64,000 bases of DNA from a bacterium (GTDB taxonomy: Bacteria > Elusimicrobiota > Elusimicrobia > Elusimicrobiales > UBA9959), in contig JAJYJH010000006.1 of NCBI GenBank assembly GCA_021789695.1, forward strand, positions 1-64,000. Reading direction: 5' to 3'. The notes under the pieces are model-generated. The model was not told the DNA's origin and did no database searches. It was given only the letters and a program-made list of their open reading frames with translations. A program made the translations under genes and the position numbers. The first letter of the stretch is position 1, and the number at the start of each line of letters is the position of its first letter. Positions 1 through 64,000 of this stretch are shown here, piece by piece.

Positions 1-1
1 C

Positions 2-1156
2 ATATACCGGATAAGGGACATACGCTTCGAGTACAACTTCAGCAAGATCCAGGGCTCCAATATCCCGTCGTTCATCCTCGACGAACACATCAACGGCATC
101 ATAGGCACGTCGCTGACGCCGGACCTGGTGATGGTGGACGGCGAGCCGGAGATGCGCGCGGTCTCCCGGGTGCTCGACCAGAAGGAGAAGAACCCGGACA
201 CGACGATAGACAGCCACGCGTCGCTGCTGTCGTTCCTGCCTGAGCGCCAGGACGAGAAGATAAAAGAACTGCGCTCGATACGCGCGCTGCTCGACGATCC
301 GGCCATAAACACGCTCAAGGGCGAACAGAAGAAGCGCCTTAACGACGTAAAAAAGCTGCTCGAGGTCAAGCCGATAACAGAACGCGCGCTGCCGCCGGAG
401 ATACTGCGTATGTTCCGCGGTAAAAGCCCGAAGCGCTCCGCGGTGTTCATCTTCCCGAAGATCAATCTCTCCGACGCCGCGCTGGTCAGGAAGGCCTCGG
501 ACGAGATCCGCGACCTAAAAGTGCCGGGCCGCACGCTGCACCCCGTCAGCGAGTCCATCATCTTTTCGGATATTATAAACATGGTGGAGCGCGACGGCCG
601 CAAGATCATGCCGCTGGCGTTCCTGCTGACGGCCATCCCGGTAATGCTCGCCTACCGCAATTTCAGGAACTCCATGCTGGTACTGGGGCCGCTGTCGCTG
701 GGCTTCATCTGGATCTTCGGCATCCTGGCGATGTTCGGCATAAAACTGAACTTCTTCAACGTGCTGATGCTGCCGCTGATCTTCGGCATGGGCGACGACT
801 ACGGCGAGTACGTGCATAGCCGCTACGAGGAGGAGGGGCCCGGCTCCATCCAGTTCGTGATGTCGCACACCGGCCCGGCCGTTTTCATGTCGGCCATGAC
901 CACCTTCATCGGCTTCGGTTCGATGCTTTTCGCCAGCCACTTCGGCCTGCGCAGCATAGCCGTGATGGCGGCGATAGGCATCGCGTGCGTGTTCTTCGCC
1001 GCGATGCTGCTGCAGCCGTCGCTGATAGTGCTGCTGGAGAAATGGGACGCCAGGAAAAACAGGAAACAGAATGAACGAACGAAAACTGGACCCGCTGATA
1101 ACGCGCGCGTTCGCGCCGTTGGGCCCGATATTGAGGAAAGCGCGGATAACGCCTAA
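2..1156 (+). CDS. RND/MMPL-family membrane exporter, C-terminal part (partial at left edge)
   Basis: The reading frame is open from base 2, so the start lies outside the window and only about 384 C-terminal codons are visible. The fragment has a soluble charged region and then five or so hydrophobic segments from about base 600 onward. Between the helices at about 785-830 is a GMGDDYGEYVHSRYEE stretch, which matches the charged transmembrane motif of MMPL/RND lipid exporters such as HpnN. Such proteins use the proton gradient to move lipids or hydrophobic molecules across or out of the inner membrane. The stop overlaps the next gene (start 1071) by 86 bases, so the two are likely co-transcribed. 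The adjacent inositol-lipid genes suggest, but do not prove, a lipid cargo. Confidence 0.8.
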   Translation: MYRIRDIRFEYNFSKIQGSNIPSFILDEHINGIIGTSLTPDLVMVDGEPEMRAVSRVLDQKEKNPDTTIDSHASLLSFLPERQDEKIKELRSIRALLDDPAINTLKGEQKKRLNDVKKLLEVKPITERALPPEILRMFRGKSPKRSAVFIFPKINLSDAALVRKASDEIRDLKVPGRTLHPVSESIIFSDIINMVERDGRKIMPLAFLLTAIPVMLAYRNFRNSMLVLGPLSLGFIWIFGILAMFGIKLNFFNVLMLPLIFGMGDDYGEYVHSRYEEEGPGSIQFVMSHTGPAVFMSAMTTFIGFGSMLFASHFGLRSIAVMAAIGIACVFFAAMLLQPSLIVLLEKWDARKNRKQNERTKTGPADNARVRAVGPDIEESADNA

Positions 1157-1682
1157 CCACCTGACTCTGCTGGGGGTGGCGTTCTCCTTCTTCGGGGCCG
1201 CAGTGGTGGCCTCCGGTCGCCTGCGGGCGGGCATGGTCGTTCTGATCTTCGCGTGGCTCTTCGACGTGATGGACGGGGCTATGGCCAAGTACTCCGGCCA
1301 TGTCAGCCGCTTCGGCGGTTTCCTAGACTCGGTGATGGACCGTTACACCGAAGGCGCCGTCTTCGTGGCGTTCGTCTACCACTACGCCGTCTCCGGCGCC
1401 GCGCTGATGGCCGGCGTGACGACCTTCGCGCTGATAGGCGCCGCAGCCGTCTCTTACGCGCGCGCCAGGGCAGAGAACGAGATAGGCTCCAAATGCGACG
1501 TGGGCGTAGGCGCCCGCCTGCCGCGCCTGGCGCTGATAGCCGCCGCCACGCTGGCGGGCCACCCGGCCGCGGGCATCGTGGCCGTGCTGCTGCTGTCGCA
1601 CTACACCGTTTTCCAGCGTGTAATGTATACCCGCCGCCTGTTGAAGCAGCGGGAACGCGGAGAGATCACAGGAGGAAGATAA
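1071..1682 (+). CDS. CDP-alcohol phosphatidyltransferase, probable phosphatidylinositol-phosphate synthase
   Basis: This integral membrane enzyme of 203 residues has the CDP-alcohol phosphotransferase signature: D65-x2-D68-G69-x2-A72, then G82-x3-D86-x3-D90. These aspartates bind the metal ions that activate CDP-diacylglycerol. The position after A72 is Lys rather than the usual Arg. Several hydrophobic helices follow. The gene starts inside the 3' end of the exporter gene behind an AGGAAA-like ribosome site. Only 3 bases separate it from inositol-3-phosphate synthase, so the likely acceptor is inositol 3-phosphate and the product phosphatidylinositol phosphate. A phosphatidylglycerophosphate synthase cannot be excluded from the motif alone. 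Confidence 0.8.
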   Translation: MNERKLDPLITRAFAPLGPILRKARITPNHLTLLGVAFSFFGAAVVASGRLRAGMVVLIFAWLFDVMDGAMAKYSGHVSRFGGFLDSVMDRYTEGAVFVAFVYHYAVSGAALMAGVTTFALIGAAAVSYARARAENEIGSKCDVGVGARLPRLALIAAATLAGHPAAGIVAVLLLSHYTVFQRVMYTRRLLKQRERGEITGGR

Positions 1683-1685
1683 AAA

Positions 1686-2999
<1,314 letters not shown>

Positions 3000-3006
3000 G
3001 GCCCGG

Positions 3007-3044
3007 AACGCCCCGGGCCTCAAAACCCCGGGCGTTGCATTTTT
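3007..3044 (+). terminator. Hairpin terminator after ino1
   Basis: AACGCCCCGGG (3007-3017) pairs with CCCGGGCGTT (3027-3036) with one bulged base, followed closely by TTTTT (3040-3044). It lies between the convergent ino1 and pgpA genes. Confidence 0.6.
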
Positions 3045-3077
3045 ACCTGCCTTTCACAACGGACCGGGTACGCCAGG

Positions 3078-3575
3078 CTAGGAAGAAAGGACGGGGAAGA
3101 AGTGCAGAGCCAGGCGCAGGAGCAGGTTGGTGGCCACGCCGGCGAGGACGTCGTCGAGCACCACGCCGAGGCCGCCGCCGACGCGGTCGTCCACCTGCCG
3201 GATAGGCCAGGGCTTGAGCCCGTCGAAGGCGCGGAAAAGACCGAAGGCCAGGATCAGCACCAGCCAGCTGCGGGGCAGAAAGGCTACGCCGGTCCAGTAC
3301 CCGACGGTCTCGTCTATGACCACCCGCTGGTCGTCCTCTATGCCGGAATCGGCGCAGGTCCTGTGGGCCGCGGCCACCGCGAACACGCAGGCGGCCAGCA
3401 GAAAGACGGCGTAATGCAGGCGGCCGGCAGGCAGCAGCGGCGTGAGCGCCAGCCCCAGCAGCGTGCCCAGCGTCCCCCCCCCAGAAGCCTGCGGCTTGCC
3501 GGAAAGCCTGGACGGGACGCAGCCGAGATAGAAGTCAGTAGCGAAAAAGCGCGCCAGCGCAGAGAAAAATTTCAT
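3078..3575 (-). CDS. pgpA: PgpA-type phosphatidyl phosphatase (phosphatidylglycerophosphatase A family)
   Basis: This 165-residue membrane protein has the PgpA hallmarks: GGGTLGTLLGL near residue 35, DDQRVVIDETVGYW near 81-94, and FDGLKPWPIRQVDDRVGGG followed by LDDVLAG near 115-145. PgpA removes the phosphate from phosphatidylglycerophosphate at the inner membrane. It is convergent with ino1. The neighbouring phosphatidylinositol-phosphate genes make phosphatidylinositol phosphate a possible alternative substrate. The family call is secure; the substrate is inferred from context only. Confidence 0.88.
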   Translation of the reverse strand: MKFFSALARFFATDFYLGCVPSRLSGKPQASGGGTLGTLLGLALTPLLPAGRLHYAVFLLAACVFAVAAAHRTCADSGIEDDQRVVIDETVGYWTGVAFLPRSWLVLILAFGLFRAFDGLKPWPIRQVDDRVGGGLGVVLDDVLAGVATNLLLRLALHFFPVLSS

Positions 3576-3581
3576 CCGTGC

Positions 3582-3596
3582 GTTACAAATTGTAAC
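3582..3596. promoter_or_regulatory. Inverted repeat in the divergent pgpA / flippase-like gene spacer
   Basis: GTTACA-AAT-TGTAAC is a perfect 6+6 dyad with a 3-base spacer in the 53-base gap between two divergent genes. It overlaps a TACAAT-like -10 element for pgpA (3594-3589, minus strand). It could be an operator; no regulator is identified. Confidence 0.35.
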
Positions 3597-3628
3597 AGAT
3601 TAAGGACCGGACCGACAAAGGCTTCCCA

Positions 3629-4594
3629 ATGAAGAAAATCATCCCCATAGCAGCCGGAGCGACGGTGAGCGCGCTGCTGCTGTGGCTGGCGTTCAGGAAC
3701 GCCGACTGGCGCGCCATGGCGGCGGTGTTCGCCGGGGTCAGGGCGGCACCGGCCGCGCTGGTACTGCTGAGCGTTTCGGCCGAGCTGGCCATACGCGGGG
3801 TAAAATGGGCGCTGCTGCTCAGGCCCGCGCGCAAGGTGCGGACATGGGACGCCGCGCGCCTGGAAACCGCGGCCCTGGCGCTCAACAACGTGCTCCCTCT
3901 GCGCATAGGGGAACTGGCCCGCGCCGCCTACGGGGCGGAAATGTTCGACGTCAACCTGCTGACCGTGCTTTCCACCATACTGGTGGAGAAGCTGCTGGAC
4001 ATAACGTCCCTGCTGGCCCTTTCCGCAGCGGCCGCCAGTCTGCTCGGCATCGCCGCCAGTCTGCCGGGAGGCTGGAGGGCCTGGGCCGGGCTGGGCGCGG
4101 CGGCGCTCCTTCTGCTGGCGCTGATGCGGCGCTCGCTGCCCAGGCGCTACCCGCGCCTGCGCCAGGCGCTGGCGCACCTGAAGCTGGGTCTCAAGGCCCT
4201 GCGCTCCCCTCTCAACGCCGTCGTCCTGTTCCTGCTGGCGGCGCTGCAGTGGTTCATGAACGCCTTGAACTACTACTGGCTGGCCAGGGCCTTCAACCTG
4301 GACGGGGCTTCCTCGCTGGCCAAAAGCGTGTTGCTCTCGTTCGCCGGCGCGGCCGCCTCCTCCGCCCCCGGCATGCCTGGGTCCTTCGGCAGCACAGAGC
4401 TGGCCGTCAGCTCGGTGCTCTCCGGCTGGGGCGTCGCCAAGGCGCCGGCGCTGGCCTTCGCCGCCGCCGCGCACTTGCTGCCATTCCTTATAATAACGGC
4501 GTCCGGCCTGTTCTTCGTCTACGGGATGGGAGCCTCCATCGGGGGCGTCTGGGCCCGCTTCTCCTCCGGAAAGACCGAAGGAGCCGAGGTCTGA
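3629..4594 (+). CDS. UPF0104 / LPG-synthase-transmembrane-like (flippase-like) protein
   Basis: The protein has 321 residues and about eight hydrophobic segments, starting with an N-terminal signal-anchor. Recognisable family stretches are IRGVKWALLLRP near residue 53, a conserved ALALNNVLPLRIGELARA loop near residue 90, and SSAPGMPGSFGSTEL near residue 250. Members of this family (AglD2/GlgX-like, MprF transmembrane region) are thought to move lipids or lipid-linked sugars across the inner membrane. There is no catalytic MprF domain. It is divergent from pgpA, which fits a lipid role. The exact substrate cannot be read from sequence. Confidence 0.75.
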   Translation: MKKIIPIAAGATVSALLLWLAFRNADWRAMAAVFAGVRAAPAALVLLSVSAELAIRGVKWALLLRPARKVRTWDAARLETAALALNNVLPLRIGELARAAYGAEMFDVNLLTVLSTILVEKLLDITSLLALSAAAASLLGIAASLPGGWRAWAGLGAAALLLLALMRRSLPRRYPRLRQALAHLKLGLKALRSPLNAVVLFLLAALQWFMNALNYYWLARAFNLDGASSLAKSVLLSFAGAAASSAPGMPGSFGSTELAVSSVLSGWGVAKAPALAFAAAAHLLPFLIITASGLFFVYGMGASIGGVWARFSSGKTEGAEV

Positions 4595-4610
4595 GAGGGA
4601 CGGCTGGGTG

Positions 4611-4639
4611 AAAAGAAGGCCGGCCAATAGCCGGCCTTC
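4611..4639 (-). terminator. Intrinsic terminator of pstS
   Basis: A perfect 9-base stem (AAGGCCGGC, loop CAATA, GCCGGCCTT) at 4616-4638. Read on the minus strand it is followed by TTTT, placing it 20 bases past the pstS stop. Confidence 0.85.
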
Positions 4640-4658
4640 CGGAGAGCCGTAAGCCCTC

Positions 4659-5477
4659 TTATTTCAGCGGCACAAAGCCCTCCTCCTCCACTATTTTCTG
4701 CCCTTCCTTGCTCCTGACGAAGTCCAGGAACTGCTTGACCACGCCCCCGGGCTTGCCGTTGGTATACATGTAGAGCGGCCGGGAGACCGGGTATTTGCGA
4801 CTGTGCACGGTCTGCCTGGAGGGCAGCACGCCGTCCACAGAGAGCGTCTTCAGACGGGGCCCCAGGTAACCCATTCCCACGTAGCCTACGGCGCCAGGCG
4901 TGCCGGCCACGGTGGTGGCGACGGCCTGGTTGGAAGCCTGCAGGATGGCGTCGGGTCGCACCTCCCGTTTCTTCAGCACCACATTGGTGAACGTAACGAA
5001 GGTGCCGCTGGAGCTGTCACGCGAGACGACCACTATCTTCTCGTCGCCCCCCCCCACCTCGGACCAGTTGGAATACTTGCCGGTGTAGATGTCCCTTATC
5101 TGCTCCTTCGTCAGGCCCTTGACCGGGTTGGAAGGGTTCACGACCACGGCTATTCCGTCCCTGGCTATCACGGTGGGCAGAATATTCTTGCCGTGTTTTT
5201 TCCCCTCTTTTATCTCCGACCGTTCTATGGCGCGCGAGGCGTCGGCTATGTCGCAGGAACCGTCCAGTATGGAGGCGATGCCGACCCCTGAGCCCCCTCC
5301 GCGCACCGAGAGGTCGGCGTCCTTGTGCGCGTCCATGAACACCTCGGCCGCCCGCTGCGCTATCGGCAGCACGGTGGTGGAGCCCTCCAGCACCACCTTG
5401 GTCCGCGCGGCAACGGCGCTGACGGCCAGGCCCAGCGCCAGGACGGGCGCTATCGTCATCTTGATAGTCTTTTTCAT
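4659..5477 (-). CDS. pstS: Phosphate ABC transporter, periplasmic phosphate-binding protein
   Basis: This PstS-type protein begins with a signal peptide ending near AVAARTK. Phosphate-contact segments visible are EGSTTVLP, RGGGSGVGI and SRDSSSGTF, where serines and a threonine bind phosphate. An ATG at 5495 is possible, but the ATG at 5477 is preceded by AAAGGAGAAAAA, an excellent ribosome site, and starts a normal signal peptide (MKKTIKMTIAPVLALG), so I chose it. It lies 39 bases after the porin gene on the same strand and ends at a strong terminator. No pstC, pstA, pstB or phoU gene is in the window, so the membrane transporter must be elsewhere. Confidence 0.93.
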   Translation of the reverse strand: MKKTIKMTIAPVLALGLAVSAVAARTKVVLEGSTTVLPIAQRAAEVFMDAHKDADLSVRGGGSGVGIASILDGSCDIADASRAIERSEIKEGKKHGKNILPTVIARDGIAVVVNPSNPVKGLTKEQIRDIYTGKYSNWSEVGGGDEKIVVVSRDSSSGTFVTFTNVVLKKREVRPDAILQASNQAVATTVAGTPGAVGYVGMGYLGPRLKTLSVDGVLPSRQTVHSRKYPVSRPLYMYTNGKPGGVVKQFLDFVRSKEGQKIVEEEGFVPLK

Positions 5478-5516
5478 TTTTTCTCCTTTAGTCATCCGGA
5501 TCTTCTTTCTTTTCTC

Positions 5517-6734
5517 TCAGAACTTCAGGTTCAGGTCCAGCTGCAGCAGGCGCTCTTTTTTTGAGACGTCCGAAATGCGCCTGGCGGCGTAGTAATCCGC
5601 CTCCACGTCCATGCCATGCGCCACTCCGAGCGTCAGCAGGGCCTCCGAGCCCTCCACGCCGGTGGAGCCGCCGTAGAAGTCGGAGTCCGGGTAGGTATCC
5701 AGCCACGCGTCCGCCTCAAGCCTGCGCTGCGAGAGCCTGAGTTGCCACTGGCCGGCCTCCTCCACCTCGCGCCGTCCGAATTTCAGGCCCGCTATCCAGC
5801 CTGTGGAACCGGCGGAATGATCGGTAGCCTTTACGGCTCCGCCGAAAAAGCCGAGATAGTCGGCCTTCAGCACCGGCAGCGGCGCGAAGTCTTTGTTCAA
5901 CTCGAGGTCGAACGTCACGGGGTCGTAGCTGTAGCGGTAAACCTGACCGGTCAGCGTATTCGCCTTTATATAGCCGCAGGCGGTAGAAGGCCTGTTGGCC
6001 AGTTCGCCCCGGCCTTTCAGGCCGCCGAAAGAATAATAGGTAAACGCGGCCTTGAAGTCCAGCCCGCCGGCTCCGCTCCAGGCCAGGCCGGCCTGCGCCG
6101 CGGCGAGGGAGGGGTCCCTGACGCTGGCGGTGCTCTCGTCCAGCTGGAACCAGGCCGCCGCCGCGAAGGGCCTGAAGCCGGTCTTCGCCAGCGAGGCCAG
6201 CCTGAAGGCGGCCCCCTCGGGGTTTATGTCCCCGTCCCAGAGCATGTCGCTGGAGGCCCAGAGCGGGTTGTGCATGCGGCCCCCGTAGAAGGCGAAACCG
6301 CCGGCCTCGCGCTCGGCGTAGGCGTAATCCAGCCAGAGGCTCTTCTTGGAGAAATTGGAGGTAAGCGTCTGGTTAGTGGAACGGGAATCAGCGCTGGAAC
6401 CGCTGGCCAGCCCCAGCCCCACTGTCCAGCCTTCGGTCACGGCGGCCTCCGCTCCGGCGCGCGCGCGGATGCGCCCGCGGTATTGCCGCGCCGCCTGAGC
6501 GCTGTTATCCACCCCTTCCGAACGCAGCCGCAGGTCCCCGTGGAACTTCAGTCGCGCCAACCAAGAAAGCGGCTCCGTCCCCCGGCCTTCCCCCGCCTCC
6601 AACTGCCGCGCTTCTTCCGAGGTAAGCACGTTCTTCTGCACCAGTTTGTCCAGCAGCGGCACGGAGTCGTAGGCCGCGGCGGGAGCGGCCGCCAACGCCG
6701 CCAGAGCGGCGCCTAACAGAAAGCTCTTTTCCAT
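5517..6734 (-). CDS. Outer-membrane putative porin
   Basis: The protein has a signal peptide (MEKSFLLGAALAALAAAPAAA). A short helical region follows (LLDKLVQKNVLTSEEARQL), as is typical at the N-terminus of 'putative porin' proteins. The rest consists of alternating aromatic and polar strands, ending in LLQLDLNLKF with a terminal Phe, the usual outer-membrane barrel signature. The start at 6734 was chosen over an upstream ATG at 6791 because only 6734 gives a signal peptide. It is the first gene of a unit with pstS and lies directly downstream of tandem 11-base repeats resembling Pho boxes. It is therefore likely induced by phosphate starvation and may pass phosphate or polyphosphate. Confidence 0.8.
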   Translation of the reverse strand: MEKSFLLGAALAALAAAPAAAYDSVPLLDKLVQKNVLTSEEARQLEAGEGRGTEPLSWLARLKFHGDLRLRSEGVDNSAQAARQYRGRIRARAGAEAAVTEGWTVGLGLASGSSADSRSTNQTLTSNFSKKSLWLDYAYAEREAGGFAFYGGRMHNPLWASSDMLWDGDINPEGAAFRLASLAKTGFRPFAAAAWFQLDESTASVRDPSLAAAQAGLAWSGAGGLDFKAAFTYYSFGGLKGRGELANRPSTACGYIKANTLTGQVYRYSYDPVTFDLELNKDFAPLPVLKADYLGFFGGAVKATDHSAGSTGWIAGLKFGRREVEEAGQWQLRLSQRRLEADAWLDTYPDSDFYGGSTGVEGSEALLTLGVAHGMDVEADYYAARRISDVSKKERLLQLDLNLKF

Positions 6735-6771
6735 CGCATCACCGTCCTTTTGGGAATTCACCACACCCATA

Positions 6772-6825
6772 GTGTAGTGAAAACCGGTCAAGCCCGGTTA
6801 AAGCGCGTGTAAAATAGCGGTAAAA
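6772..6825 (-). promoter_or_regulatory. Tandem Pho-box-like repeats and promoter of porin-pstS
   Basis: Four seven-base repeats stand exactly 11 bases apart on the minus strand: TTTTACC (6825), TTTTACA (6814), CTTTAAC (6803) and CTTGACC (6792). A TACACT -10-like box follows at 6777-6772. Spacing of 11 bases is the hallmark of PhoB/PhoP binding, and TTTTACA resembles the TTAACA-type PhoP half-site. The region is exactly the gap between the CHAD pseudogene and the porin. Confidence 0.6.
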
Positions 6826-6830
6826 CTGGT

Positions 6831-7237
6831 TCAGTCGGAATTCGGCAGGCCCTTAGCGGCGCCGGGAGAGAGGCGTACTCTCTCCAGCACCAGCCCCGAA
6901 TCGCGGCAGGTTCCCAGGAGATCCTGCAGCCGGGCGGCTTTTTCCGCCAGTTTGGCGGCAGGCGGGCCGTAGAGGTCCGTGAAGAATTCGCAGGTATGGC
7001 GCAGCTTTTCGGACGATATCCTGAGGCGGTGCAGCGCAGGGCCTTGCCCAGTCTGGCCGGTAAGACGTCGAGGTCGCGCACCTTTCCCAGCGCCGCTCCG
7101 ATGCGCCCCAGTTCCGTTCTCAAACGGCCGGTCCTTTCCGGGTCCAGCGCTTTTTTTAAAAATTTACGGCCGGCACGGAGGCGGCGCGGCTCGACGCGCA
7201 GGTCGTGGACGCCTCCGACCAGGCGCTGCAGCAACAA
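6831..7237 (-). pseudogene. CHAD-domain protein, frameshifted
   Basis: The first part reads GGVHDLRVEPRRLRAG and LGKVRDLDVLPARLGKA, classical CHAD-domain motifs whose basic residues bind polyphosphate. After about base 7045 the frame leaves the family. The other frame immediately continues it with HRLRISSEKLRHTCEF and KAARLQDLLGTCRDSG, the second CHAD half-motif, and stops at 6831. A one-base deletion (or equivalent) near GGCCCTGCG explains both. The uninterrupted frame would end at 6788 with non-homologous sequence. The start is an unusual TTG 16 bases after the ppk1 stop with no clear ribosome site. It is the last gene of the phoB-phoR-CYTH-ppk1 run. A sequencing or assembly error is possible. 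Confidence 0.8.
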
Positions 7238-7253
7238 TTTGCCGCGGCGGAGT

Positions 7254-9335
7254 TCAGTGGCGCGCCGGGGGCCGTTTAAGCCTGTGTTCTAGCGGCGTCC
7301 CCTTGTAGAAACGCTGCGCCAGCGATACGAAATGCGCCTGGGAGCGCACGCGCGGCTCGCCCTGGGCCGGCCGCAACTTGACGTAGGTGCCGTCCGGCAG
7401 CAGTCGGCTGGCCTTCACGTTGTCGGCCAGGCCTTTATCAAGGATAGTCTCCTTGACGTACTTCTTCAGCACCGGGTCCAACACCGGGAAGGCTATCTCG
7501 AAACGGCTGTAGAAATTGCGCGGCATCCAGTCGGCGCTGGAAAGATAGAGCTTGCCCCCGCCGCCCGCGCCGAAGTAGTAGATGCGCGAGTGCTCGAGGA
7601 AACGGTCCACGATACTGGTCACACGGATATTCTCGCTGAGGCCTTTGATGCCCGGCTTCAGGCAGCAGATGCCGCGTACGAGCAGGTCCACCTTCACGCC
7701 GGCGCGAGAGGCTTCGTAGAGGGCCTTGATGATGCCGGGGTCTACCAGCGAGTTCATCTTGGCCTTTATCTCCCCCCCGCCCCGCTGCCTGTGCAGCGCG
7801 GTCTCGGCGCGTATCAGGCGCAGGACCGCCGCGTAGAGGCCGTCAGGAGCCGTCATCAGCGTGCGGAAGCGCCGCGGCCGGCGGCGGGCGGCCAGCGCCG
7901 TAAAATAGGCATTGACCTCCAGGCCGATGGCCCTGTCGCAGGTGAGCAGGCCCAGGTCGGTATACTGGCGCGCGGTGCTGGCGTTGTAGTTGCCGGTGCC
8001 GAGATGCGTATAGAAGCGGAGCTCGCTGCCCATACCCTTCACCAGCTGCGTCACCTTGCTGTGCACCTTGTAGCCGCTGAACGGCGGGATTACCTTCACC
8101 TTGGCGGCGCGCAGCTCGCGCATCCAGCGCAGGTTGTTGAACTCGTCGAAGCGCGCCTTCAGTTCCACGTAGACGGTCACGCGCTTGCCGTTGGCGGCGG
8201 CTTCCTTGAGCGCCTCCATCACGGGGGAACGCTGGCCGGCGCGGTAGACCACGTGGGAGATCTCCCTCACCTCCGGGTCGCGCGCCGCGGCCTTGAGAAA
8301 ATTCACCACGATATCGAACGAGTCGTACGGGTGGTGCAGCAGCACGTCCCGCTCCTCCATCACACGCATCACGGCGCCCCCCGCGGCGAAGGGGGCCGGT
8401 GTTACGGGTGAAACCGGCGGGTACTTGAGCTGAGGGAATCCTTCCAGAGAATAGACCGCGAACAGCGAGCGGAGGTCCAGCGGCATATCGAAACGGTAGA
8501 GCGAGGCGGAATCCAGGCGCAGCGCGGAAGCCAGGAACATCGCGCCCTCCGAATAGTACGGCGCGTCCACCTCCAGCCGTATCATGCGGGCCTTCCCGAG
8601 GCGGGCGGACTGCTGCTCGATGTACTCTTCCAGGTACTCCTCGTCGTCATCAAACGTATAGCGCAGCCCGTGTTCGCGGATTACCTTGAACGGGAAGGCC
8701 TCTATGACCTCCCTGTCGCGGAAAATCTCGTGCACGTGCGCGCAGATCCACCGTTCGGTCAGCGCAAAGGCCGCGCTGCCGGGGGCCGCGTCCAGCCGCA
8801 GCAGGCGCTGCTCGCGCCGCTCGAGAGTTATCACGGCGTATTCCCCCGGAAAACGCACAAAAACGTGCAGGCGTTCGTCCTTAAGCTCCGGCAGCGGTTC
8901 CGAGGCCTTGCGGAAGGCCATGCGCAGCGGGCCTATTTTCCGCCTGATCTCGGAATCCAGCATCGGGTTGGAGGCGTCAAAACGGGAATGGATAAGCACG
9001 GAGTTGCGGCGCAGGGAGTTCAGGATGTCTTCCAGCACGGCGGCCTGGCGCGCCTTCTGGCGCAGCACCTCCTCGCGTATCAGCACCACGGCCTGGGCGG
9101 CGGTGAGCCCGTCCGGGTAGCGCTTGCCCGGAGACCGGCGGGCCAGCCGCGCGGCCTCGGCCACGCGCACCATAAAAAACTCGCTCAGGTTGGAACTGAC
9201 TATCGCGGCGAAGCGCAGGCGCTCCAGCGGCGGCACGGAGGGGTCCGCCGCCTCGCCCAGCACCCTGTCGTTAAAGCTGAGCCAGCTGAGATTGCGGTGA
9301 AAAAGCAGGCCGGTCATGTAGCCGGTGGCGGTCAT
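7254..9335 (-). CDS. ppk: Polyphosphate kinase 1
   Basis: The 693-residue protein is a complete PPK1, which reversibly transfers the gamma-phosphate of ATP to polyphosphate. The N-terminal domain carries HRNLSWLSFNDRVLGEA. The two catalytic phospholipase-D-like histidines are H425 in GYKVHSK and H444 in YTHLGTGNYN, which correspond to E. coli H435 and H454. A GAGG ribosome site lies just before the ATG. It is 25 bases downstream of the CYTH gene and directly upstream of the broken CHAD gene, all within a unit led by a PhoB-PhoR pair, so polyphosphate synthesis is probably phosphate-regulated. Confidence 0.96.
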   Translation of the reverse strand: MTATGYMTGLLFHRNLSWLSFNDRVLGEAADPSVPPLERLRFAAIVSSNLSEFFMVRVAEAARLARRSPGKRYPDGLTAAQAVVLIREEVLRQKARQAAVLEDILNSLRRNSVLIHSRFDASNPMLDSEIRRKIGPLRMAFRKASEPLPELKDERLHVFVRFPGEYAVITLERREQRLLRLDAAPGSAAFALTERWICAHVHEIFRDREVIEAFPFKVIREHGLRYTFDDDEEYLEEYIEQQSARLGKARMIRLEVDAPYYSEGAMFLASALRLDSASLYRFDMPLDLRSLFAVYSLEGFPQLKYPPVSPVTPAPFAAGGAVMRVMEERDVLLHHPYDSFDIVVNFLKAAARDPEVREISHVVYRAGQRSPVMEALKEAAANGKRVTVYVELKARFDEFNNLRWMRELRAAKVKVIPPFSGYKVHSKVTQLVKGMGSELRFYTHLGTGNYNASTARQYTDLGLLTCDRAIGLEVNAYFTALAARRRPRRFRTLMTAPDGLYAAVLRLIRAETALHRQRGGGEIKAKMNSLVDPGIIKALYEASRAGVKVDLLVRGICCLKPGIKGLSENIRVTSIVDRFLEHSRIYYFGAGGGGKLYLSSADWMPRNFYSRFEIAFPVLDPVLKKYVKETILDKGLADNVKASRLLPDGTYVKLRPAQGEPRVRSQAHFVSLAQRFYKGTPLEHRLKRPPARH

Positions 9336-9360
9336 ATATCCTCGCTATAGCGCGGGCGTC

Positions 9361-10191
9361 TCATGCCTCCAGCGCCTCCACGGGCTCGGCGAACCTGGCC
9401 GCCATGCCCGGCTTGACGTTGAGGAAGCAGCTCAGCGCGCGGTGATACTTGTCCATCGCCTCCGGCTGCAGCGCGAACCTGTCGGAAAGTCTAGCGTCGA
9501 AAGACACCATCTCGTCGAGTTTGAAGACCTTGCTCTCAAGGTCGTTGTCCCCGCTCTTTATCTCATTTTCGTACTCCCAGAAATTGGAGAGGGAATGGAA
9601 GCTGCCGGCGTTGACGTGGAAGGCGCTGATGTGGTCCAGCGACGGTTCCAGCGAGACCCTGCCCATGTCCACCATGTACTTATCTTTGCGGTAGAAGCAG
9701 ATCAACGGGGCCGTGCGGACCCGCCTTATCACCGACGGGCCGAGGTGCCTCGTTATGACCGCGCGCATGTCCTTAGGGACGTATTTCTCCATCACCTCCT
9801 TCAGGCCCGTCCCGGCGAAGCGTATCACGTCGTGAAGGCTCTCCTCCTTCACCAGTCCCTTGATGCGCCCCGAAGAGAACTCCGAGCGGAACAGCACGCC
9901 CTTATGTGAGAAACCGTGACCTTTGTACTGCAGGTAGACGTTGGTCCCGTCGCCCTTGTAGCGCATACGCAGGCTGGCGCCGGAGTGGAACAGGTCGAAG
10001 TCCGGGGTATCCAGGAACTGGTCCATGAAGGAGGTGGTTTTCATGTGGCGCACGCCCTTTTTTATGGCGAAGTAGCGGCTCAGCTCTTCCGCCGTCCCGG
10101 GAGAGAGCTTCTTCTTTGCCTCTATCTCTATCTTGGACGGGTCGTCCACTCGCAGCTTGTGGCAGATATAGGAAATCAGGAAATCCTTCAT
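9361..10191 (-). CDS. CYTH/VTC-like triphosphate tunnel protein
   Basis: Near the N-terminus is an ExExK signature (IEIEAKKKL, residues 21-29), followed by FLDTPDFDLFHSGASLRMR and VYLQYKG, the ordered charged strands of a triphosphate tunnel fold. Members bind triphosphate, nucleotides or polyphosphate through basic residues lining the tunnel. The ATG overlaps the stop of the histidine-kinase gene as ATGA, so the two are translationally coupled. CYTH is often fused to or paired with CHAD in polyphosphate loci, and both stand around ppk1 here. The activity (triphosphatase, or VTC-like polyphosphate polymerase or binding) cannot be fixed from sequence. Confidence 0.8.
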   Translation of the reverse strand: MKDFLISYICHKLRVDDPSKIEIEAKKKLSPGTAEELSRYFAIKKGVRHMKTTSFMDQFLDTPDFDLFHSGASLRMRYKGDGTNVYLQYKGHGFSHKGVLFRSEFSSGRIKGLVKEESLHDVIRFAGTGLKEVMEKYVPKDMRAVITRHLGPSVIRRVRTAPLICFYRKDKYMVDMGRVSLEPSLDHISAFHVNAGSFHSLSNFWEYENEIKSGDNDLESKVFKLDEMVSFDARLSDRFALQPEAMDKYHRALSCFLNVKPGMAARFAEPVEALEA

Positions 10192-11972
10192 TTCATCTTC
10201 TCCGGAGGCAGCGTGAACCAGAACCTGGAACCTGCGCCCTCGGCGCTCTCGGCCCCTACGGAACCGCCGTGCAGTTCCACGACGTGCCTGACTATGGAAA
10301 GCCCCAGGCCGGTGCCGCCCATCTCGCGCGAGCGGGCCTTGTCCACGCGGTAGAAGCGCTCGAAGACGCGCGGCAGGTGCGAAGCGGGGATGCCTATGCC
10401 GTTGTCTGTTACCGTCACCCGCACCGCACCCGGCAGTTCTTCGGCAGTCAACGACACCTTCGGGGCGCCCGCGCAGAACTTCACCGCGTTGTCAAGCAGG
10501 TTTATCAGGACCTGCTTGAGTTTCTCCGGGTCCGCCTGCGCGCAGAGGCCGGCCGGGATTTCGTTCGTCACCTCGGCCTTCCTGGGCGCGAAAGCCGGCG
10601 CAAGGGATTTTATCACCGAATCAGCGAACATCCTAAGTTCCACTCGCTCCTTCCTGACGGCGGCCTGCGGCGACTCAAGCGAGGAGAGTTTCAGCAGGTC
10701 GCTGACGATGTTGTCCAGTCTTGAGGCCTGTTCGTAGATGCTGCGCGCGAACTGCGGGCCGTGTTCGCGGTCCTCCAGCGCGCCGTCGAGCAGCGTTTCG
10801 GCGCTGCCCTTGATGGCCGTCAACGGCGTCTTGAGTTCATGGGAGACGTTGGCCACGAAGTCGCGGCGCGTCGCGTCGAGCCGGCGCGCCTCGGTCACAT
10901 CGCGCATCAGCACCATACAGCCGGAGACGCGGCCGCCGGTGAATACCGGCGAGGCGTTTACGCCGAAGACGCCCCTGACCGGGACCGAGAACTCGGCCTC
11001 TCCGGAGACAGGGGAGGCGCCCTCCACGACCCTGGCGCAGATCTCGCTGAGCCTCGCGCTTGGGACGACCTCCAGCAGCGGTCTGGAAACGGCGTCGGCC
11101 GCTCGCAGGCCGAGCATCCTTTCCAGCGCCGGGTTAACCGAAATTATCCTGGAATCGGCCCCGGTCATCAGCACGCCCTCAGCCATGCCGGTGAAGGCGG
11201 CGGAGAGCTGCTGGGACTGCAGCTCCACGCGACGCAGATTCTCCTCTATCGAGGCCGCCATCGAGTTCAGCGTCTCGGCCAGCTTGCCGATCTCGCCGTG
11301 GAAATCCTTCTGGATGCGGTAGCCGAAGTCGCCGGCGGCGAACTTCTTGGAGGCGTATATAATCTTGTTGAACGGCCGCGTCAGGCCGGCGGAGACCAGG
11401 AGGCTGAGCAGGAACGAAAGCAGCAGCGCTATGGCCAGGGCCGCCAGCAGCGAGCGCCTGAGCGGCTCCCTCGCGGCGGCTATATCGGTCGCCGGCACGG
11501 AGAAGCGGGCTGCCGCCTCCGTGCGACCGCCGGAGACGCGCACCGGGTAGGCCGCGTACAGCATCTCCTTGCCCAGCGTGGCGGAAGTGCGCATGGCGTA
11601 GGCCGGCCTGCCGGCCATCGCGCCCATTACCTCCGGCCTGTGCGCGTGGTTCTCCATGCCCTTCACGCCGGCCTCGTCCAGTTCCGAGTCGGCCAGCACG
11701 CGGCCGCCGGCGGCTATTATGGTGACGCGGCAGTGCACCCGCTCCCCCAGCGAGTGGGCCAACTCGTTTATTTTCGGGGAGGCCAGGTCGTTCGTGGTAA
11801 GGCGGGCGGAGAGCAGAGCGGCCTCGTCTGAGAGCTTTGCCTTGAGGGCCGAGAGTTCCACGTTCTCTATCTTGTGATAGACCAGCAGGAAAGCCGAACC
11901 GAGTACGGCGGCGGAGAGCACCAGGTAGGACAGAAAAAGTCGGGAACGGAATGTCTTAAACAGGCCCTTCAT
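10188..11972 (-). CDS. phoR: Membrane sensor histidine kinase, PhoR-like
   Basis: The protein has 594 residues from the chosen start. In order: transmembrane helix 12-32, periplasmic sensor region 33-172, transmembrane helix 173-196, HAMP about 197-250, PAS about 255-360, then HisKA with the phospho-accepting H378 in NVSHELKTP. The ATP-binding domain has NLLDNAVKF, DNGIGIP and GTGLGLSIV boxes. The start at 11972 overlaps the regulator's stop as ATGA; upstream codons in the same frame lie inside the regulator gene. The large periplasmic loop differs from E. coli PhoR, so the signal may be different. The link to phosphate is from context (ppk1, pstS, Pho-box-like repeats). Confidence 0.85.
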   Translation of the reverse strand: MKGLFKTFRSRLFLSYLVLSAAVLGSAFLLVYHKIENVELSALKAKLSDEAALLSARLTTNDLASPKINELAHSLGERVHCRVTIIAAGGRVLADSELDEAGVKGMENHAHRPEVMGAMAGRPAYAMRTSATLGKEMLYAAYPVRVSGGRTEAAARFSVPATDIAAAREPLRRSLLAALAIALLLSFLLSLLVSAGLTRPFNKIIYASKKFAAGDFGYRIQKDFHGEIGKLAETLNSMAASIEENLRRVELQSQQLSAAFTGMAEGVLMTGADSRIISVNPALERMLGLRAADAVSRPLLEVVPSARLSEICARVVEGASPVSGEAEFSVPVRGVFGVNASPVFTGGRVSGCMVLMRDVTEARRLDATRRDFVANVSHELKTPLTAIKGSAETLLDGALEDREHGPQFARSIYEQASRLDNIVSDLLKLSSLESPQAAVRKERVELRMFADSVIKSLAPAFAPRKAEVTNEIPAGLCAQADPEKLKQVLINLLDNAVKFCAGAPKVSLTAEELPGAVRVTVTDNGIGIPASHLPRVFERFYRVDKARSREMGGTGLGLSIVRHVVELHGGSVGAESAEGAGSRFWFTLPPEKMK

Positions 11973-12661
11973 CTGCCAGCCTCGAAGCGATAACCGTAGT
12001 TCTTGACCGTGATTATGCGGCGGCCTTCCTTCTTCAGTTTTCGGCGCAGCGTCCCCACGTGCACGTCCACCGTGCGGGTTTCCAGCTCCAGCGAAGAATC
12101 CATTTCCCAAGCCTTCTCCAGCAGCTCCTCCCGGGTCAGAACACGGTCCCCGGCGGCCATCAACGCCTTGAGCAGCTCGAACTCCTTGGAGGTCAGTTCC
12201 AGCGGCGCGCCCTTGAGTTTCACCTCTACTTTCGCCGCGTCCAGCTCTATCTCGCCGGCGATTAGCTTCTCAGGGGCAGGCTCCGCGCGGGAGGCGCGGC
12301 GCAGCACCGCCTGCACTCTGGCCAGCAGTTCCTTCAGGCTGAAGGGTTTGGTAACGTAGTCGTCAGCGCCCAGGCCAAGCCCCAGGACCTTGTCCGACTC
12401 CTCGCCCTTGGCGGTGAGCATGATTATAGGGATATGGGCGGTCTTCTGGTCGGCCTTCAGCCTGCGGCAGACCTCCAGGCCGTCCAGGCCGGGCAGCATG
12501 AGGTCCAGCAGGATTAGGGCCGGCTTCTCCTTGGCGGCGGTGAGGGCCGCGTAGAAGCCATCATGGACGAGAACCGGGCGGTATCCCTCTTTCTTGAGGT
12601 TGTACTCCACCATGCGGGCTATATCCCGCTCGTCTTCCACCACCATGACCTTCTCGTTCAT
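11969..12661 (-). CDS. phoB: OmpR/PhoB-family response regulator
   Basis: The 230-residue protein has a receiver domain with phospho-accepting D53 (LLDLMLPGLDG), acidic pocket E9/D10 and the conserved KPF segment near residue 105. A C-terminal winged-helix DNA-binding domain follows (residues about 135-228, with LTSKEFELL and RTVDVHVGTLRRKL). The longer open frame to 13093 has no homology and overlaps tilS on the other strand. The ATG at 12661 is preceded by a TATAAT only six bases away. It heads the run phoB-phoR-CYTH-ppk1-CHAD. The Pho assignment rests on family resemblance and neighbours. Confidence 0.88.
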   Translation of the reverse strand: MNEKVMVVEDERDIARMVEYNLKKEGYRPVLVHDGFYAALTAAKEKPALILLDLMLPGLDGLEVCRRLKADQKTAHIPIIMLTAKGEESDKVLGLGLGADDYVTKPFSLKELLARVQAVLRRASRAEPAPEKLIAGEIELDAAKVEVKLKGAPLELTSKEFELLKALMAAGDRVLTREELLEKAWEMDSSLELETRTVDVHVGTLRRKLKKEGRRIITVKNYGYRFEAGR

Positions 12662-12667
12662 AACTAA

Positions 12668-12673
12668 ATTATA
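12668..12673 (-). promoter_or_regulatory. -10 box of phoB, six bases before the ATG
   Basis: TATAAT (12673-12668) with only TTAGTT before the ATG at 12661. No -35 hexamer is visible at the usual distance. The spacing predicts a leaderless transcript. Confidence 0.6.
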
Positions 12674-12704
12674 CAAAGTCCCCCCGTCGGCGGGCGGCCG
12701 GAAG

Positions 12705-12739
12705 CTGTAAATTCCCTGTAAAGCCGGGTTTGGTATAAT
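12705..12739 (+). promoter_or_regulatory. Pho-box-like direct repeat and -10 box of tilS
   Basis: CTGTAAA (12705-12711), TTCC, CTGTAAA (12716-12722) is an exact seven-base direct repeat with an 11-base period. It ends 11 bases before TATAAT (12734-12739), where a PhoB-activated promoter would have its box in place of a -35. The ATG of tilS is six bases after TATAAT. The repeat is also upstream of phoB on the other strand, so it may serve phoB autoregulation instead. Confidence 0.6.
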
Positions 12740-12745
12740 TTCAGC

Positions 12746-13525
12746 ATGTCGAAGAGGGAAACCGTGACAAGGAAAGCGGTGACGATGAAGCTCTGGAACC
12801 GCGTGCTGGCCAACGCCCGCGCACGGGGGCTTTATTCCGACGGCGACTCCATTCTGCTGGCCGTGTCGGGCGGGCCGGACTCGGTGGCCATGCTGGACTT
12901 CTTCGCGGGGCAGGCTCGAACGCACAGGCTGAAGCTGCACGTCTGCCACGTCAACCACCGCCTGCGCGGCAAGGCGGCCGACGCCGACGCCGCCTTCGTG
13001 AAGAGGCTGGCCGGCGCTTACGGCATAAGCGTCTCGATACTCTCCGCCGACGTAAAAAAACTGGCCGAGAAGGCCGGCACGGGAGTGGAACACGCTGCCC
13101 GCACTGCCCGCTACCGGCTGCTGGCCGATACGGCCTTAAAGCGCAAGTGCGTTCTTGTGGCCACGGCCCACCATTCCGACGACCACGCGGAGACCATCCT
13201 GCTGAACCTGTTGCGCGGGACCGAGCCCAAGGGCCTGCTGGGCATCCCGGAGAAACGGCTGCTCCGCAAACGCGGCAAGAGGCGCGTAGATATCATAAGG
13301 CCCATGCTGGCCGTGTCCCGCAAGGAGATCGGGGAATACCTGAAACTCAACGGGCTCCCCTCGCGCAAGGACCACACCAACGAGGACGAGCACTACACCC
13401 GCAACTGGATCCGCAAGACCCTGCTCCCCATCCTGGAGAAGAAACAGCCCCGCCTCCGCGCCCACCTCGCCGTTCTCTCCCGCAAGCTCAGTTCCTTGAT
13501 AAAACATTCAAAAAGCTTGATCTAA
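12746..13525 (+). CDS. tilS: tRNA(Ile)-lysidine synthase
   Basis: The 259-residue protein has the PP-loop SGGPDS at residues 41-46, which binds ATP to activate C34 of tRNA-Ile2 for lysidine addition. It also has the TilS stretches CHVNHRLRG and ATAHHSDDHAETILLNLLRGT. Only the catalytic N-terminal domain is present; the C-terminal tRNA-binding domains of the E. coli enzyme are absent, as in short TilS forms. The start at 12746 is six bases after a TATAAT and has no ribosome site; an in-frame ATG at 12785 (MKLWNRV) is an alternative. It is divergent from phoB. Confidence 0.92.
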   Translation: MSKRETVTRKAVTMKLWNRVLANARARGLYSDGDSILLAVSGGPDSVAMLDFFAGQARTHRLKLHVCHVNHRLRGKAADADAAFVKRLAGAYGISVSILSADVKKLAEKAGTGVEHAARTARYRLLADTALKRKCVLVATAHHSDDHAETILLNLLRGTEPKGLLGIPEKRLLRKRGKRRVDIIRPMLAVSRKEIGEYLKLNGLPSRKDHTNEDEHYTRNWIRKTLLPILEKKQPRLRAHLAVLSRKLSSLIKHSKSLI

Positions 13526-13529
13526 GGGA

Positions 13530-13580
13530 AAAAGGCTGCTTTTTTCGCCGAGCAAAAAAAGCGGCCTGTCCCCCTTTTCA
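13530..13580. repeat. REP-like imperfect palindrome between tilS and metG
   Basis: GGCTGCTTTTTT (13534-13545) pairs with AAAAAAAGCGGCC (13554-13566), and the right arm continues into TGTCCCCCTTTT. On the minus strand this reads GGGGGACAGGCCGCTTTT, closely similar to GGGGACAGGCTACTTTT in the perfect palindrome at 44939-44989. It sits between convergent genes and may also terminate both. Confidence 0.6.
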
Positions 13581-13586
13581 GCCTTT

Positions 13587-15266
13587 TTAGGCCGGGTTGG
13601 AGGAGGCTTTGAGCTTCTCTATTTCGGCTTTGATCTGGTCGTCTGGGATCTTAGCGAAGAGCAGGGTATCGTCTGGCCCAAGCGCCACGTTGTCCAGGGA
13701 AGCCGTATAAGGCTTGAACTCCGGGGCGCCCTCGCGCGGCACGCCGGCCTTGGCCAGGATCTTCAGGGCAGTATCGGGGATGACCGGGTAGAGCAGTATC
13801 GCGCAGTTTACGATGGCGCGGGCGGCGACGTTGAGCACGGTGGCGCAGCGGTCAATATCCGTCTTGCGCAGCTTCCACGGGGCGGTGTCGTTGACGTATT
13901 TGTTGGCCGCTATCGCCTGGGCCATAGCGCCCGAGAGCGCCTGGCGCACCTTGTAGGAATAGTAGCTGCGGCCCACCTCGTCAAACGCCGGCTGAAAGGG
14001 ATCCAGCAGCGCCTTGTCCTCGGGCTTAAGCTCCCCCTGCGCGGGGACCTTCCCGTCGAAGTTCTTCTTTATGAACGAGAAGCAGCGGTTCACCAGGTTG
14101 CCCAGGGTGTCGGCCAGCTCGTTGTTGCGCGCGGCGAAGTCCTCCCACAGGAACTGCGAGTCCGCGGTCTCCGGGCCGTTGGAGGCTATCGCGTAGCGCA
14201 GCGCGTCCACCGAGTACTTGGAGAAGAAGTCGTCCGTATCTATGTACCAGCCCTCGGACTTGGAGAACTTGCGGTTCTCCAGATTATAGAACTCGTTGCC
14301 GGGCACATTGTCCGGCAGGATGTACGGTTTGCTCTGGCCCATCAGCATGGCCGGCCAGATTATAGTGTGGAAGATAATGTTGTCCTTGCCTATAAAGTGC
14401 ACCAGCTTCACGTCCTTGCCGAACCACCAGTCCTTCCAGGCTTCGGGCTCGCCCTTGAGCCTGGCCCATTCCATCGTCGCCGAGATGTAGCCTATCGGCG
14501 CGTCGAACCAGACGTAAAGGACCTTGCCCCTGGCCTCCGGCAGCGGCACCGGCACGCCCCAGGTCAGCTCGCGGGTGATCGCGCGCTTCACCAGGCCCTC
14601 GTTTATCAGCGAGAGAGCCTTGTTCTTCACGTTGGGCTTCCAGTCGGTCTTGCTCTCCAGCCACGCCTTCAGCTTGGGGCCGAAGGCCGGCAGGTCCAGA
14701 AAGTATTGCGTGACCTCCCGGATCTCGGGCTTGGTGCCGCAGACCTTGCACGTCGGGCCGACCACCTTGGACGGCTCCAGCCACTCGCCGCACTTAGTAC
14801 ACTCGTCGCCGCGCACATCGGGCGCCCCGCACTTGGGGCAGGAGCCGGTCACGTAGCGGTCGGCCAGGAAGCGCTCGCATTTCGGGCAGTAGAACTGCTG
14901 CTCGGCCGCGGGCTTGATGAGGCCCTTGCCGTACAACTCGGTGAAGAACTCCTGCGACAGCGGGTAATGCTCGGCTATCGTGGTGCGGGAGAAATGGTCG
15001 AAGCGGATGTTGAGTTTGTCGAAGAAGGCCTTTATGGTCTTATGATGCCCGTCCACGTATTCCTTGTACGGCACGCCCGCCTTCTCGGCGTTTATCGTGA
15101 TGGCCACGCCGTGCTCGTCGGTGCCGCAGATGTAGATAACCTCCTCTCGTTTCTGACGGAGAAAACGGCTGAAGACGTCCGCCGGCAGATAGGCGCCGGC
15201 TATATGGCCGAAATGTATGGGTCCGTTGGCGTAGGGTAATGCGCTGGTAATCAGGTATTTTGACAT
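13587..15266 (-). CDS. metG: Methionyl-tRNA synthetase
   Basis: The 559-residue enzyme carries the class I HIGH-type motif PIHFGH (residues 16-21) and the KMSKS-type motif KFSKS near residue 332. Two zinc-knuckle pairs lie in the connective peptide (CPKC...CPKC and CTKC...CKVC). It charges tRNA-Met with methionine. The C-terminal dimerisation domain found in some MetG proteins is absent. A GGAG ribosome site lies five to eight bases before the ATG and a TATAAT lies at 15298-15293, giving a normal leader of about 20 bases. Confidence 0.96.
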   Translation of the reverse strand: MSKYLITSALPYANGPIHFGHIAGAYLPADVFSRFLRQKREEVIYICGTDEHGVAITINAEKAGVPYKEYVDGHHKTIKAFFDKLNIRFDHFSRTTIAEHYPLSQEFFTELYGKGLIKPAAEQQFYCPKCERFLADRYVTGSCPKCGAPDVRGDECTKCGEWLEPSKVVGPTCKVCGTKPEIREVTQYFLDLPAFGPKLKAWLESKTDWKPNVKNKALSLINEGLVKRAITRELTWGVPVPLPEARGKVLYVWFDAPIGYISATMEWARLKGEPEAWKDWWFGKDVKLVHFIGKDNIIFHTIIWPAMLMGQSKPYILPDNVPGNEFYNLENRKFSKSEGWYIDTDDFFSKYSVDALRYAIASNGPETADSQFLWEDFAARNNELADTLGNLVNRCFSFIKKNFDGKVPAQGELKPEDKALLDPFQPAFDEVGRSYYSYKVRQALSGAMAQAIAANKYVNDTAPWKLRKTDIDRCATVLNVAARAIVNCAILLYPVIPDTALKILAKAGVPREGAPEFKPYTASLDNVALGPDDTLLFAKIPDDQIKAEIEKLKASSNPA

Positions 15267-15292
15267 GTATTCTCCGACTTCCTTAAAAGACG

Positions 15293-15298
15293 ATTATA
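15293..15298 (-). promoter_or_regulatory. -10 box of metG
   Basis: TATAAT about 27 bases before the ATG; the leader contains the ribosome site, unlike the many short-leader genes nearby. No clear -35 is seen. Confidence 0.5.
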
Positions 15299-15338
15299 TC
15301 AATCTCCGGCGGGGCCGGGAAATTAGGAAGCAGCGTCC

Positions 15339-16067
15339 CTACCGGCGGGCTTCGGCGATGAGTTCCTGGGGGTAGCCGATGGGGAGCACCTTGATGGCAC
15401 CGGTGTTCTTCTGCGCATGCGGGGCCATAAGGCCGGTCTTAGCCAGGCCAAGGGTGAGCGTGAGCCTGGCGATGACGAAGACGCCGCTGTGATGGCCGGT
15501 GTCCGGGCTGAGACCGGAAGGGATGTCCACGGCTATTATCGGTCTGCCGCTCTTGTTCATCAGTTGTATCACGCGGTGGACCGGGCCGGTAGGCTTGCCG
15601 ACGGCGCTCACCCCGAGCAGCGCGTCCAGCAGCAGGTCTGAAGAGGAGAATTCTGCCGCGAGAGCGTCCAGGTCCTCTTTGTGCGTCATGGCGACCGGCA
15701 CTCCGGCGGCTCTCGCGGCCTCCAGGTTTTTCACTACCAGTTCGCCGTAACCGGTCTCCTTGGGCGGCAGGATGAAGGCCTTCGCCTCGGCGCCGGCCAG
15801 CTTCAGGTACCTGGCCGCTACCAGGCCGTCGCCGCCGTTGTTGCCGCGGCCGCAGCAGACCGCGGTCTTAAGGCCGGCCGCCCCCCTGCCCAGCGCGGCT
15901 CTGGCGTACTCAAGCGAGGCTTCGGCCACGGCCTTCCCCGCGTTCTCCATCAGCACCGCGGAAGGGACGCCGTACTCGCTGGAGGCCTTGCGGTCCAGAT
16001 ACTTCATCTTCTCCGCCGTGACCACCGGCAGCCCGTCGAATTCCTTTACCTGCGGTATCTTGGACAC
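15339..16067 (-). CDS. nnrE: NAD(P)H-hydrate epimerase (YjeF N-terminal type)
   Basis: The 242-residue protein has the YjeF_N pattern: PSAVLMENAGKAVAE, a nucleotide-binding CGRGNNGGDGLVAAR loop, a DLLLDALLGVSAVG segment and VDIPSGLSPDTG. It epimerises the damaged R-form of NADHX and NADPHX for repair. The ADP-dependent dehydratase domain often fused to it is absent and is not seen elsewhere in the window. The start is GTG with GGAGGG just upstream. It follows the membrane protein at 16078 by 10 bases and is probably co-transcribed with it. Confidence 0.9.
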   Translation of the reverse strand: MSKIPQVKEFDGLPVVTAEKMKYLDRKASSEYGVPSAVLMENAGKAVAEASLEYARAALGRGAAGLKTAVCCGRGNNGGDGLVAARYLKLAGAEAKAFILPPKETGYGELVVKNLEAARAAGVPVAMTHKEDLDALAAEFSSSDLLLDALLGVSAVGKPTGPVHRVIQLMNKSGRPIIAVDIPSGLSPDTGHHSGVFVIARLTLTLGLAKTGLMAPHAQKNTGAIKVLPIGYPQELIAEARR

Positions 16068-16077
16068 GCGCCCTCCG

Positions 16078-16629
16078 CTACATTCCCATCGCCAGCCAGA
16101 CCAGCCAGACGGAGAAGTACACCGAAGCCATGAACCCCGCCGCGATGAGCCCGGCGTACGGCAGCAGCACCGACAGGACGGCCTTGTTGCCGGAAACCGG
16201 GTAGACGCGCCGCACCAGGCGCACGCGGGCGTAGATTACGAGGAGGGCGCAGAGCAGCAGCGACATAAAGGAGCCGACGACGCCCAGCTTCGCCAGGAAG
16301 GCCAGCGGCACCAACGCGGTGAGCAGGTAATCGCTGAGGCCGAAAACCCCGAAGAGCCTCCCCGCACTGCCCCTGGCTCCGGTCAGGTCCATGAACAGAT
16401 GTATGACCGAGGCCATGAAGTAGTTCAGCGCCAGCACCAGCACCAGCACTATCGCGAAAGAGAGAGCGCCAGGCGGCACCGCGCCGTGCATACGCAGGAA
16501 GAGAAAAAGGCCCAGCGTGCCGGCACCGTAGCCCAGCAGCCCCGCCTCTCCCAGGCCGGCCGGCGCTTCAGGCCCACCCAGCAGCTCGGGCCTGTCTATC
16601 AGGATGCCCAGAGTGTTGAAAAGGTTCAT
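16078..16629 (-). CDS. Yip1-like integral membrane protein
   Basis: The 183-residue protein has about five hydrophobic helices (LGLFLFL, LVLVLALNYFMASVIHLF, YLLTALVPLAFLA, FMSLLLCALLVIY and the C-terminal VYFSVWLVWLAMGM). The order of helices resembles the Yip1-domain family, but no catalytic motif is visible. The start at 16629 is one base after the sppA stop, which implies translational coupling; the longer open frame to 16674 overlaps sppA. The function is unknown. Linkage to sppA suggests a membrane-protein quality-control or envelope role, which is only inference. Confidence 0.65.
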   Translation of the reverse strand: MNLFNTLGILIDRPELLGGPEAPAGLGEAGLLGYGAGTLGLFLFLRMHGAVPPGALSFAIVLVLVLALNYFMASVIHLFMDLTGARGSAGRLFGVFGLSDYLLTALVPLAFLAKLGVVGSFMSLLLCALLVIYARVRLVRRVYPVSGNKAVLSVLLPYAGLIAAGFMASVYFSVWLVWLAMGM

Positions 16630-16630
16630 A

Positions 16631-17674
16631 TCAGCGTCCGTACCAGCGGTATTCCAGCGTCGGGGCGCTCTCAAGCGCGTCCGTCACGGCCTTCGTGCCG
16701 GAGAAGGAGAGCCTGCTGTCCAGCATGGAGAAGAACTGCTGGAAGGGGTCGGGCTGGGTGACCACCCGCGGGTTCCTGCCGATATTGGCGGCCAGTCCGG
16801 CGGCGTCTATGGCGTCCTGCAGGTCGCCCAGCTTGTCCACCAGGCCGTTCCCGCTGGCCTGGCGGCCGGTGAAGACCCGGCCGTCGGCGATGGTCTTCAC
16901 CTGTTCCACGGTCATGTGGCGGCCCAGCGCCACTGCGTGGACGAACTGGTCGTAGGAGTCGTCTATCATCCCCTGCAGCAGTTTCCGTTCCTCGGGCGTC
17001 ATCGGGCGCGTGGGCGAGCCGATGTCCTTGAACTTGCCGGACTTGATCGTGTTGTTCTCCATGCCTATCTTCTTCATCAGCCCGGCGAAATCGTTCACGC
17101 TGAAGATGACGCCGATGGAGCCGGTGATGGTGCCGGGGAGGGCGAAGATCTGGTCGCAGGCGGAAGCCACGTAGTAGCCGCCGCTGGCCGAGACCTCTCC
17201 GAAACGGGCGATGAACGGTTTATGCGTCTCCGCCTTGGCCTTCATGATGGCCGAATAGATCTCCTGCACTGCCCCGACCGAGCCTCCGGGCGAGTTGATA
17301 TCCAGGACTATGGCCTTCACCGCCTTGCGCTTGGCCATATTGGTTATCTGCTTGGCTATCTGCTGGCTGCCGCGGTCCCACGGCCTGGAGGAGTCGCCTT
17401 GCGCTATGACGCCGTATATCGGCACCACGCCAACGGCGTCCTTGCCTTTCTCGGAAAGTCCGGCCAGCCTGGTGAGTTCGCTCTCCTTGGGGTGCGCCGT
17501 GCGCGCCGCGTCCATCCGCGTTATCACCGGATAGGCCGTTAGTATGGAGACCGCGTAGAGCGCGGCCAGGAGCTTCACCCAGAACGCGGAACCGCTCCGG
17601 GCCGGGCTCTTCGCGGCCGGTAGCGGCGGCTGCGCCGGCGGGGTCTGAGGTGCGTTGTTGTTCTGTTCTTCCAT
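16631..17674 (-). CDS. sppA: Signal peptide peptidase SppA, S49 family
   Basis: The 347-residue protein has an N-terminal Pro-rich cytoplasmic stretch, one transmembrane helix (residues about 31-51) and a single S49 protease domain. The catalytic serine is S164 in SASGGYY and the general-base lysine is K211 in KSGKFKD, which matches the short Bacillus-type enzyme rather than the double-length E. coli one. LDINSPGGSV forms the oxyanion loop. It degrades leftover signal peptides in the membrane. AGGAGG lies ahead of the ATG, and the stop is one base before the next gene. Confidence 0.93.
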   Translation of the reverse strand: MEEQNNNAPQTPPAQPPLPAAKSPARSGSAFWVKLLAALYAVSILTAYPVITRMDAARTAHPKESELTRLAGLSEKGKDAVGVVPIYGVIAQGDSSRPWDRGSQQIAKQITNMAKRKAVKAIVLDINSPGGSVGAVQEIYSAIMKAKAETHKPFIARFGEVSASGGYYVASACDQIFALPGTITGSIGVIFSVNDFAGLMKKIGMENNTIKSGKFKDIGSPTRPMTPEERKLLQGMIDDSYDQFVHAVALGRHMTVEQVKTIADGRVFTGRQASGNGLVDKLGDLQDAIDAAGLAANIGRNPRVVTQPDPFQQFFSMLDSRLSFSGTKAVTDALESAPTLEYRWYGR

Positions 17675-17708
17675 TTTTTCCTCCTAGGGATACGAGAACT
17701 TCCGGACT

Positions 17709-18941
17709 TTACAGGCCGCCCGCGTCCAGCACGCGGTTGCGGCCGCCTTCCTTGGCCGCATAAAGCGCGGCGTCGGCCCGGCCTATCAACTCCTCCGGGG
17801 TGCGGCCGTCGCGCGGGAAATGGGCTATGCCTATGGACACCGTCAGCCGCACGCGCTCCAGGCCCTGCGAAAAAGGCTCGGCCTCTATCCGCGCGCGGAT
17901 GCTCTCGGCCTTGCGCAGCAGGCCGGCGGGCTCCGCGCGCGGAAGCACTATGCCGAACTCCTCGCCGCCGTAGCGCCCGACGAAGTCCGTCTCGTAGACG
18001 CCGGAGCGCAGCAACTCGGCCACGCGCCTGAGCACGGCGTCGCCGAATTGGTGGCCATAGGTGTCGTTGAGACGCTTGAAATGGTCTATATCCGCTATCA
18101 TGAAGCCCATCGTGCTCTTGAACGCGGCCGCGCGGCGTATCTCCTCGCGCACCTTTTCGTCCAGAGCGCCGCGCCGCCAGAGCCCGGTAAGCCCGTCGGT
18201 AAGCGACAGCCACTCCACCTGTCTGAACAGCATCACGCGCTTTAGCGCGAAGGCTATCTCCAGCGCGAAGCGCCCCGCCGACTCCGCGCCCTCCGGGCCG
18301 CCCCTCACGGCCAGCAGCCCCAGCACGTCGCCGCCTGCCGCCACCGGGGCCAGCGTCACTCCGGAAACGGAAACCGGCGCCTGCGGGAAACCGCCGACCG
18401 TCATGGCGGAGTAAGGCGGCAGGGAAGAGGCCTTCCCACCCTGCGCAAAGAGCTCGGCCCCGGAGCCCTGTCCCGAGGCCAGGTAGAGCGCGGCCTCGGC
18501 GGTACCGAAATAGTCAGCCAGGTACTTGCCCAGCTGCTTGGCCGCGGCCGGCGGATCTATGGTCTCGGAAAGCAGTTTCACTGCGGAGTAGACGGCCAGG
18601 GATTTCTTCTCTCCGGCCGCGTTGACCGTGGCCTCGGTCCTCACCAGCGCCAGTTCGCTCTCCAGCCGGGAGGCGCGCTCCTGCGCCTTCCCGAGACGTG
18701 AGCGGTCAGGCGGGTCTCCCGCGCTGCCGTTGAGCAGCAGCGAATGGGCCAGGGCGGCCGCCACCCAGAAAGCCAGCGCGCCGTACGGGGCGCCGGAGAC
18801 TATCTCGCCCCTCAGTTCGAAGGACGCGAACGCGAAGAGCCCGGCGCCGGCCGCGAAACCGGCCCAGCGGCCGAGCCGGCCCAGGAAATATGAGAGTAGC
18901 GGGGAGCCGGCGGCCAGCGCGGTCCAGAGCTCTGGCCTCAT
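17709..18941 (-). CDS. Diguanylate cyclase (GGDEF), I-site arginine lost
   Basis: The protein has 410 residues. Two N-terminal hydrophobic segments (about 12-40 and 53-70) are followed by a coiled linker, a GAF-like region (about 115-235) and a GGDEF domain with GGEEF at 325-329 and the metal-binding DIDHFK at 284-289. This predicts synthesis of c-di-GMP from two GTP. The allosteric inhibition site, normally RxxD, reads YETD at 316-319, so product feedback is probably lost. The ATG overlaps the stop of the next GGDEF gene, so the two are translationally coupled. Confidence 0.9.
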   Translation of the reverse strand: MRPELWTALAAGSPLLSYFLGRLGRWAGFAAGAGLFAFASFELRGEIVSGAPYGALAFWVAAALAHSLLLNGSAGDPPDRSRLGKAQERASRLESELALVRTEATVNAAGEKKSLAVYSAVKLLSETIDPPAAAKQLGKYLADYFGTAEAALYLASGQGSGAELFAQGGKASSLPPYSAMTVGGFPQAPVSVSGVTLAPVAAGGDVLGLLAVRGGPEGAESAGRFALEIAFALKRVMLFRQVEWLSLTDGLTGLWRRGALDEKVREEIRRAAAFKSTMGFMIADIDHFKRLNDTYGHQFGDAVLRRVAELLRSGVYETDFVGRYGGEEFGIVLPRAEPAGLLRKAESIRARIEAEPFSQGLERVRLTVSIGIAHFPRDGRTPEELIGRADAALYAAKEGGRNRVLDAGGL

Positions 18942-20284
18942 GAGACCACCACCCTGTTACGCCCACCCTGTTTGGCGCGGTAAAGCCTTTCGTCGGCGGC
19001 GCGCACCAGCTGCCCGGCCGCGGCCGCGTCGGACGGGAACTCGGCCACGCCGAAACTAGCCGTCACGCGCGAAGGCTTTCCGCCGAAGCTGAAGGAACGG
19101 GACTCCAGGGCCCGCCGGGCGTTCTCCGCGGCGCCCGCGGCCTGCGCCCGATCGGACCCGGTTATCACCAGCGCGAACTCCTCTCCGCCATAGCGGGCGG
19201 CAAGGTCGATATCGCGCACGCCGGCGGAGAGGGTCTCCGCCACCGCCTTGAGCACCGCGTCGCCGGCCTGGTGGCCAAAATTGTCGTTATAAGACTTAAA
19301 ATGGTCTATGTCGGCCATCACCACGCAGAACGGCACCTTGGAACGCGCCGAGCGCAGGACCTCCTCCTCCAGCCTGGACTGGAAGGCCCGGTGGGTGTAG
19401 AGGCCGGTGAGCGCGTCCTTGATGGCCAGTTCATTGACCTTCTCGAACAGGTAGATGTTCTCCATGCTGACGCCGGCCAGAGCGCAGGCCAGCTCCGCGC
19501 CGCGCAGGTCCTCGGCCCGGAAGCGCTCCGGCTCCGGGGCGGCAACCCGGACAAAGCCCACCAACCGGCCGAAAAGGTGCAACGGCAGGGCCATGAATGA
19601 GCGCTCGGACGGCCCCAGGAAGCCCTTTGGCAGCCTGGTATCGGAGTCGGAGTTACGGACCAGCAGCGGGATCTTGCGCTCGGCCACCCAGTTGTCGGCG
19701 AAATCCCGCGGGGCGCCGGAACGCAGCTCCACGGCGGCTCCCGGGAAATAGCTCCCAAGAAGGGCCTCCAGCCTGACCTTCACCTCGTCAGGAGTGGCGG
19801 CCAGGCCCATGTCCTGCATAGCGGCGGACAGCGCGCCCTTGTCCCTTATGCGCGCCAGCGTGCTGTCCAGGTGCATGCGGTAGCGGGAGAGTTCATCCTC
19901 CAGGGCCCGTATCTTCTCCTCCGCCGAAGACTCCTCGGCCGCCAGGTCCTCGCTGGCGGAGCGGCGCGAGCTTTCGAAACCGGACAGGGCGAAGAAGAGC
20001 AGCCAGAGCCAGAGCACCTCGGCCGCGGCCGCGGCGAAAAGGTAGACGTTCTCCTCCTGGCCGGAAAGCTTGGGGAGCACGAAGCCGGCCGCAGTCAGCA
20101 GGAAGAGGAAGAGGTACTTTATCTCCTTCTCGCCGTACCACGAGAACCACAGGAAGAAAGTGCCGGAAGCGGGGTATACCCAGAGGAAGCGGGAGGGCCA
20201 GAACCACAGGGACCAGACCATGCCGCACAGCAGGGCGGCAGGCACCGCTATCTTAACGGCGGGTCCCGGGCTCAACGTTTTCAC
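18938..20284 (-). CDS. Diguanylate cyclase (GGDEF) with intact I-site
   Basis: The protein has 448 residues. Three or four N-terminal transmembrane helices (about 13-105) are followed by a coiled linker (105-150), a GAF-like domain (about 150-280) and a GGDEF domain with GGEEF at 366-370. The I-site RDID at 357-360 is intact, so this enzyme can be product-inhibited. The overall plan is the same as in the adjacent cyclase, which suggests an old tandem duplication with divergence of the I-site. The start is GTG; a TATTAT box ends nine bases upstream and no ribosome site is visible. It is 31 bases from the membrane protein gene upstream. Confidence 0.9.
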   Translation of the reverse strand: MKTLSPGPAVKIAVPAALLCGMVWSLWFWPSRFLWVYPASGTFFLWFSWYGEKEIKYLFLFLLTAAGFVLPKLSGQEENVYLFAAAAAEVLWLWLLFFALSGFESSRRSASEDLAAEESSAEEKIRALEDELSRYRMHLDSTLARIRDKGALSAAMQDMGLAATPDEVKVRLEALLGSYFPGAAVELRSGAPRDFADNWVAERKIPLLVRNSDSDTRLPKGFLGPSERSFMALPLHLFGRLVGFVRVAAPEPERFRAEDLRGAELACALAGVSMENIYLFEKVNELAIKDALTGLYTHRAFQSRLEEEVLRSARSKVPFCVVMADIDHFKSYNDNFGHQAGDAVLKAVAETLSAGVRDIDLAARYGGEEFALVITGSDRAQAAGAAENARRALESRSFSFGGKPSRVTASFGVAEFPSDAAAAGQLVRAADERLYRAKQGGRNRVVVS

Positions 20285-20315
20285 ACTACAACAATAATAT
20301 ATTATGGGCCGCGGT

Positions 20316-22034
20316 TCAACGTGAGGCCTGGCCGTCGGGAGCAGCCGGGCGGTTTACCCGCGGCGGGCAGGAACCGGGGAACCCCTTCAGCCAGTCCCGG
20401 AAGTAATCTGCCTCCCTCGTGGAAGGCGCCCCGGCCGCGGCCTTATAGTAGTCCTTCAACTCCCCCTCGGCGGCCTCCTTCCCGACGGCGCCATCGCAGA
20501 GTTTGAGCTCCGCGCTCCCGAAATCGTCGGGGCGGAGTATCCTGAATTCCGGAGGCAGCGGGCCGCCGCGCCGCGCGAAGAGTACGGAGAAGGCGTCCCA
20601 ATAGACCAGCGCCCATTTCCCGACTGGCATGAACAGCAGATAGGAGGGGCGCATGATTTTCGCCATCCCGCCCCCGGTCCTCTGCCCGTAAGGGAGCATC
20701 TGGTAGTCCCTCCGGAAAAGCGCCAGGCCGAAGTTTTCCTGGTCCGAGAACTTCTCCCACGCGTACTGGTCCTTCATGGCTTCGCTCTCCGGCACAAGGT
20801 ACTTGTGGAAGATGTACCTGCCGTCGGTAAAGACCTGGTAATCCGGGGCCAGCGCCCATCCCAGGTATCCGCCCCAGGTCCAGGGATTATAGAGCCTGCG
20901 GCCGCCCAGCAGGGCCTTGTTGGCCTCCAAATACGCCGCCGCCCCGGCGGCCTCACCTCCTATGCTGGTCCTGAAAGACAGATAGCGCGGCCAGACCACG
21001 GCCGAAAGGTATACCGCGGCCAGGACTGCCAGCCAACGCCACGTGCGGATCAGCCTGGCCGGCTCCCAGAGAGAGGCGGCTGCGTCGAAAGAGAAGACCA
21101 CCGCCGCCATAGAGAAGAAAACTATATGCCGGGTATGCGACAGTGCCTCGAAGGCCAGCCAGGCCAGCGTCAGCAGGTGCTCCGGAGGAACCCGGCGCGA
21201 GCGGCGGTAGCGCAGCAGCAACAGCGCGGCCGCGCCGGCCAGCAGCGCCGTGAAGGGCCAGTGCCAGGGGATGAGGAGGGAGGGTGGTTCCCATTCCGAG
21301 AGATAGCGGGACAGGGCCGCCGACTGTACGGCATGTTTATAGAGCACGGAATAAAGGCCTATCCCCCACGGGTTCAGCAGCGTGCCGGCGAAGGCCGCGC
21401 CCAGGGCCAGGAGGGGAGCCTTGGGACCGGTCCGCCTCAGGCCGCCGGCGGCGTAGGAGGCGAGGAGCAACAGCCCGAAAGCGAAACCGGCGTGCAGGTT
21501 GGCCCAAAGAGCGAAGAGCAGCGCCAACCCGGCGAGGCCGGCGGGGCCGCGCGGCCAGGTCCCGCCGTTCCGGCGGGCCGTCTCCAGCTTCCAGAGCAGC
21601 GCCGCGAAGAAGAGCACGCTGAAGTTCTCCGGGCGCAGGTCCGAGTTGGCCATAAGGGCAAGGCCCCATAGCGGCAGGGCGATGAAGGCTACCTCTTTCC
21701 CGATGTTCCGCGGCAGCGCCAGATAGAGCAGCGGGAAACTGGTGGCCAGCAGGGCGGTCTTAAAGACGAAGAGCCCCTTTATGCCGGCCGCGGAGTAGAC
21801 CGCGTACCAGAGCAGCTGGGTCAGCCACTCAAAATCCTTCCACGGCGCGCCGTATTCGGTCCAGGAGAGGAAATCGGCGGAAGGCAGGCGCAGGTTATGG
21901 ACCATGTATCTGGCAGCCGAAAGGTGCCAGAACAGGTCCGGGTTCAGCACCGGCATGGCCACGGCCCCCAGCGCCATGGCTATGCCGGCATAAAGCCACA
22001 GCCTCCGGTAGGCCTGCCCCGGTTTATTGTCCAT
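20316..22034 (-). CDS. Polytopic membrane protein, glycosyltransferase-C/PMT-like
   Basis: The 572-residue protein has about twelve hydrophobic helices. An early periplasmic-loop motif NPDLFWHLSAARYM is followed by LPSADFLSWTEYGAPW, a layout typical of GT-C/dolichyl-phosphate-mannose mannosyltransferase-like proteins of unknown specificity. The C-terminal third is soluble and contains FTDGRYIFHKYLVPES. The start at 22034 was chosen because the open frame upstream to 22280 covers the c-di-GMP riboswitch on the other strand and has no homology. TATAAT stands six bases before the ATG. No substrate can be assigned. Confidence 0.7.
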   Translation of the reverse strand: MDNKPGQAYRRLWLYAGIAMALGAVAMPVLNPDLFWHLSAARYMVHNLRLPSADFLSWTEYGAPWKDFEWLTQLLWYAVYSAAGIKGLFVFKTALLATSFPLLYLALPRNIGKEVAFIALPLWGLALMANSDLRPENFSVLFFAALLWKLETARRNGGTWPRGPAGLAGLALLFALWANLHAGFAFGLLLLASYAAGGLRRTGPKAPLLALGAAFAGTLLNPWGIGLYSVLYKHAVQSAALSRYLSEWEPPSLLIPWHWPFTALLAGAAALLLLRYRRSRRVPPEHLLTLAWLAFEALSHTRHIVFFSMAAVVFSFDAAASLWEPARLIRTWRWLAVLAAVYLSAVVWPRYLSFRTSIGGEAAGAAAYLEANKALLGGRRLYNPWTWGGYLGWALAPDYQVFTDGRYIFHKYLVPESEAMKDQYAWEKFSDQENFGLALFRRDYQMLPYGQRTGGGMAKIMRPSYLLFMPVGKWALVYWDAFSVLFARRGGPLPPEFRILRPDDFGSAELKLCDGAVGKEAAEGELKDYYKAAAGAPSTREADYFRDWLKGFPGSCPPRVNRPAAPDGQASR

Positions 22035-22040
22035 CTCAGG

Positions 22041-22046
22041 ATTATA
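22041..22046 (-). promoter_or_regulatory. -10 box six bases before the ATG of the membrane protein
   Basis: TATAAT (22046-22041), then CCTGAG, then ATG at 22034. It has no -35 match at 17 bases and no ribosome site, so the transcript is predicted to be leaderless. Confidence 0.55.
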
Positions 22047-22110
22047 GGAAAAGAAGCGCAGGGGAGGGGCGGCGCGCCCCGCGCGTATACAGGTATACAG
22101 GCCCGCGGGA

Positions 22111-22139
22111 TTGAAAAAGGGGCTTTTCTCTGCTATAAC
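22111..22139 (+). promoter_or_regulatory. Sigma-70-type promoter of the first riboswitch
   Basis: TTGAAA (22111-22116), 17-base spacer, TATAAC (22134-22139). The predicted start near 22146 is just before the aptamer. Confidence 0.8.
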
Positions 22140-22149
22140 ATAGTATCGA

Positions 22150-22233
22150 TAATAGCAAACCCGGAGCGAAAGGCCGGGGGCGCAAAGCCGCGGGGCTAAA
22201 TAGACGTCGTCTATTGCCGGACGGGCTGCCGAA
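22150..22233 (+). promoter_or_regulatory. Cyclic di-GMP-I riboswitch (GEMM) upstream of the kelch gene
   Basis: The segment has the GEMM-I order: AGCAAAC, a CCGG...GAAAGGCCGG hairpin, the invariant GCGCAAAGCC, GGGGCTAA (tetraloop receptor side), an ATAGACG/CGTCTAT hairpin and the closing GGGCTGCCGAA. It resembles GEMM-I elements of Geobacter-type bacteria. The RNA binds c-di-GMP. It lies between a good promoter and a strong terminator whose stem overlaps a duplicated copy of the closing strand, so control is probably by transcription termination. Two diguanylate cyclases lie 2-4 kb away. Confidence 0.9.
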
Positions 22234-22243
22234 GAAGGACGAA

Positions 22244-22320
22244 CTATTGCCGGCCGGGTTGCCGAATGACGGAAGTCCACTGGGATCAGCGGACTTCGGT
22301 CGCTCGGCTTTTTTATTTTA
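22244..22320 (+). terminator. Duplicated riboswitch 3' strand and intrinsic terminator
   Basis: Bases 22244-22266 repeat 22211-22233 (CTATTGCCGG-CGGG-TGCCGAA with two differences). The second copy runs into the left arm of a terminator: CCGAATGACGGAAGTCC (22262-22278) pairs, with a few mismatches, with GGACTTCGGTCGCTCGG (22291-22307), followed by TTTTTT (22309-22314). Pairing of copy 2 with the aptamer would break the terminator stem. Confidence 0.8.
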
Positions 22321-22330
22321 GCGCTGATTT

Positions 22331-24511
22331 ATGAACTGGAAATCGATAATAACCGGACTTGCCGCGGCGGTGACGCTGACGGCGGCCGGCGCTTACGGGC
22401 AGTTCCAGCCCACCACCTCCCTGCCGGAGGCGCTGCTCGCGCACAGCGCCGTGGACCTGAACGGGCGCATCTACGTCTCCGGCGGCGTCGGGAACCTGAA
22501 CCAGAACAATTACCTTAACGACGTCTACTACTGCGCGCAGATACTGCCGGACGGACAGCTCGGACCCTGGCAGACGGCCAGTTCCATGCCTCAGACCCAG
22601 GGCCTTGGCCTGCACGCCTCGCTGGCGCATGACGGGCGCCTCTACGTGCTGGGCGGCACCAATATTTACGGCGCCCGCAACGAGATCTATTTTTCCAATG
22701 TCAACCAGGACGGCACCCTCTCCGCCTGGACCCTGACCGCCAGGCTCCCGACCAGGATGTTCGCCCACTCGGTGGCCGACTACGGCGGCAGGTTCTATCT
22801 CACCGGCGGACTCGACCGCTTCTCCGACCCGCTCGGCGCGGTGTACTCGGCCCAGGTCAACGCCGACGGGACCCTCGGGGCCTGGAGGGCCGAGACGCCG
22901 CTGCCCGTCCCTCTCTTCGGCCACCGGTCCTTCGCGCGCGGCGGAAAACTTTTTGTGCTGGGCGGCTTCTCCGGCCCGGGCGGTCTCTACGGCCCCGGGG
23001 GGGCGCCGGCGGCCGGGCTTTCCGGCGCGGTCTACGCTGCGGATATAAACCCGGACGGGACGCTGGGGGCTTGGCAGGCGCAGCCTCCGCTGCCCACCGG
23101 GCTGGCGTTCTACGGCATGGCGGTCAGCGACAAGAGCGTATACCTGCTCGGAGGCTTCAACGGCGGCACCTCCAACGCCGTCTACTTCGCGCCTTTCACC
23201 GCGGCCGGGGGGCTGGGCAGCTGGGTGCCGCTGCAGGCCCTGCCGAAGGGGCTGCTGGCGCTGGCGGCCGTCTCCGACGGAGAATATCTCTATTCTATGG
23301 GCGGCGCCCAGTCCTACCTGGACGACCCGGTCGCAGACATTTATTTCTCCAGGCTCAAGACGGAGCTCAGCGCCTTCGTGGAACTGACGCCCGCGACCAT
23401 CAACACCCGGGCCAACGGCAAGTGGGTGACCGTGATAATAGGCCTGCCAGAGGCCGACGCCTCAGCCATAGCTCCTTCCAGCGTCAGGATTTCGGCCATC
23501 AACGGCGCTGCGGTGGCCCCGATAGCGCCGGACCCCAAATGGACCGCCAAGCTCTATACAGGGGACAGCACTGATTTTTCCGGTCTGGACGGGGTAAGTT
23601 ACGTTATGCTCAAGTTCAGCCGCCAGGCCGTGGCGGACATCGTCCCGGCGGGGGATTTCTCGATCAAGCTGGAGGGCTCGCTTTCAGACGGACGCGCTTT
23701 CTCCGGAGAGAGCATGAACCGGGGGCTGCGCAGCGACAAGCTCTTCACCGAGGTGACCGAGAAGCGCGCCGGGACTCGCAGGACCCCGGAGGGCGTCAGG
23801 GTGGACATCCCGCCGGGCGCCTTCAACGGCAACCCGGACCTGCTGCTGACGGCGGAGCCCGAGGAGGAGGGAGACTCCACGCCGGCGGAGAAGGCAAGAC
23901 GGGCCGCCGGCCTCAAGACCGGCGGGCTTGCGGCCGTTTCTAAGCCGTTCGAGTTCGGCCCGCACGGCATGGTCTTCCTGAAGCCGATTACCGTCTCGCT
24001 GCCGTATACCGCCGCCGCCCTGCCGGCAGGGACTGCCGAAAGTTCGCTCAGGATAGGCTACTGGAACCCGGATAGCGGCGCCTGGGAGATATTGCCCTCC
24101 ACGGTATCAAAGGCTGACGGTCTCGTCACCGCGCAAGTGGCGCATTTCTCGCTGTACCAGGTGCTCAGCGAGGCGGCTCCGGCCTCCGCCCCCACGCCCA
24201 TACCCTCCTCGGGACAGTTCTCGCTGGGCGAAGTCTACGTCTATCCCGATCCGGCCGTGCCGGGCCGCCCTCCGAAACTGCACGTAGCCGTCAGCTCCGG
24301 GGACAGAGCGTCCGTCAAGATCTACTCCACCTCCGGGAGGCTGGTGCACGAAACCTCCGTTTCCGGGGCCCCGGGGACCTTCAACGGCGAATCCGCCTAC
24401 GAGCTGGACCTGGGCGGGGACTTCACCAGCGGGATATATTATTACTCGGCGGAGGTGGACAACGGCGCGCAGAAGCTACACAGGTCGGGGAAGTTCGCGG
24501 TGGTAAGGTAA
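22331..24511 (+). CDS. Secreted six-blade kelch protein with ZU5-like and FlgD/T9SS-like C-terminal domains
   Basis: The 726-residue protein has a signal peptide (MNWKSIITGLAAAVTLTAAGAYG). Six kelch blades follow (about 24-335), each with a LGxW...LP start and a (L/Y)V(L)GG end (for example RLYVLGGT, KLFVLGGF, SVYLLGGF). A middle Ig-like region and a ZU5-like domain (about 475-610, with RVDIPPGAF and the PITVSLPY strand) come next. The last 90 residues (VYVYPDPAVPG...VKIYSTSGRLV...GIYYYSAE) resemble FlgD-like or type IX cargo domains. It is the first gene after the c-di-GMP riboswitch and four bases before a PorV-like gene, so both are probably produced in a c-di-GMP-dependent way. The function is unknown, probably a surface protein. 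Confidence 0.8.
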   Translation: MNWKSIITGLAAAVTLTAAGAYGQFQPTTSLPEALLAHSAVDLNGRIYVSGGVGNLNQNNYLNDVYYCAQILPDGQLGPWQTASSMPQTQGLGLHASLAHDGRLYVLGGTNIYGARNEIYFSNVNQDGTLSAWTLTARLPTRMFAHSVADYGGRFYLTGGLDRFSDPLGAVYSAQVNADGTLGAWRAETPLPVPLFGHRSFARGGKLFVLGGFSGPGGLYGPGGAPAAGLSGAVYAADINPDGTLGAWQAQPPLPTGLAFYGMAVSDKSVYLLGGFNGGTSNAVYFAPFTAAGGLGSWVPLQALPKGLLALAAVSDGEYLYSMGGAQSYLDDPVADIYFSRLKTELSAFVELTPATINTRANGKWVTVIIGLPEADASAIAPSSVRISAINGAAVAPIAPDPKWTAKLYTGDSTDFSGLDGVSYVMLKFSRQAVADIVPAGDFSIKLEGSLSDGRAFSGESMNRGLRSDKLFTEVTEKRAGTRRTPEGVRVDIPPGAFNGNPDLLLTAEPEEEGDSTPAEKARRAAGLKTGGLAAVSKPFEFGPHGMVFLKPITVSLPYTAAALPAGTAESSLRIGYWNPDSGAWEILPSTVSKADGLVTAQVAHFSLYQVLSEAAPASAPTPIPSSGQFSLGEVYVYPDPAVPGRPPKLHVAVSSGDRASVKIYSTSGRLVHETSVSGAPGTFNGESAYELDLGGDFTSGIYYYSAEVDNGAQKLHRSGKFAVVR

Positions 24512-24515
24512 CCAT

Positions 24516-25469
24516 ATGAAGTGTCTGGACGGGAAAGCGAAGAAAGACCTGCCGAACGGCCTTATACACTGGCTGTCCAGGCCCTATACCCTGCTGCTGG
24601 CGGCCGTCTTCCTGCTGACCCCTTCCTCCAGTCTGCTGCACGCGCTGGAGAGCGGCGCGGACTTCCTTAATATAGGAGCCGGCGCAAGGGCCTCCGCGAT
24701 GAGTTCGGCGTACACCGCGCTGGCGACAGACCCCTCGGCCATGTATTACAACCCGGGCGGCCTCGCCATGTCAAGGAGCGGCGCGGCCATCACCCACGCG
24801 GCCTGGGCGCTGGGCGGACAGTACGACTTCGCCGCCGCGGCCTTCCCCGTGGCCGGGCTGACAGCGGGGATCTCTTTCACCAGGCTAGATCACGGGGGGA
24901 TGGACGGCAGGGCTGCTGACGGCACCAGTTCCGGAGGGTTCTCGGCCTCTGACAAGGCCTTCGGCCTGGGCCTGGCAGGCCGGACCGGCGGCTTAGGCCT
25001 GGGCGCCTCGGTGAAGTTCCTCTCCAGCAATATAGCCGGCTACAGCGCCTCGGCCGTAGCCTTTGACCTCGGCGCGGTACAGAAGCTCCACTCGTTACCC
25101 CTCACGCTGGGCCTTGCGGTGAGGAACCTGGGCGCCGGCATGAAGTTCATCGACATCCGCGAGCCGCTGCCCCTAACGCTAAGCGCCGGCGCGGCCCTCG
25201 TGGTGCTGCCCGGGGTGAGCCTGGCTGCCGAGTTCTCCCGGCTGGCCACCGACAAGCGCAATTCCTTCTCGCTGGGCACAGAATACGCGATTCCCGGCGG
25301 CCTCTCGCTGCGTGGCGGCTACGCCGCCGCTTATTCTGCCGCCGGTTCGCAGGGAGCCATGTCCGGAGGCATAGGCCTGGACGCCGGCCCTCTCAGGTTG
25401 GACTACTCTTTCACGCCTTTCGGCGACATCGACACCACGCGCAAATTCAGCCTGGCCATGGCCTTCTGA
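24516..25469 (+). CDS. PorV/PorQ-family outer-membrane barrel protein
   Basis: The 317-residue protein has a long N-terminal signal segment and then the family hallmark FLNIGAGARASAMSSAYTAL with a DPSAMYYNPGGLA turn. A series of short amphipathic strands (for example LGLGASVKFL and LPLTLGLAVRNLG) ends in a terminal Phe. PorV-type proteins are FadL-like barrels that in type IX secretion carry cargo with C-terminal signals. It starts four bases after the kelch gene, whose C-terminus resembles such cargo. Whether it acts in secretion, or only as a related porin, cannot be decided here. Confidence 0.82.
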   Translation: MKCLDGKAKKDLPNGLIHWLSRPYTLLLAAVFLLTPSSSLLHALESGADFLNIGAGARASAMSSAYTALATDPSAMYYNPGGLAMSRSGAAITHAAWALGGQYDFAAAAFPVAGLTAGISFTRLDHGGMDGRAADGTSSGGFSASDKAFGLGLAGRTGGLGLGASVKFLSSNIAGYSASAVAFDLGAVQKLHSLPLTLGLAVRNLGAGMKFIDIREPLPLTLSAGAALVVLPGVSLAAEFSRLATDKRNSFSLGTEYAIPGGLSLRGGYAAAYSAAGSQGAMSGGIGLDAGPLRLDYSFTPFGDIDTTRKFSLAMAF

Positions 25470-25562
25470 AGGGTCCATGGCGACATACCCGTAGTTACTC
25501 CCACTCCGAATAACACACAGGACCAGCACCCCAAGCAACCGCATCACCACAGGGATGGATGA

Positions 25563-26380
25563 CCGCGGCCGCTCCCCGACCGCCGCAAGATAAGGGGAAA
25601 ATACCATAAAATTCAATCTCGACCATCTAAAGGCACGCACCAGCCGCTGATCTCCAAGAAACTTTTCGACCGGTGCCAGGAGGTTATGCTTTCCAGGAGC
25701 AAGCCGCAGACACCCGGTCTCAAGCCTTTCGTCTACCGGGGCATGTTCCGCTGCGGCGAGTGCGGCTGCTGCATTACCATGGAGTTCAAGAAAGGCCGCA
25801 GCTACATGCACTGCTCAAAGCGCAAGATTCCCTGCTCGCAGCGTTTCTCGCGCGAGACGGATATAGAGTTGCAACTGCGTGAGGAAATAAAGAGCGTAGC
25901 TCTCTGTTCGGCCTGGGCCTCCGAGATAATAGCCCACCTTGAAAAGGAAAAGTCAGAATCGGCCCAGGCCGGGAGCATAGTTGTAATAGAGTTACAGGAC
26001 AGCCTGGAACCGCTGGCCAGCAAACTGGACGCCCTGCTGGACCTGGCCCTGAACGGCCGGTTGACGCAGGACGAATACACCCTAAAGAAGGCGGAGCTTA
26101 TCGGGGAAAAGAAGGCAATTCAGGAGAAACTCGATGTTTGCCGCAAAAAAGACTATGACCGGTTCACACCCGTCATAGACTTTTTTGCGGAGGCTTCCCA
26201 CGTCGGAGAGTTGGCTGAGAAGGGAAAACCGGAGGAAATCCGGGATTTTGTCAAAAAAACCGGTTCGAACTTCCGGCTGCGCGATAAAAAAATCGCGTTT
26301 GAATACAAAAATCATTGGAGAATTCTGCATAATTTTCTTTGCCGGCCGGAAAAAAAGAAAAAAATGCAGAATCTCCAAAT
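25563..26380 (+). pseudogene. Truncated serine recombinase (zinc-ribbon and coiled-coil end only)
   Basis: The frame is open from 25563. It reads THQPLISKKLFDRCQEV before the first ATG (25686), which is the end of a large-serine-recombinase 'Recombinase' domain. A zinc beta-ribbon follows (FRCGECGCCITM...MHCSKRKIPCSQRF, cysteines in CxxC...C...C order) and then a coiled-coil tail. The catalytic resolvase domain is missing. At the other end the frame runs without a stop into the antisense of tmRNA to 26471, where it encodes GGGGGNRTRVRRP, an RNA-gene shadow rather than protein. A-rich composition unlike the neighbours supports transfer. This is a remnant of an element integrated at the ssrA 3' end. 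Bases 25470-25562 hold nothing I recognise. Confidence 0.8.
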
Positions 26381-26732
26381 TGGTGGAGGCGGCGGGAATC
26401 GCACCCGCGTCCGCCGGCCGCTTGCAGGAACCGCTACAGGCTTAGTCCCGAATAAGTCTCGTCCGGCCTAAACTCGGGACGGCAAGAACCGGACAAGCTC
26501 CGTGTTGTCTTAAGCCGGCGCGGGACGAAGCGCGCCCCCGCCGGCAGCAGCCCGAATTTAACGTTCGTCGGCCCGCTCGGGCGGACAGACCGTGAACGAG
26601 GCACACTTAGGCGTGCGCCCAGGCCAGCTCGTTGGAGTTGGCTTTTGTTTTTTTGACCCTGTTTTACATGGCCTGGTCAACCATGGCCTGCTGATCCTGC
26701 AGAACAAGTCGACGTCGAACCTGTTCGCCCCC
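26381..26732 (-). ncRNA. ssrA: tmRNA
   Basis: Read on the minus strand the RNA starts GGGGGCG (26732) and ends CGCCTCCACCA (26381). These ends form a seven-pair acceptor stem (one G-U) with an encoded CCA. GGTTCGACG near the 5' end and a T-arm GCGGG-TGCGATT-CCCGC near the 3' end are typical; position 55 of the T-loop is G rather than T. The tag reading frame begins at GCC (26642-26640) and ends at TAA (26609-26607), giving ANSNELAWAHA. tmRNA with SmpB rescues stalled ribosomes and marks the unfinished protein for degradation. It replaces any coding call in 26472-26732. Confidence 0.93.
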
Positions 26733-26767
26733 ACAAAGGGTTTTCAAAGAGCCAGACTTCCGTATAT

Positions 26768-26773
26768 ATTCTA
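26768..26773 (-). promoter_or_regulatory. Possible -10 box of ssrA
   Basis: TAGAAT about 36 bases before the mature 5' end. A primary transcript from here would need RNase P processing. No -35 is clear. Confidence 0.35.
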
Positions 26774-26809
26774 CTAATTTTCCCTGGATGGCGGCTGATA
26801 AGCCGGGCC

Positions 26810-27325
26810 CTATTCCGCTTTTTTCAGCATTATCCCGGCCTCGCCACTGGGGCTTTCCGGCTTAAGAGACTTAAGCTCGTAGTCCGGAGCCTGCCTGGCC
26901 GGCACAACCGGGACGCATTTCGCTGAAGGGTAAGTGGTGCGGACGGTCTCGAAGACGCGCTTGGAAACGCACATATAGAACAGGCAGGCGTGCGTGGTCG
27001 GGTCGGCCTGCACGCAGGGGTACCAGTCGCAGTTCTCGGAGGAATCCGTGGAGTCCTGCTGCGGCGGGCCGGCCATAAAGAGCGCCCTGGAACCACAGTT
27101 GGCCAGGCGGGTGCAGCCGCTGCCAGCGGCGTCGACGTAAGTGGTCGTCTGCGTCCTGCTGCAATTCCACCGCACGCAGACCCCGTCAGAGTATTGCACG
27201 CAGTCGAACTGGGCGCAGACCGTGGTAGTGACCGTTGTGGTGCTGACCTCTATGCAGCCCTGGTCAGCGCTGGCTGAGGCCGCCGCGGAGAGCCCCAGGA
27301 AGACGGACAACAGAAAGAGCCTCAT
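26810..27325 (-). CDS. Secreted cysteine-rich protein of unknown function
   Basis: The 171-residue protein has a signal peptide (MRLFLLSVFLGLSAAASASA) and twelve cysteines after it, an even number that suggests disulfide bonding in the periplasm or outside. The middle is rich in Thr (VSTTTVTTTVC, RTQTTTYVD) and the sequence has a loose internal repetition of CxxFDCVQYxDGxCVxWxC and CDWYPCVQADPTTHACLFYMC, so it may consist of two related cysteine units. The start overlaps the stop of the TPR gene as ATGA, so the two are made together. I do not recognise a family. Confidence 0.7.
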   Translation of the reverse strand: MRLFLLSVFLGLSAAASASADQGCIEVSTTTVTTTVCAQFDCVQYSDGVCVRWNCSRTQTTTYVDAAGSGCTRLANCGSRALFMAGPPQQDSTDSSENCDWYPCVQADPTTHACLFYMCVSKRVFETVRTTYPSAKCVPVVPARQAPDYELKSLKPESPSGEAGIMLKKAE

Positions 27326-28164
27326 TTATCCCCCTCTTCCGGCGTTCCCGTCGCGGGCTCACAGCCTTCCACGTCGAATCCCCTCTTGCGTAGTTTCCGG
27401 CAGAGGCGCGAACGAGCGACCGAAGCCGCGTACTGGCTGTCCGTGTTGCGTCTGAAGAACTGCGCCAGGTCGTCCGCGGCGGCGGCGTAGTCGTCCTTGT
27501 GAAAGTAGGCCAGCGCGCGGGCGTGATAGACAGGGGCCAGGCCGCCGGCCTTAATGCAAGCGGTGAAGTCGGCTATGGCCTTATCGTACTTGTGCCGCTG
27601 CAGGTAAAGGTGGCCGCGGTGCCTCAGCAACTCCGGCTCCGGAGCTATTTTTATAGCGGCGGTCCAGTCCGCCTCAGCGGCTTTGTCCGCGCCGAACATG
27701 GACTCAGCCTGCGCCTTGTAGTCGTACGCGGAGGTGGACTTGTAAATCTCCAGTTCGTAGCCGAACAGGCGGGCGCAGATGCGAGGGTGCGCCGCTATCA
27801 GGCTGTGCACCTCCAGCCGCTCGTCGTCTATCAGCGGTATAGAGGACCTGGCGTGCGTAAGGTTGTGATATTCGATATAAAGATCTACCGCCTTCTCCCT
27901 GAAATCGGCGGCCTCCTCCGGAGTGGAGACACGCTTCTTATGGAACTCCTCGCGCAACTGCCTGCGCAGGGCGCGGACCTTCCGCAGCAGGGCTTCGTCC
28001 TGGTCCGCGTCTTCGGCCGGCGGAGCGCTCTTGACCGGCGCTACTGTCGGCGAAGGGCTCTGCGCTGACGGGGCGGCGGCGGACGTATCGGCCTGCTGCG
28101 CCCGCAGAGGGCCGCAGGCCAGCAAAGCGGCTATAGCCGCGAATAAGGCGTATTTCCCATTCAT
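27322..28164 (-). CDS. Periplasmic TPR protein
   Basis: The 280-residue protein has a signal peptide (MNGKYALFAAIAALLACGPLRAQ; the cysteine is not in a clear lipobox), a Pro/Ala/Ser-rich linker and a helical region with at least two or three TPR-like units (AAEADWTAAIKIAPEPELLRH, with YDKAIADFTACIKAG as the clearest). TPRs bind partner proteins, and the coupled partner here is the cysteine-rich protein whose start overlaps its stop. TATAAT stands eight bases before the ATG and there is no ribosome site, so translation from a leaderless message is likely. Confidence 0.7.
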   Translation of the reverse strand: MNGKYALFAAIAALLACGPLRAQQADTSAAAPSAQSPSPTVAPVKSAPPAEDADQDEALLRKVRALRRQLREEFHKKRVSTPEEAADFREKAVDLYIEYHNLTHARSSIPLIDDERLEVHSLIAAHPRICARLFGYELEIYKSTSAYDYKAQAESMFGADKAAEADWTAAIKIAPEPELLRHRGHLYLQRHKYDKAIADFTACIKAGGLAPVYHARALAYFHKDDYAAAADDLAQFFRRNTDSQYAASVARSRLCRKLRKRGFDVEGCEPATGTPEEGDK

Positions 28165-28172
28165 AAGCGGTT

Positions 28173-28178
28173 ATTATA
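28173..28178 (-). promoter_or_regulatory. -10 box eight bases before the TPR gene ATG
   Basis: TATAAT (28178-28173), then AACCGCTT, then ATG at 28164. The short spacing predicts a leaderless or one-base-leader transcript. Confidence 0.55.
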
Positions 28179-28194
28179 TATTTTTCCCCGCCGT

Positions 28195-31325
<3,131 letters not shown>

Positions 31326-31329
<4 letters not shown>

Positions 31330-32705
31330 CCCCTAGATAATATAATTTTCGACGGTCCCGGCGGAGCCGTCATGCCGTAGCCTGAGGCGGTCCCCGGCGG
31401 CAACCTAAAGACCTCCGCGGCCAGATAGCGCGCCTGCAGCGCGAACAGGCAGAGCTCCGCGGCAGCCAAAACCGCGCAGACCTTGCCGCAGGCGAAGGCC
31501 CCGCCCCCTCCACTGACACCGCCGAAAAGCGAGTAAACCCCGTAGAACGAGAGCGCATAGGCCGCCGGCAGCGCGGGGAACAGGTACCTGGGCTGCATGG
31601 ACATGGCGGCGTGGGCCGCTATGTAGAGCACGCAGAAGGAGCCCAGGAACAGCGGGACCTTATCCCTGCGCAGGAAAGCGGCCAGCAGCCCGAGCAGCAG
31701 CAGCGGGAACTTCAGCAGGCTGCCGGACAGCCTGCGCAGCACACCGCGCAGGTAGATCATGGGATCGGCCTCGAATTCCGACTTTATCCCCTCCTCCAGC
31801 AGCCGCGCCTGCACCGCGCGGCCGGAGGTCCTGTAAAGCTCGGCCGCGGCCGGATCGCGGAATTGGATGTCCTTGTTCTGGACGCAGACGTCTATGCCCT
31901 GCGCCGCGGTATAGAGGTTGGCCAGCGAGGCCCCGTCCTCGAAAGGGATCAGCCTGCCGAAATGGTAGTAATTACGGGCCGCCCACGGCAGCATGGTCAG
32001 GAGCACGGCCAACAGCAGGAGGGAAAGATGCCTGAACCTCTCCTTGCGCATGAGCATGGCCGCCGCGCAGACGGCGACGAGCACGAGCGAGGCGGAACGC
32101 ACCTGCAGGGCCAGGCCTGCCGAGACCCCGCACAGCAGCGCGGAAACCGCCCCCGGGGCCTCCAGATAGCGGACCAGGCACAGCAGCGAAGACGCGACAA
32201 AAAGGGCGTAGAAGCCCTGTATCTCTACGTCCACCCCGAACGGGGCGCTCCTGACGGCGAAAAGCAGGGCCAGCAAAAGGGCCAGGCCGTTGGGCAGCAC
32301 CCGCCCGGCAAGTACGTAGGCGGCGAACACCAGCGCCAGGGAGACGGCGACAAGGCCCGCCGCGGTCAGTCCCCGCCTGCGGTCCGGGGTCCCGCCGTCG
32401 AAGACCGAGAGAAAAACCGGGTACAACGGCATGCGGAAAGCGGTCAGCACCCCGGGAAAGTCCTCGAAGCGGCTCTCACGGCCGAGCGAAGAGGCGATTT
32501 CGTAGTACTCGCGGCCGTCCCCGTCCTTCACGATGGCGCCGCCCGCGTCCTTCAGCGAACCGACGCGGACATAAAGCCCGGCCAGAAGCGGGATCAGTAT
32601 GAGCCACGGCCGGGCCCGGCTCCAACCCTCGGCGTAAGCCAGCGGGCCCGCAGCTGCCCTGAGCCGCGCTCCAAGGCGCGCGGCGGCCTCGTAAAATGCC
32701 GGCAT
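31326..32705 (-). CDS. Polytopic membrane glycosyltransferase-like protein (GT39/PMT-like)
   Basis: The protein has about ten hydrophobic helices. An early charged loop (IVKDGDGREYYEIASSLGRESRFEDFPG) resembles the acidic first periplasmic loop of GT39/ArnT-type glycosyltransferases, where a DGxxY motif near the first helix binds lipid-phosphate sugar. AFRMPLYPVFLSV follows, as in this family. The ATG at 32705 (MPAFYEA) was preferred over TTG at 32714. It is translationally coupled to mfd at the other end. It may glycosylate lipid A, proteins or polymers; the substrate is unknown. Confidence 0.7.
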
Positions 32706-32781
32706 CAGCGACAATGATATAATTTTATCCGGTCCCGCATCCCGCGCGCCGGGCGTGGAAATCTACCGGACCGCATAATGA

Positions 32782-32787
32782 TATAAT
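32782..32787 (+). promoter_or_regulatory. -10 box of alr
   Basis: TATAAT with 16 bases to the ATG. The predicted leader of about 9 bases has no ribosome site. Confidence 0.45.
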
Positions 32788-32803
32788 CTGCCTCGCGCAA
32801 CCT

Positions 32804-33883
32804 ATGCTCAAGTGGATAGAGATAGACCTGGGGATGCTGGCAGGCAACGCCCGTGCCGTCAGGAAGGCGCTGCGGCCCGGAGTGGCCTTCATGGCGGTGG
32901 TCAAGGCGGACGGTTACGGGCATGGCGCCGGGCGTGTCTCCGAGACGGCGTTGGCCAACGGGGCCGACTGCCTGGGTGTCCTGACCGCCGAGGAAGGAGC
33001 CGCGCTGCGGCCCGCCTTCCCTGGCGTTCCCATACACCTGCTGGCCCCCGCCCTCCCCGGAGAGGCGGAACTGATCGTGAAGAACCGGCTGGTCCCTACC
33101 GCAGATTCGCTGGCCTTCATCAGGCGCCTGGACGCGGCAGCGAGGGGCCCGGCGCCCTACACGCTGGACGTGGACCTCGGTCTGGGACGCTGGGGCGTCA
33201 AGCCGGAACAGGCAGGTCCGCTGCTGGCGGCGGCCGCGGGCCTCAGAAAGGCGCGGCTTTTCTCCGTCTCCGCCCATCTCGCCTACCGCCCGGCCCAGAA
33301 CATGATAGAGGCCGAGGAAAAGCTCTCGGTCTTCAGCGCGCTGGCCGCTCGTCTGCGGGCGGCCCACCCAGGTCTCAAGGCCCACGCGGCCAACAGTTCC
33401 ATCCTGTGCGATCTGCCGCACTGGCAACTGGACATGGTGCGCGTGGGCAACCTGCTGTACGGCATCTACCCGACCGACGTTTACAGGAAGAAGAAACAGG
33501 GCCCCCCGCTGCCGGGCCTGGAGCGCCCGTGGCGGTTCTACGCCAGGATAATCTCGCTGAGGAAGGTAAGGAAGGGAGAATCCCTGGGCTACGGGAGCGA
33601 ATTCACCGCGCCCCGCGCCATGACGCTGGCGACGATCCCCGCGGGCTATTCAGACGGCCTGACGATGGAGCCGACGGAGGACAGGATACGCCTTACCGCC
33701 GGTTTCCGGTACTGGGGTACACTGAACGGGCGCAAGGCCTTCTTCGCCGGCAGGGCCGGCATAGCGCACACGCTGCTGGACGTCACCGGCATCCCCGGAG
33801 CGAAATTGGGGGCCCCGGTGGCGCTGCACGTGCGCCGCACCGCCGCCAACGCCCGCATCCCGCGCGTCTACTCCGGGCACTGA
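32804..33883 (+). CDS. alr: Alanine racemase
   Basis: The 359-residue protein is a complete fold-type III PLP enzyme. The PLP lysine is K34 in VVKADGYGHG. Downstream are the AHLAYRPAQ and HAANSSILCDLP strands, VRVGNLLYGIYP, and the catalytic-tyrosine region GESLGYGSEF. It supplies D-alanine for peptidoglycan, in line with ddl and a class A PBP in the same window. The start follows a short leader without a ribosome site. It is convergent with the PBP gene, with three bases between the two stops. Confidence 0.94.
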   Translation: MLKWIEIDLGMLAGNARAVRKALRPGVAFMAVVKADGYGHGAGRVSETALANGADCLGVLTAEEGAALRPAFPGVPIHLLAPALPGEAELIVKNRLVPTADSLAFIRRLDAAARGPAPYTLDVDLGLGRWGVKPEQAGPLLAAAAGLRKARLFSVSAHLAYRPAQNMIEAEEKLSVFSALAARLRAAHPGLKAHAANSSILCDLPHWQLDMVRVGNLLYGIYPTDVYRKKKQGPPLPGLERPWRFYARIISLRKVRKGESLGYGSEFTAPRAMTLATIPAGYSDGLTMEPTEDRIRLTAGFRYWGTLNGRKAFFAGRAGIAHTLLDVTGIPGAKLGAPVALHVRRTAANARIPRVYSGH

Positions 33884-33886
33884 CCC

Positions 33887-36031
33887 TTATTGCGCCGGGG
33901 TGTCGTCGGAGAATTCCTTGGGCTCGGTGCCCTTCACGAAGGCTTCCAGTATTTTGTGCCTGCTGGTCGGCAGCGCCAGTTTGCCGGTATCCTGATCTAT
34001 CGTCACGAAGACTATGCCGTCCGGCACCGGGAAGTCGCGCACGGGCTGGTCCTTCAGGATCTGGCCCATGATGTCGGTCCACCAGGCTACGGCCAGCGAA
34101 CTGCTCCAGTCCTTGACCGGGATGGAGGAGAAGTCGTCGTAGCCCATCCAGGAGGCCGCCGTCAGGTCCGGCGTCATGCCGATGAACCACATGTCCTTGG
34201 CGTCCTGGCTGGTCCCTGTCTTGCCGGCTATCGGGCGGTGCAGGCTGGAGGCCCTTATACCGGTGCCGCGCTGCACCACGCCCTTCATCATGTTGACGAG
34301 CACGTAGGAGAGCTGCGGCGAGAAAGCCTCGGACTCGTCGGGTACGTCCTCCTCCAGGACGCGGCCGTCGTGGTCCGTCACGCGCAGAATGGCGAAGGGC
34401 TCGGTGCGGATACCGCCGTTGGCGAACGTGGAGAAGGCGTTAGCCATCTCCAGCGGGTTCACCAGAGAGGTGCCGAGCCCTATCGACGGGACGGCGTCCA
34501 GGTGGTGCTTGATGCCGGCCCGGTGGGCCACGTCGGCCACCAGCGCCGGCCCGACGTGCGTGACCAGATAGATAGAGGCCAGGTTGCGGGACTGCTCCAG
34601 CGCCTTGCGCATCGTGATCCTGCCCAGGAACTTGCCGTCGAAGTCGTTGGGCACCCAGATGTTGAAATCCTTGTTCCCGACGAAGGGCTGAATCGCGAGA
34701 TTTATGGAGTACTGGTCCGTGGCCCCTTCGAGCAGGCGCCAATCCTTGCCGTCGTAGTAGTAGGCCATCGGAGAGTCGTCTATCATGCTGGCCGGGGTGT
34801 AGCCGCTCTGCAGCGCCGCCATCCAGACGAAGGGTTTGAAGGTGGAGCCGGCCTGGCGCGCGGCCTGCGTGACGCGGTTGAACTTGCTCTTCTGGAAGTC
34901 GCGCCCGCCCACCATGGCCTTTATCGCGCCCGTCTTGTTGTCCAGGATGACGAAGGCCCCCTGCAGCGTCTCGGAGGAGCCGTCGACGCCGCCGGAATCC
35001 TGGGCGTCGGAGTCTTTGGCTGCCGCCGCGCGGGCCTGCGCGGCGACCTGGTCGTACTGCTCCAGGTATTTTTCCAGCGTATCCTCGGCGATGGTCTGCA
35101 TCGAGAGGTCCAGCGTGGTGTAAATCTTCAAGCCGCCTTTCCAGAGCTGGTCGGTACCGTACTTCGGTTCCAGGATCTGCCGCAGGTATTCCACGAAGTA
35201 GGCCGCGCGGCCCGACTGCAGCGAGAACTTCCGCGTGGGGATCGGCTCTGCGTCCGCGGCCTTTTCCTCGGCCGCCGTTATATAGCCCTCCTCGCGCATC
35301 CGCTGCAGCACCAGGCTGCGGCGCTGGAGGGCCCGCTCAGGGCTGTTAAACGGGGAAAAGCGCTCCGGGGACGGGATCATCCCGGTCAGCAGGGCGCAAT
35401 CGCCCAGCGTCAGCTCGGAAACGTCCTTGCCGAAGTAGAGGTGCGAGGCGGACTGCACGCCGTATACGCCGCTGCCGAAATAGATCTGGTTCAGGTAAAG
35501 GGTCAGTATCTCCTGTTTGGAGAAATTGTGCTCTATTTCCAGCGCCAGCACTACCTCCTTTATCTTGCGGCTTATGGTCTTCTCCCTCTTCAGGAAGATA
35601 TTTTTGGAGAGCTGCTGCGTCAGCGTGGAAGCGCCCTGCGCGATGCGCTGGTGCAGCAGGTCCCGGAGAGCCGCCCTGACGATACCCTTCGGGGAGATCC
35701 CCCAGTGGCGGAAGAAGTCCTGGTCCTCCATCGCTATCACGGCGTTCTGCATATCCACCGGGATCTTGTTCAACGGCAGCAGCGCGCGTTTCTCCACGGA
35801 GAACTCCGCTATCACATTATCGTTGATATCGTAGACGTAACTGGTCAGGGAGGGCGTGTACTCGTCGAGCTTGTCTATGGACGGGATGTCGGAGAGGATC
35901 TTGTGCATCAGCAGCGCCGCCGCCACTATAAAAACCGCGGAAACGGAGGCGACGAGATAAACGGCCTTCAGGACCAGTTGCCTCGCGGTGAGGCTGTCCA
36001 GGTAGTCGAGGAAACTGCGGAGCGGACGCAT
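33887..36031 (-). CDS. mrcA: Class A penicillin-binding protein (PBP1A-like)
   Basis: The protein has 714 residues from the chosen start. A short cytoplasmic tail and a transmembrane helix (about 16-42) lead into the GT51 glycosyltransferase domain (VIAMEDQDFFRHWGI with the catalytic Glu, and GASTLTQQLSKN). A linker and the transpeptidase domain follow, with the active-site serine in GSTFKPFVW, the SxN motif in EQSRNLASI and the KTGTS box near residue 600. It polymerises and cross-links peptidoglycan. The ATG at 36031 is six bases after TATAAT; the frame upstream to 36187 has no homology. Confidence 0.94.
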   Translation of the reverse strand: MRPLRSFLDYLDSLTARQLVLKAVYLVASVSAVFIVAAALLMHKILSDIPSIDKLDEYTPSLTSYVYDINDNVIAEFSVEKRALLPLNKIPVDMQNAVIAMEDQDFFRHWGISPKGIVRAALRDLLHQRIAQGASTLTQQLSKNIFLKREKTISRKIKEVVLALEIEHNFSKQEILTLYLNQIYFGSGVYGVQSASHLYFGKDVSELTLGDCALLTGMIPSPERFSPFNSPERALQRRSLVLQRMREEGYITAAEEKAADAEPIPTRKFSLQSGRAAYFVEYLRQILEPKYGTDQLWKGGLKIYTTLDLSMQTIAEDTLEKYLEQYDQVAAQARAAAAKDSDAQDSGGVDGSSETLQGAFVILDNKTGAIKAMVGGRDFQKSKFNRVTQAARQAGSTFKPFVWMAALQSGYTPASMIDDSPMAYYYDGKDWRLLEGATDQYSINLAIQPFVGNKDFNIWVPNDFDGKFLGRITMRKALEQSRNLASIYLVTHVGPALVADVAHRAGIKHHLDAVPSIGLGTSLVNPLEMANAFSTFANGGIRTEPFAILRVTDHDGRVLEEDVPDESEAFSPQLSYVLVNMMKGVVQRGTGIRASSLHRPIAGKTGTSQDAKDMWFIGMTPDLTAASWMGYDDFSSIPVKDWSSSLAVAWWTDIMGQILKDQPVRDFPVPDGIVFVTIDQDTGKLALPTSRHKILEAFVKGTEPKEFSDDTPAQ

Positions 36032-36037
36032 TACACA

Positions 36038-36043
36038 ATTATA
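36038..36043 (-). promoter_or_regulatory. -10 box six bases before the PBP ATG
   Basis: TATAAT (36043-36038), then TGTGTA, then ATG at 36031. TTGCCT lies 18 bases upstream of the -10. The transcript is predicted to be leaderless. Confidence 0.6.
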
Positions 36044-36075
36044 TAGATTAACGGCGGCCGAAGGCAAAAGCGGTT

Positions 36076-36104
36076 TTGATAGCTTCCGCGGAAAATGGTA
36101 CATT
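36076..36104 (+). promoter_or_regulatory. Promoter of the foldase pair
   Basis: TTGATA (36076-36081), 17-base spacer, TACATT (36099-36104). The expected start near 36111 leaves about three bases before the ATG at 36114, so the leader is nearly absent. Confidence 0.6.
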
Positions 36105-36113
36105 CCTTCTAAT

Positions 36114-36917
36114 ATGAGAAAACTTGCCCTTCTTCTACTCGCAGCCGCGGCCCTTTCTTCCTGTTCGGGGAAAGACGACAAGGTCATAGCCAGGGTCGGC
36201 CCCGAGAAGATTACGGAGAGCTACCTGCAGGAGAAGCTGGCCGACATCAGCCCGGCGGCGCAGGAATATCTCTCCTCCAAGCCCGGGCGCCGGGAGTTCC
36301 TTGACGTGCTGATACACGAGCGGCTGATGCTGCTGGCCGCGCGCGAGAGCGGAGTGACCTCGGAAAAGGCCTACAAAGAGAAGGTGTTAGAGAAAGAGGC
36401 CGAGATGAAGGACGCGCTCAAGCAGTACAAGGACCTGCTGCTCACCCGTATGTGGATAGAGAAGATGCGAGACGGGAAGCTGAAGGTGACCGATCAGGAA
36501 ATCTCCGGCTATTACGCCGCGCATCCCGACGAAGTGCGCCTGGAGCATATCCTGCTGCCCAGCTACGAAGAGGCGGACAAGGTCTACCGGAAGCTGAAGG
36601 CCGGCGCGGATTTCGACAAGACGGCCAAGGCCTACTCCCTGGACAAGGACAACGTGCGCCTGCCGCCGGTCATGTACGGGGAGTTCGTGCCGGAACTGGA
36701 GGACATGGCCTTCAAAATGAAGGTCGGGGAGACGCAGGGCCCGGTCAAGACCGAGATGGGCTTCCATATACTCAAGAAACTCAGCGAGGACAGGGTGCCG
36801 CAGGCCGAGGCGGCGGAACGGATCCGCAGGATACTGGAAAAGAAGAAGTTCGACGACTATCTGGCTAAGTTCCAGAAAAAGAACAAGGTGGAGGTGCTGG
36901 ATGAAGACTATAAGTAA
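36114..36917 (+). CDS. Lipoprotein peptidyl-prolyl isomerase (PpiC/SurA type)
   Basis: The 267-residue protein starts MRKLALLLLAAAALSSCSG, a signal peptide with lipobox LSSC, so C17 is probably lipidated. An N-terminal SurA-like helical region (DVLIHERLMLLAARESG) is followed by one parvulin domain (about 140-245) with LEHILLPS, AYSLDKDNVRLPPVMYG and VKTEMGFHILKKL. Parvulins fold outer-membrane proteins in the periplasm. The 3' end overlaps the next, related gene by 17 bases, so the two are made together and may have arisen by duplication. Confidence 0.87.
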   Translation: MRKLALLLLAAAALSSCSGKDDKVIARVGPEKITESYLQEKLADISPAAQEYLSSKPGRREFLDVLIHERLMLLAARESGVTSEKAYKEKVLEKEAEMKDALKQYKDLLLTRMWIEKMRDGKLKVTDQEISGYYAAHPDEVRLEHILLPSYEEADKVYRKLKAGADFDKTAKAYSLDKDNVRLPPVMYGEFVPELEDMAFKMKVGETQGPVKTEMGFHILKKLSEDRVPQAEAAERIRRILEKKKFDDYLAKFQKKNKVEVLDEDYK

Positions 36918-38025
36918 AGTCGCCCTGGCGGCGGCGCTGCTGGCGGCGGCCGGCGCCGCGCGGGCCGAGGTGGTAGGGGCGCTGGCGGCCCGCGTTAACG
37001 ACCAGCCGATAACGATGGACCAGTACGACCGGGCCAAGACCGATCTCGCCTCGCAGTACAAGACGGCCATGCCCGATTTTTTCAAGCAGCCGGACGCGGA
37101 CGCGCAGCTCTCCAAAGCCGCGCTGGATAAACTGATAGACGAGTCGCTGCTGACGCAGAAGGCGGCGTCGATGAAGATCAAGGTCTACGAGCGCGAACTG
37201 GAGAACGGCATAGCCGAGGTCCGCAAGCGCTTTACGGTCTCCCCGGACGGGACGAAGCTCACCCCGGAAAAGGCCGAGGCGGCGTTCCAGGACGAGCTGA
37301 AGAAGGAGAACGTCACGATGGACGAGTTCAGGGACCGCATCCGCAGGCAACTGATGGTCCAGAAGCTCGTGCAGGACACCGTCAAGCTCAAGGCCAAGAT
37401 GCCGGACGACAACGACGTCAAGGCTTATTTTGACGACATCAAGCTGGTGCTGGAAGGCAAGCCGGACGACGTGAAGGGCCTGACCACGGAACAGACCCAG
37501 GACCTTCTGGCCGTGGCGGGCAAGTTCCGCGAACTGACCTCGGAGCGCCTGCGTCTGCGCCACATACTCATTAAGGTGCCGGAGGACGCCACCCCCGAGC
37601 AGAAAGAAGCCGCCCGCCAGAAGGCCCTCGAGGTGAAGAAGCAACTGGACAACGGAATGGACTTCGACGACGCGGTGCAGAAGTACTCCGAAGACACGGA
37701 GAGCGTCCCCAACGGCGGCGACCTGGGCTACGTGGTCAAGGGTATGCTGCCCAAGCCGCTGGAGGACGTCGCTTTCAAGATGCACGTCGGGGAGGACTCC
37801 GACCCGGTCTATACCAAGTTCGGCTGGGATATCCTGCGCCTGGAGGAGAAGCGCGCGGCGCAAAAGCTGCGCTTCGACGCGGTCAAGAACGACCTTGAGC
37901 AGGTTCTGACCCAGAACGCCTACGCGGACGAGCTCACCTCCTACATAAAGGGCCTTCGCAAGGACGCGAAGATAGAGACCTTCGTCTCGGCGGGCGGCGG
38001 GACGAAAGCGGACAAGACAGAATAA
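36901..38025 (+). CDS. SurA-like periplasmic chaperone and peptidyl-prolyl isomerase
   Basis: The 374-residue protein has a signal peptide (MKTISKVALAAALLAAAGAARA), a SurA N-terminal helical region (ARVNDQPITMDQY, LDKLIDESLLTQKA) and one parvulin domain (about 218-320) with LRHILIKVP, VPNGGDLGYVVKG and TKFGWDILRLEE. E. coli SurA has two parvulin domains; this one has one. GGAGGTG precedes the ATG inside the preceding gene. Given several barrel proteins in the window, outer-membrane protein folding is a likely task. Confidence 0.88.
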   Translation: MKTISKVALAAALLAAAGAARAEVVGALAARVNDQPITMDQYDRAKTDLASQYKTAMPDFFKQPDADAQLSKAALDKLIDESLLTQKAASMKIKVYERELENGIAEVRKRFTVSPDGTKLTPEKAEAAFQDELKKENVTMDEFRDRIRRQLMVQKLVQDTVKLKAKMPDDNDVKAYFDDIKLVLEGKPDDVKGLTTEQTQDLLAVAGKFRELTSERLRLRHILIKVPEDATPEQKEAARQKALEVKKQLDNGMDFDDAVQKYSEDTESVPNGGDLGYVVKGMLPKPLEDVAFKMHVGEDSDPVYTKFGWDILRLEEKRAAQKLRFDAVKNDLEQVLTQNAYADELTSYIKGLRKDAKIETFVSAGGGTKADKTE

Positions 38026-38040
38026 CGGAGGCCAGACCCC

Positions 38041-38104
38041 GGAGGCGGCGGGACCGGACGGCGGGACTAACCCCGAGGCCGGGTCACGGCGCCTCCGCCA
38101 TTTT
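38041..38104 (+). terminator. Possible terminator between surA-like gene and pdxA
   Basis: GGAGGCG (38041-38047) can pair with CGCCTCC (38090-38096) across a GC-rich loop, followed by ATTTT. The long loop makes this weak. Confidence 0.3.
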
Positions 38105-38111
38105 AAAGCCC

Positions 38112-39047
38112 ATGAAACCGGCGATACTCATCACGGCTGGCGACCCGTTCGGCATAGGTCCGGAGGTGACGGTTAAGGCGCTGAGCTCCCCTGCCGTGCG
38201 CCGCGCCTGCCTTCCCGCCGTGGCCGGCGACGCGGCAGCCCTGCGCCGGGCCGGCTGGACCCCCGCCCTCTGCCCGCTGCTGCCTTCCGGCGCCGCGGTT
38301 CCGGCGCCGCGCCGGCCGGGGCCTACGGCGGCCGGAGGCAGGGCGTCGCTCGAGGCGGTGCTGACCGCGGCCGGGCTGGTGAAGGACGGGTTGTTCGCGG
38401 CGCTGGTGACCGCCCCGGTCTCGAAGGAAGCCTGGGCTATGGCCGGCGCCCCGGCCCCGGCCCACACCGACCTCTTCCGCCTGCTGGAGAAGCGGGAACC
38501 GCTGATGCTTTTTTCTCGCGGCAGGATCAACGCGGCCCTGGTCACCGAGCACGTGCCGCTAAAAGATCTCGGCCGACGGCTCACAAAGTCCCTGGTCTTG
38601 GAAAAGGCTCGCCTCTTTGATTCCGCTCTCGGGGCGCTGGGCATAGCCAGGCCGAAGCTCTGCCTATGCGCCCTGAACCCGCACGCCGGGGACGGCGGCG
38701 TAATAGGACGGGAAGAGATCGAGGTTCTGCGCCCGGCCCTTAAAGAACTGGCCGGCTCCGAAGTGCGGGCGGAAGGGCCGCTGCCCTCCGACACCGCCTG
38801 GGCCGCGCACCTGGCCGGGAAAAGCGACGGAATTCTGTGCCTCTACCACGACCAGGCGCTGGTCCCCCTTAAGACGGCTTCAGTTAATGTCCCCGCCGTC
38901 CACTGGACCTGGGGCCTGCCGTTCATACGCACCTCGCCGGCTCACGGCACCGCCTTCGACATAGCCGGCCGCGGGAAAGCGGACGCTTCCGGCATGGAGG
39001 CTGCGATACTTTTCGCGGCCCGGCTGGCCGCCGGCGGACGCTCGTGA
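38112..39047 (+). CDS. pdxA: 4-hydroxythreonine-4-phosphate dehydrogenase
   Basis: The 311-residue protein has the PdxA pattern: TAGDPFGIGPEV at the N-terminus, substrate-binding TEHVPLKDL, LNPHAGDGGVIGREE, YHDQALVPLK with its metal-binding residues, and the C-terminal FIRTSPAHGTAFDIAGRGKAD. It oxidises 4-phosphohydroxy-threonine in the DXP-dependent pathway to pyridoxal phosphate. It is shorter in the first 110 residues than the E. coli enzyme. No ribosome site is obvious. Its stop overlaps the GTG of the next gene as GTGA. Confidence 0.9.
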   Translation: MKPAILITAGDPFGIGPEVTVKALSSPAVRRACLPAVAGDAAALRRAGWTPALCPLLPSGAAVPAPRRPGPTAAGGRASLEAVLTAAGLVKDGLFAALVTAPVSKEAWAMAGAPAPAHTDLFRLLEKREPLMLFSRGRINAALVTEHVPLKDLGRRLTKSLVLEKARLFDSALGALGIARPKLCLCALNPHAGDGGVIGREEIEVLRPALKELAGSEVRAEGPLPSDTAWAAHLAGKSDGILCLYHDQALVPLKTASVNVPAVHWTWGLPFIRTSPAHGTAFDIAGRGKADASGMEAAILFAARLAAGGRS

Positions 39048-39652
39048 CCGAGTTGATAGGGTACCTGGCCTCCGCGCTGGTGGCCGTCTCGCTGCTGACC
39101 AGCAACGTACTGCGTCTGCGCGCGCTGAACCTGGCCGGCGCGCTGATATTCGTACTCTACGGAGCCCTGGCCAGGGCCTGGCCGGTCTTCGCGGTCAACC
39201 TGTTCGTGGCCGTAGTGGACCTCTGGCACATAATCAGGCTCAGGTCCCGCAGGGACGTCTTCAAACTGATGCCCGTCGGGGAGAGCGATCCGCTACTGGC
39301 CAACTTTCTTTCCTACCACTCCGGCGGCATCAGACAGTACTTCCCAGACTTCGACCCGGCCCGGCTTAAATCTCCGCGCTGCGTCTTCATCCTGCGCAAT
39401 CTGCTGCCGGTAGGGCTTTTCATCTACACTAAAGAGAAGCCGGAGATACGCGTGCGGCTGGACTACGTGGCAGAGGACTACAGGGACCTCAAGAACGCCC
39501 GCTTTCTCTTCAACAGGCCCCAGAACGCGGAAACCTTCCGGGGTTTCACCCATTTCATCGCGGAGGCCGGCTCGCCGAAGCACGCCGACTATCTGCTCCG
39601 AGTCGGGTTCGAAGCCGACGCGGAGCGCGGTATTTTCAGAAAAAAGATATAG
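39044..39652 (+). CDS. Membrane-anchored protein, YgjV-like N-terminus
   Basis: The 202-residue protein has two or three hydrophobic helices in the first 70 residues (LIGYLASALVAVSLL, ALIFVLYGALARAWP, FAVNLFVAVVDLW), which resembles the YgjV/inner-membrane family. A soluble domain follows (about 75-202), including LPVGLFIYTKEKPEIRVRLDY and RFLFNRPQNAETFRG, with the feel of a GNAT-like fold but no clear acetyl-CoA motif. The start is GTG coupled to pdxA. The function is unknown. Confidence 0.6.
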   Translation: MTELIGYLASALVAVSLLTSNVLRLRALNLAGALIFVLYGALARAWPVFAVNLFVAVVDLWHIIRLRSRRDVFKLMPVGESDPLLANFLSYHSGGIRQYFPDFDPARLKSPRCVFILRNLLPVGLFIYTKEKPEIRVRLDYVAEDYRDLKNARFLFNRPQNAETFRGFTHFIAEAGSPKHADYLLRVGFEADAERGIFRKKI

Positions 39653-39660
39653 AGCCCGGG

Positions 39661-40530
39661 CTACGGAACCTGCGAAAGTTTCACGGAAGCCGAGCGGGGG
39701 ATGACCGCGGCCGTATAGAAGTCGTGCTGCGGCACTTCGTTATCGGCGGCCATGGCCATTGGGTCCACCCTGTAGCTCACCACCACCGCCCCTCCGGTCC
39801 TGTCAAGCCGCGTTATCCGGAAGATACCGTTGGGCAGTTCCGAAATCGAGATCAGTATCAGCACGTACTCCCGCGAAAAATCCGGGGAGTAGATAGGGGA
39901 CGGGACCGGCTTTATGGAGCCGTCGCCCTTCAGGTCGGAACGGCACTTGTGGGAATTGGCGAAGGCCCACCAGGTCTCGGAGCTTTTGAAGACCTTGAAG
40001 CTCACCGGGGCGCTCAGCATAGTGACGCCCTCGTTGGCGGCGCCCCTGCCCAGTTCCGGCATCGGCCCGGCCTTCAGGCCTTTTTTGCCCTCGTCCTCGG
40101 CCAGCAGACGCACGCTCTTGTCCAGATCGGAATCCTTTAGCCGCACAGGCGCCGGACCGCGTTTGCCGCCCCCGGCCATTTCGGAGAGCATCTCGGTGAG
40201 ACTTTTCGGCTTCTCCGCCACGCCTTTGAACTCGCTGTTCTTGACGAGATTTATAGCCCCGGAGGAATAGACCTCCGCGGTGGAGACCCCCTGCCTGTAT
40301 ACCGGCAGCATCGAGGAGCCGGCCTTGGCTCCGCCGTATTCCGTCTTGGCCAGGGCCTGCATGGCCTTGGCCGAGGCGCTTTCCGGCCCTGCAGCGGATT
40401 CCTGTTGGCCCGGCAGCACGTAAGAAGAGCCTGCGCGGCTGCCTATGTAGTTGACCAGTATCAGCAGGCAGAAGACGGCAAATATGCCGCTGAAAATGTA
40501 GATAAAAAGGCGCAATATCCGGTTATCCAT
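39661..40530 (-). CDS. Membrane-anchored protein with a PrcB-like C-terminal domain
   Basis: The 289-residue protein has an N-terminal membrane anchor (RLFIYIFSGIFAVFCLLILVNYI), a Ser/Ala-rich low-complexity region and a C-terminal globular domain (about 175-289). The pattern SSETWWAFANSHK, PDFSREYVLILISISELPNGIFRIT and a final set of strands is similar to the PrcB_C domain found in protease-complex subunits. No catalytic residues are evident. It is transcribed away from the GYF-domain gene. A TATACT box is 14 bases before the ATG. The function is uncertain. Confidence 0.6.
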   Translation of the reverse strand: MDNRILRLFIYIFSGIFAVFCLLILVNYIGSRAGSSYVLPGQQESAAGPESASAKAMQALAKTEYGGAKAGSSMLPVYRQGVSTAEVYSSGAINLVKNSEFKGVAEKPKSLTEMLSEMAGGGKRGPAPVRLKDSDLDKSVRLLAEDEGKKGLKAGPMPELGRGAANEGVTMLSAPVSFKVFKSSETWWAFANSHKCRSDLKGDGSIKPVPSPIYSPDFSREYVLILISISELPNGIFRITRLDRTGGAVVVSYRVDPMAMAADNEVPQHDFYTAAVIPRSASVKLSQVP

Positions 40531-40686
40531 GGTTCGACAGCCATAGTATACAAAAAGGATTTAACTGTTAGTTATTATTTCTGTAACAGAGGTAGATTAG
40601 AATTTAAAGCGTATAATTATGGGAGATATCTATTTCCTTAACTGGATACCCCACAGGCCGCGCGGCCGCGGCTACGGGACGGCTAT
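40531..40686. promoter_or_regulatory. AT-rich divergent promoter region
   Basis: This 156-base spacer holds TATACT (40550-40545, minus) for the PrcB-like gene and TATAAT (40613-40618, plus) for the GYF-domain gene. An inverted repeat CTGTTA...TAACAG lies between them. It is much richer in A and T than its surroundings. The plus-strand leader of about 60 bases contains a GC-rich hairpin (GCGCGGCCGCGGC). Confidence 0.45.
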
Positions 40687-42702
40687 ATGAAATATTGGGC
40701 ATACGTCAATAACGAGATACTCGGGCCTTTCGAGAAGGAACAGCTGCGCGAGTTGCCGGCTTTTTCCACCTCCCTTCTTGTCTGCCCGCAGACTCCTGTA
40801 GGGGAAAAGACCGAGGATTGGAAGGAGGTTACGGCCTATCCGGAGCTTTCCGCGCCAACCCAGCAGGCAACGCCACAGCCGGCCCCTTCGCCGGCCCCTT
40901 CGCCGGCGCCACAGCCGGCGCCCTCGCACGAACCGGCCCCACAGAGTTTCCCTCAGCCCGCCATAGAGGCGACCCCTCTGGCGTTCAAACCACTGGGCGG
41001 CGCCAAGGCGGTAGAGCCGGTCCCACCTTCTTCCCACGCCGTGGGGATGGCGGACATAGCCATAAGCCATTTTGGGACTGAACCCCAGCCGGCGGCGGCC
41101 CCGGCGCGGGAGAACCCGGCGCAGGCCTCTTCCGGTTTTGATCCAATAAGCCTCTCGCAGATAGCCCGCCGCGGAGAGACCATCTCCTCGCAGGAACAGG
41201 CCCGCCCGGAAGAAAGCCTGCAGCTGGAACCCGGCATTAATGTACAGGAGCCACCCAGTGTGGCCGCGCCAATCCCGGGCGGGATATCCTTGGAGGGAGC
41301 GCCGCGGCAGCCCGCTGCGGAACCGGCGCCGGCGGCGGAGGCACCCGCGCTGCAACAGCCGCAGCAGGCCTCCACCGCAACGCCTCAGCCGGTCACAGAC
41401 CTGACCGGCCTTGAGAACCTCATACGCAAACTGGACGCCCTCTCTGCCAAGTCGGCCACCCGGGAGGATCTGGAATCGGCTCTCAGCCCGCTGCGCCTGA
41501 AATTAGACCAGATGGGGGAGGTTGTATCCTCTATAAAGAACTCCCAGTTTCAGCATGACGTCATGAGCAAACTCGGCTACCTCGAGAACGGCATAGGAGA
41601 GGTAAAAGAGGACGTCAAGCGCGCCATGCTGCAGCCGGCCGCGCCTGCGCCGGCGCCCGCCACGCAGGAAGTCAAGATGGAAAGTTATTCCGAAACCGTT
41701 TTCGGCGCCCATCCGGCCCCGGAATCCAAGAAGGAAGCCCCAAAACAGGAAACCCCGGCTCCTAAACAAGATGCCGCCACGCCTGGGGGGGCCGAGGTCC
41801 AGGACCAGGGCACCAAAAAGAAGTCCAATATCGGGCTGGCAGTAAAAAAACTCTCGAAGCTGGTCCTGTCCGTAATGTTGCTCGCGGCCATACTGCTGGG
41901 GGCAGTAATAGAGCTCAGGAACATGGGAATCTTCGACGCCACCAGTTTCCTGCCCTTTTCTCTGCCTTTTGTAACCGCGCAAAAGCCCAGGACAGAGCCG
42001 GCGGCGACAGCGGAACAGCCGGCTACCAGTACGGCTTCCGCTCCGATCGTCCCGGCCGAGGGGCAGGCTCCAGGACAGCCGCAGCCGGCTCCCGGGACGC
42101 AGCCTCAGGCGCAGCAGCCGGTCGCGCAAGCGCCGCAGGCCCAGCCTATGCAGGCCCAGCCTACGCAGGCCCAGCCTACGCAGGCCCAGCCGGCGGCGGC
42201 TCCAGCCGCCGGGTCCCTCCAGCCGCAGGCAGCGGCCGAGGCGTCCCGGGAGGATATACCGGAGATGATCTACGTCACACGCACTTTTAAGCTCAACGGC
42301 CGCAGCCTGGAGAACGATATCTATACGGCCGCGGCCAGGAAAGGCGGAGACTATAACAAGGCCAGCTGGCAGGCCGTCCCCGGAGAGAACGGCAAGTTTC
42401 TTGTAAGCGCAACCATCCCCGCAAGGACCGGCGCGCTCACTTACGCTTTCCTGACGGACAAGGAAAAGAGGACAGTTGAGCCGGCCAACGAGGCCGCGAA
42501 GGCCGTATTCGCCAAAATGTCCCGCAGGAGCGCCCGCCGAGCCCCGAGAAGGGCGCCCAGGCGCAAAGAGCCGCACCGCGCCGTCCGCAAACAAGCCGCA
42601 AAACCCACGGCTAAGGCGTCCTCCGGTTCAAGCGGTTCGAACGACGATTACGAATACGTATACGTGGACCAGAACGGGAACGAAGTGCCGGCCGGCAAGT
42701 AA
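40687..42702 (+). CDS. GYF_2-domain protein with Pro/Ala-rich arms and a central transmembrane helix
   Basis: The 671-residue protein starts with a GYF_2-like domain (YWAYVNNEILGPFEKEQLREL, residues 3-23), which usually binds proline-rich peptides. A long Pro/Ala/Gln linker follows, then a short coiled coil (about 235-320: RKLDALSAKSATREDLESAL) and one transmembrane helix (about 390-412, LVLSVMLLAAILLGAVIEL). A second Pro/Gln-rich arm and a C-terminal globular and basic tail come last. The second arm contains 15-base repeats (42142-42194) encoding QAQPM/QAQPT. It may be a scaffold that links cytoplasm and periplasm. No known family covers the whole protein. Confidence 0.7.
   Translation: MKYWAYVNNEILGPFEKEQLRELPAFSTSLLVCPQTPVGEKTEDWKEVTAYPELSAPTQQATPQPAPSPAPSPAPQPAPSHEPAPQSFPQPAIEATPLAFKPLGGAKAVEPVPPSSHAVGMADIAISHFGTEPQPAAAPARENPAQASSGFDPISLSQIARRGETISSQEQARPEESLQLEPGINVQEPPSVAAPIPGGISLEGAPRQPAAEPAPAAEAPALQQPQQASTATPQPVTDLTGLENLIRKLDALSAKSATREDLESALSPLRLKLDQMGEVVSSIKNSQFQHDVMSKLGYLENGIGEVKEDVKRAMLQPAAPAPAPATQEVKMESYSETVFGAHPAPESKKEAPKQETPAPKQDAATPGGAEVQDQGTKKKSNIGLAVKKLSKLVLSVMLLAAILLGAVIELRNMGIFDATSFLPFSLPFVTAQKPRTEPAATAEQPATSTASAPIVPAEGQAPGQPQPAPGTQPQAQQPVAQAPQAQPMQAQPTQAQPTQAQPAAAPAAGSLQPQAAAEASREDIPEMIYVTRTFKLNGRSLENDIYTAAARKGGDYNKASWQAVPGENGKFLVSATIPARTGALTYAFLTDKEKRTVEPANEAAKAVFAKMSRRSARRAPRRAPRRKEPHRAVRKQAAKPTAKASSGSSGSNDDYEYVYVDQNGNEVPAGK
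42142..42194 (+). repeat. 15-base tandem repeats in the GYF-domain gene
   Basis: About three and a half copies of a CAGGCCCAGCCTAYG unit encode QAQP(M/T). Such repeats vary in number by slippage. Confidence 0.75.
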
Positions 42703-42718
42703 ACCGGCCGGCCGCGGC

Positions 42719-42745
42719 AAGGCCCCCGGCGACGTGGGCCTTTTT
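42719..42745 (+). terminator. Terminator of the GYF-domain gene
   Basis: AAGGCCC (42719-42725) pairs with GGGCCTT (42736-42742), then TTT, in the gap before the convergent ddl stop. Confidence 0.75.
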
Positions 42746-43823
42746 ATCTCCTGGCTGTAGTCAGACGGCGCCGGCGGGCGGCGGCGCGCTCGGCTATGGC
42801 CACCAACTCCCGCAGCACGCGCTCTGGCTTAAGGCCGGTCTTCTCCCACAGGCGCGGGTACAGGCTGTGCGACGTGAAGCCTGGCAGCGTGTTGATTTCG
42901 CAGAAATACGCCTTGCGGTCGTCCTTCGGGTCCACGAAGAAATCCACGCGGGCCAGGCCCGAACCGCCTAGAGCGAGGAACACCTTAACGGCTATCGCGC
43001 GCAGCTTCTCTGAAGTGGCCTTCGGCAGTTTTGCGGGCAGGTCCAGCCGCATGCCGTTGTCGTCGAGGTACTTGGCCTCGTAGTCGTAGAACTCATGCCC
43101 GCCCTGCGGCACCACCTCGCCGCAGACGCTGGCCTTGGCGCCGTCCTGCGAGCCCAGCACGCCGCAGACTATCTCCCGGGCGCGGTCCACGCCCTTCTCT
43201 ATCATCACGGCCGTGTCGAAGCGGAACGCGTTCTCCACGGCGGGCTTGAGCTGTGAGGGCTTCTTAACCTTGGTAACGCCCACGGAGGAACCCTGCGCCA
43301 CCGGCTTCACGAACAGCGGAAAACCGAGTTTCTCCGCCTTCTTCAGCAGCGGGCCCATGGCCGCGCGCTGGTGGGCGCGCACCACCACGTGCGGCAGCAC
43401 CGGCACGCCGTCGAGCGCGGCCAGCTCCTTCGAGATAATCTTATCCATGCCCACGGCCGAGGCGGTAACGCCGCAGCCGGCGTAAGGTATGCCGAGCAGT
43501 TCCAGCAGGCCCTGCAGCACGCCGTCTTCGCCGGTGGAGCCGTGGATTATGGGAAACAGCGCGTCGGGGCGCACCGCGGCGCCGCCCTTCTTGAGAAAGC
43601 AGCCCTTGGCGAGCGAGGGCTCGAGCTCCGGGCCCTTCAGCGCGCGCCCCGCGGTAAGGTCCGCGAGCTTCACCAGCCGCCAGCCGCCTTCGCGCGGCGC
43701 GTAGAACGGCAGCGCCCGGAAGCCGGCCGCTTCCAGCTTGACGCAGACGGTCTTGGCCGACTCTATGGAAACCTCGTGCTCCGGCGACTTGCCGCCAAAA
43801 ATTACAGCTATGGTCTTCTTCAT
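42744..43823 (-). CDS. ddl: D-alanine-D-alanine ligase
   Basis: The 359-residue ATP-grasp enzyme has IAVIFGGKSPEHEVSIESA at the N-terminus, IHGSTGEDGVLQGLLELLGIPY, the LFVKPVAQGSSVGV lysine region, the EKGVDRAREIVCGVLG strand and the metal-binding CEINTLPGFTSHSLYP. It joins two D-alanines made by alr for the peptidoglycan precursor. Length and an ATP-grasp lid insert fit the longer (DdlA/VanA-like) form. GGGAG precedes the ATG. Confidence 0.94.
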   Translation of the reverse strand: MKKTIAVIFGGKSPEHEVSIESAKTVCVKLEAAGFRALPFYAPREGGWRLVKLADLTAGRALKGPELEPSLAKGCFLKKGGAAVRPDALFPIIHGSTGEDGVLQGLLELLGIPYAGCGVTASAVGMDKIISKELAALDGVPVLPHVVVRAHQRAAMGPLLKKAEKLGFPLFVKPVAQGSSVGVTKVKKPSQLKPAVENAFRFDTAVMIEKGVDRAREIVCGVLGSQDGAKASVCGEVVPQGGHEFYDYEAKYLDDNGMRLDLPAKLPKATSEKLRAIAVKVFLALGGSGLARVDFFVDPKDDRKAYFCEINTLPGFTSHSLYPRLWEKTGLKPERVLRELVAIAERAAARRRRLTTARR

Positions 43824-43848
43824 AATTCTCCCGTAGTTGCTTTTAACG

Positions 43849-44913
43849 TCAGATCTTTCCCGAGATTATCCCCCCGCCCAGCACCCGGTCCCCGTCGTAG
43901 AACACGGCGGACTGGCCCGGCGCCACGGCGAACTGCGGCTCGGCCAGCCGCACCTCGGCGCGGCCGCCCGACAGCCGTTTCACCAGGCAGGGCGCAGGCT
44001 TGTGATGGTAGCGTATCTGCGCGGCGGAGCGGAACTCCCCCTCCGGCGCGGCGGCCAGCCAGTTGAGGCCTTCCACCGCGAAGGCCGAGGAGCGCGCGGC
44101 CTCCAGCGGCCCAAGCACCACTTCATTGGCCTCCGGGCGCACTTCCACTACGTACAGGCGGGCGCCGCCGTATACGCCGGTGCCGCGGCGCTGGCCGACG
44201 GTAAAATTAAAGAAGCCTTCGTGCCGGCCCAGCCGCTTGCCGGCCGCGTCCACTATCCAGCCCGGTCGGGGCCTCACGCCGGCGTGCTGGCGCAGGTAAT
44301 TGTCGTAGTTTCCTTCGGTAACGAAGCAGATGTCGTTGGACTCCGGCGCCGAGGCGCTGGGCAGGCCGCGGCGCGCGGCGATGGCGCGGACTTCTTTCTT
44401 GGTCAGCCCCCCCAGCGGGAAAAGCAGACGCGGCAACTCCGAACGCTTGAGGCAGTAAAGGAAATAACTCTGGTCCTTCAGCGGGTCCACGCCGCGGTAA
44501 AGGCCGTACTCGCCGGCCTGCTCCTTTATGAGGGCGTAATGGCCGGTGGCCAGGTATTGCGCGCCCATTTCCCTCGCGAGCTTATAGAGGTAGTCGAATT
44601 TCAGGTGACGGTTGCACTCCACGCAGGGGTTCGGCGTGCGGCCGGCCAGGTAGCCGTCCACGAAATCCCCTATAACGGACCTGGAGAAGAGACCCTGCGC
44701 GCTCTTGAAATAGTGCCGTATGCCTAGCGCGGCGGCCGAGGCGCGGGCTTTGTCGGCGCTCTCGGCCCCGCCACAGCACTTGAGCGCGCCGCGGCGCTCG
44801 GCAAAAAAACGCAGCGTCACGCCGACGACCTCGCAGCCCCGCTCCAGGAGCAGGGCCGCGGCCGCGGACGAATCCACGCCGCCGGACATCGCGACGACCA
44901 CCTTTTCTTTCAC
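43849..44913 (-). CDS. mnmA: tRNA 2-thiouridylase
   Basis: The 354-residue protein has the PP-loop SGGVDSS (residues 10-16) that adenylates U34. The two catalytic cysteines sit in NPCVECNRHLKF and NDICFVTEGNY, and GQRRGTGVYGG and the C-terminal beta-barrel (VAPGQSAVFYDGDRVLGGG) are also present. It thiolates U34 of Lys, Glu and Gln tRNAs. The start is a GTG six bases after TAAAAT with no ribosome site. Confidence 0.95.
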   Translation of the reverse strand: MKEKVVVAMSGGVDSSAAAALLLERGCEVVGVTLRFFAERRGALKCCGGAESADKARASAAALGIRHYFKSAQGLFSRSVIGDFVDGYLAGRTPNPCVECNRHLKFDYLYKLAREMGAQYLATGHYALIKEQAGEYGLYRGVDPLKDQSYFLYCLKRSELPRLLFPLGGLTKKEVRAIAARRGLPSASAPESNDICFVTEGNYDNYLRQHAGVRPRPGWIVDAAGKRLGRHEGFFNFTVGQRRGTGVYGGARLYVVEVRPEANEVVLGPLEAARSSAFAVEGLNWLAAAPEGEFRSAAQIRYHHKPAPCLVKRLSGGRAEVRLAEPQFAVAPGQSAVFYDGDRVLGGGIISGKI

Positions 44914-44919
44914 CCGACT

Positions 44920-44925
44920 ATTTTA
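44920..44925 (-). promoter_or_regulatory. -10 box six bases before the mnmA GTG
   Basis: TAAAAT (44925-44920), then AGTCGG, then GTG at 44913. The transcript is predicted to be leaderless. Confidence 0.5.
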
Positions 44926-44938
44926 TTATTTTCGAGGT

Positions 44939-44989
44939 GAAAAAGGGGACAGGCTACTTTTCCAGGAAAAGTAGCCTGTCCCCTTTTTC
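44939..44989. repeat. Perfect 25-base palindrome, REP-like, between mnmA and the lipoprotein gene
   Basis: Arms of 25 bases at 44939-44963 and 44965-44989 are perfect complements around a single A. The core is GGGGACAGGCTACTTTTCC. The same core, degenerate, occurs at 13530-13580. It can act as a terminator for the lipoprotein gene on the minus strand (ends CCCCTTTTT). The form resembles REP elements moved by IS200-like (RAYT) transposases, none of which is in the window. Confidence 0.8.
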
Positions 44990-45011
44990 CCTTTTTCACA
45001 TTACGATGCTG

Positions 45012-45770
45012 CTACTGGCCGAAGTTAAAGCCCTTGAATAGGTCCTGCTCCGCCTGGTTGCCTCCAGCGTTGGCGGGAGCCGCGGCCGGGGCCTGCTGCG
45101 GGGCCGTCGAGCCCGGAAGATTATCCATGGATCCCTTCCCGCTGCCTATCGGCTCCACTATCACCGCGCGGACTCCCTCGGCGAAGGCAAGAAATCCGGT
45201 GTCAAGGTTATAGTACAGTCTGAAAGGGGACTGCTTGATCTGCGGCTCGTAGGCCTTGCCAAGGTTCTTCTTTTCCTGCTCCCAGCCCGGGTTGTAGACC
45301 AACTTGCCGCGCACGTCCACGACGTTGTCTTTTACCGGCAGCGAAAAATGGATCTTGTACAGCCCCTGCGTGTCCGTTATGCCCGGGGCGAACGACAGGT
45401 TTATGGAAGAATTGGCGTTCTCCTGCAGCGCCATAGCGTCCCCGCCCATGTCCCCGAGGCCGCCGCCACCGCCGCCCGCGGCGGCGGGACCCAGGTTCGG
45501 CACCACCTTGACCGTAACTCCCTCTATCGGATTGCCCTTGTAGTCGGTCACCAGGCCCTGTATATTGCCGTCCAGGAACAAACCCATCCTAGTGGTGGAG
45601 AAGAACAAAAACTCGTTGCTGCCGGTCACCTTCTTGGTGAGCGACAGGTCCGTTACCCGCTGGTCAGTATAATCCACCACCTTCAGACTCTTCATTCCGC
45701 CAAAGCAACCGGCCAGCGGAAGGGCCAGCAGGAGCAGGGAGGCCGTTTTGATCGCGTTTCCGTATTTCAT
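45012..45770 (-). CDS. Outer-envelope lipoprotein at the end of the motor operon
   Basis: The 252-residue protein has a lipoprotein signal (LLLLALPLAGC, C22). The globular part has a carboxypeptidase-regulatory-like Ig strand set (GNIQGLVTDYKGNPIEGVTVKVVP ... TDTQGLYKIHF) interrupted by a Gly-rich loop (about 97-112). The tail is Pro/Ala/Gln-rich. It starts eight bases after the MotB stop and is probably co-transcribed with flbD-motA-motB. An accessory role for the stator or envelope machine is inferred from position only. Confidence 0.7.
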   Translation of the reverse strand: MKYGNAIKTASLLLLALPLAGCFGGMKSLKVVDYTDQRVTDLSLTKKVTGSNEFLFFSTTRMGLFLDGNIQGLVTDYKGNPIEGVTVKVVPNLGPAAAGGGGGGLGDMGGDAMALQENANSSINLSFAPGITDTQGLYKIHFSLPVKDNVVDVRGKLVYNPGWEQEKKNLGKAYEPQIKQSPFRLYYNLDTGFLAFAEGVRAVIVEPIGSGKGSMDNLPGSTAPQQAPAAAPANAGGNQAEQDLFKGFNFGQ

Positions 45771-45777
45771 AAAAAAC

Positions 45778-46536
45778 TCAGGGGCCCGCCGGGGCCGGGG
45801 CTTCTCCGGCGGGGACGGGAGATTCTGGCGACGGCGCCGACGGCGCCTGAGCGGCGGCCTGCGGCGCGCCGGCAGGCGGGGCCTGCGACTTGGGGGCCCC
45901 GGCGGCGCCGGGGGCCGCCGGGTAGGCCGTGTTCTTCACGAAGAAGACCACCCTGCGGTTCTTACGGCGGTCGGCCGGGGTATCGTTGGGCACTATGGGA
46001 TGGTACTCGCCGTAACCCACAGCCGCGAGGCGCTGAGGGTCAAAGCCGTTGTTTATCATGTACTTGACCACGTTGGTGGCGCGGGCCGTGGAAAGCTCCC
46101 AGTTGGAGGCGAACTGTCTGGTGGTTATCGGGATATTGTCGGTGTGGCCTTCTACCACTATATCGTGCTTTTCCGCCAGCTTGCGGAGCACGGGCATCAG
46201 CTTTCCCATCTCGGACCTCATCTGGTCGGTGAGGTCCGCGCTGCCGCTGCCGAAGAACACCTGCTGGTTCTGCTCCTCCAGCGAGATGCGCAGGCCCTCC
46301 CTGTTCATGTCCACCTGGCCGGCCATCTGTTTCTTCTTTATCATCTGCTGTATTTCCTGCTGCGCGTTCTGCATGTCCTTGTTCAGCGCGGCGGACAGCG
46401 CGTAGAGGATGACGAAGAAGCAGACCAGCTCCGTCATCAGGTCGGCGTAGTTGACCATCCACGGCGGAGCCGGGTGGCCTATCGGAGCCACCCTCGAGTC
46501 GTCCTCGGGGATCATCCCCTTTACTCTTACGGGCAT
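45778..46536 (-). CDS. motB: MotB-type stator protein
   Basis: The 252-residue protein has a short cytoplasmic N-terminus and one transmembrane helix. PPWMVNYADLMTELVCFFVILY places the proton/sodium-binding aspartate at D32, the same number as in E. coli. A plug/linker helix (about 50-85) and an OmpA-like peptidoglycan-binding domain (about 90-205, HTDNIPITTRQFASNWELSTARA and DRRKNRRV) follow. The last 40 residues are Pro/Ala-rich, unusual for MotB. With MotA it forms an ion channel that drives movement. It follows motA by six bases. Confidence 0.92.
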   Translation of the reverse strand: MPVRVKGMIPEDDSRVAPIGHPAPPWMVNYADLMTELVCFFVILYALSAALNKDMQNAQQEIQQMIKKKQMAGQVDMNREGLRISLEEQNQQVFFGSGSADLTDQMRSEMGKLMPVLRKLAEKHDIVVEGHTDNIPITTRQFASNWELSTARATNVVKYMINNGFDPQRLAAVGYGEYHPIVPNDTPADRRKNRRVVFFVKNTAYPAAPGAAGAPKSQAPPAGAPQAAAQAPSAPSPESPVPAGEAPAPAGP

Positions 46537-46542
46537 AAAACC

Positions 46543-47325
46543 TTAAGCGCCTTCCTTCTTGACCGCCTTACGCTTCTCCGGCTCCAGGTAGGCCTTCAGG
46601 TTGGCCTCCACCACGCTGGGCGTGGCGCCGCTCTGCAGCAGCAGCACGCCGCGGATAATGATCTCCTTGACGAACAGCTCCTCCTCGGAGCGGTGCTTCA
46701 GCTTGCCTGCCATCGGCAGAAACAGCCAGTAGCCAGAGCCCAGGCCGAAGAACGCGGCCGCCAGAGCGAGCGCCATGCGGCGCGGCACCTGGGCCACGTC
46801 GTCTATGGACGAGAGCATCAGGATCATGCCGAGCACGGTGCCGATGATGCCGAACGCCGGGGCGTAGGTGCCCAGCGCGTTGAAGATCTCGCGGCCGGCC
46901 TTGTGGCGCTCGCGGATGAAATCGATCTCGGTCTCGAGCATGTTGCGGATGAACTCGTGATCCGCGCCGTCGATGACCAGCTGCACGCCGCGTTTCAGGA
47001 AGTCGTTGTCTATGGCCTGAGCGTCGGCCTGAAGGGCCAGGAAGCCCTCCTTCTTGGCCTTCTGCGAGAGGGCCACGAAAGTGGAGACCAGTTTGGAGGT
47101 ATCCTCGCCCTTGGAGGTCAGGACCTTCTTGAGCACCTTGCCCGTGCTGATCACGGAGGAAAGAGGGAAATTGACGAGTAGAGCGCAGAACGTGCCGCCC
47201 ATGACTATCAGAAAGGCCTCCATGTTCATGAACGGCTTGAAGCCGGCCACGCCTTCCTGGATGTAGACGGCCCCGATCACGAAGCCGAGGAAAACTATTA
47301 TGCCGCTGAACGTTGCTATGTCCAT
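46543..47325 (-). CDS. motA: MotA-type stator protein
   Basis: The 260-residue protein has four transmembrane helices in the MotA arrangement: 1-22, 36-56, 150-172 and 184-205, with YAPAFGIIGTVLGMI and the large cytoplasmic loop between helices 2 and 3. In that loop the segment AKKEGFLALQ has K91 and Q99 where E. coli has R90 and E98, two residues known to contact FliG. It belongs to the flbD-motA-motB-lipoprotein run. The family is certain; whether the partner is a flagellum is doubtful. Confidence 0.93.
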   Translation of the reverse strand: MDIATFSGIIVFLGFVIGAVYIQEGVAGFKPFMNMEAFLIVMGGTFCALLVNFPLSSVISTGKVLKKVLTSKGEDTSKLVSTFVALSQKAKKEGFLALQADAQAIDNDFLKRGVQLVIDGADHEFIRNMLETEIDFIRERHKAGREIFNALGTYAPAFGIIGTVLGMILMLSSIDDVAQVPRRMALALAAAFFGLGSGYWLFLPMAGKLKHRSEEELFVKEIIIRGVLLLQSGATPSVVEANLKAYLEPEKRKAVKKEGA

Positions 47326-47340
47326 AAGACCGGGGACCCC

Positions 47341-47565
47341 TTACTTTTTCTCGAAGCCCTCCAGCGGGTTTATGACCTTCCGCTCGGAATAGACCTGTTT
47401 CTTGTACTCCACCACCTTGGCTATGACGGCGTCTACAGGGTCCTTCACGAGGAACCGGTTGCCCGTGGCCAGGTTTATCACGGTGTCGGGGGCGGACTCT
47501 ATGCTCTCTATGAGTTCGGCGTTGACCACCACGAGCGTCCCGTTGAGCTTCTGAAGCTTTATCAT
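47341..47565 (-). CDS. flbD: FlbD-family small flagellar-type protein
   Basis: The 74-residue protein matches the SwrD/FlbD family: IKLQKLNGTLVVVNAELIES at the start, ESAPDTVINLATGNRFLVKD in the middle, and a charged tail. In spirochaetes and Firmicutes this gene precedes motA-motB, and it was shown in Bacillus to raise motor power. Here it is 15 bases before motA. TATAAT stands seven bases before the ATG, and a terminator lies just upstream, so the run flbD-motA-motB-lipoprotein has its own promoter. Confidence 0.9.
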   Translation of the reverse strand: MIKLQKLNGTLVVVNAELIESIESAPDTVINLATGNRFLVKDPVDAVIAKVVEYKKQVYSERKVINPLEGFEKK

Positions 47566-47572
47566 CCTAATG

Positions 47573-47578
47573 ATTATA
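47573..47578 (-). promoter_or_regulatory. -10 box seven bases before the flbD ATG
   Basis: TATAAT (47578-47573), then CATTAGG, then ATG at 47565. It has no -35 match. The transcript is predicted to be leaderless. Confidence 0.55.
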
Positions 47579-47581
47579 CTT

Positions 47582-47620
47582 AAAATAAAATGCGGCGGCG
47601 GAACGCCCGTCCCCCCGCCG
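47582..47620 (-). terminator. Terminator after the coiled-coil gene
   Basis: On the minus strand CGGCGG (47620-47615) pairs with CCGCCG (47601-47596), followed by TTTTATTTT (47590-47582). It separates the coiled-coil gene from flbD. Confidence 0.6.
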
Positions 47621-47641
47621 TATCTCGCGCAGCAAGCAGGC

Positions 47642-50122
47642 TCACTCCGTCTTGCCCTTGCCTTTCAGCGCCCACTTCATCCTTTCGGCGAAGGAGACCT
47701 CCATTGTCTTGTAGCGCTCCAACTCGGCGCCGAGCTCGGCCAGGCGGGCCGCGTCGGCGGAAGCCTGGGATTCCGCGGCGGCCCTCGCCTCTTCGGCCCG
47801 CTCGACCTCGGTCTCCAGCTGGACCGCGGCCTCCTGGGCCTGCAGCTCCAGCTGCTGCAGTTTCTGCTTCAGGAAAAGCAGCTCGGACTCAAACTTGGAG
47901 CGGTTCTCGCTCTCCAGCCTGAGGGTCTCGGCCTGGGCTTTGTAATTCTCCGATTGCCTGGCGGCCTCGGCCTCGAACGAGCCCTGGCGCGCCTCCAGCG
48001 CGGCGTACCTCTCGCGCAGCGCGGCGTACTCCGCGGAAAGTTTCTGGCGCTCGGTCTCCGCCGCGTAGGCGGCCTTAACGGCCTCGGAGGCCCGGGCGGC
48101 GGCCTCGGACTCCCGGGCGGCGGAGGCGGCGGCCAGCTCGTCGCGGCGGCGCAGCTCCGCGGCGGAGCGGGCCAGGCGCTCCTCGTATTCCGTCTCCCGG
48201 GAGGCCCTGCCTTTGCCGGACGCGGCGGCTTCGGCCGAAAGCCTGCGGTTCTCCGCTTCGAGGCGGGCGGCGGCCTCGGAGGCGGCCTCAAGGGCGGCGC
48301 GGTTTTTCTGCAGCTCGGCGGAGTAGGCCGCTTCCAGCTGCTGCTTCAGCGCGGCCTTCTCCTGCTCGGAAGCCGCCTCGTACTTCATGCGCATCTTGGA
48401 GACGCTGGCGTCGAAATCCGCCTGCCTCTCGGCGGCAATCTTGGCCAGCTCTGCCTGGCGCTCCGAGGAGGTCCTGTTTATCTCCTCCTGATGGGTGGAA
48501 ACGAGTTTGGAGACCTCCTCCTGGCGGGCGGCGGCCTGCCGGGCGAGCTCTTCCTGGTGCTGCGAGATCAGCTTGGAAACTTCGTCCTGATGCGCGGCGG
48601 CGGCCTTGTCGGCTTCCTCGCGGCCGCGCGAGGTGAGGCGGGCTATCTCGGCCTGGCTGGCGGCGACCGCGCTGGAAAGTTCCGCCTGGTGCGCAGCGGC
48701 CAGGCGGGCGAACTCCTCTTGGCGCGCGCGGACGGCCTCCGCCATCTCCTCGGCGTGCTTGCGTGCCAGCTCGGCGCCGTAGCCGTTCTTGATCCTGTCT
48801 ATCTCCGCCTTGGCGGCGGCGGCCCGGGACTCAAGCTCCTGCTGGTGGACCGCGTTCAGGCCGGAGATTTCATGTCTGAGTTTCTGTATCTCCTCCACCT
48901 GCCCGGCCATAGTCTGGGCCAGCTGCATCTTCTCCAGCTTCAGCTGGGAGCGCTCCTTCTCCAGCACGGCGTTGATGGCCTGCACGCGGGAGACGAAGCC
49001 CTTCAGTTTCATCAGCTCGGAAAGCGCGCGGACCTTCTCGCCCGACACGTCGGCCAGAGCCTTTTCTTTCTCCTGCAACTGGGCGTCGTAGCCTTCGGCC
49101 TGCTTGCGCAGCGCCTCGTTCATCTCGGCGTTCTTGCGGTCTGAAATGGAGCCGATCTCAGACTGGAGGCGGCCTATCTCGCCCTGCAGCTTCTCCATCT
49201 CGGCGGCGTGCTTTTCGGCCGAGTGCCTGGCCTCCATGCGGGAGGTCTCCTCGCGGGCCTTCAGGGAGGCGTTCTCGGACTTTATCTCGGCGATCTCCCG
49301 TTCTTTCTCGGGGATTATCTTGATATAGGCCTCTATAGCGGCCTTCTCGCGGTCGGCGCGGGCCAGGTCGTCGCGCAGTTTGGAGGCTTCGCGGTCCGAC
49401 ATGCTCTTCTCGAGCGAGATCTTGCGGTACTCGTCCTCCACATCGCGCAGCTTCTCCGCCGCGGATTTGAGGGAGCGTATCGTCTCCTCGCGGGAGGTGA
49501 TCTCCTTCTGCCACTGGGCCTTCTCGTCCAGCCAGCGGCGCTCCATCTCCTGCAGGCGGTAGATGAAATGGCTCTCGACGTCCTTGCCCTGGACCTCGCG
49601 TTCCGACATCTGCTTCTGCAGCGTCTGCATCCAGGTCTCGCGCTCCTGCGCGAGGCGTGTTTCGAGCTCCTTGATCTTGCCCTTGAGGGTGAGCCGCTCC
49701 TCCTCTATCTCGTGGTCGCGGCGGTCGCGGCGCATTTTGTCCTGGATGTCCTTGAGCGAGGACTCCACGCGCGAGGAGAGGGCCTCGTCCTGCTGGTTCT
49801 TCAGCGTGGCGAGCAGGGCCCTCTCTTTCTCGGCCGACAGGAGCTTCTCCATGTCGTTGATCTTCTTCTCGAGCTTGTCCTTCTCTTCCTGCAGGCGGCG
49901 CGCCTCCGCGTCGTCCTTTTGAGGCGGCTGGGCGGCCGCCTGCTGAAAGCCGCCATGCGGCAGACCCGGGAAAGCGGCCTGCGGCGGGCGGGGCAGCTGC
50001 GGCATGGACGGCAGGGAAGGCGCCCCGCCGGGAGGAAGCGGCGGAAGCCCAGGCTTCATGCCGCCCGGGGGAAACGGGGGCAGGCCGGGAGGCTTTGGCA
50101 ACTTGTTGTCCTTGTCGTCCAT
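47642..50122 (-). CDS. Long coiled-coil protein with a Pro/Gly-rich head and eleven-residue repeats
   Basis: The 826-residue protein has no signal peptide and no membrane helix, so it is probably cytoplasmic. Residues 1-70 are Pro/Gly-rich (PPGLPPFPPGG, GLPPLPPGG). From about residue 75 to the end it is an almost unbroken coiled coil rich in Glu, Lys, Ala, Gln and Arg. Residues about 427-575 contain at least ten consecutive eleven-residue repeats, for example QEEFARLAAAH, QDEVSKLISQH, QEELARQAAAR, QEEVSKLVSTH, which suggests a stiff, right-handed coil. The start at 50122 (MDDKDNK) was chosen over 50149. It lies between a FliF-FliG fusion and flbD-motAB, so a scaffold role for the motor is likely but inferred. 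Confidence 0.8.
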   Translation of the reverse strand: MDDKDNKLPKPPGLPPFPPGGMKPGLPPLPPGGAPSLPSMPQLPRPPQAAFPGLPHGGFQQAAAQPPQKDDAEARRLQEEKDKLEKKINDMEKLLSAEKERALLATLKNQQDEALSSRVESSLKDIQDKMRRDRRDHEIEEERLTLKGKIKELETRLAQERETWMQTLQKQMSEREVQGKDVESHFIYRLQEMERRWLDEKAQWQKEITSREETIRSLKSAAEKLRDVEDEYRKISLEKSMSDREASKLRDDLARADREKAAIEAYIKIIPEKEREIAEIKSENASLKAREETSRMEARHSAEKHAAEMEKLQGEIGRLQSEIGSISDRKNAEMNEALRKQAEGYDAQLQEKEKALADVSGEKVRALSELMKLKGFVSRVQAINAVLEKERSQLKLEKMQLAQTMAGQVEEIQKLRHEISGLNAVHQQELESRAAAAKAEIDRIKNGYGAELARKHAEEMAEAVRARQEEFARLAAAHQAELSSAVAASQAEIARLTSRGREEADKAAAAHQDEVSKLISQHQEELARQAAARQEEVSKLVSTHQEEINRTSSERQAELAKIAAERQADFDASVSKMRMKYEAASEQEKAALKQQLEAAYSAELQKNRAALEAASEAAARLEAENRRLSAEAAASGKGRASRETEYEERLARSAAELRRRDELAAASAARESEAAARASEAVKAAYAAETERQKLSAEYAALRERYAALEARQGSFEAEAARQSENYKAQAETLRLESENRSKFESELLFLKQKLQQLELQAQEAAVQLETEVERAEEARAAAESQASADAARLAELGAELERYKTMEVSFAERMKWALKGKGKTE

Positions 50123-50189
50123 AAATAACGCGCCCAATGCCGGTATCACTTGGAATATTCTAAAAAAATCCGGTTTCTTTTTGGTTACA

Positions 50190-50205
50190 AACTTGTTAAC
50201 AAGTT
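50190..50205. promoter_or_regulatory. Perfect 16-base palindrome upstream of the coiled-coil gene
   Basis: AACTTGTTAACAAGTT is fully symmetric. It lies between the fliF-fliG fusion stop and the coiled-coil start, with a TAGAAT -10-like box downstream at 50162-50157. It could be an operator. It shares CTTG...CAAG with the palindrome at 54144-54157. Confidence 0.4.
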
Positions 50206-50235
50206 AAACAACTCCCTTAAACAACCGTCGGACCG

Positions 50236-52209
50236 CTAGCGCCCGACGCTGGCTTTGAAGCTGGCGAGCCATTCGGCCGCGGCGGGATCGCCGGAGAGGA
50301 CCGCGTACTTTTCGTAGGCCGCCACCGCGTCGTCTATCCTCTGCAGCCCGTAATAGGCCGCGCCCAGGTACTGCCAGGTCTGCGCGTCGCCCGGGTTCAG
50401 CGAGGCCGCGTACTCAAGATACTGCAGGCTCTCCTGCACCTGGCCCTGGCTGTACATGTTTATGCCGGCCGCGGCGTACTGGGAAGCCTGCTCCGCCTGC
50501 TCCGGGGCAGGGCCCGCGGCCGCCGGCGCGCCGTCCCCGGCCTTCCGGGCGCCCAGGCTCTCGAACTTCCTGCGGCGCTCGTCCTCCGAGGACATCTCCG
50601 CGCCGTCTATGATGTAAACCTCCTGGGAATTGCCCTCGCGCGGGCTGATCCGGCCCTCGGCCTCCAGCTTCTTGACGGCGTCCAGGATCTTGGTCTGGGC
50701 CTCGTCCTGCTGGGCCGGCGTGACCTCGCCGGAATATTCCATTATCTCCTTGATGGCGCTGACGGCGCCCTGGGACATATTCTTGAAGAACTTATCGACG
50801 ATGGCCGGGTCCGCCTTGGCGAGGGCCCGGGCTATATCCTCGTTGCCGACGCTGCGGATTATGGTCTGCAGGTCCTTGTCGGAGTAGTTGGGCAGGTCCT
50901 CGAACATCAGGATGGCCTTCTTGATCTTCTCGTAGATATCCGGTTTCTGCGTCTTCAGATACTCCAGAATGTTGCGCTTGATGGCCGGGTCGGCGTCCTC
51001 GAGCATCTTTATCATGCGCTCTATACCGCCCATCACAAAGTCCACGCTCTCGCGGATGTCCTTGTCTATGGCCTCTATCTGCTCGCGCGTGGCCTGGCGC
51101 ACGGTCAGCGCCTCCAGCGCTATCTTGGACTGCATCTCCACCGGCAGCATGGAAAGGGCCTGGCGGGAAAGGTCCGGGCGCATATAGCTGAGCACCACGG
51201 CTATCACCCACGGGTCCTCTTTGCGCAGCAGGAACAGGTAGATGAGGCGCTTGAGGTTCTCCTCGGTCAGGTAGGTGAATGGCTCGAATTTCTTCATAGA
51301 CTCGTCCTCTTCTTCCTCGGCCTTGGACCCGTAGGTCATATCTATGGCCTGGTGGCCCTCGGTCTCCTCCTTCCCCTCCTCCTCGCCCTCGCCTCCGCCC
51401 TCCTCTCGTTTATCCTCTATGTTGACCTCGGCGCCCGGCTTGGCCATCAGCGCCTTGATGTATTTGCGGAAGAAGCCCCACAGCGGCCCGAACAGGAACA
51501 GCAGCAGCAGCAGGAAGAGCAGCGCGTAGAGCAGCGGCAGGTAGACCGAAGGGCGCTTCAGGTCATCCATCGGATTGGCCGCCTTGAACTTGGTCGGCTT
51601 GAAGGTCACGGTCGGATCGTCCTTGCCGTGGATCTTATAGGGCACCAGGAAGTCGTTTATGCGCTCCTTGGCCAGGTTGAGCGCGGCCTGCGGCAGCGTG
51701 TCGTCGTAGATGACGGTGACCAGCAGCCGGGTGATGTCGTTGTCCATCCCGTAGCGGATCTCCTGGGCCCCCTTGGACTGCTGAGCCTGCTGGCCCTGCG
51801 CGACCGCCGGACGCTTATTGTCCCCGCCCAGGACCGACTTGGGCTTGGGGATGCCTGGCAGAATAAAGTCGGTGGAGCCTCCGTTCTGGTCCCCCGCGCC
51901 CTTCTCTTTGTACTGCTGCATCGCGCCAAAGGCCTGCTTGCTCTGGTCGGCCCTCTTAGCCACAACTTCCAGCCCGACGTCCGCAAAGACGAAGGAGCGG
52001 TCCCGGCCCAGTATAGGGTCCAGAATGTCCCTCTTTATCTTGGTCTCTATCTCGCGCCGCATGGTGTCCTGCTTTTCCATCAGCGAGACGTCGACCGCGT
52101 TCGTGTCGGCAGAGGACGCGGTCCCCGACGTGTCCGCCTGGGCGGAGGAAAGGACCGGCAGGACCGGCAGCGCGAGCAAAAGCGCCAGGAGCAGCTTCCT
52201 CATACGCAT
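50236..52209 (-). CDS. FliF-FliG fusion protein with signal peptide and TPR tail
   Basis: The 657-residue protein has a signal peptide (residues 1-24) and a periplasmic region (25-220) that resembles only the FliF ring-building segment next to its last helix (ETKIKRDILDPILGRDRSF... and VTVIYDDTLPQAAL). One strong transmembrane helix (222-245) and an acidic linker (265-305) follow. The FliG middle and C-terminal domains span about 313-525 (LRKEDPWVIAVVLSYM for EHPQ; LMFEDLPNYSDKDLQTIIRSVGNEDIARAL; KFFKNMSQGAV). A TPR tail (575-650) ends the protein. In flagella FliF and FliG are separate proteins. A second ATG at 52203 gives a better signal start. It follows the PorV-TPR gene by 154 bases. Confidence 0.85.
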   Translation of the reverse strand: MRMRKLLLALLLALPVLPVLSSAQADTSGTASSADTNAVDVSLMEKQDTMRREIETKIKRDILDPILGRDRSFVFADVGLEVVAKRADQSKQAFGAMQQYKEKGAGDQNGGSTDFILPGIPKPKSVLGGDNKRPAVAQGQQAQQSKGAQEIRYGMDNDITRLLVTVIYDDTLPQAALNLAKERINDFLVPYKIHGKDDPTVTFKPTKFKAANPMDDLKRPSVYLPLLYALLFLLLLLFLFGPLWGFFRKYIKALMAKPGAEVNIEDKREEGGGEGEEEGKEETEGHQAIDMTYGSKAEEEEDESMKKFEPFTYLTEENLKRLIYLFLLRKEDPWVIAVVLSYMRPDLSRQALSMLPVEMQSKIALEALTVRQATREQIEAIDKDIRESVDFVMGGIERMIKMLEDADPAIKRNILEYLKTQKPDIYEKIKKAILMFEDLPNYSDKDLQTIIRSVGNEDIARALAKADPAIVDKFFKNMSQGAVSAIKEIMEYSGEVTPAQQDEAQTKILDAVKKLEAEGRISPREGNSQEVYIIDGAEMSSEDERRRKFESLGARKAGDGAPAAAGPAPEQAEQASQYAAAGINMYSQGQVQESLQYLEYAASLNPGDAQTWQYLGAAYYGLQRIDDAVAAYEKYAVLSGDPAAAEWLASFKASVGR

Positions 52210-52211
52210 TT

Positions 52212-52219
52212 ATTTTATA
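52212..52219 (-). promoter_or_regulatory. -10-like box before the FliF-FliG fusion gene
   Basis: TATAAAAT (52219-52212) lies two to four bases before the first ATG (52209) and eight bases before the second (52203). The spacing to 52203 fits a leaderless start there. The 154-base spacer upstream also has a GCTCC/GGAGC hairpin after the PorV-TPR stop. Confidence 0.45.
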
Positions 52220-52363
52220 TATACCTTATTACCAAAACGTTTCAGAAACATTCCATTTTAAACACACTAACGGCGTTCCCGAGCGTGTTTCCCGTGGCAA
52301 TCCACGCGACATCCCGCCCTTGGCGCTCCGCCTTGGGAGCGAGCGTCCGGAAATTGCCGAACC

Positions 52364-53929
52364 TTACTGCACCTGCTTCATGAAATTCTTGACCATCGCG
52401 TTGTTGGGGTCTATCTCCAGCACCTTCTGCCAGATTACCTTGGCCTTGTCCTTCTGGTCCATCAGGTAGAAAGCGCTGCCCATGATCTCGAGGGCGGTCT
52501 CGTTGTTGGGCTCGACCTCCAGGATGTCCTGGGCGCGCTTCATGGCCATGTCGTACTTGCCCTCGTAGATGGCCTGGCGGGCGTCGTAGGTGCGCTGGTC
52601 GATGTAGGTGAACATCTGGGGCCCTTCGGGCTTGCGGGTCAGTTCGGACACGCCTGCCTCCTTCTCCACCATGTTCAGCAGCGAGAGCAGCCTGTCGTCG
52701 TTAGGGCTCTTGTTGAAAGCCTGGCGCAGGATGTTGACGGAGGAGTGCAGGTCCCTGCCGTCCACGTAGGCAATGATTCCGCGGCGGATCAGGCTGGGAA
52801 CTTCCTCGCTGCCAGTGGCGTTGGGCTCATAGTCCATGGCGCCCTGGAGCCGGGTCACCATGCGGCGGATTTCGGCGTTGCCGGGATCGGCGTCCATCGC
52901 GGCGCGCAGCCTGTCCATAGCGCGGGTAAAATAGCCGGCCTTGAAGTACTCCAGCGCCTGGCGGATTATCGCGCGGACCTCGCTGTCGTGCTTGGCCTTG
53001 TTGGACTGGCCGAGGCGCATGCTGACCGAGAAACGGGTGGTGGAACCCAGCGCGTGCATGCCCTGGGAAATGTCGAAGCTGAGGCTCTTGTACTTGATGC
53101 CTACTCCTAGGTCGGCCTCCTGAATGGCCGGGGATCCCATCACGCCGAAGCGCAGGGCCGCCCAGTACATCAGCCAGTATTCGCCGCCGAAGCGCCACTG
53201 CGTAGAGGCGCTCTGCGGCTTTATGAAGTCCAGGCCGAAGAGCAGGCTGCCTTTGAAGAGAGAGAGGGCCTGGCCGAACTTGAGCGTCAGCGGCAGCTTG
53301 TCCTCGGTATCGCCGGAGACCATCGAGAAGACGTTCTGCACGCCCAGGGCCATGCGGTAGGTGCTGGAGAACTTCTGCAGCATCGTCACGTCGAGAGCCT
53401 TGAAGGAGTCGGCGGAGGTGTCGAGCTGGCGGGTAATATCCTTGGCCATGAAGCCGAAGGAGAGCTGGTCCGACACCTCGCGGCCCCAGGAGAAGGCAAG
53501 CGCGCGCTCGCTGCTGTCGAAAGTGCCGAGGTGCTTTATGTCCACAATGTCGGCGCCGGAGGGATCGGCGGTTATAGAGACCTTCTCGAAGCCGACGGAC
53601 TTAAGCTGGGTCATGCTGACGGCCCAGGTGCCTTTGTCGGTGGTGGGATAAGCGAAAGTGAAGAAGTTCAGCGTGGTCTGGTCGAACAGGGTGGCCTGCA
53701 TCATGCTGAATTCCTTGCGGTGCAGCAGGGTAAGGGCGGCCGGGTTCCAGTAGGAGGCGGAGGCGTCATCGGCCACCGCGAAGAAGGCTCCGCCCATGCC
53801 GAGCCCGCGGGCGCCGGCGCCGTAATCCATGAACTCCCCGGGCTGGCCGCCGCTCTGGGCCAGGGCCGGAACCGAGAAAAGGGCAATAAAAAGCCCCACG
53901 GCAGAGCCGAAACGCAATATGCGCTTCAT
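52364..53929 (-). CDS. PorV/PorQ-like barrel protein with TPR tail, behind a c-di-GMP riboswitch
   Basis: The protein has 521 residues from the chosen start. A signal peptide (MKRILRFGSAVGLFIALFSVPALAQ) is followed by the PorV hallmark MDYGAGARGLGMGGAFFAV with DDASASYWNPAAL, a beta-rich barrel region (to about residue 305) and a helical tail with TPR-like units (about 313-520, for example YDMAMKRAQDILEVEPNNETAL and KAKVIWQKVLEIDPNNAM). An ATG at 53980 is in frame, four bases after the riboswitch, but gives no signal peptide at the N-terminus. Barrel plus TPR suggests an outer-membrane channel with a periplasmic docking arm for the following motor-like genes. Confidence 0.8.
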   Translation of the reverse strand: MKRILRFGSAVGLFIALFSVPALAQSGGQPGEFMDYGAGARGLGMGGAFFAVADDASASYWNPAALTLLHRKEFSMMQATLFDQTTLNFFTFAYPTTDKGTWAVSMTQLKSVGFEKVSITADPSGADIVDIKHLGTFDSSERALAFSWGREVSDQLSFGFMAKDITRQLDTSADSFKALDVTMLQKFSSTYRMALGVQNVFSMVSGDTEDKLPLTLKFGQALSLFKGSLLFGLDFIKPQSASTQWRFGGEYWLMYWAALRFGVMGSPAIQEADLGVGIKYKSLSFDISQGMHALGSTTRFSVSMRLGQSNKAKHDSEVRAIIRQALEYFKAGYFTRAMDRLRAAMDADPGNAEIRRMVTRLQGAMDYEPNATGSEEVPSLIRRGIIAYVDGRDLHSSVNILRQAFNKSPNDDRLLSLLNMVEKEAGVSELTRKPEGPQMFTYIDQRTYDARQAIYEGKYDMAMKRAQDILEVEPNNETALEIMGSAFYLMDQKDKAKVIWQKVLEIDPNNAMVKNFMKQVQ

Positions 53930-53983
53930 GGAGGCCCAAATAGCCAAGGGGGCAAAGGCATTACAAAGAATGCTTTTCATCGT

Positions 53984-54060
53984 TTTCGGCAGCCTGACCC
54001 CCGCTCACTTAGCGGGTCTTAGCTTTGCGCCGCCGGCTTTCGCCGGCTTTGCTATTATCG
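53984..54060 (-). promoter_or_regulatory. Cyclic di-GMP-I riboswitch (GEMM) upstream of the PorV-TPR / motor genes
   Basis: On the minus strand: ATAATAGCAAA, a perfect GCCGGC-GAAA-GCCGGC hairpin, GGCGCAAAGC, TAAG, a GACCCGCT...AGCGGGGGTC hairpin and the closing AGGCTGCCGAA (ending at 53985). This is the full GEMM-I order with GNRA tetraloop, and it starts with the same CGATAATAGCAAA as the first riboswitch. It ends four bases before an in-frame ATG (53980) and 55 before the preferred start (53929). No strong terminator follows, so control may act on translation. Confidence 0.9.
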
Positions 54061-54105
54061 TAACAATACGCAATTACAAAACCGTTACGCTTTTACGGCA
54101 TTAAT

Positions 54106-54133
54106 ATTATAGCAGATGGGGACCGTTTGTCAA
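54106..54133 (-). promoter_or_regulatory. Consensus sigma-70 promoter of the second riboswitch
   Basis: TTGACA (54133-54128), 16-base spacer, TATAAT (54111-54106): both hexamers are perfect. The start near 54099 leaves about 40 bases before the aptamer. It is the best promoter in the window. Confidence 0.85.
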
Positions 54134-54143
54134 GGGGATATGC

Positions 54144-54157
54144 CTTGACATGTCAAG
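54144..54157. promoter_or_regulatory. 14-base perfect palindrome just upstream of the riboswitch promoter
   Basis: CTTGACATGTCAAG lies 10 bases upstream of the TTGACA -35 and contains a second TTGACA on each strand. It may be an operator for a dimeric regulator or a second -35. Confidence 0.4.
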
Positions 54158-54161
54158 CGGG

Positions 54162-54189
54162 TAAAACGCGCGGCCCGGGCCGAAGGCCG
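54162..54189 (-). terminator. Possible terminator of the giant surface-protein gene
   Basis: Directly after the stop, CGGCC-TTC-GGCC (54189-54178) can form a hairpin in a GC-rich stretch that ends in TTTT (54166-54163). Confidence 0.45.
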
Positions 54190-57100
54190 TCAGTGTATTA
54201 TGCCGACCTTGCGCAGCACCACCTTGCTCCCCTTGGGACTGGACGCCTTGACCCTCACGATATATCCTCCCTTGGAGACTATGCCGCCAAGGCCGTTTGT
54301 CCCGTCCCAGATCACATGATTCGGCCCCAGCGTGCCTCCGGGGGTGCCGCTGTCAAAATGAAACTCCCTGACGACATAGCCCAGCAGATCATAGATGGTC
54401 ATTGTGACCTCGGCATTGTCATTGAGAATGTAATTGATATCCGCCCTACCCTCCACTCCGCCCTTGCGCAGATCCACCGGATTGGGGTAGTTGGAAACGT
54501 AGACCGGCTTGCCGGAGCTGTCGTTATAGAGCGGGCTGAACAGGCTTGAACCTATCGAGGTGCCGGCCGGCGTGGAGACTGCCGACCAGTCCGAAGCCTG
54601 GCCGGCGAAGTTCCAAGCCCGCACCCGGTAAGTATAATACGTGTCAAGCGCCCTCGGCGTCTCGCCCGGGACGTTGGGGTCGCCGACAGTATAGATGTTG
54701 TCCACGGCACCGCCCATCTTGAAGCCGGGCACCGCGGCTATGGTCCTCCAGACGGGGTCGGTACCGCTCCGCTCCTGTATCTGGTAGGACATTATGTTGG
54801 ACTCGGGATCAGCGGACTGGTCCCACTTCAGGGTATAGGTCTGGCCGGAAGAGACCCCGGCCGGCACCTGCGGCTCCGGCGCGCCAGGGGTGGTGGGCTT
54901 GGTGGTGTCCAGGCGGTAGATCAACACCGGGACGCCGTTGACGCTGGGCACGTAGGTGCCGTCGGCCATGCGCCCGCGCACCGACAGGACATAACCGCGG
55001 TCGGAAACCGTCTCCCCCCACGCCGTATGAGGGCCCTTGAAGGAGCCCTGCACGCCGCGCTGCTCTATACTGAACGTGGTGCCGTCCACTTTGGAGACCA
55101 GCATTATCTCGTTGCCGACGTATACTATGCCCTCGGCGGCGAAGCCGTCGGTGGACTGCACCGTGAAGGAGGAGGTGTTGATCTCTATCCGGCTGGTCAG
55201 CTTGGTTATATGGCCGGGCGAAAGGGCCACGTTGGAGACCTTGCCGGAAAGCACGTCCCCTAGGTTCTGCCAGGACCCGGTCTCCCCGGTCGGGTCCAGA
55301 TAGTTGTCCCCGAGCGCCACCTCGTACTGCACCACGGGCCCGGAAGCCGGGTCCCACATGGCCGGCAACTGGGTGGTCTGCGCGGACCAGGCCGACGGCA
55401 CGGCGCCGAGCTGGGAAACGGCCTCCAGGACGCGGGAGTTGTTGACGCTGTTCCCGACGAAGTAGAGAGGTTTGCCGCTGCCGTCGTCCACGATCTTGTC
55501 AGGGATATAATCCAGGTTCAGGTCGAAGTCCAGCAGCCCGTCTCCGTCTATGTCGAACGAGGGCAGGCCGGAGTTGTTTAGCGAGACATTGACGCACTTG
55601 CCGGTGCCGTAGAAATCAAAATTATCCGGGATCCCGTCGCCGTTGATATCGATCAGCGGCTCGGCGGCCTTGCAGCCCGAGGCGGTGTAGCCGGTGATCC
55701 AGCCCTTCCAGCCGGGCGGCACGCTGCCGTACTGCACGCTGGCGGTGTTCGCCAGCGGCAGGTTGTTGGAGCCCATCACGACGTTCCCGCTGGAGTCCGT
55801 CAGCGCGTAGGCCGGGTAGCCGTTAGGAGCGATCATGATGTTCTTGTAGACGGGCGTGAGCGGGATGACGGCCGGGGCTATCAGCACCTCGTCGGAGGGC
55901 ATCGGATAGACGTCGCCGAAGTTCTGGCCGGCGGCCAGCGCCATCCCGCCTACGCCGCGGATGTCGGTGAAGTTAGCCAGGGACAGGCTGGCGAGGTGGC
56001 CGAGCACGTTGGCGCCGGAGAGGTCAGTTCCGGAACTTATATCGCAGGTCAGATGGAACATGACGGGCGTCGTGGAGATGATCGTGTACGGCAGGTTGCC
56101 GTCCTGGATGTTTATGGAGATGCCGTTCTTGAACGGCTCCGTGGAGGAATGGTCCACGTAGCCGAGGAGTTCGTCGGTAATCGGGTTGAACGCGCCGGTC
56201 CCGTCGTCCTTCCACAGCGCCACCCGAGACAGGTCCCCGTCGCCCAAGCCGGTCACGGAGCCGGCGATGGTGCCGCCCTGCGTGATGACGAGCTGGCCCA
56301 CGTCCACGAAAGCGGTCCCGGTATTCATGGTGAACGTCAGCATCGGCACGTTCCGGGTCCCCCGCTCCGCCGATTTCGGGGCGAGGGTGTTGGCGGCGAC
56401 CGCCAGCGTGACGGCCTGTATCGGCACCAGGCTGGAACCGTACGGGTAAACGTCCGTGTAAGTCCCCTTCGGCAGGGTCTTCGTGATGCCGAAGTAGATG
56501 TCGGGCGAAACGTCGTGAGGCGCGTTGACCGTCAGCCACGACTTGTCGCGTATCATCACGCCCACCTTGTTGGCTTTTATCGCCTGCTCGCCTATATCGT
56601 AGACGACGAAGAAGGTCTGGGCCAGCGGACTCAGCGTCTGCACCTGCGACAGGCTGACCGTTATCTGCGTGTTGAGCGGGTTGTTCTGGTCGAACAGGTC
56701 CACCTTGCGCACCAGATCGCCGACCGGGTGGTTGATCTGCGGCGTCAGCACGTCGCCCAGCTTCAGGCCGCGGGCAGTGATGTCCAGGTACGGGCGGCCT
56801 AGGGCGTCGATGCCCGTACTGTCGTAGGTCATCAACTCGGCGTTGCTCAGGTAAACGTTGCCCGAGGACGGGAAGCCGGCCGTGGACTGCACTACGAGGT
56901 GGAACGGAACCGTATCCGTGGACGCGAAGTAGGAGACCAGCGAGGTCCTGGCCTCCGAGATGTTCACGTCGTTCACGTCGAGGATGTCGTTCTGGTTCGA
57001 GTCCTGGTAGATGGACACGAATTTAACGTCGGTGTTCTTGCCGAAAGGTGCGTTCGGGTCATTGGAGGCGCCGGTGCGCTGCAGCTTGATGGCGCTCCAG

Positions 57101-60100
57101 CGCGCGTTGCCGGCGTCCGTAATCAGGTTAAAGCGCGTCATCGCCACCCCCGTCTGGGCCTGGCCGACCCCGCCCGCCTGGACAAGGTCCGCGGCCATGT
57201 CGTACACGCCGAGGTTGACGTTGGACGGTATCTCCTTGATGGTGACCGGGGCGGTGTTGATCGGCCACGTAGAGAGCGTGATGGTGTTGGGGATGCCTAT
57301 CGTGAAGTTGGACGCTGAGTTGATGCTCAGCCCGACGGTAGAGCCGACCAGGGCGAACTGGGACAGGTCGTAGCTGACAAAGGCGCAGGCCGGGGTAGTG
57401 GTTATCACCATCGGCGTCTTAAGCACGATGTTGACGGTGCCCGAGGAGAAGGCCTCGTTGCCGTAGGACAGCAGATTGGGATAGTTGCCGGCCGTGTCCG
57501 AGGACGTGTCGGCGGAGTCCAGCAGGCAGTTGCCGTTGGAGTCCTTCCAGACCTTGACCAGGTCTATGTCCGAATCGTTCGCCGTGCCCACCCGGTTCAC
57601 CTTTATGCCCTGCAGCAGCGCGGAGGTGTGGTCGACGCTCATCTTCATCGCCAGCAGCCCGACGTTCTTGTCGTTCTGCACCGCGGAGACCGGCGAGATG
57701 TCGTCCGGAGTAAGCGTCACGTTGTTCAGGGTCGGCATGACCACGGAGTTGGCGCTCTCAGCCGGGTCCAGGAACTGCGCGACGTGCCCGGAATTGGCCG
57801 GACCGAAGTAGAAGTTGGTTTCGTCCGGCACCTCGACGCCCAGCACGTCGTTCTGCGGCGTGAGCGCCGCGTTGGAGAAGTTGGAGGCCTTGTCTATGTC
57901 CATCGTGACGAAGACTACGGTAGGCGTGGAGCCTATCACCACGTAGTCCTGGTTGTTGAGGGCCGGATCCTTCACGTAGATCGTGGCCTTGCCGACCGGG
58001 TCGTTCGCGCCGAAACGGCCCTCGCCTATCAGCGTATCGGAGGTGTCCTGGCCGGTGACCGGGTCGCGGTCGAAGGTGCCGTTGCCGTTGTCCTTCCAGA
58101 CCCTTATATCCGCCACGTCCGAGTCGTAACCGTTGAGGCCGGACGGCTGTACGCGGGAGAGCCTGAAGCCGGTCCAGCGCACGCCGTAGCCGGACGTCGT
58201 GAGCGTCATCTTCATGAACGGATAGTTGAGCCAGCCCTGCTGCACGGCCATGCCCAGCGCCGCCCCGGAGGAGTGGTTGACCACGGGCGTGTTGAACACG
58301 CCGCGCGTGACCATCGTGATCGCCCCCGCCGCGAGGCCGGAGTAATGGACGATCTCGTTGTCGGCCATCAGGTACCCGGCGGAGGAGAGGCCGGCGGTGG
58401 AGGTCACCAGCCAGGCCGCGTCCATCGGGCCGGGGCTGGTCACGTTCTGCGCCAGCCGTACGGTAGGGGTCGAGACCCCGCCGCCGTAAGCGAACACAGG
58501 CTCGGTCAGCACGGTCATCGTGCTGGGGGCGGAAATGATCTCGCGCACCTGCGAGACGTAGGTCAGGTTGGAGGTGGAGGAATAGACGTTCGGCAGCGAG
58601 ATGGAGTTTTTCGCCGGATCGTCGAAGTAGGGGCTGTTCTGCGGGAACGACCCCCGCGCCATGTACGCGCCCAGCGTCCGGGGGTTGCCGAGCGAGTCGT
58701 TGGGCATGGCGGAGTCCCGGATGTCGTAAGTCAGGAAATAGCGCTGCGAGACGTTGGCCGCCTTGGCCATGTCCGGGGTAATAATGCGCTGGGCGGTGCT
58801 GATGTCGACCCTGGCCACCAGCGGGCCGTAGATGGTATTGCCGAAGGTGCCGGTGCCTATCAACTGGTCGTTCGGGCCGAGGAAGCCGTTATTGTCGGAG
58901 TCGTACCAGATCTTGACGGCCGACACGTCGGGGATGGCGGTGCCGTCCTGTATCGCGCTGCCGGTGGCGTAGACCAGCATCCAGCGCCACAGCGCGTCGG
59001 CGACGTCGGTCTGCATCGTGAACTGCAGAATGGGCTGGTTCACCGCCTTCTGCTGCAGGTTCTCGCCGGTTATCGTATCGGAGGCCTTGACAAGCACGTT
59101 GTCGGGGTACTCGTTGACCTTGCCGATGAGCGAAAGCGTCTTGCCCGGGGCCATAACGCCTATGTTCAGCGGGCTCATGGTCTTGGTGGACGGAGCCACC
59201 GAGAAGTAGTCGGTAGTCCGCACGGCCATGCCCAGATACGCCGTATCGGAAACGGTGGCCAGCGGGTCTATGTCGTAAGTCAGGAAATAGTCCTTCGGGG
59301 ACACGTAGATGGTCTGGCCGTCCATGTTACCGCTGCTCCCGATCAGCGGCAGCACCGCCTGCCCGGAGACCACCGTGCCGCTGGACCACGCCATCTCCGG
59401 AGTGCCCTCGGCGCCGCGGGTCAGGCCGCCGAACGCGTTGTTGAGCACGTCCACGGTGCTGTAGTAGACGACCTCCTTGAGCGACGGGTCCGGCTGGCCG
59501 TCGTTGATGATCAGGCGGCCGGGCGCCATCGGGAAAGGGCTGTCCGACGGGAAGAAATTCTGTATATTGGTCACCCTGAGGACGGTGTCGGTGGACACGA
59601 GCGGGGTCCTGAGCGTGTCGTAGGGGAAGACGCGCTTGTTGACGCTCGGCAGCACCACCTCGGTGTCGTGGACCGTCCCGGTGGTCTCCAGCAGGCCGTC
59701 GCCGTTGGAGTCGTACCAGAGGCTGACGCGTTTGACGTCGGTCACCTTGTTCCAGAGGGCGGCGTTGCCGTTCTCGGACGCGGGCACCCAGCGGTCCAGT
59801 TTGAGACCGTTCCAGATAGCGGAACCGGTGGTACCCTTGATCTGCATCGTCAGCCTGGCCACGGGCTGGTTCACGTCGTTCTGCGTGACGAAAGATGGCT
59901 TGCTGAAGTTGTTGGGCGACGACTTATTCACGTCGGACAGGTAGACCACGTCGGCCGTGGCGTACAGCGGCACCGTGGAAGAGACTACCGGAGAGAACGC
60001 CCCGACCACGCCGTCCACCAGGCTGACGCCGGAGGTTTCCAGGCGCGCGCCGTGCGTGACGCCCGGCACCGCGTCCGGCTGGAACTCATAGACCACGAAA

Positions 60101-63100
60101 TAGGTCTTGGTGTCTATCGACACCTCGCCGTCCACGCCCGGGTTGTATAGCGGCAGCACGAAGGTGCCCGGGTCGGCCGGGTTGAAGGTCGGCGGGTTGG
60201 ACGGATCCGTGACCTCCTTGTCCACGGCCTGATCGAAGACCCCGTTGCCGTTGGAGTCCAGGAACAGGCGCATGCTCTTTATGTCCTGGCCTGAGCCCGT
60301 GCCTGTCTTGATAATCCTGAAGGATTTGATGGTGCCCACGAAATTATCCGTCCAGGCGTGAATGGCCAGGAAGCCGGCGCGCTCCGTGCCCTGTTCCACG
60401 TAATCGTACTGCCCCGGGGAAACGCCTGGCTGCCACCAGGCCGCTATGTCGTCGCCGCTGATGTTGACCGTGGCAGGCTGGTTCAGCACCGGCGAGGTGG
60501 CGGTCTGTATCGGGAAGTTGTTGTAGGCCACGCCGACGAACGTGGAGTCCAGCACCACGAACGACGGGTTGTCCATCACCAGGCCGAACGTGCGCGGCGT
60601 GGCGGCCACGGTCGACATGCGCACGGCGAAGAAGAAGTTGCGCGGCGCGTCGGAAACTATGGCCGCGGTGGACACCTTGGCCTTGAGATTATCGAAGCGC
60701 CAGCCCATCAGGGTGGAGTCCCAGGTGCCGGTGGACATCAGGATGTCGGTCGGCGCGCCGCCGAGCACCGACTCCCCGTCGAAGAGACCCAGCTGGCCGG
60801 CCGTCGAATTGTCTGCGTACATGCCTATGTCTATGATGTCCGAATGCGACAGCGTGCCGGAACTCTTGATCTGCACGGAATCCAGGTAGGCCGGCGGAGC
60901 GCCCACGGGCATCGTCTGCATAGTCAGGCGCAGCATCGGCACCGGGGCCGGAACGTCGGGAATCAGGCCGTCGCCCTGGTAGATGGCGGTTTTCGTGATG
61001 CCGATGGAGGTCTTGCTGACCGGCAGCGGGTCCTCCGGGGAAAAATCCCTGGGCGTTATTACGAGGCCCGACAGGACTACGTCCCCGTCCGACTGCTGCG
61101 GCAGGCCGCGGTCGCCGTCGTTGGTATAGCCGTAGATGCCGGGCATATTGTAGTCCGTGACGTTGACCTTCAGCGTCTCGACCATCGTGTCGTAAAGCTG
61201 CAGCGTGCGCTGCCCCTGGTCGGCTTTGACGAAGGTATAGTCCGTGGTATTGTTGATGGCGTCGCGCAGGTCGGCGGAGCCGCCCGAGTTGGTCGCCATG
61301 TTTACCTTGCCGACGTAGTAATCGCCGTTCACCGGGTCGCCGGTGGCGACGTTGCCGAAACGGTCCCTGACCTTCAGCGTTATGTAGCCCGGAGTTTGCA
61401 CGCGCAGCGGGCTGGCCAGCGTGTAGGGATGGTGCAGCGTGAAGTAGGCGGCCGTACTCGGGGTTATGTATTCGTCCTGGGAGATCTGCGGGAAACTGAC
61501 GTTGTCCCTGGAGATATAGGAGTTCGCGGTTATCGTGGCGGAGCCGACTATCTTGTCCCAGACGTAGATGTTGGCGAACGAGTAGCCCGCCGGGATGCTT
61601 ATGTCGTAGGGGTTGGTATTCAGCAGCTTCCAGCTCGCGTTGGAGTCCACGACCTGGGCAGTGGGGTCTATGCCGCCGAAAGTGGTATTGCGAACGGCCG
61701 AGAAGCGCACCGTTACCGGCGTATCCGTGGTTGTGTTGTTGTCGTAATAGTCCTTGAGCGCCGCCGTCACCACCGTGGGCGTGGTTATCCCCGCCGCATA
61801 GCTGGCGTATTGCACCGTGGAGCCGGCAATCAGCCGCCTGGCCGGGGTATAGAAGGTTATGTGGTCAGGGGCCGCCGGCACCACCGTGTAGGACGAGACA
61901 GCCGGCAGCCAGCCCTTGGGCTGCACCGTAGTGACGGTGAGCTGGTGGGTCGGGAAGGACGTCAGCGTGTCTATCATGTAGAAGCTGGTGGTCGCCTGCC
62001 CGAGGGCCATTTTGGCGGTGCCCGGGTTCGGCACGAAATTGCCGGTGTTAGGCGCGGAGAACTGCACGTTCCCGCCGGAATCCGAGGCCATGGCGAACGC
62101 AATCCCCGCGCCGACCGCGTCCTCCTGGCCGCCGGCCACGGGCGTCGGGTTGCCGTAATGGTCCTCTATCGAGATCATGAAGTTCTGCGACGTCGCCCCG
62201 GCCGTCAGCACCTGGCCCGCCCCGGAACTGACGTTGACGCGGAAGGTCAGGTCCGGCTGGATGGTGACCGACTGAGTAGACGCGGCCCACCCCTGCTGGG
62301 CAGGCACCGAAACCTCGACTATCGGCCTTATCAGCGTGGAGGAGGACGGATACACCGAGGAGGCCGTGGTGTCCATATAATAGAACGTCGCGAAATAGGA
62401 GTTCAGCGGAATGTCCACGGTGGTCACCGTAGAGGCGAAGACCGGCGGGAAGGCCCCGGAAACGGAACTGGAGGCCGAGAAGGAGAACGAGTCGTTTATC
62501 AACGAGGGCTGGCGCGTATAGGTGGAGAGCAGCACCGTCACGTCCTGAGTGCTGACCGACGGGTTCTGGAACATATCCAGCAGGATAGCGCGGAAATACT
62601 CTACGTCGCCGAGAGGCCCGGTAATCTTGCCGGCCGTCATCGTGCGCGGGACGTTGCCGAAGGCCACCTGCGCGATCTGCGCCGGATCCATCTCCAGCTG
62701 ATGTATGGCCGGCTGCATCGAGCCGGAACGGGCCTCTATCTGCCAGTAGCCGGGGCGCCCGCCCTCGCCGGTGTTCGTGGCCGGAGAAGTGCCGGAGTAG
62801 GACGAGGCCCTGTCGTGGTAGCGGAACGAGGCCTGCGTCTGTCCGGGCAGGACCGGGACCGCGTTGATAAATTGGTCGTTCAGCGTGTTGCGGAAGCCGT
62901 AATCGCCGATATTGCCGAATGTGGCGATGTTCCCGCGGCCCAGCCCTTGATGCACGGTAATCTGGGAACTGGGCAGGCCCAGGTAGACATCGGTCTCGCC
63001 CTGCATGGTCACGTTGTTAAAATCGTCGCGGCGCTCCACGGTGAAGAAAGCGCCTGTCCCCGCCATTTCCTGGATGCCGACCAGCGCCGCCGGCTGGCTG

Positions 63101-64000
63101 GAGACGAAGATCAGTTTGGTGGGCGTACCGCCCGTAGTGATCATCTCCCCGGTCACGTTCTGGCGGGCCGCGACGTAGGTGTCGTAAGTGGCCGGGACCA
63201 GCGTGGTGGTGCCGACCCAGACGCGCGCCCAGTCCCCGGACTTGCTGGAAACCTGGTAGGCGACCTGCGTGGAGATGCCCACCTGGCCGTTCATGTCCGT
63301 ATAGGCCATGGTGGAAACGCCGATGTTGAGCCAGCTGCCGCCGTTCCAGTAGACGAGAGAGCCGGTGGAGCCGTAGACCTCGCTTATGTTCATCACCGCG
63401 GGCAGCCCGGCGGAAGAGATGTTGTTGTCGTAGGCGTCGGTCAGCTGCGCCGTGATCGGCTGCACTCCAGGCGAGAGCAGCGAACCCGCAGGGACCTGGG
63501 TGTTGTCGGTCGGGCTGACGTGATAGACGCTCGGAGGACCCGGAGAGACGTAAAGCGCCAGCGGCGGGTTCACGCTTATGGAGGGGACGAGAGAATCGTA
63601 CGCGCCTATCGTGTCCGGGCCGGCCTTTCTGAGCGTGAACCAGCTGACCAGGTCTTTCACGCCGTAGTCGGAGGCCGCGTAGCCGGTGGAAGGGGCGGTC
63701 AGACTGGGGGCCTGCAGCGAATCCACCTGGGAGGTCACCACGAAGGTGGCCGTGCCGAGGTAGACGTTGGGCCCGGTGGAGCAGACGTTGCCGTAGACGT
63801 CGTGCACCGACAGTTCGGCGGAGAAAGGGGTTCCGGCCACCACGCCGGTGGAGGCCACCGTCATGGACATGCCGACCGCAGGACCGGGGTAGACCGTCAT
63901 AGTGGAAAGGCCGGTCTGGTAGGAAGCCGGAGAGGCCGTGGTGGTCGCCGCCATCACGGTGTAGGTGCTTATGGAGGTATGCGGATCCACCGGGAAGACC
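54190..64000 (-). CDS. Giant modular surface protein with FlgD/T9SS-like C-terminus (partial at right edge)
   Basis: The frame is open through the right edge, so more than 3,260 residues are visible and the start lies outside. The first third has about seven Ig-like units marked by D-x-(Y/F)-x-N (VHDVYGNV, LTDAYDNN, IEDHYGNP, VRDRFGNV). The middle has about eight units of 150-200 residues, each with a calcium-loop-like DxNxDG motif (DSNGNGVFD, DSNGDGLLE, DSNQNDILD, DINGDGIPD). Four short insertions follow an ExxxY...RG...H..G pattern. A fibronectin-III-like domain comes near the end, and the last 95 residues (YPNPVDLRKGG ... MTIYDLLGYVV ... WDGTNGLGG) match FlgD-like or type IX cargo domains. 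It is Thr/Ser-rich and likely displayed on the surface. It precedes the PorV-TPR/motor genes. Confidence 0.82.
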   Translation of the reverse strand, partial: VFPVDPHTSISTYTVMAATTTASPASYQTGLSTMTVYPGPAVGMSMTVASTGVVAGTPFSAELSVHDVYGNVCSTGPNVYLGTATFVVTSQVDSLQAPSLTAPSTGYAASDYGVKDLVSWFTLRKAGPDTIGAYDSLVPSISVNPPLALYVSPGPPSVYHVSPTDNTQVPAGSLLSPGVQPITAQLTDAYDNNISSAGLPAVMNISEVYGSTGSLVYWNGGSWLNIGVSTMAYTDMNGQVGISTQVAYQVSSKSGDWARVWVGTTTLVPATYDTYVAARQNVTGEMITTGGTPTKLIFVSSQPAALVGIQEMAGTGAFFTVERRDDFNNVTMQGETDVYLGLPSSQITVHQGLGRGNIATFGNIGDYGFRNTLNDQFINAVPVLPGQTQASFRYHDRASSYSGTSPATNTGEGGRPGYWQIEARSGSMQPAIHQLEMDPAQIAQVAFGNVPRTMTAGKITGPLGDVEYFRAILLDMFQNPSVSTQDVTVLLSTYTRQPSLINDSFSFSASSSVSGAFPPVFASTVTTVDIPLNSYFATFYYMDTTASSVYPSSSTLIRPIVEVSVPAQQGWAASTQSVTIQPDLTFRVNVSSGAGQVLTAGATSQNFMISIEDHYGNPTPVAGGQEDAVGAGIAFAMASDSGGNVQFSAPNTGNFVPNPGTAKMALGQATTSFYMIDTLTSFPTHQLTVTTVQPKGWLPAVSSYTVVPAAPDHITFYTPARRLIAGSTVQYASYAAGITTPTVVTAALKDYYDNNTTTDTPVTVRFSAVRNTTFGGIDPTAQVVDSNASWKLLNTNPYDISIPAGYSFANIYVWDKIVGSATITANSYISRDNVSFPQISQDEYITPSTAAYFTLHHPYTLASPLRVQTPGYITLKVRDRFGNVATGDPVNGDYYVGKVNMATNSGGSADLRDAINNTTDYTFVKADQGQRTLQLYDTMVETLKVNVTDYNMPGIYGYTNDGDRGLPQQSDGDVVLSGLVITPRDFSPEDPLPVSKTSIGITKTAIYQGDGLIPDVPAPVPMLRLTMQTMPVGAPPAYLDSVQIKSSGTLSHSDIIDIGMYADNSTAGQLGLFDGESVLGGAPTDILMSTGTWDSTLMGWRFDNLKAKVSTAAIVSDAPRNFFFAVRMSTVAATPRTFGLVMDNPSFVVLDSTFVGVAYNNFPIQTATSPVLNQPATVNISGDDIAAWWQPGVSPGQYDYVEQGTERAGFLAIHAWTDNFVGTIKSFRIIKTGTGSGQDIKSMRLFLDSNGNGVFDQAVDKEVTDPSNPPTFNPADPGTFVLPLYNPGVDGEVSIDTKTYFVVYEFQPDAVPGVTHGARLETSGVSLVDGVVGAFSPVVSSTVPLYATADVVYLSDVNKSSPNNFSKPSFVTQNDVNQPVARLTMQIKGTTGSAIWNGLKLDRWVPASENGNAALWNKVTDVKRVSLWYDSNGDGLLETTGTVHDTEVVLPSVNKRVFPYDTLRTPLVSTDTVLRVTNIQNFFPSDSPFPMAPGRLIINDGQPDPSLKEVVYYSTVDVLNNAFGGLTRGAEGTPEMAWSSGTVVSGQAVLPLIGSSGNMDGQTIYVSPKDYFLTYDIDPLATVSDTAYLGMAVRTTDYFSVAPSTKTMSPLNIGVMAPGKTLSLIGKVNEYPDNVLVKASDTITGENLQQKAVNQPILQFTMQTDVADALWRWMLVYATGSAIQDGTAIPDVSAVKIWYDSDNNGFLGPNDQLIGTGTFGNTIYGPLVARVDISTAQRIITPDMAKAANVSQRYFLTYDIRDSAMPNDSLGNPRTLGAYMARGSFPQNSPYFDDPAKNSISLPNVYSSTSNLTYVSQVREIISAPSTMTVLTEPVFAYGGGVSTPTVRLAQNVTSPGPMDAAWLVTSTAGLSSAGYLMADNEIVHYSGLAAGAITMVTRGVFNTPVVNHSSGAALGMAVQQGWLNYPFMKMTLTTSGYGVRWTGFRLSRVQPSGLNGYDSDVADIRVWKDNGNGTFDRDPVTGQDTSDTLIGEGRFGANDPVGKATIYVKDPALNNQDYVVIGSTPTVVFVTMDIDKASNFSNAALTPQNDVLGVEVPDETNFYFGPANSGHVAQFLDPAESANSVVMPTLNNVTLTPDDISPVSAVQNDKNVGLLAMKMSVDHTSALLQGIKVNRVGTANDSDIDLVKVWKDSNGNCLLDSADTSSDTAGNYPNLLSYGNEAFSSGTVNIVLKTPMVITTTPACAFVSYDLSQFALVGSTVGLSINSASNFTIGIPNTITLSTWPINTAPVTIKEIPSNVNLGVYDMAADLVQAGGVGQAQTGVAMTRFNLITDAGNARWSAIKLQRTGASNDPNAPFGKNTDVKFVSIYQDSNQNDILDVNDVNISEARTSLVSYFASTDTVPFHLVVQSTAGFPSSGNVYLSNAELMTYDSTGIDALGRPYLDITARGLKLGDVLTPQINHPVGDLVRKVDLFDQNNPLNTQITVSLSQVQTLSPLAQTFFVVYDIGEQAIKANKVGVMIRDKSWLTVNAPHDVSPDIYFGITKTLPKGTYTDVYPYGSSLVPIQAVTLAVAANTLAPKSAERGTRNVPMLTFTMNTGTAFVDVGQLVITQGGTIAGSVTGLGDGDLSRVALWKDDGTGAFNPITDELLGYVDHSSTEPFKNGISINIQDGNLPYTIISTTPVMFHLTCDISSGTDLSGANVLGHLASLSLANFTDIRGVGGMALAAGQNFGDVYPMPSDEVLIAPAVIPLTPVYKNIMIAPNGYPAYALTDSSGNVVMGSNNLPLANTASVQYGSVPPGWKGWITGYTASGCKAAEPLIDINGDGIPDNFDFYGTGKCVNVSLNNSGLPSFDIDGDGLLDFDLNLDYIPDKIVDDGSGKPLYFVGNSVNNSRVLEAVSQLGAVPSAWSAQTTQLPAMWDPASGPVVQYEVALGDNYLDPTGETGSWQNLGDVLSGKVSNVALSPGHITKLTSRIEINTSSFTVQSTDGFAAEGIVYVGNEIMLVSKVDGTTFSIEQRGVQGSFKGPHTAWGETVSDRGYVLSVRGRMADGTYVPSVNGVPVLIYRLDTTKPTTPGAPEPQVPAGVSSGQTYTLKWDQSADPESNIMSYQIQERSGTDPVWRTIAAVPGFKMGGAVDNIYTVGDPNVPGETPRALDTYYTYRVRAWNFAGQASDWSAVSTPAGTSIGSSLFSPLYNDSSGKPVYVSNYPNPVDLRKGGVEGRADINYILNDNAEVTMTIYDLLGYVVREFHFDSGTPGGTLGPNHVIWDGTNGLGGIVSKGGYIVRVKASSPKGSKVVLRKVGIIH

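Follow-up and report, generated by a model that had tools for sequence, protein, structure and literature searches.

FliG and FliF are generally known, as far as we are aware, only as parts of the flagellum. In the stretch of Elusimicrobiota DNA analysed here (64,000 nucleotides; hereafter the window) a single gene at 50236..52209 (-) joins domains of both, and the question that it raises is what such a protein is for in a bacterium without a recognizable flagellum. Its product of 657 amino acids (ATG start), here named FliFG, is a proposed rotor subunit. The main finding of this study is that the gene lies in a conserved operon, is one of three paralogs in a genome (2.45 Mb, 95.7% complete) which specifies no flagellum, and is spread throughout the phylum. 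We found no reports of a FliFG family, of a natural FliF-FliG fusion, of a non-flagellar FliF/FliG motor or of FliG or FliF in non-flagellar Elusimicrobiota in the open-access literature; subscription papers and preprints were not covered.

Architecture of FliFG

A preliminary description had read the frame as a natural FliF-FliG fusion with a signal peptide, one FliF-like ring domain ahead of a single helix, the FliG middle and C-terminal domains and a TPR tail, the N-terminal domain of FliG being absent, and this architecture was confirmed throughout. The hydropathy profile contains only two hydrophobic segments, residues 2-25 and 219-249. The first falls in the signal peptide (residues 1-25, MRMRKLLLALLLALPVLPVLSSAQA; 52135..52209 (-)), cleavage of which is inferred from the AQA motif in its terminal SSAQA, and the second is the single transmembrane helix (51463..51555 (-)), present in the predicted model as a helix spanning residues 220-255. 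Between them lies a ring domain (residues 36-206; 51592..52104 (-)) corresponding to the S-ring domain of FliF, RBM3 with its beta-collar insertion. The helix is followed by a disordered acidic and glycine-containing linker (residues 257-305, 51295..51441 (-); 19 D/E, 8 G, pLDDT <50 over most of it), the middle and C-terminal domains of FliG (residues 309-520; 50650..51285 (-)) and C-terminal TPR repeats (residues 570-650; 50260..50502 (-)), which were found by Pfam and in the model and are cytoplasmic by topology. The full-length model has a low pTM (0.31).

The FliG part is matched strongly over residues 309-530. Pfam identifies FliG_C (5.4e-29; 416-520), FliG_M (2.8e-10; 326-387) and, in the tail, TPR_2 (5.2e-7; 608-634), while the Thermotoga maritima FliG MC structure 1lkv is matched at 5.1e-30 with the single sequence and 3.3e-64 with the family profile; designed TPR proteins excepted, this fragment is the nearest solved structure by sequence. 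Only the linker, the transmembrane helix and RBM3 stand before residue 309, and no FliG_N precedes FliG_M, a weak FliG_N match (335-405) overlapping FliG_M itself. The linker occupies the position of the FliF C-terminal tail and the FliG N-domain. The chain has no space for RBM1, RBM2, TM1 or FliG_N, the signal peptide alone preceding RBM3. With 116 bits the protein also falls below the cut-off of the NCBIfam equivalog for FliG (TIGR00207, 226.7 bits).

Sequence-only support for the N-terminal domain is weak in the window copy, which has no match to Pfam FliF at E<=1, and its identification as FliF therefore depends on structural evidence, on the comparison of profiles and on the paralog on contig C4. 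The latter matches YscJ_FliF_C at 6.5e-4 (20.6 bits against a gathering threshold of 23.8, or 24.8 with neighbours in frame). The predicted fold of residues 36-206 is alpha-beta-beta-alpha-beta, the topology given for RBM3 with the beta-collar (PMC11481574). The best 18 Foldseek matches to the domain are all FliF models, nearly all of them cryo-EM structures of the S-ring (E 3e-8 to 1e-3). VIA-align superimposes it on residues 230-438 of Salmonella FliF (Z 10.8, rmsd 2.3 A, 101 residues), and hhalign against six flagellar FliFs places it on FliF columns 223-415, that is RBM3 and collar (96.7% probability, E 3.6e-10). SpoIIIAG appears among the weak profile matches. As parents of this domain, SpoIIIAG and the injectisome rings were rejected as weaker than FliF (VIA-align Z 7.7-8.8 versus 10-12), and matches to OsmC/Ohr-like proteins (Z <=9.0) reflect a common arrangement only and are unrelated. 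As judged from predicted models and alignments, FliFG has one FliF-like ring domain (RBM3 and beta-collar) and not three. The preliminary description would have been refuted by an N-terminal domain of another family, SpoIIIAG having been named for comparison with FliF, or by failure of the FliG part in profile searches, and neither was the case. It did not extend to the operon, the paralogs, the lack of a flagellum or the distribution set out below.

The fusion is not a product of chance or accident, because its architecture is conserved over the full length, end to end, in 23 relatives with 27-76% identity. Full-length relatives in 79 loci, drawn from many assemblies, rule out an error of annotation or assembly.

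The operon, its stator and the outer membrane

FliFG lies among genes on the same strand in an order which is conserved across the phylum (counts refer to loci with enough flanking sequence). Upstream is a PorV/PorQ-family outer-membrane barrel with C-terminal TPR repeats (52364..53980 (-); NCBIfam PorV_fam 111.8 bits, cut-off 90), present in 64/66 loci. FliFG is adjoined in 66/68 by a long coiled-coil protein with a proline-rich N-terminus and no visible signal peptide (47642..50149 (-)). There follow MotA, a stator subunit A of flagellar type (46543..47325 (-); 57/62), MotB (45778..46536 (-); 54/59) and a predicted lipoprotein with an LAGC lipobox and a weak carboxypeptidase-regulatory-like match (45012..45770 (-); 46/53). 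MotA was missing from the examined flank in five of 62 loci of the window type. Upstream of the barrel gene lies a giant surface protein with a FlgD-like/type-A-like C-terminal domain (54190..64000 (-)), found in 31/47 loci and not recognizable in the other 16. It is a single open frame rich in Ser, Thr, Ala and Gly which continues past the window to the end of its contig (C41) and comprises at least 9,875 codons, its start lying beyond the contig end; its tail scores under the TIGR04183 cut-off (17.3 against 23).

In other FliFG subfamilies many of the proteins are about 500 amino acids long and lack the TPR tail, and the usual order is PorV-type, FliFG, MotA, MotB, MotB. Both other paralogs of this genome and the FliFGs of other subfamilies (19 stretches from other genomes) mostly stand beside MotA, MotB and PorV-type genes. 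The cluster on contig C28 is of the two-MotB kind, with a divergent PorV gene which also passes the PorV_fam cut-off (102.1 bits). On C4 the MotA and MotB genes are some 6 kb off, and the cluster holds a coiled-coil/HATPase protein, a histidine kinase, a PorV/PorP-like TPR protein and a CHU_C protein.

Several further features were observed. The coiled-coil neighbour of FliFG in the C4 cluster (L004:6425-8410 (-)) ends in a histidine-kinase ATPase domain, and a second kinase and response regulators are nearby, a possible control input to that motor; searches with PADLOC and for CheW, which has no match in the genome, gave nothing on the control of the motor. Two different tandem MotB genes after one MotA (L005:10240-10914 and 10911-11570 (+)) recur in many genomes of the phylum and perhaps specify a heterodimeric B subunit. 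Elsewhere in the window a Kelch-repeat protein of 726 amino acids (22331-24511 (+)) has repeats of a kind also present in the giant protein of the C28 cluster, and housekeeping genes, all on the (-) strand, encode a Mfd-type repair helicase (28195-31329), a penicillin-binding protein (33887-36187), a methionyl-tRNA synthetase (13587-15266) and a polyphosphate kinase (7254-9335).

By profile matches the stator of the operon is of the flagellar MotA/MotP type and not ExbB-like. The pore prolines of MotA (equivalents of P173 and P222) are present in 58/58 sequences, the channel aspartate of MotB in 60/60 readable ones, and MotB, which has a plug region, keeps its OmpA-type peptidoglycan-binding anchor. 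The Zorya anti-phage system (ZorA/ZorB and effectors) was considered and rejected: ZorB models are matched by MotB alone, a match open to any MotB-like protein, and MotA, FliFG and the coiled-coil protein match none.

For the residues of the torque site we assume the numbering of E. coli FliG and MotA. The known contacts join MotA R90 with FliG D288/D289, and MotA E98 with FliG R281 (PMC12505986). In the FliFG family the position of D288 is E in 77/77 sequences and that of MotA R90 is K in 58/58. Position 289 is mostly non-acidic, R281 is replaced by G in 75/77, R297 is lost, and the position of MotA E98 is variable (E in 23/58, Q in 34/58). As read from these alignments the rotor-stator charge pair is kept as E288/K90, and the E98-R281 contact is gone on the rotor side. 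The residues fit, without proving, a working but altered torque interface which differs from that of E. coli.

In the Bacteroidota, PorV-type proteins, an SprA-like translocon and very large adhesins form the setting of gliding and type IX secretion (PMC9127263, PMC8986121). The surface proteins beside FliFG clusters carry CHU_C, Por_Secre_tail or FlgD-like tails, and that of the C28 cluster passes the TIGR04183 cut-off. SprA-like genes occur in 253/295 genomes of the phylum, every match being partial and below the curated cut-off (TIGR04189). In this genome there are two partial SprA/Sov matches, the best (E 2.4e-22) in a frame of 1,828 amino acids; a search with PF14349 (SprA_N) missed SprA here. 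No match over cut-off was obtained for GldM in 295 genomes or for GldL in 61.

Distribution and the absence of a flagellum

The genome contains three FliG_C genes, the window copy and those at C4:206421 and C28:31952. All are divergent FliF-FliG fusions, the FliG part being preceded by a signal peptide at the N-terminus, a ring-like domain and a transmembrane segment. Three MotA-type genes lie near the three FliFGs, and one further member of the MotA/ExbB family is found elsewhere. Neither FlhA nor, at E<=10, the FliMN_C domain of FliM/FliN has a match in this 95.7% complete genome, which rules out a flagellum located elsewhere in it and leaves it without flagellar export.

Among 295 genomes of the phylum, 120 have FliG_C and only three have FlhA. 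An ordinary FliG has about 330-340 amino acids; the FliG_C matches of the phylum are mostly in frames of 480-700, and two to eight FliFG copies occur in many genomes. Scanning 84,980 species genomes gave 109 relatives, and 79 loci were kept, all belonging to Elusimicrobiota or to MAGs titled only "bacterium". A plasmid search for other fusions gave nothing covering 80% of the query, the annotated matches being FliG genes. Flagellar genes are absent from the Elusimicrobia genomes examined in one paper (PMC7031533). One genome of our sample, G215, carries, near flhA, an ordinary flagellar fliF-fliG pair and has a separate FliFG, 61% identical to the window protein, on a different contig; the flagellar pair and FliFG are thus distinct genes, most likely with distinct roles. 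When a tree was built from the FliG M+C region, one branch separated 48 FliFGs from seven flagellar FliGs (support 95/98). Several rows of this tree have long branches and its outgroup is small, and it does not give the direction of descent.

Some loci depart from these patterns. Four FliG_C genes lie in frames of 960-1210 amino acids in place of the usual 640-690 (G209:C64:22727, G180:C79:8263, G277:C136:41001, G161:C44:22439) and may represent further fusions or long upstream open frames. In G246:C208 (L131), where flhA is present, the frames resembling FliF and FliG seem to be broken or split, and the genome is not among the FliG_C matches. Relatives with small genomes in this order (family f2) retain SprA-like genes, but almost all are without FliG_C.

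Several criteria by which FliG, FliF and the flagellum are defined were not fulfilled, and FliFG is therefore placed with the flagellar-type rotary motors as a variant, outside the flagellum proper.

Proposed function and comparison with known systems

Homology of the rotor and the stator to their flagellar counterparts is established, as are the domain architecture, the channel residues, the conserved operon and, for this genome, the lack of flagellar export; assembly of a ring, rotation, transfer of torque and output are inferred, there being no functional data, and ring formation was not modelled. We propose that the N-terminus of FliFG would be exported by Sec and its signal cleaved, and that many copies would form a periplasmic S-ring-like ring through the FliF-type RBM3 and beta-collar. 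Each copy would span the inner membrane once and hold its own FliG M+C in the cytoplasm, so that MS-ring and torque ring would be one covalent ring without FliG_N, FliM or FliN. MotA5MotB2 from the same operon, anchored by MotB to peptidoglycan, would use ion flow to rotate the ring. The co-encoded coiled-coil protein is probably held by the TPR tail, and torque is probably relayed to the outer membrane by the collar together with the lipoprotein and the TPRs which the PorV-family barrel has in the periplasm. It would then reach the giant surface proteins with type-IX-like tails, resulting in adhesin movement (gliding), export, or both.

That FliFG is a rotor driven by MotAB we regard as very likely. 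Its coupling to outer-membrane or surface proteins is probable, and we favour, with slightly less assurance, the full reading, in which MotAB drives a rotor that serves no flagellum and is linked to surface adhesins and to outer-membrane proteins of the PorV type. The output is most likely surface motility or powered adhesin export, again by inference, and gliding in particular is assigned only tentatively. That the Elusimicrobiota possess a distinct class of rotary machine, in which MotAB drives a ring made of FliF-FliG as one protein, independently of the flagellum and its export system, to turn or move giant adhesins at the outer membrane, and that this is their gliding or powered-export motor, is a suggestion we make without quite being persuaded of it.

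The main rival concerns this output. The FliFG-MotAB ring might energize type-IX-like secretion in place of GldL-GldM, export proceeding through an SprA-like translocon and PorV without any gliding. The PorV-family gene of the operon, scoring over its cut-off, the neighbours with CHU_C or Por_Secre_tail domains, and the wide occurrence of SprA-like genes where no GldM or GldL is found over cut-off all agree with such a role. Many genomes have SprA-like genes without FliG_C, however, including nearly all of the small-genome relatives, and export there must work without FliFG or by another motor. Because SprA-like genes also occur in lineages lacking FliFG, the motor is not needed for type IX export in general, and we hold powered export in place of gliding to be rather unlikely, without dismissing it.

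Nor can it be taken for granted that the ring turns. It could be a static scaffold for secretion or adhesion, similar to SpoIIIAG or the inner ring of injectisomes, with MotAB working by push-pull in the manner of TolQR/ExbBD and FliG M+C doing no more than docking the stator. The RBM fold is common to SpoIIIAG and PrgK/EscJ rings, and SpoIIIAG is a weak profile match, but the clearly better agreement with FliF, a stator of flagellar and not ExbB-like type, and retention of the D288 equivalent make this an improbable account. Least credible is a remnant or regulator left by a lost flagellum and having no motor role. The near absence of flagella from the phylum, as judged by FlhA, and the loss of R281 and R297 would suit a relic; full-length conservation across the phylum within a conserved operon, the multiple copies in many genomes, an intact stator with every channel residue present, and the coexistence of FliFG with an ordinary flagellar cluster in G215 would not.

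The rotor driven by MotAB, which we prefer, would be a natural minimal covalent rotor with its own stator, and would imply that a rotor-stator module can persist apart from the type III export machine. FliFG would offer a simple setting in which to test how MotA passes torque to FliG when FliM/FliN are lacking and how small an MS-ring can be and still work, and it bears on how the flagellar motor could arise from, or yield, a different machine. For uncultured Elusimicrobiota which have PorV-type, SprA-like and giant surface proteins and no recognizable GldLM, it suggests a source of energy and a means of movement as well.

Among known systems, the Agl-Glt gliding machinery of Myxococcus likewise employs stators of the MotAB/TolQR type for surface movement free of a flagellum, but we know of no FliF/FliG rotor in it. 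The type IX/gliding apparatus (GldL-GldM, SprA, PorV and the 669-kDa adhesin SprB; PMC9127263, PMC8986121) resembles the FliFG system in placing an ion-driven motor of 5:2 type near PorV/PorP-family proteins, an SprA-like translocon and very large surface proteins, and differs from it in that the motor here is MotAB with a FliF/FliG ring, GldL and GldM not having been found over cut-off. With the flagellar motor FliFG shares the FliF S-ring domain, FliG M+C, the channel prolines and aspartate of MotA/MotB and the peptidoglycan anchor. It departs from that motor in being one chain, in the lack of RBM1/RBM2/TM1, FliG_N, FliM/FliN and, in this genome, FlhA, in the addition of a TPR tail, and in an operon which holds PorV and a giant surface protein. 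A functional FliF-FliG fusion is known in Salmonella and an engineered Vibrio FliFG forms MS-rings (PMC11481574), and a covalent FliF-FliG rotor is therefore plausible. Those fusions arose by mutation or construction within a complete flagellum whose FliF and FliG are both full, whereas that of the Elusimicrobiota is natural, forms a phylum-wide family and makes do with a minimal FliF part.
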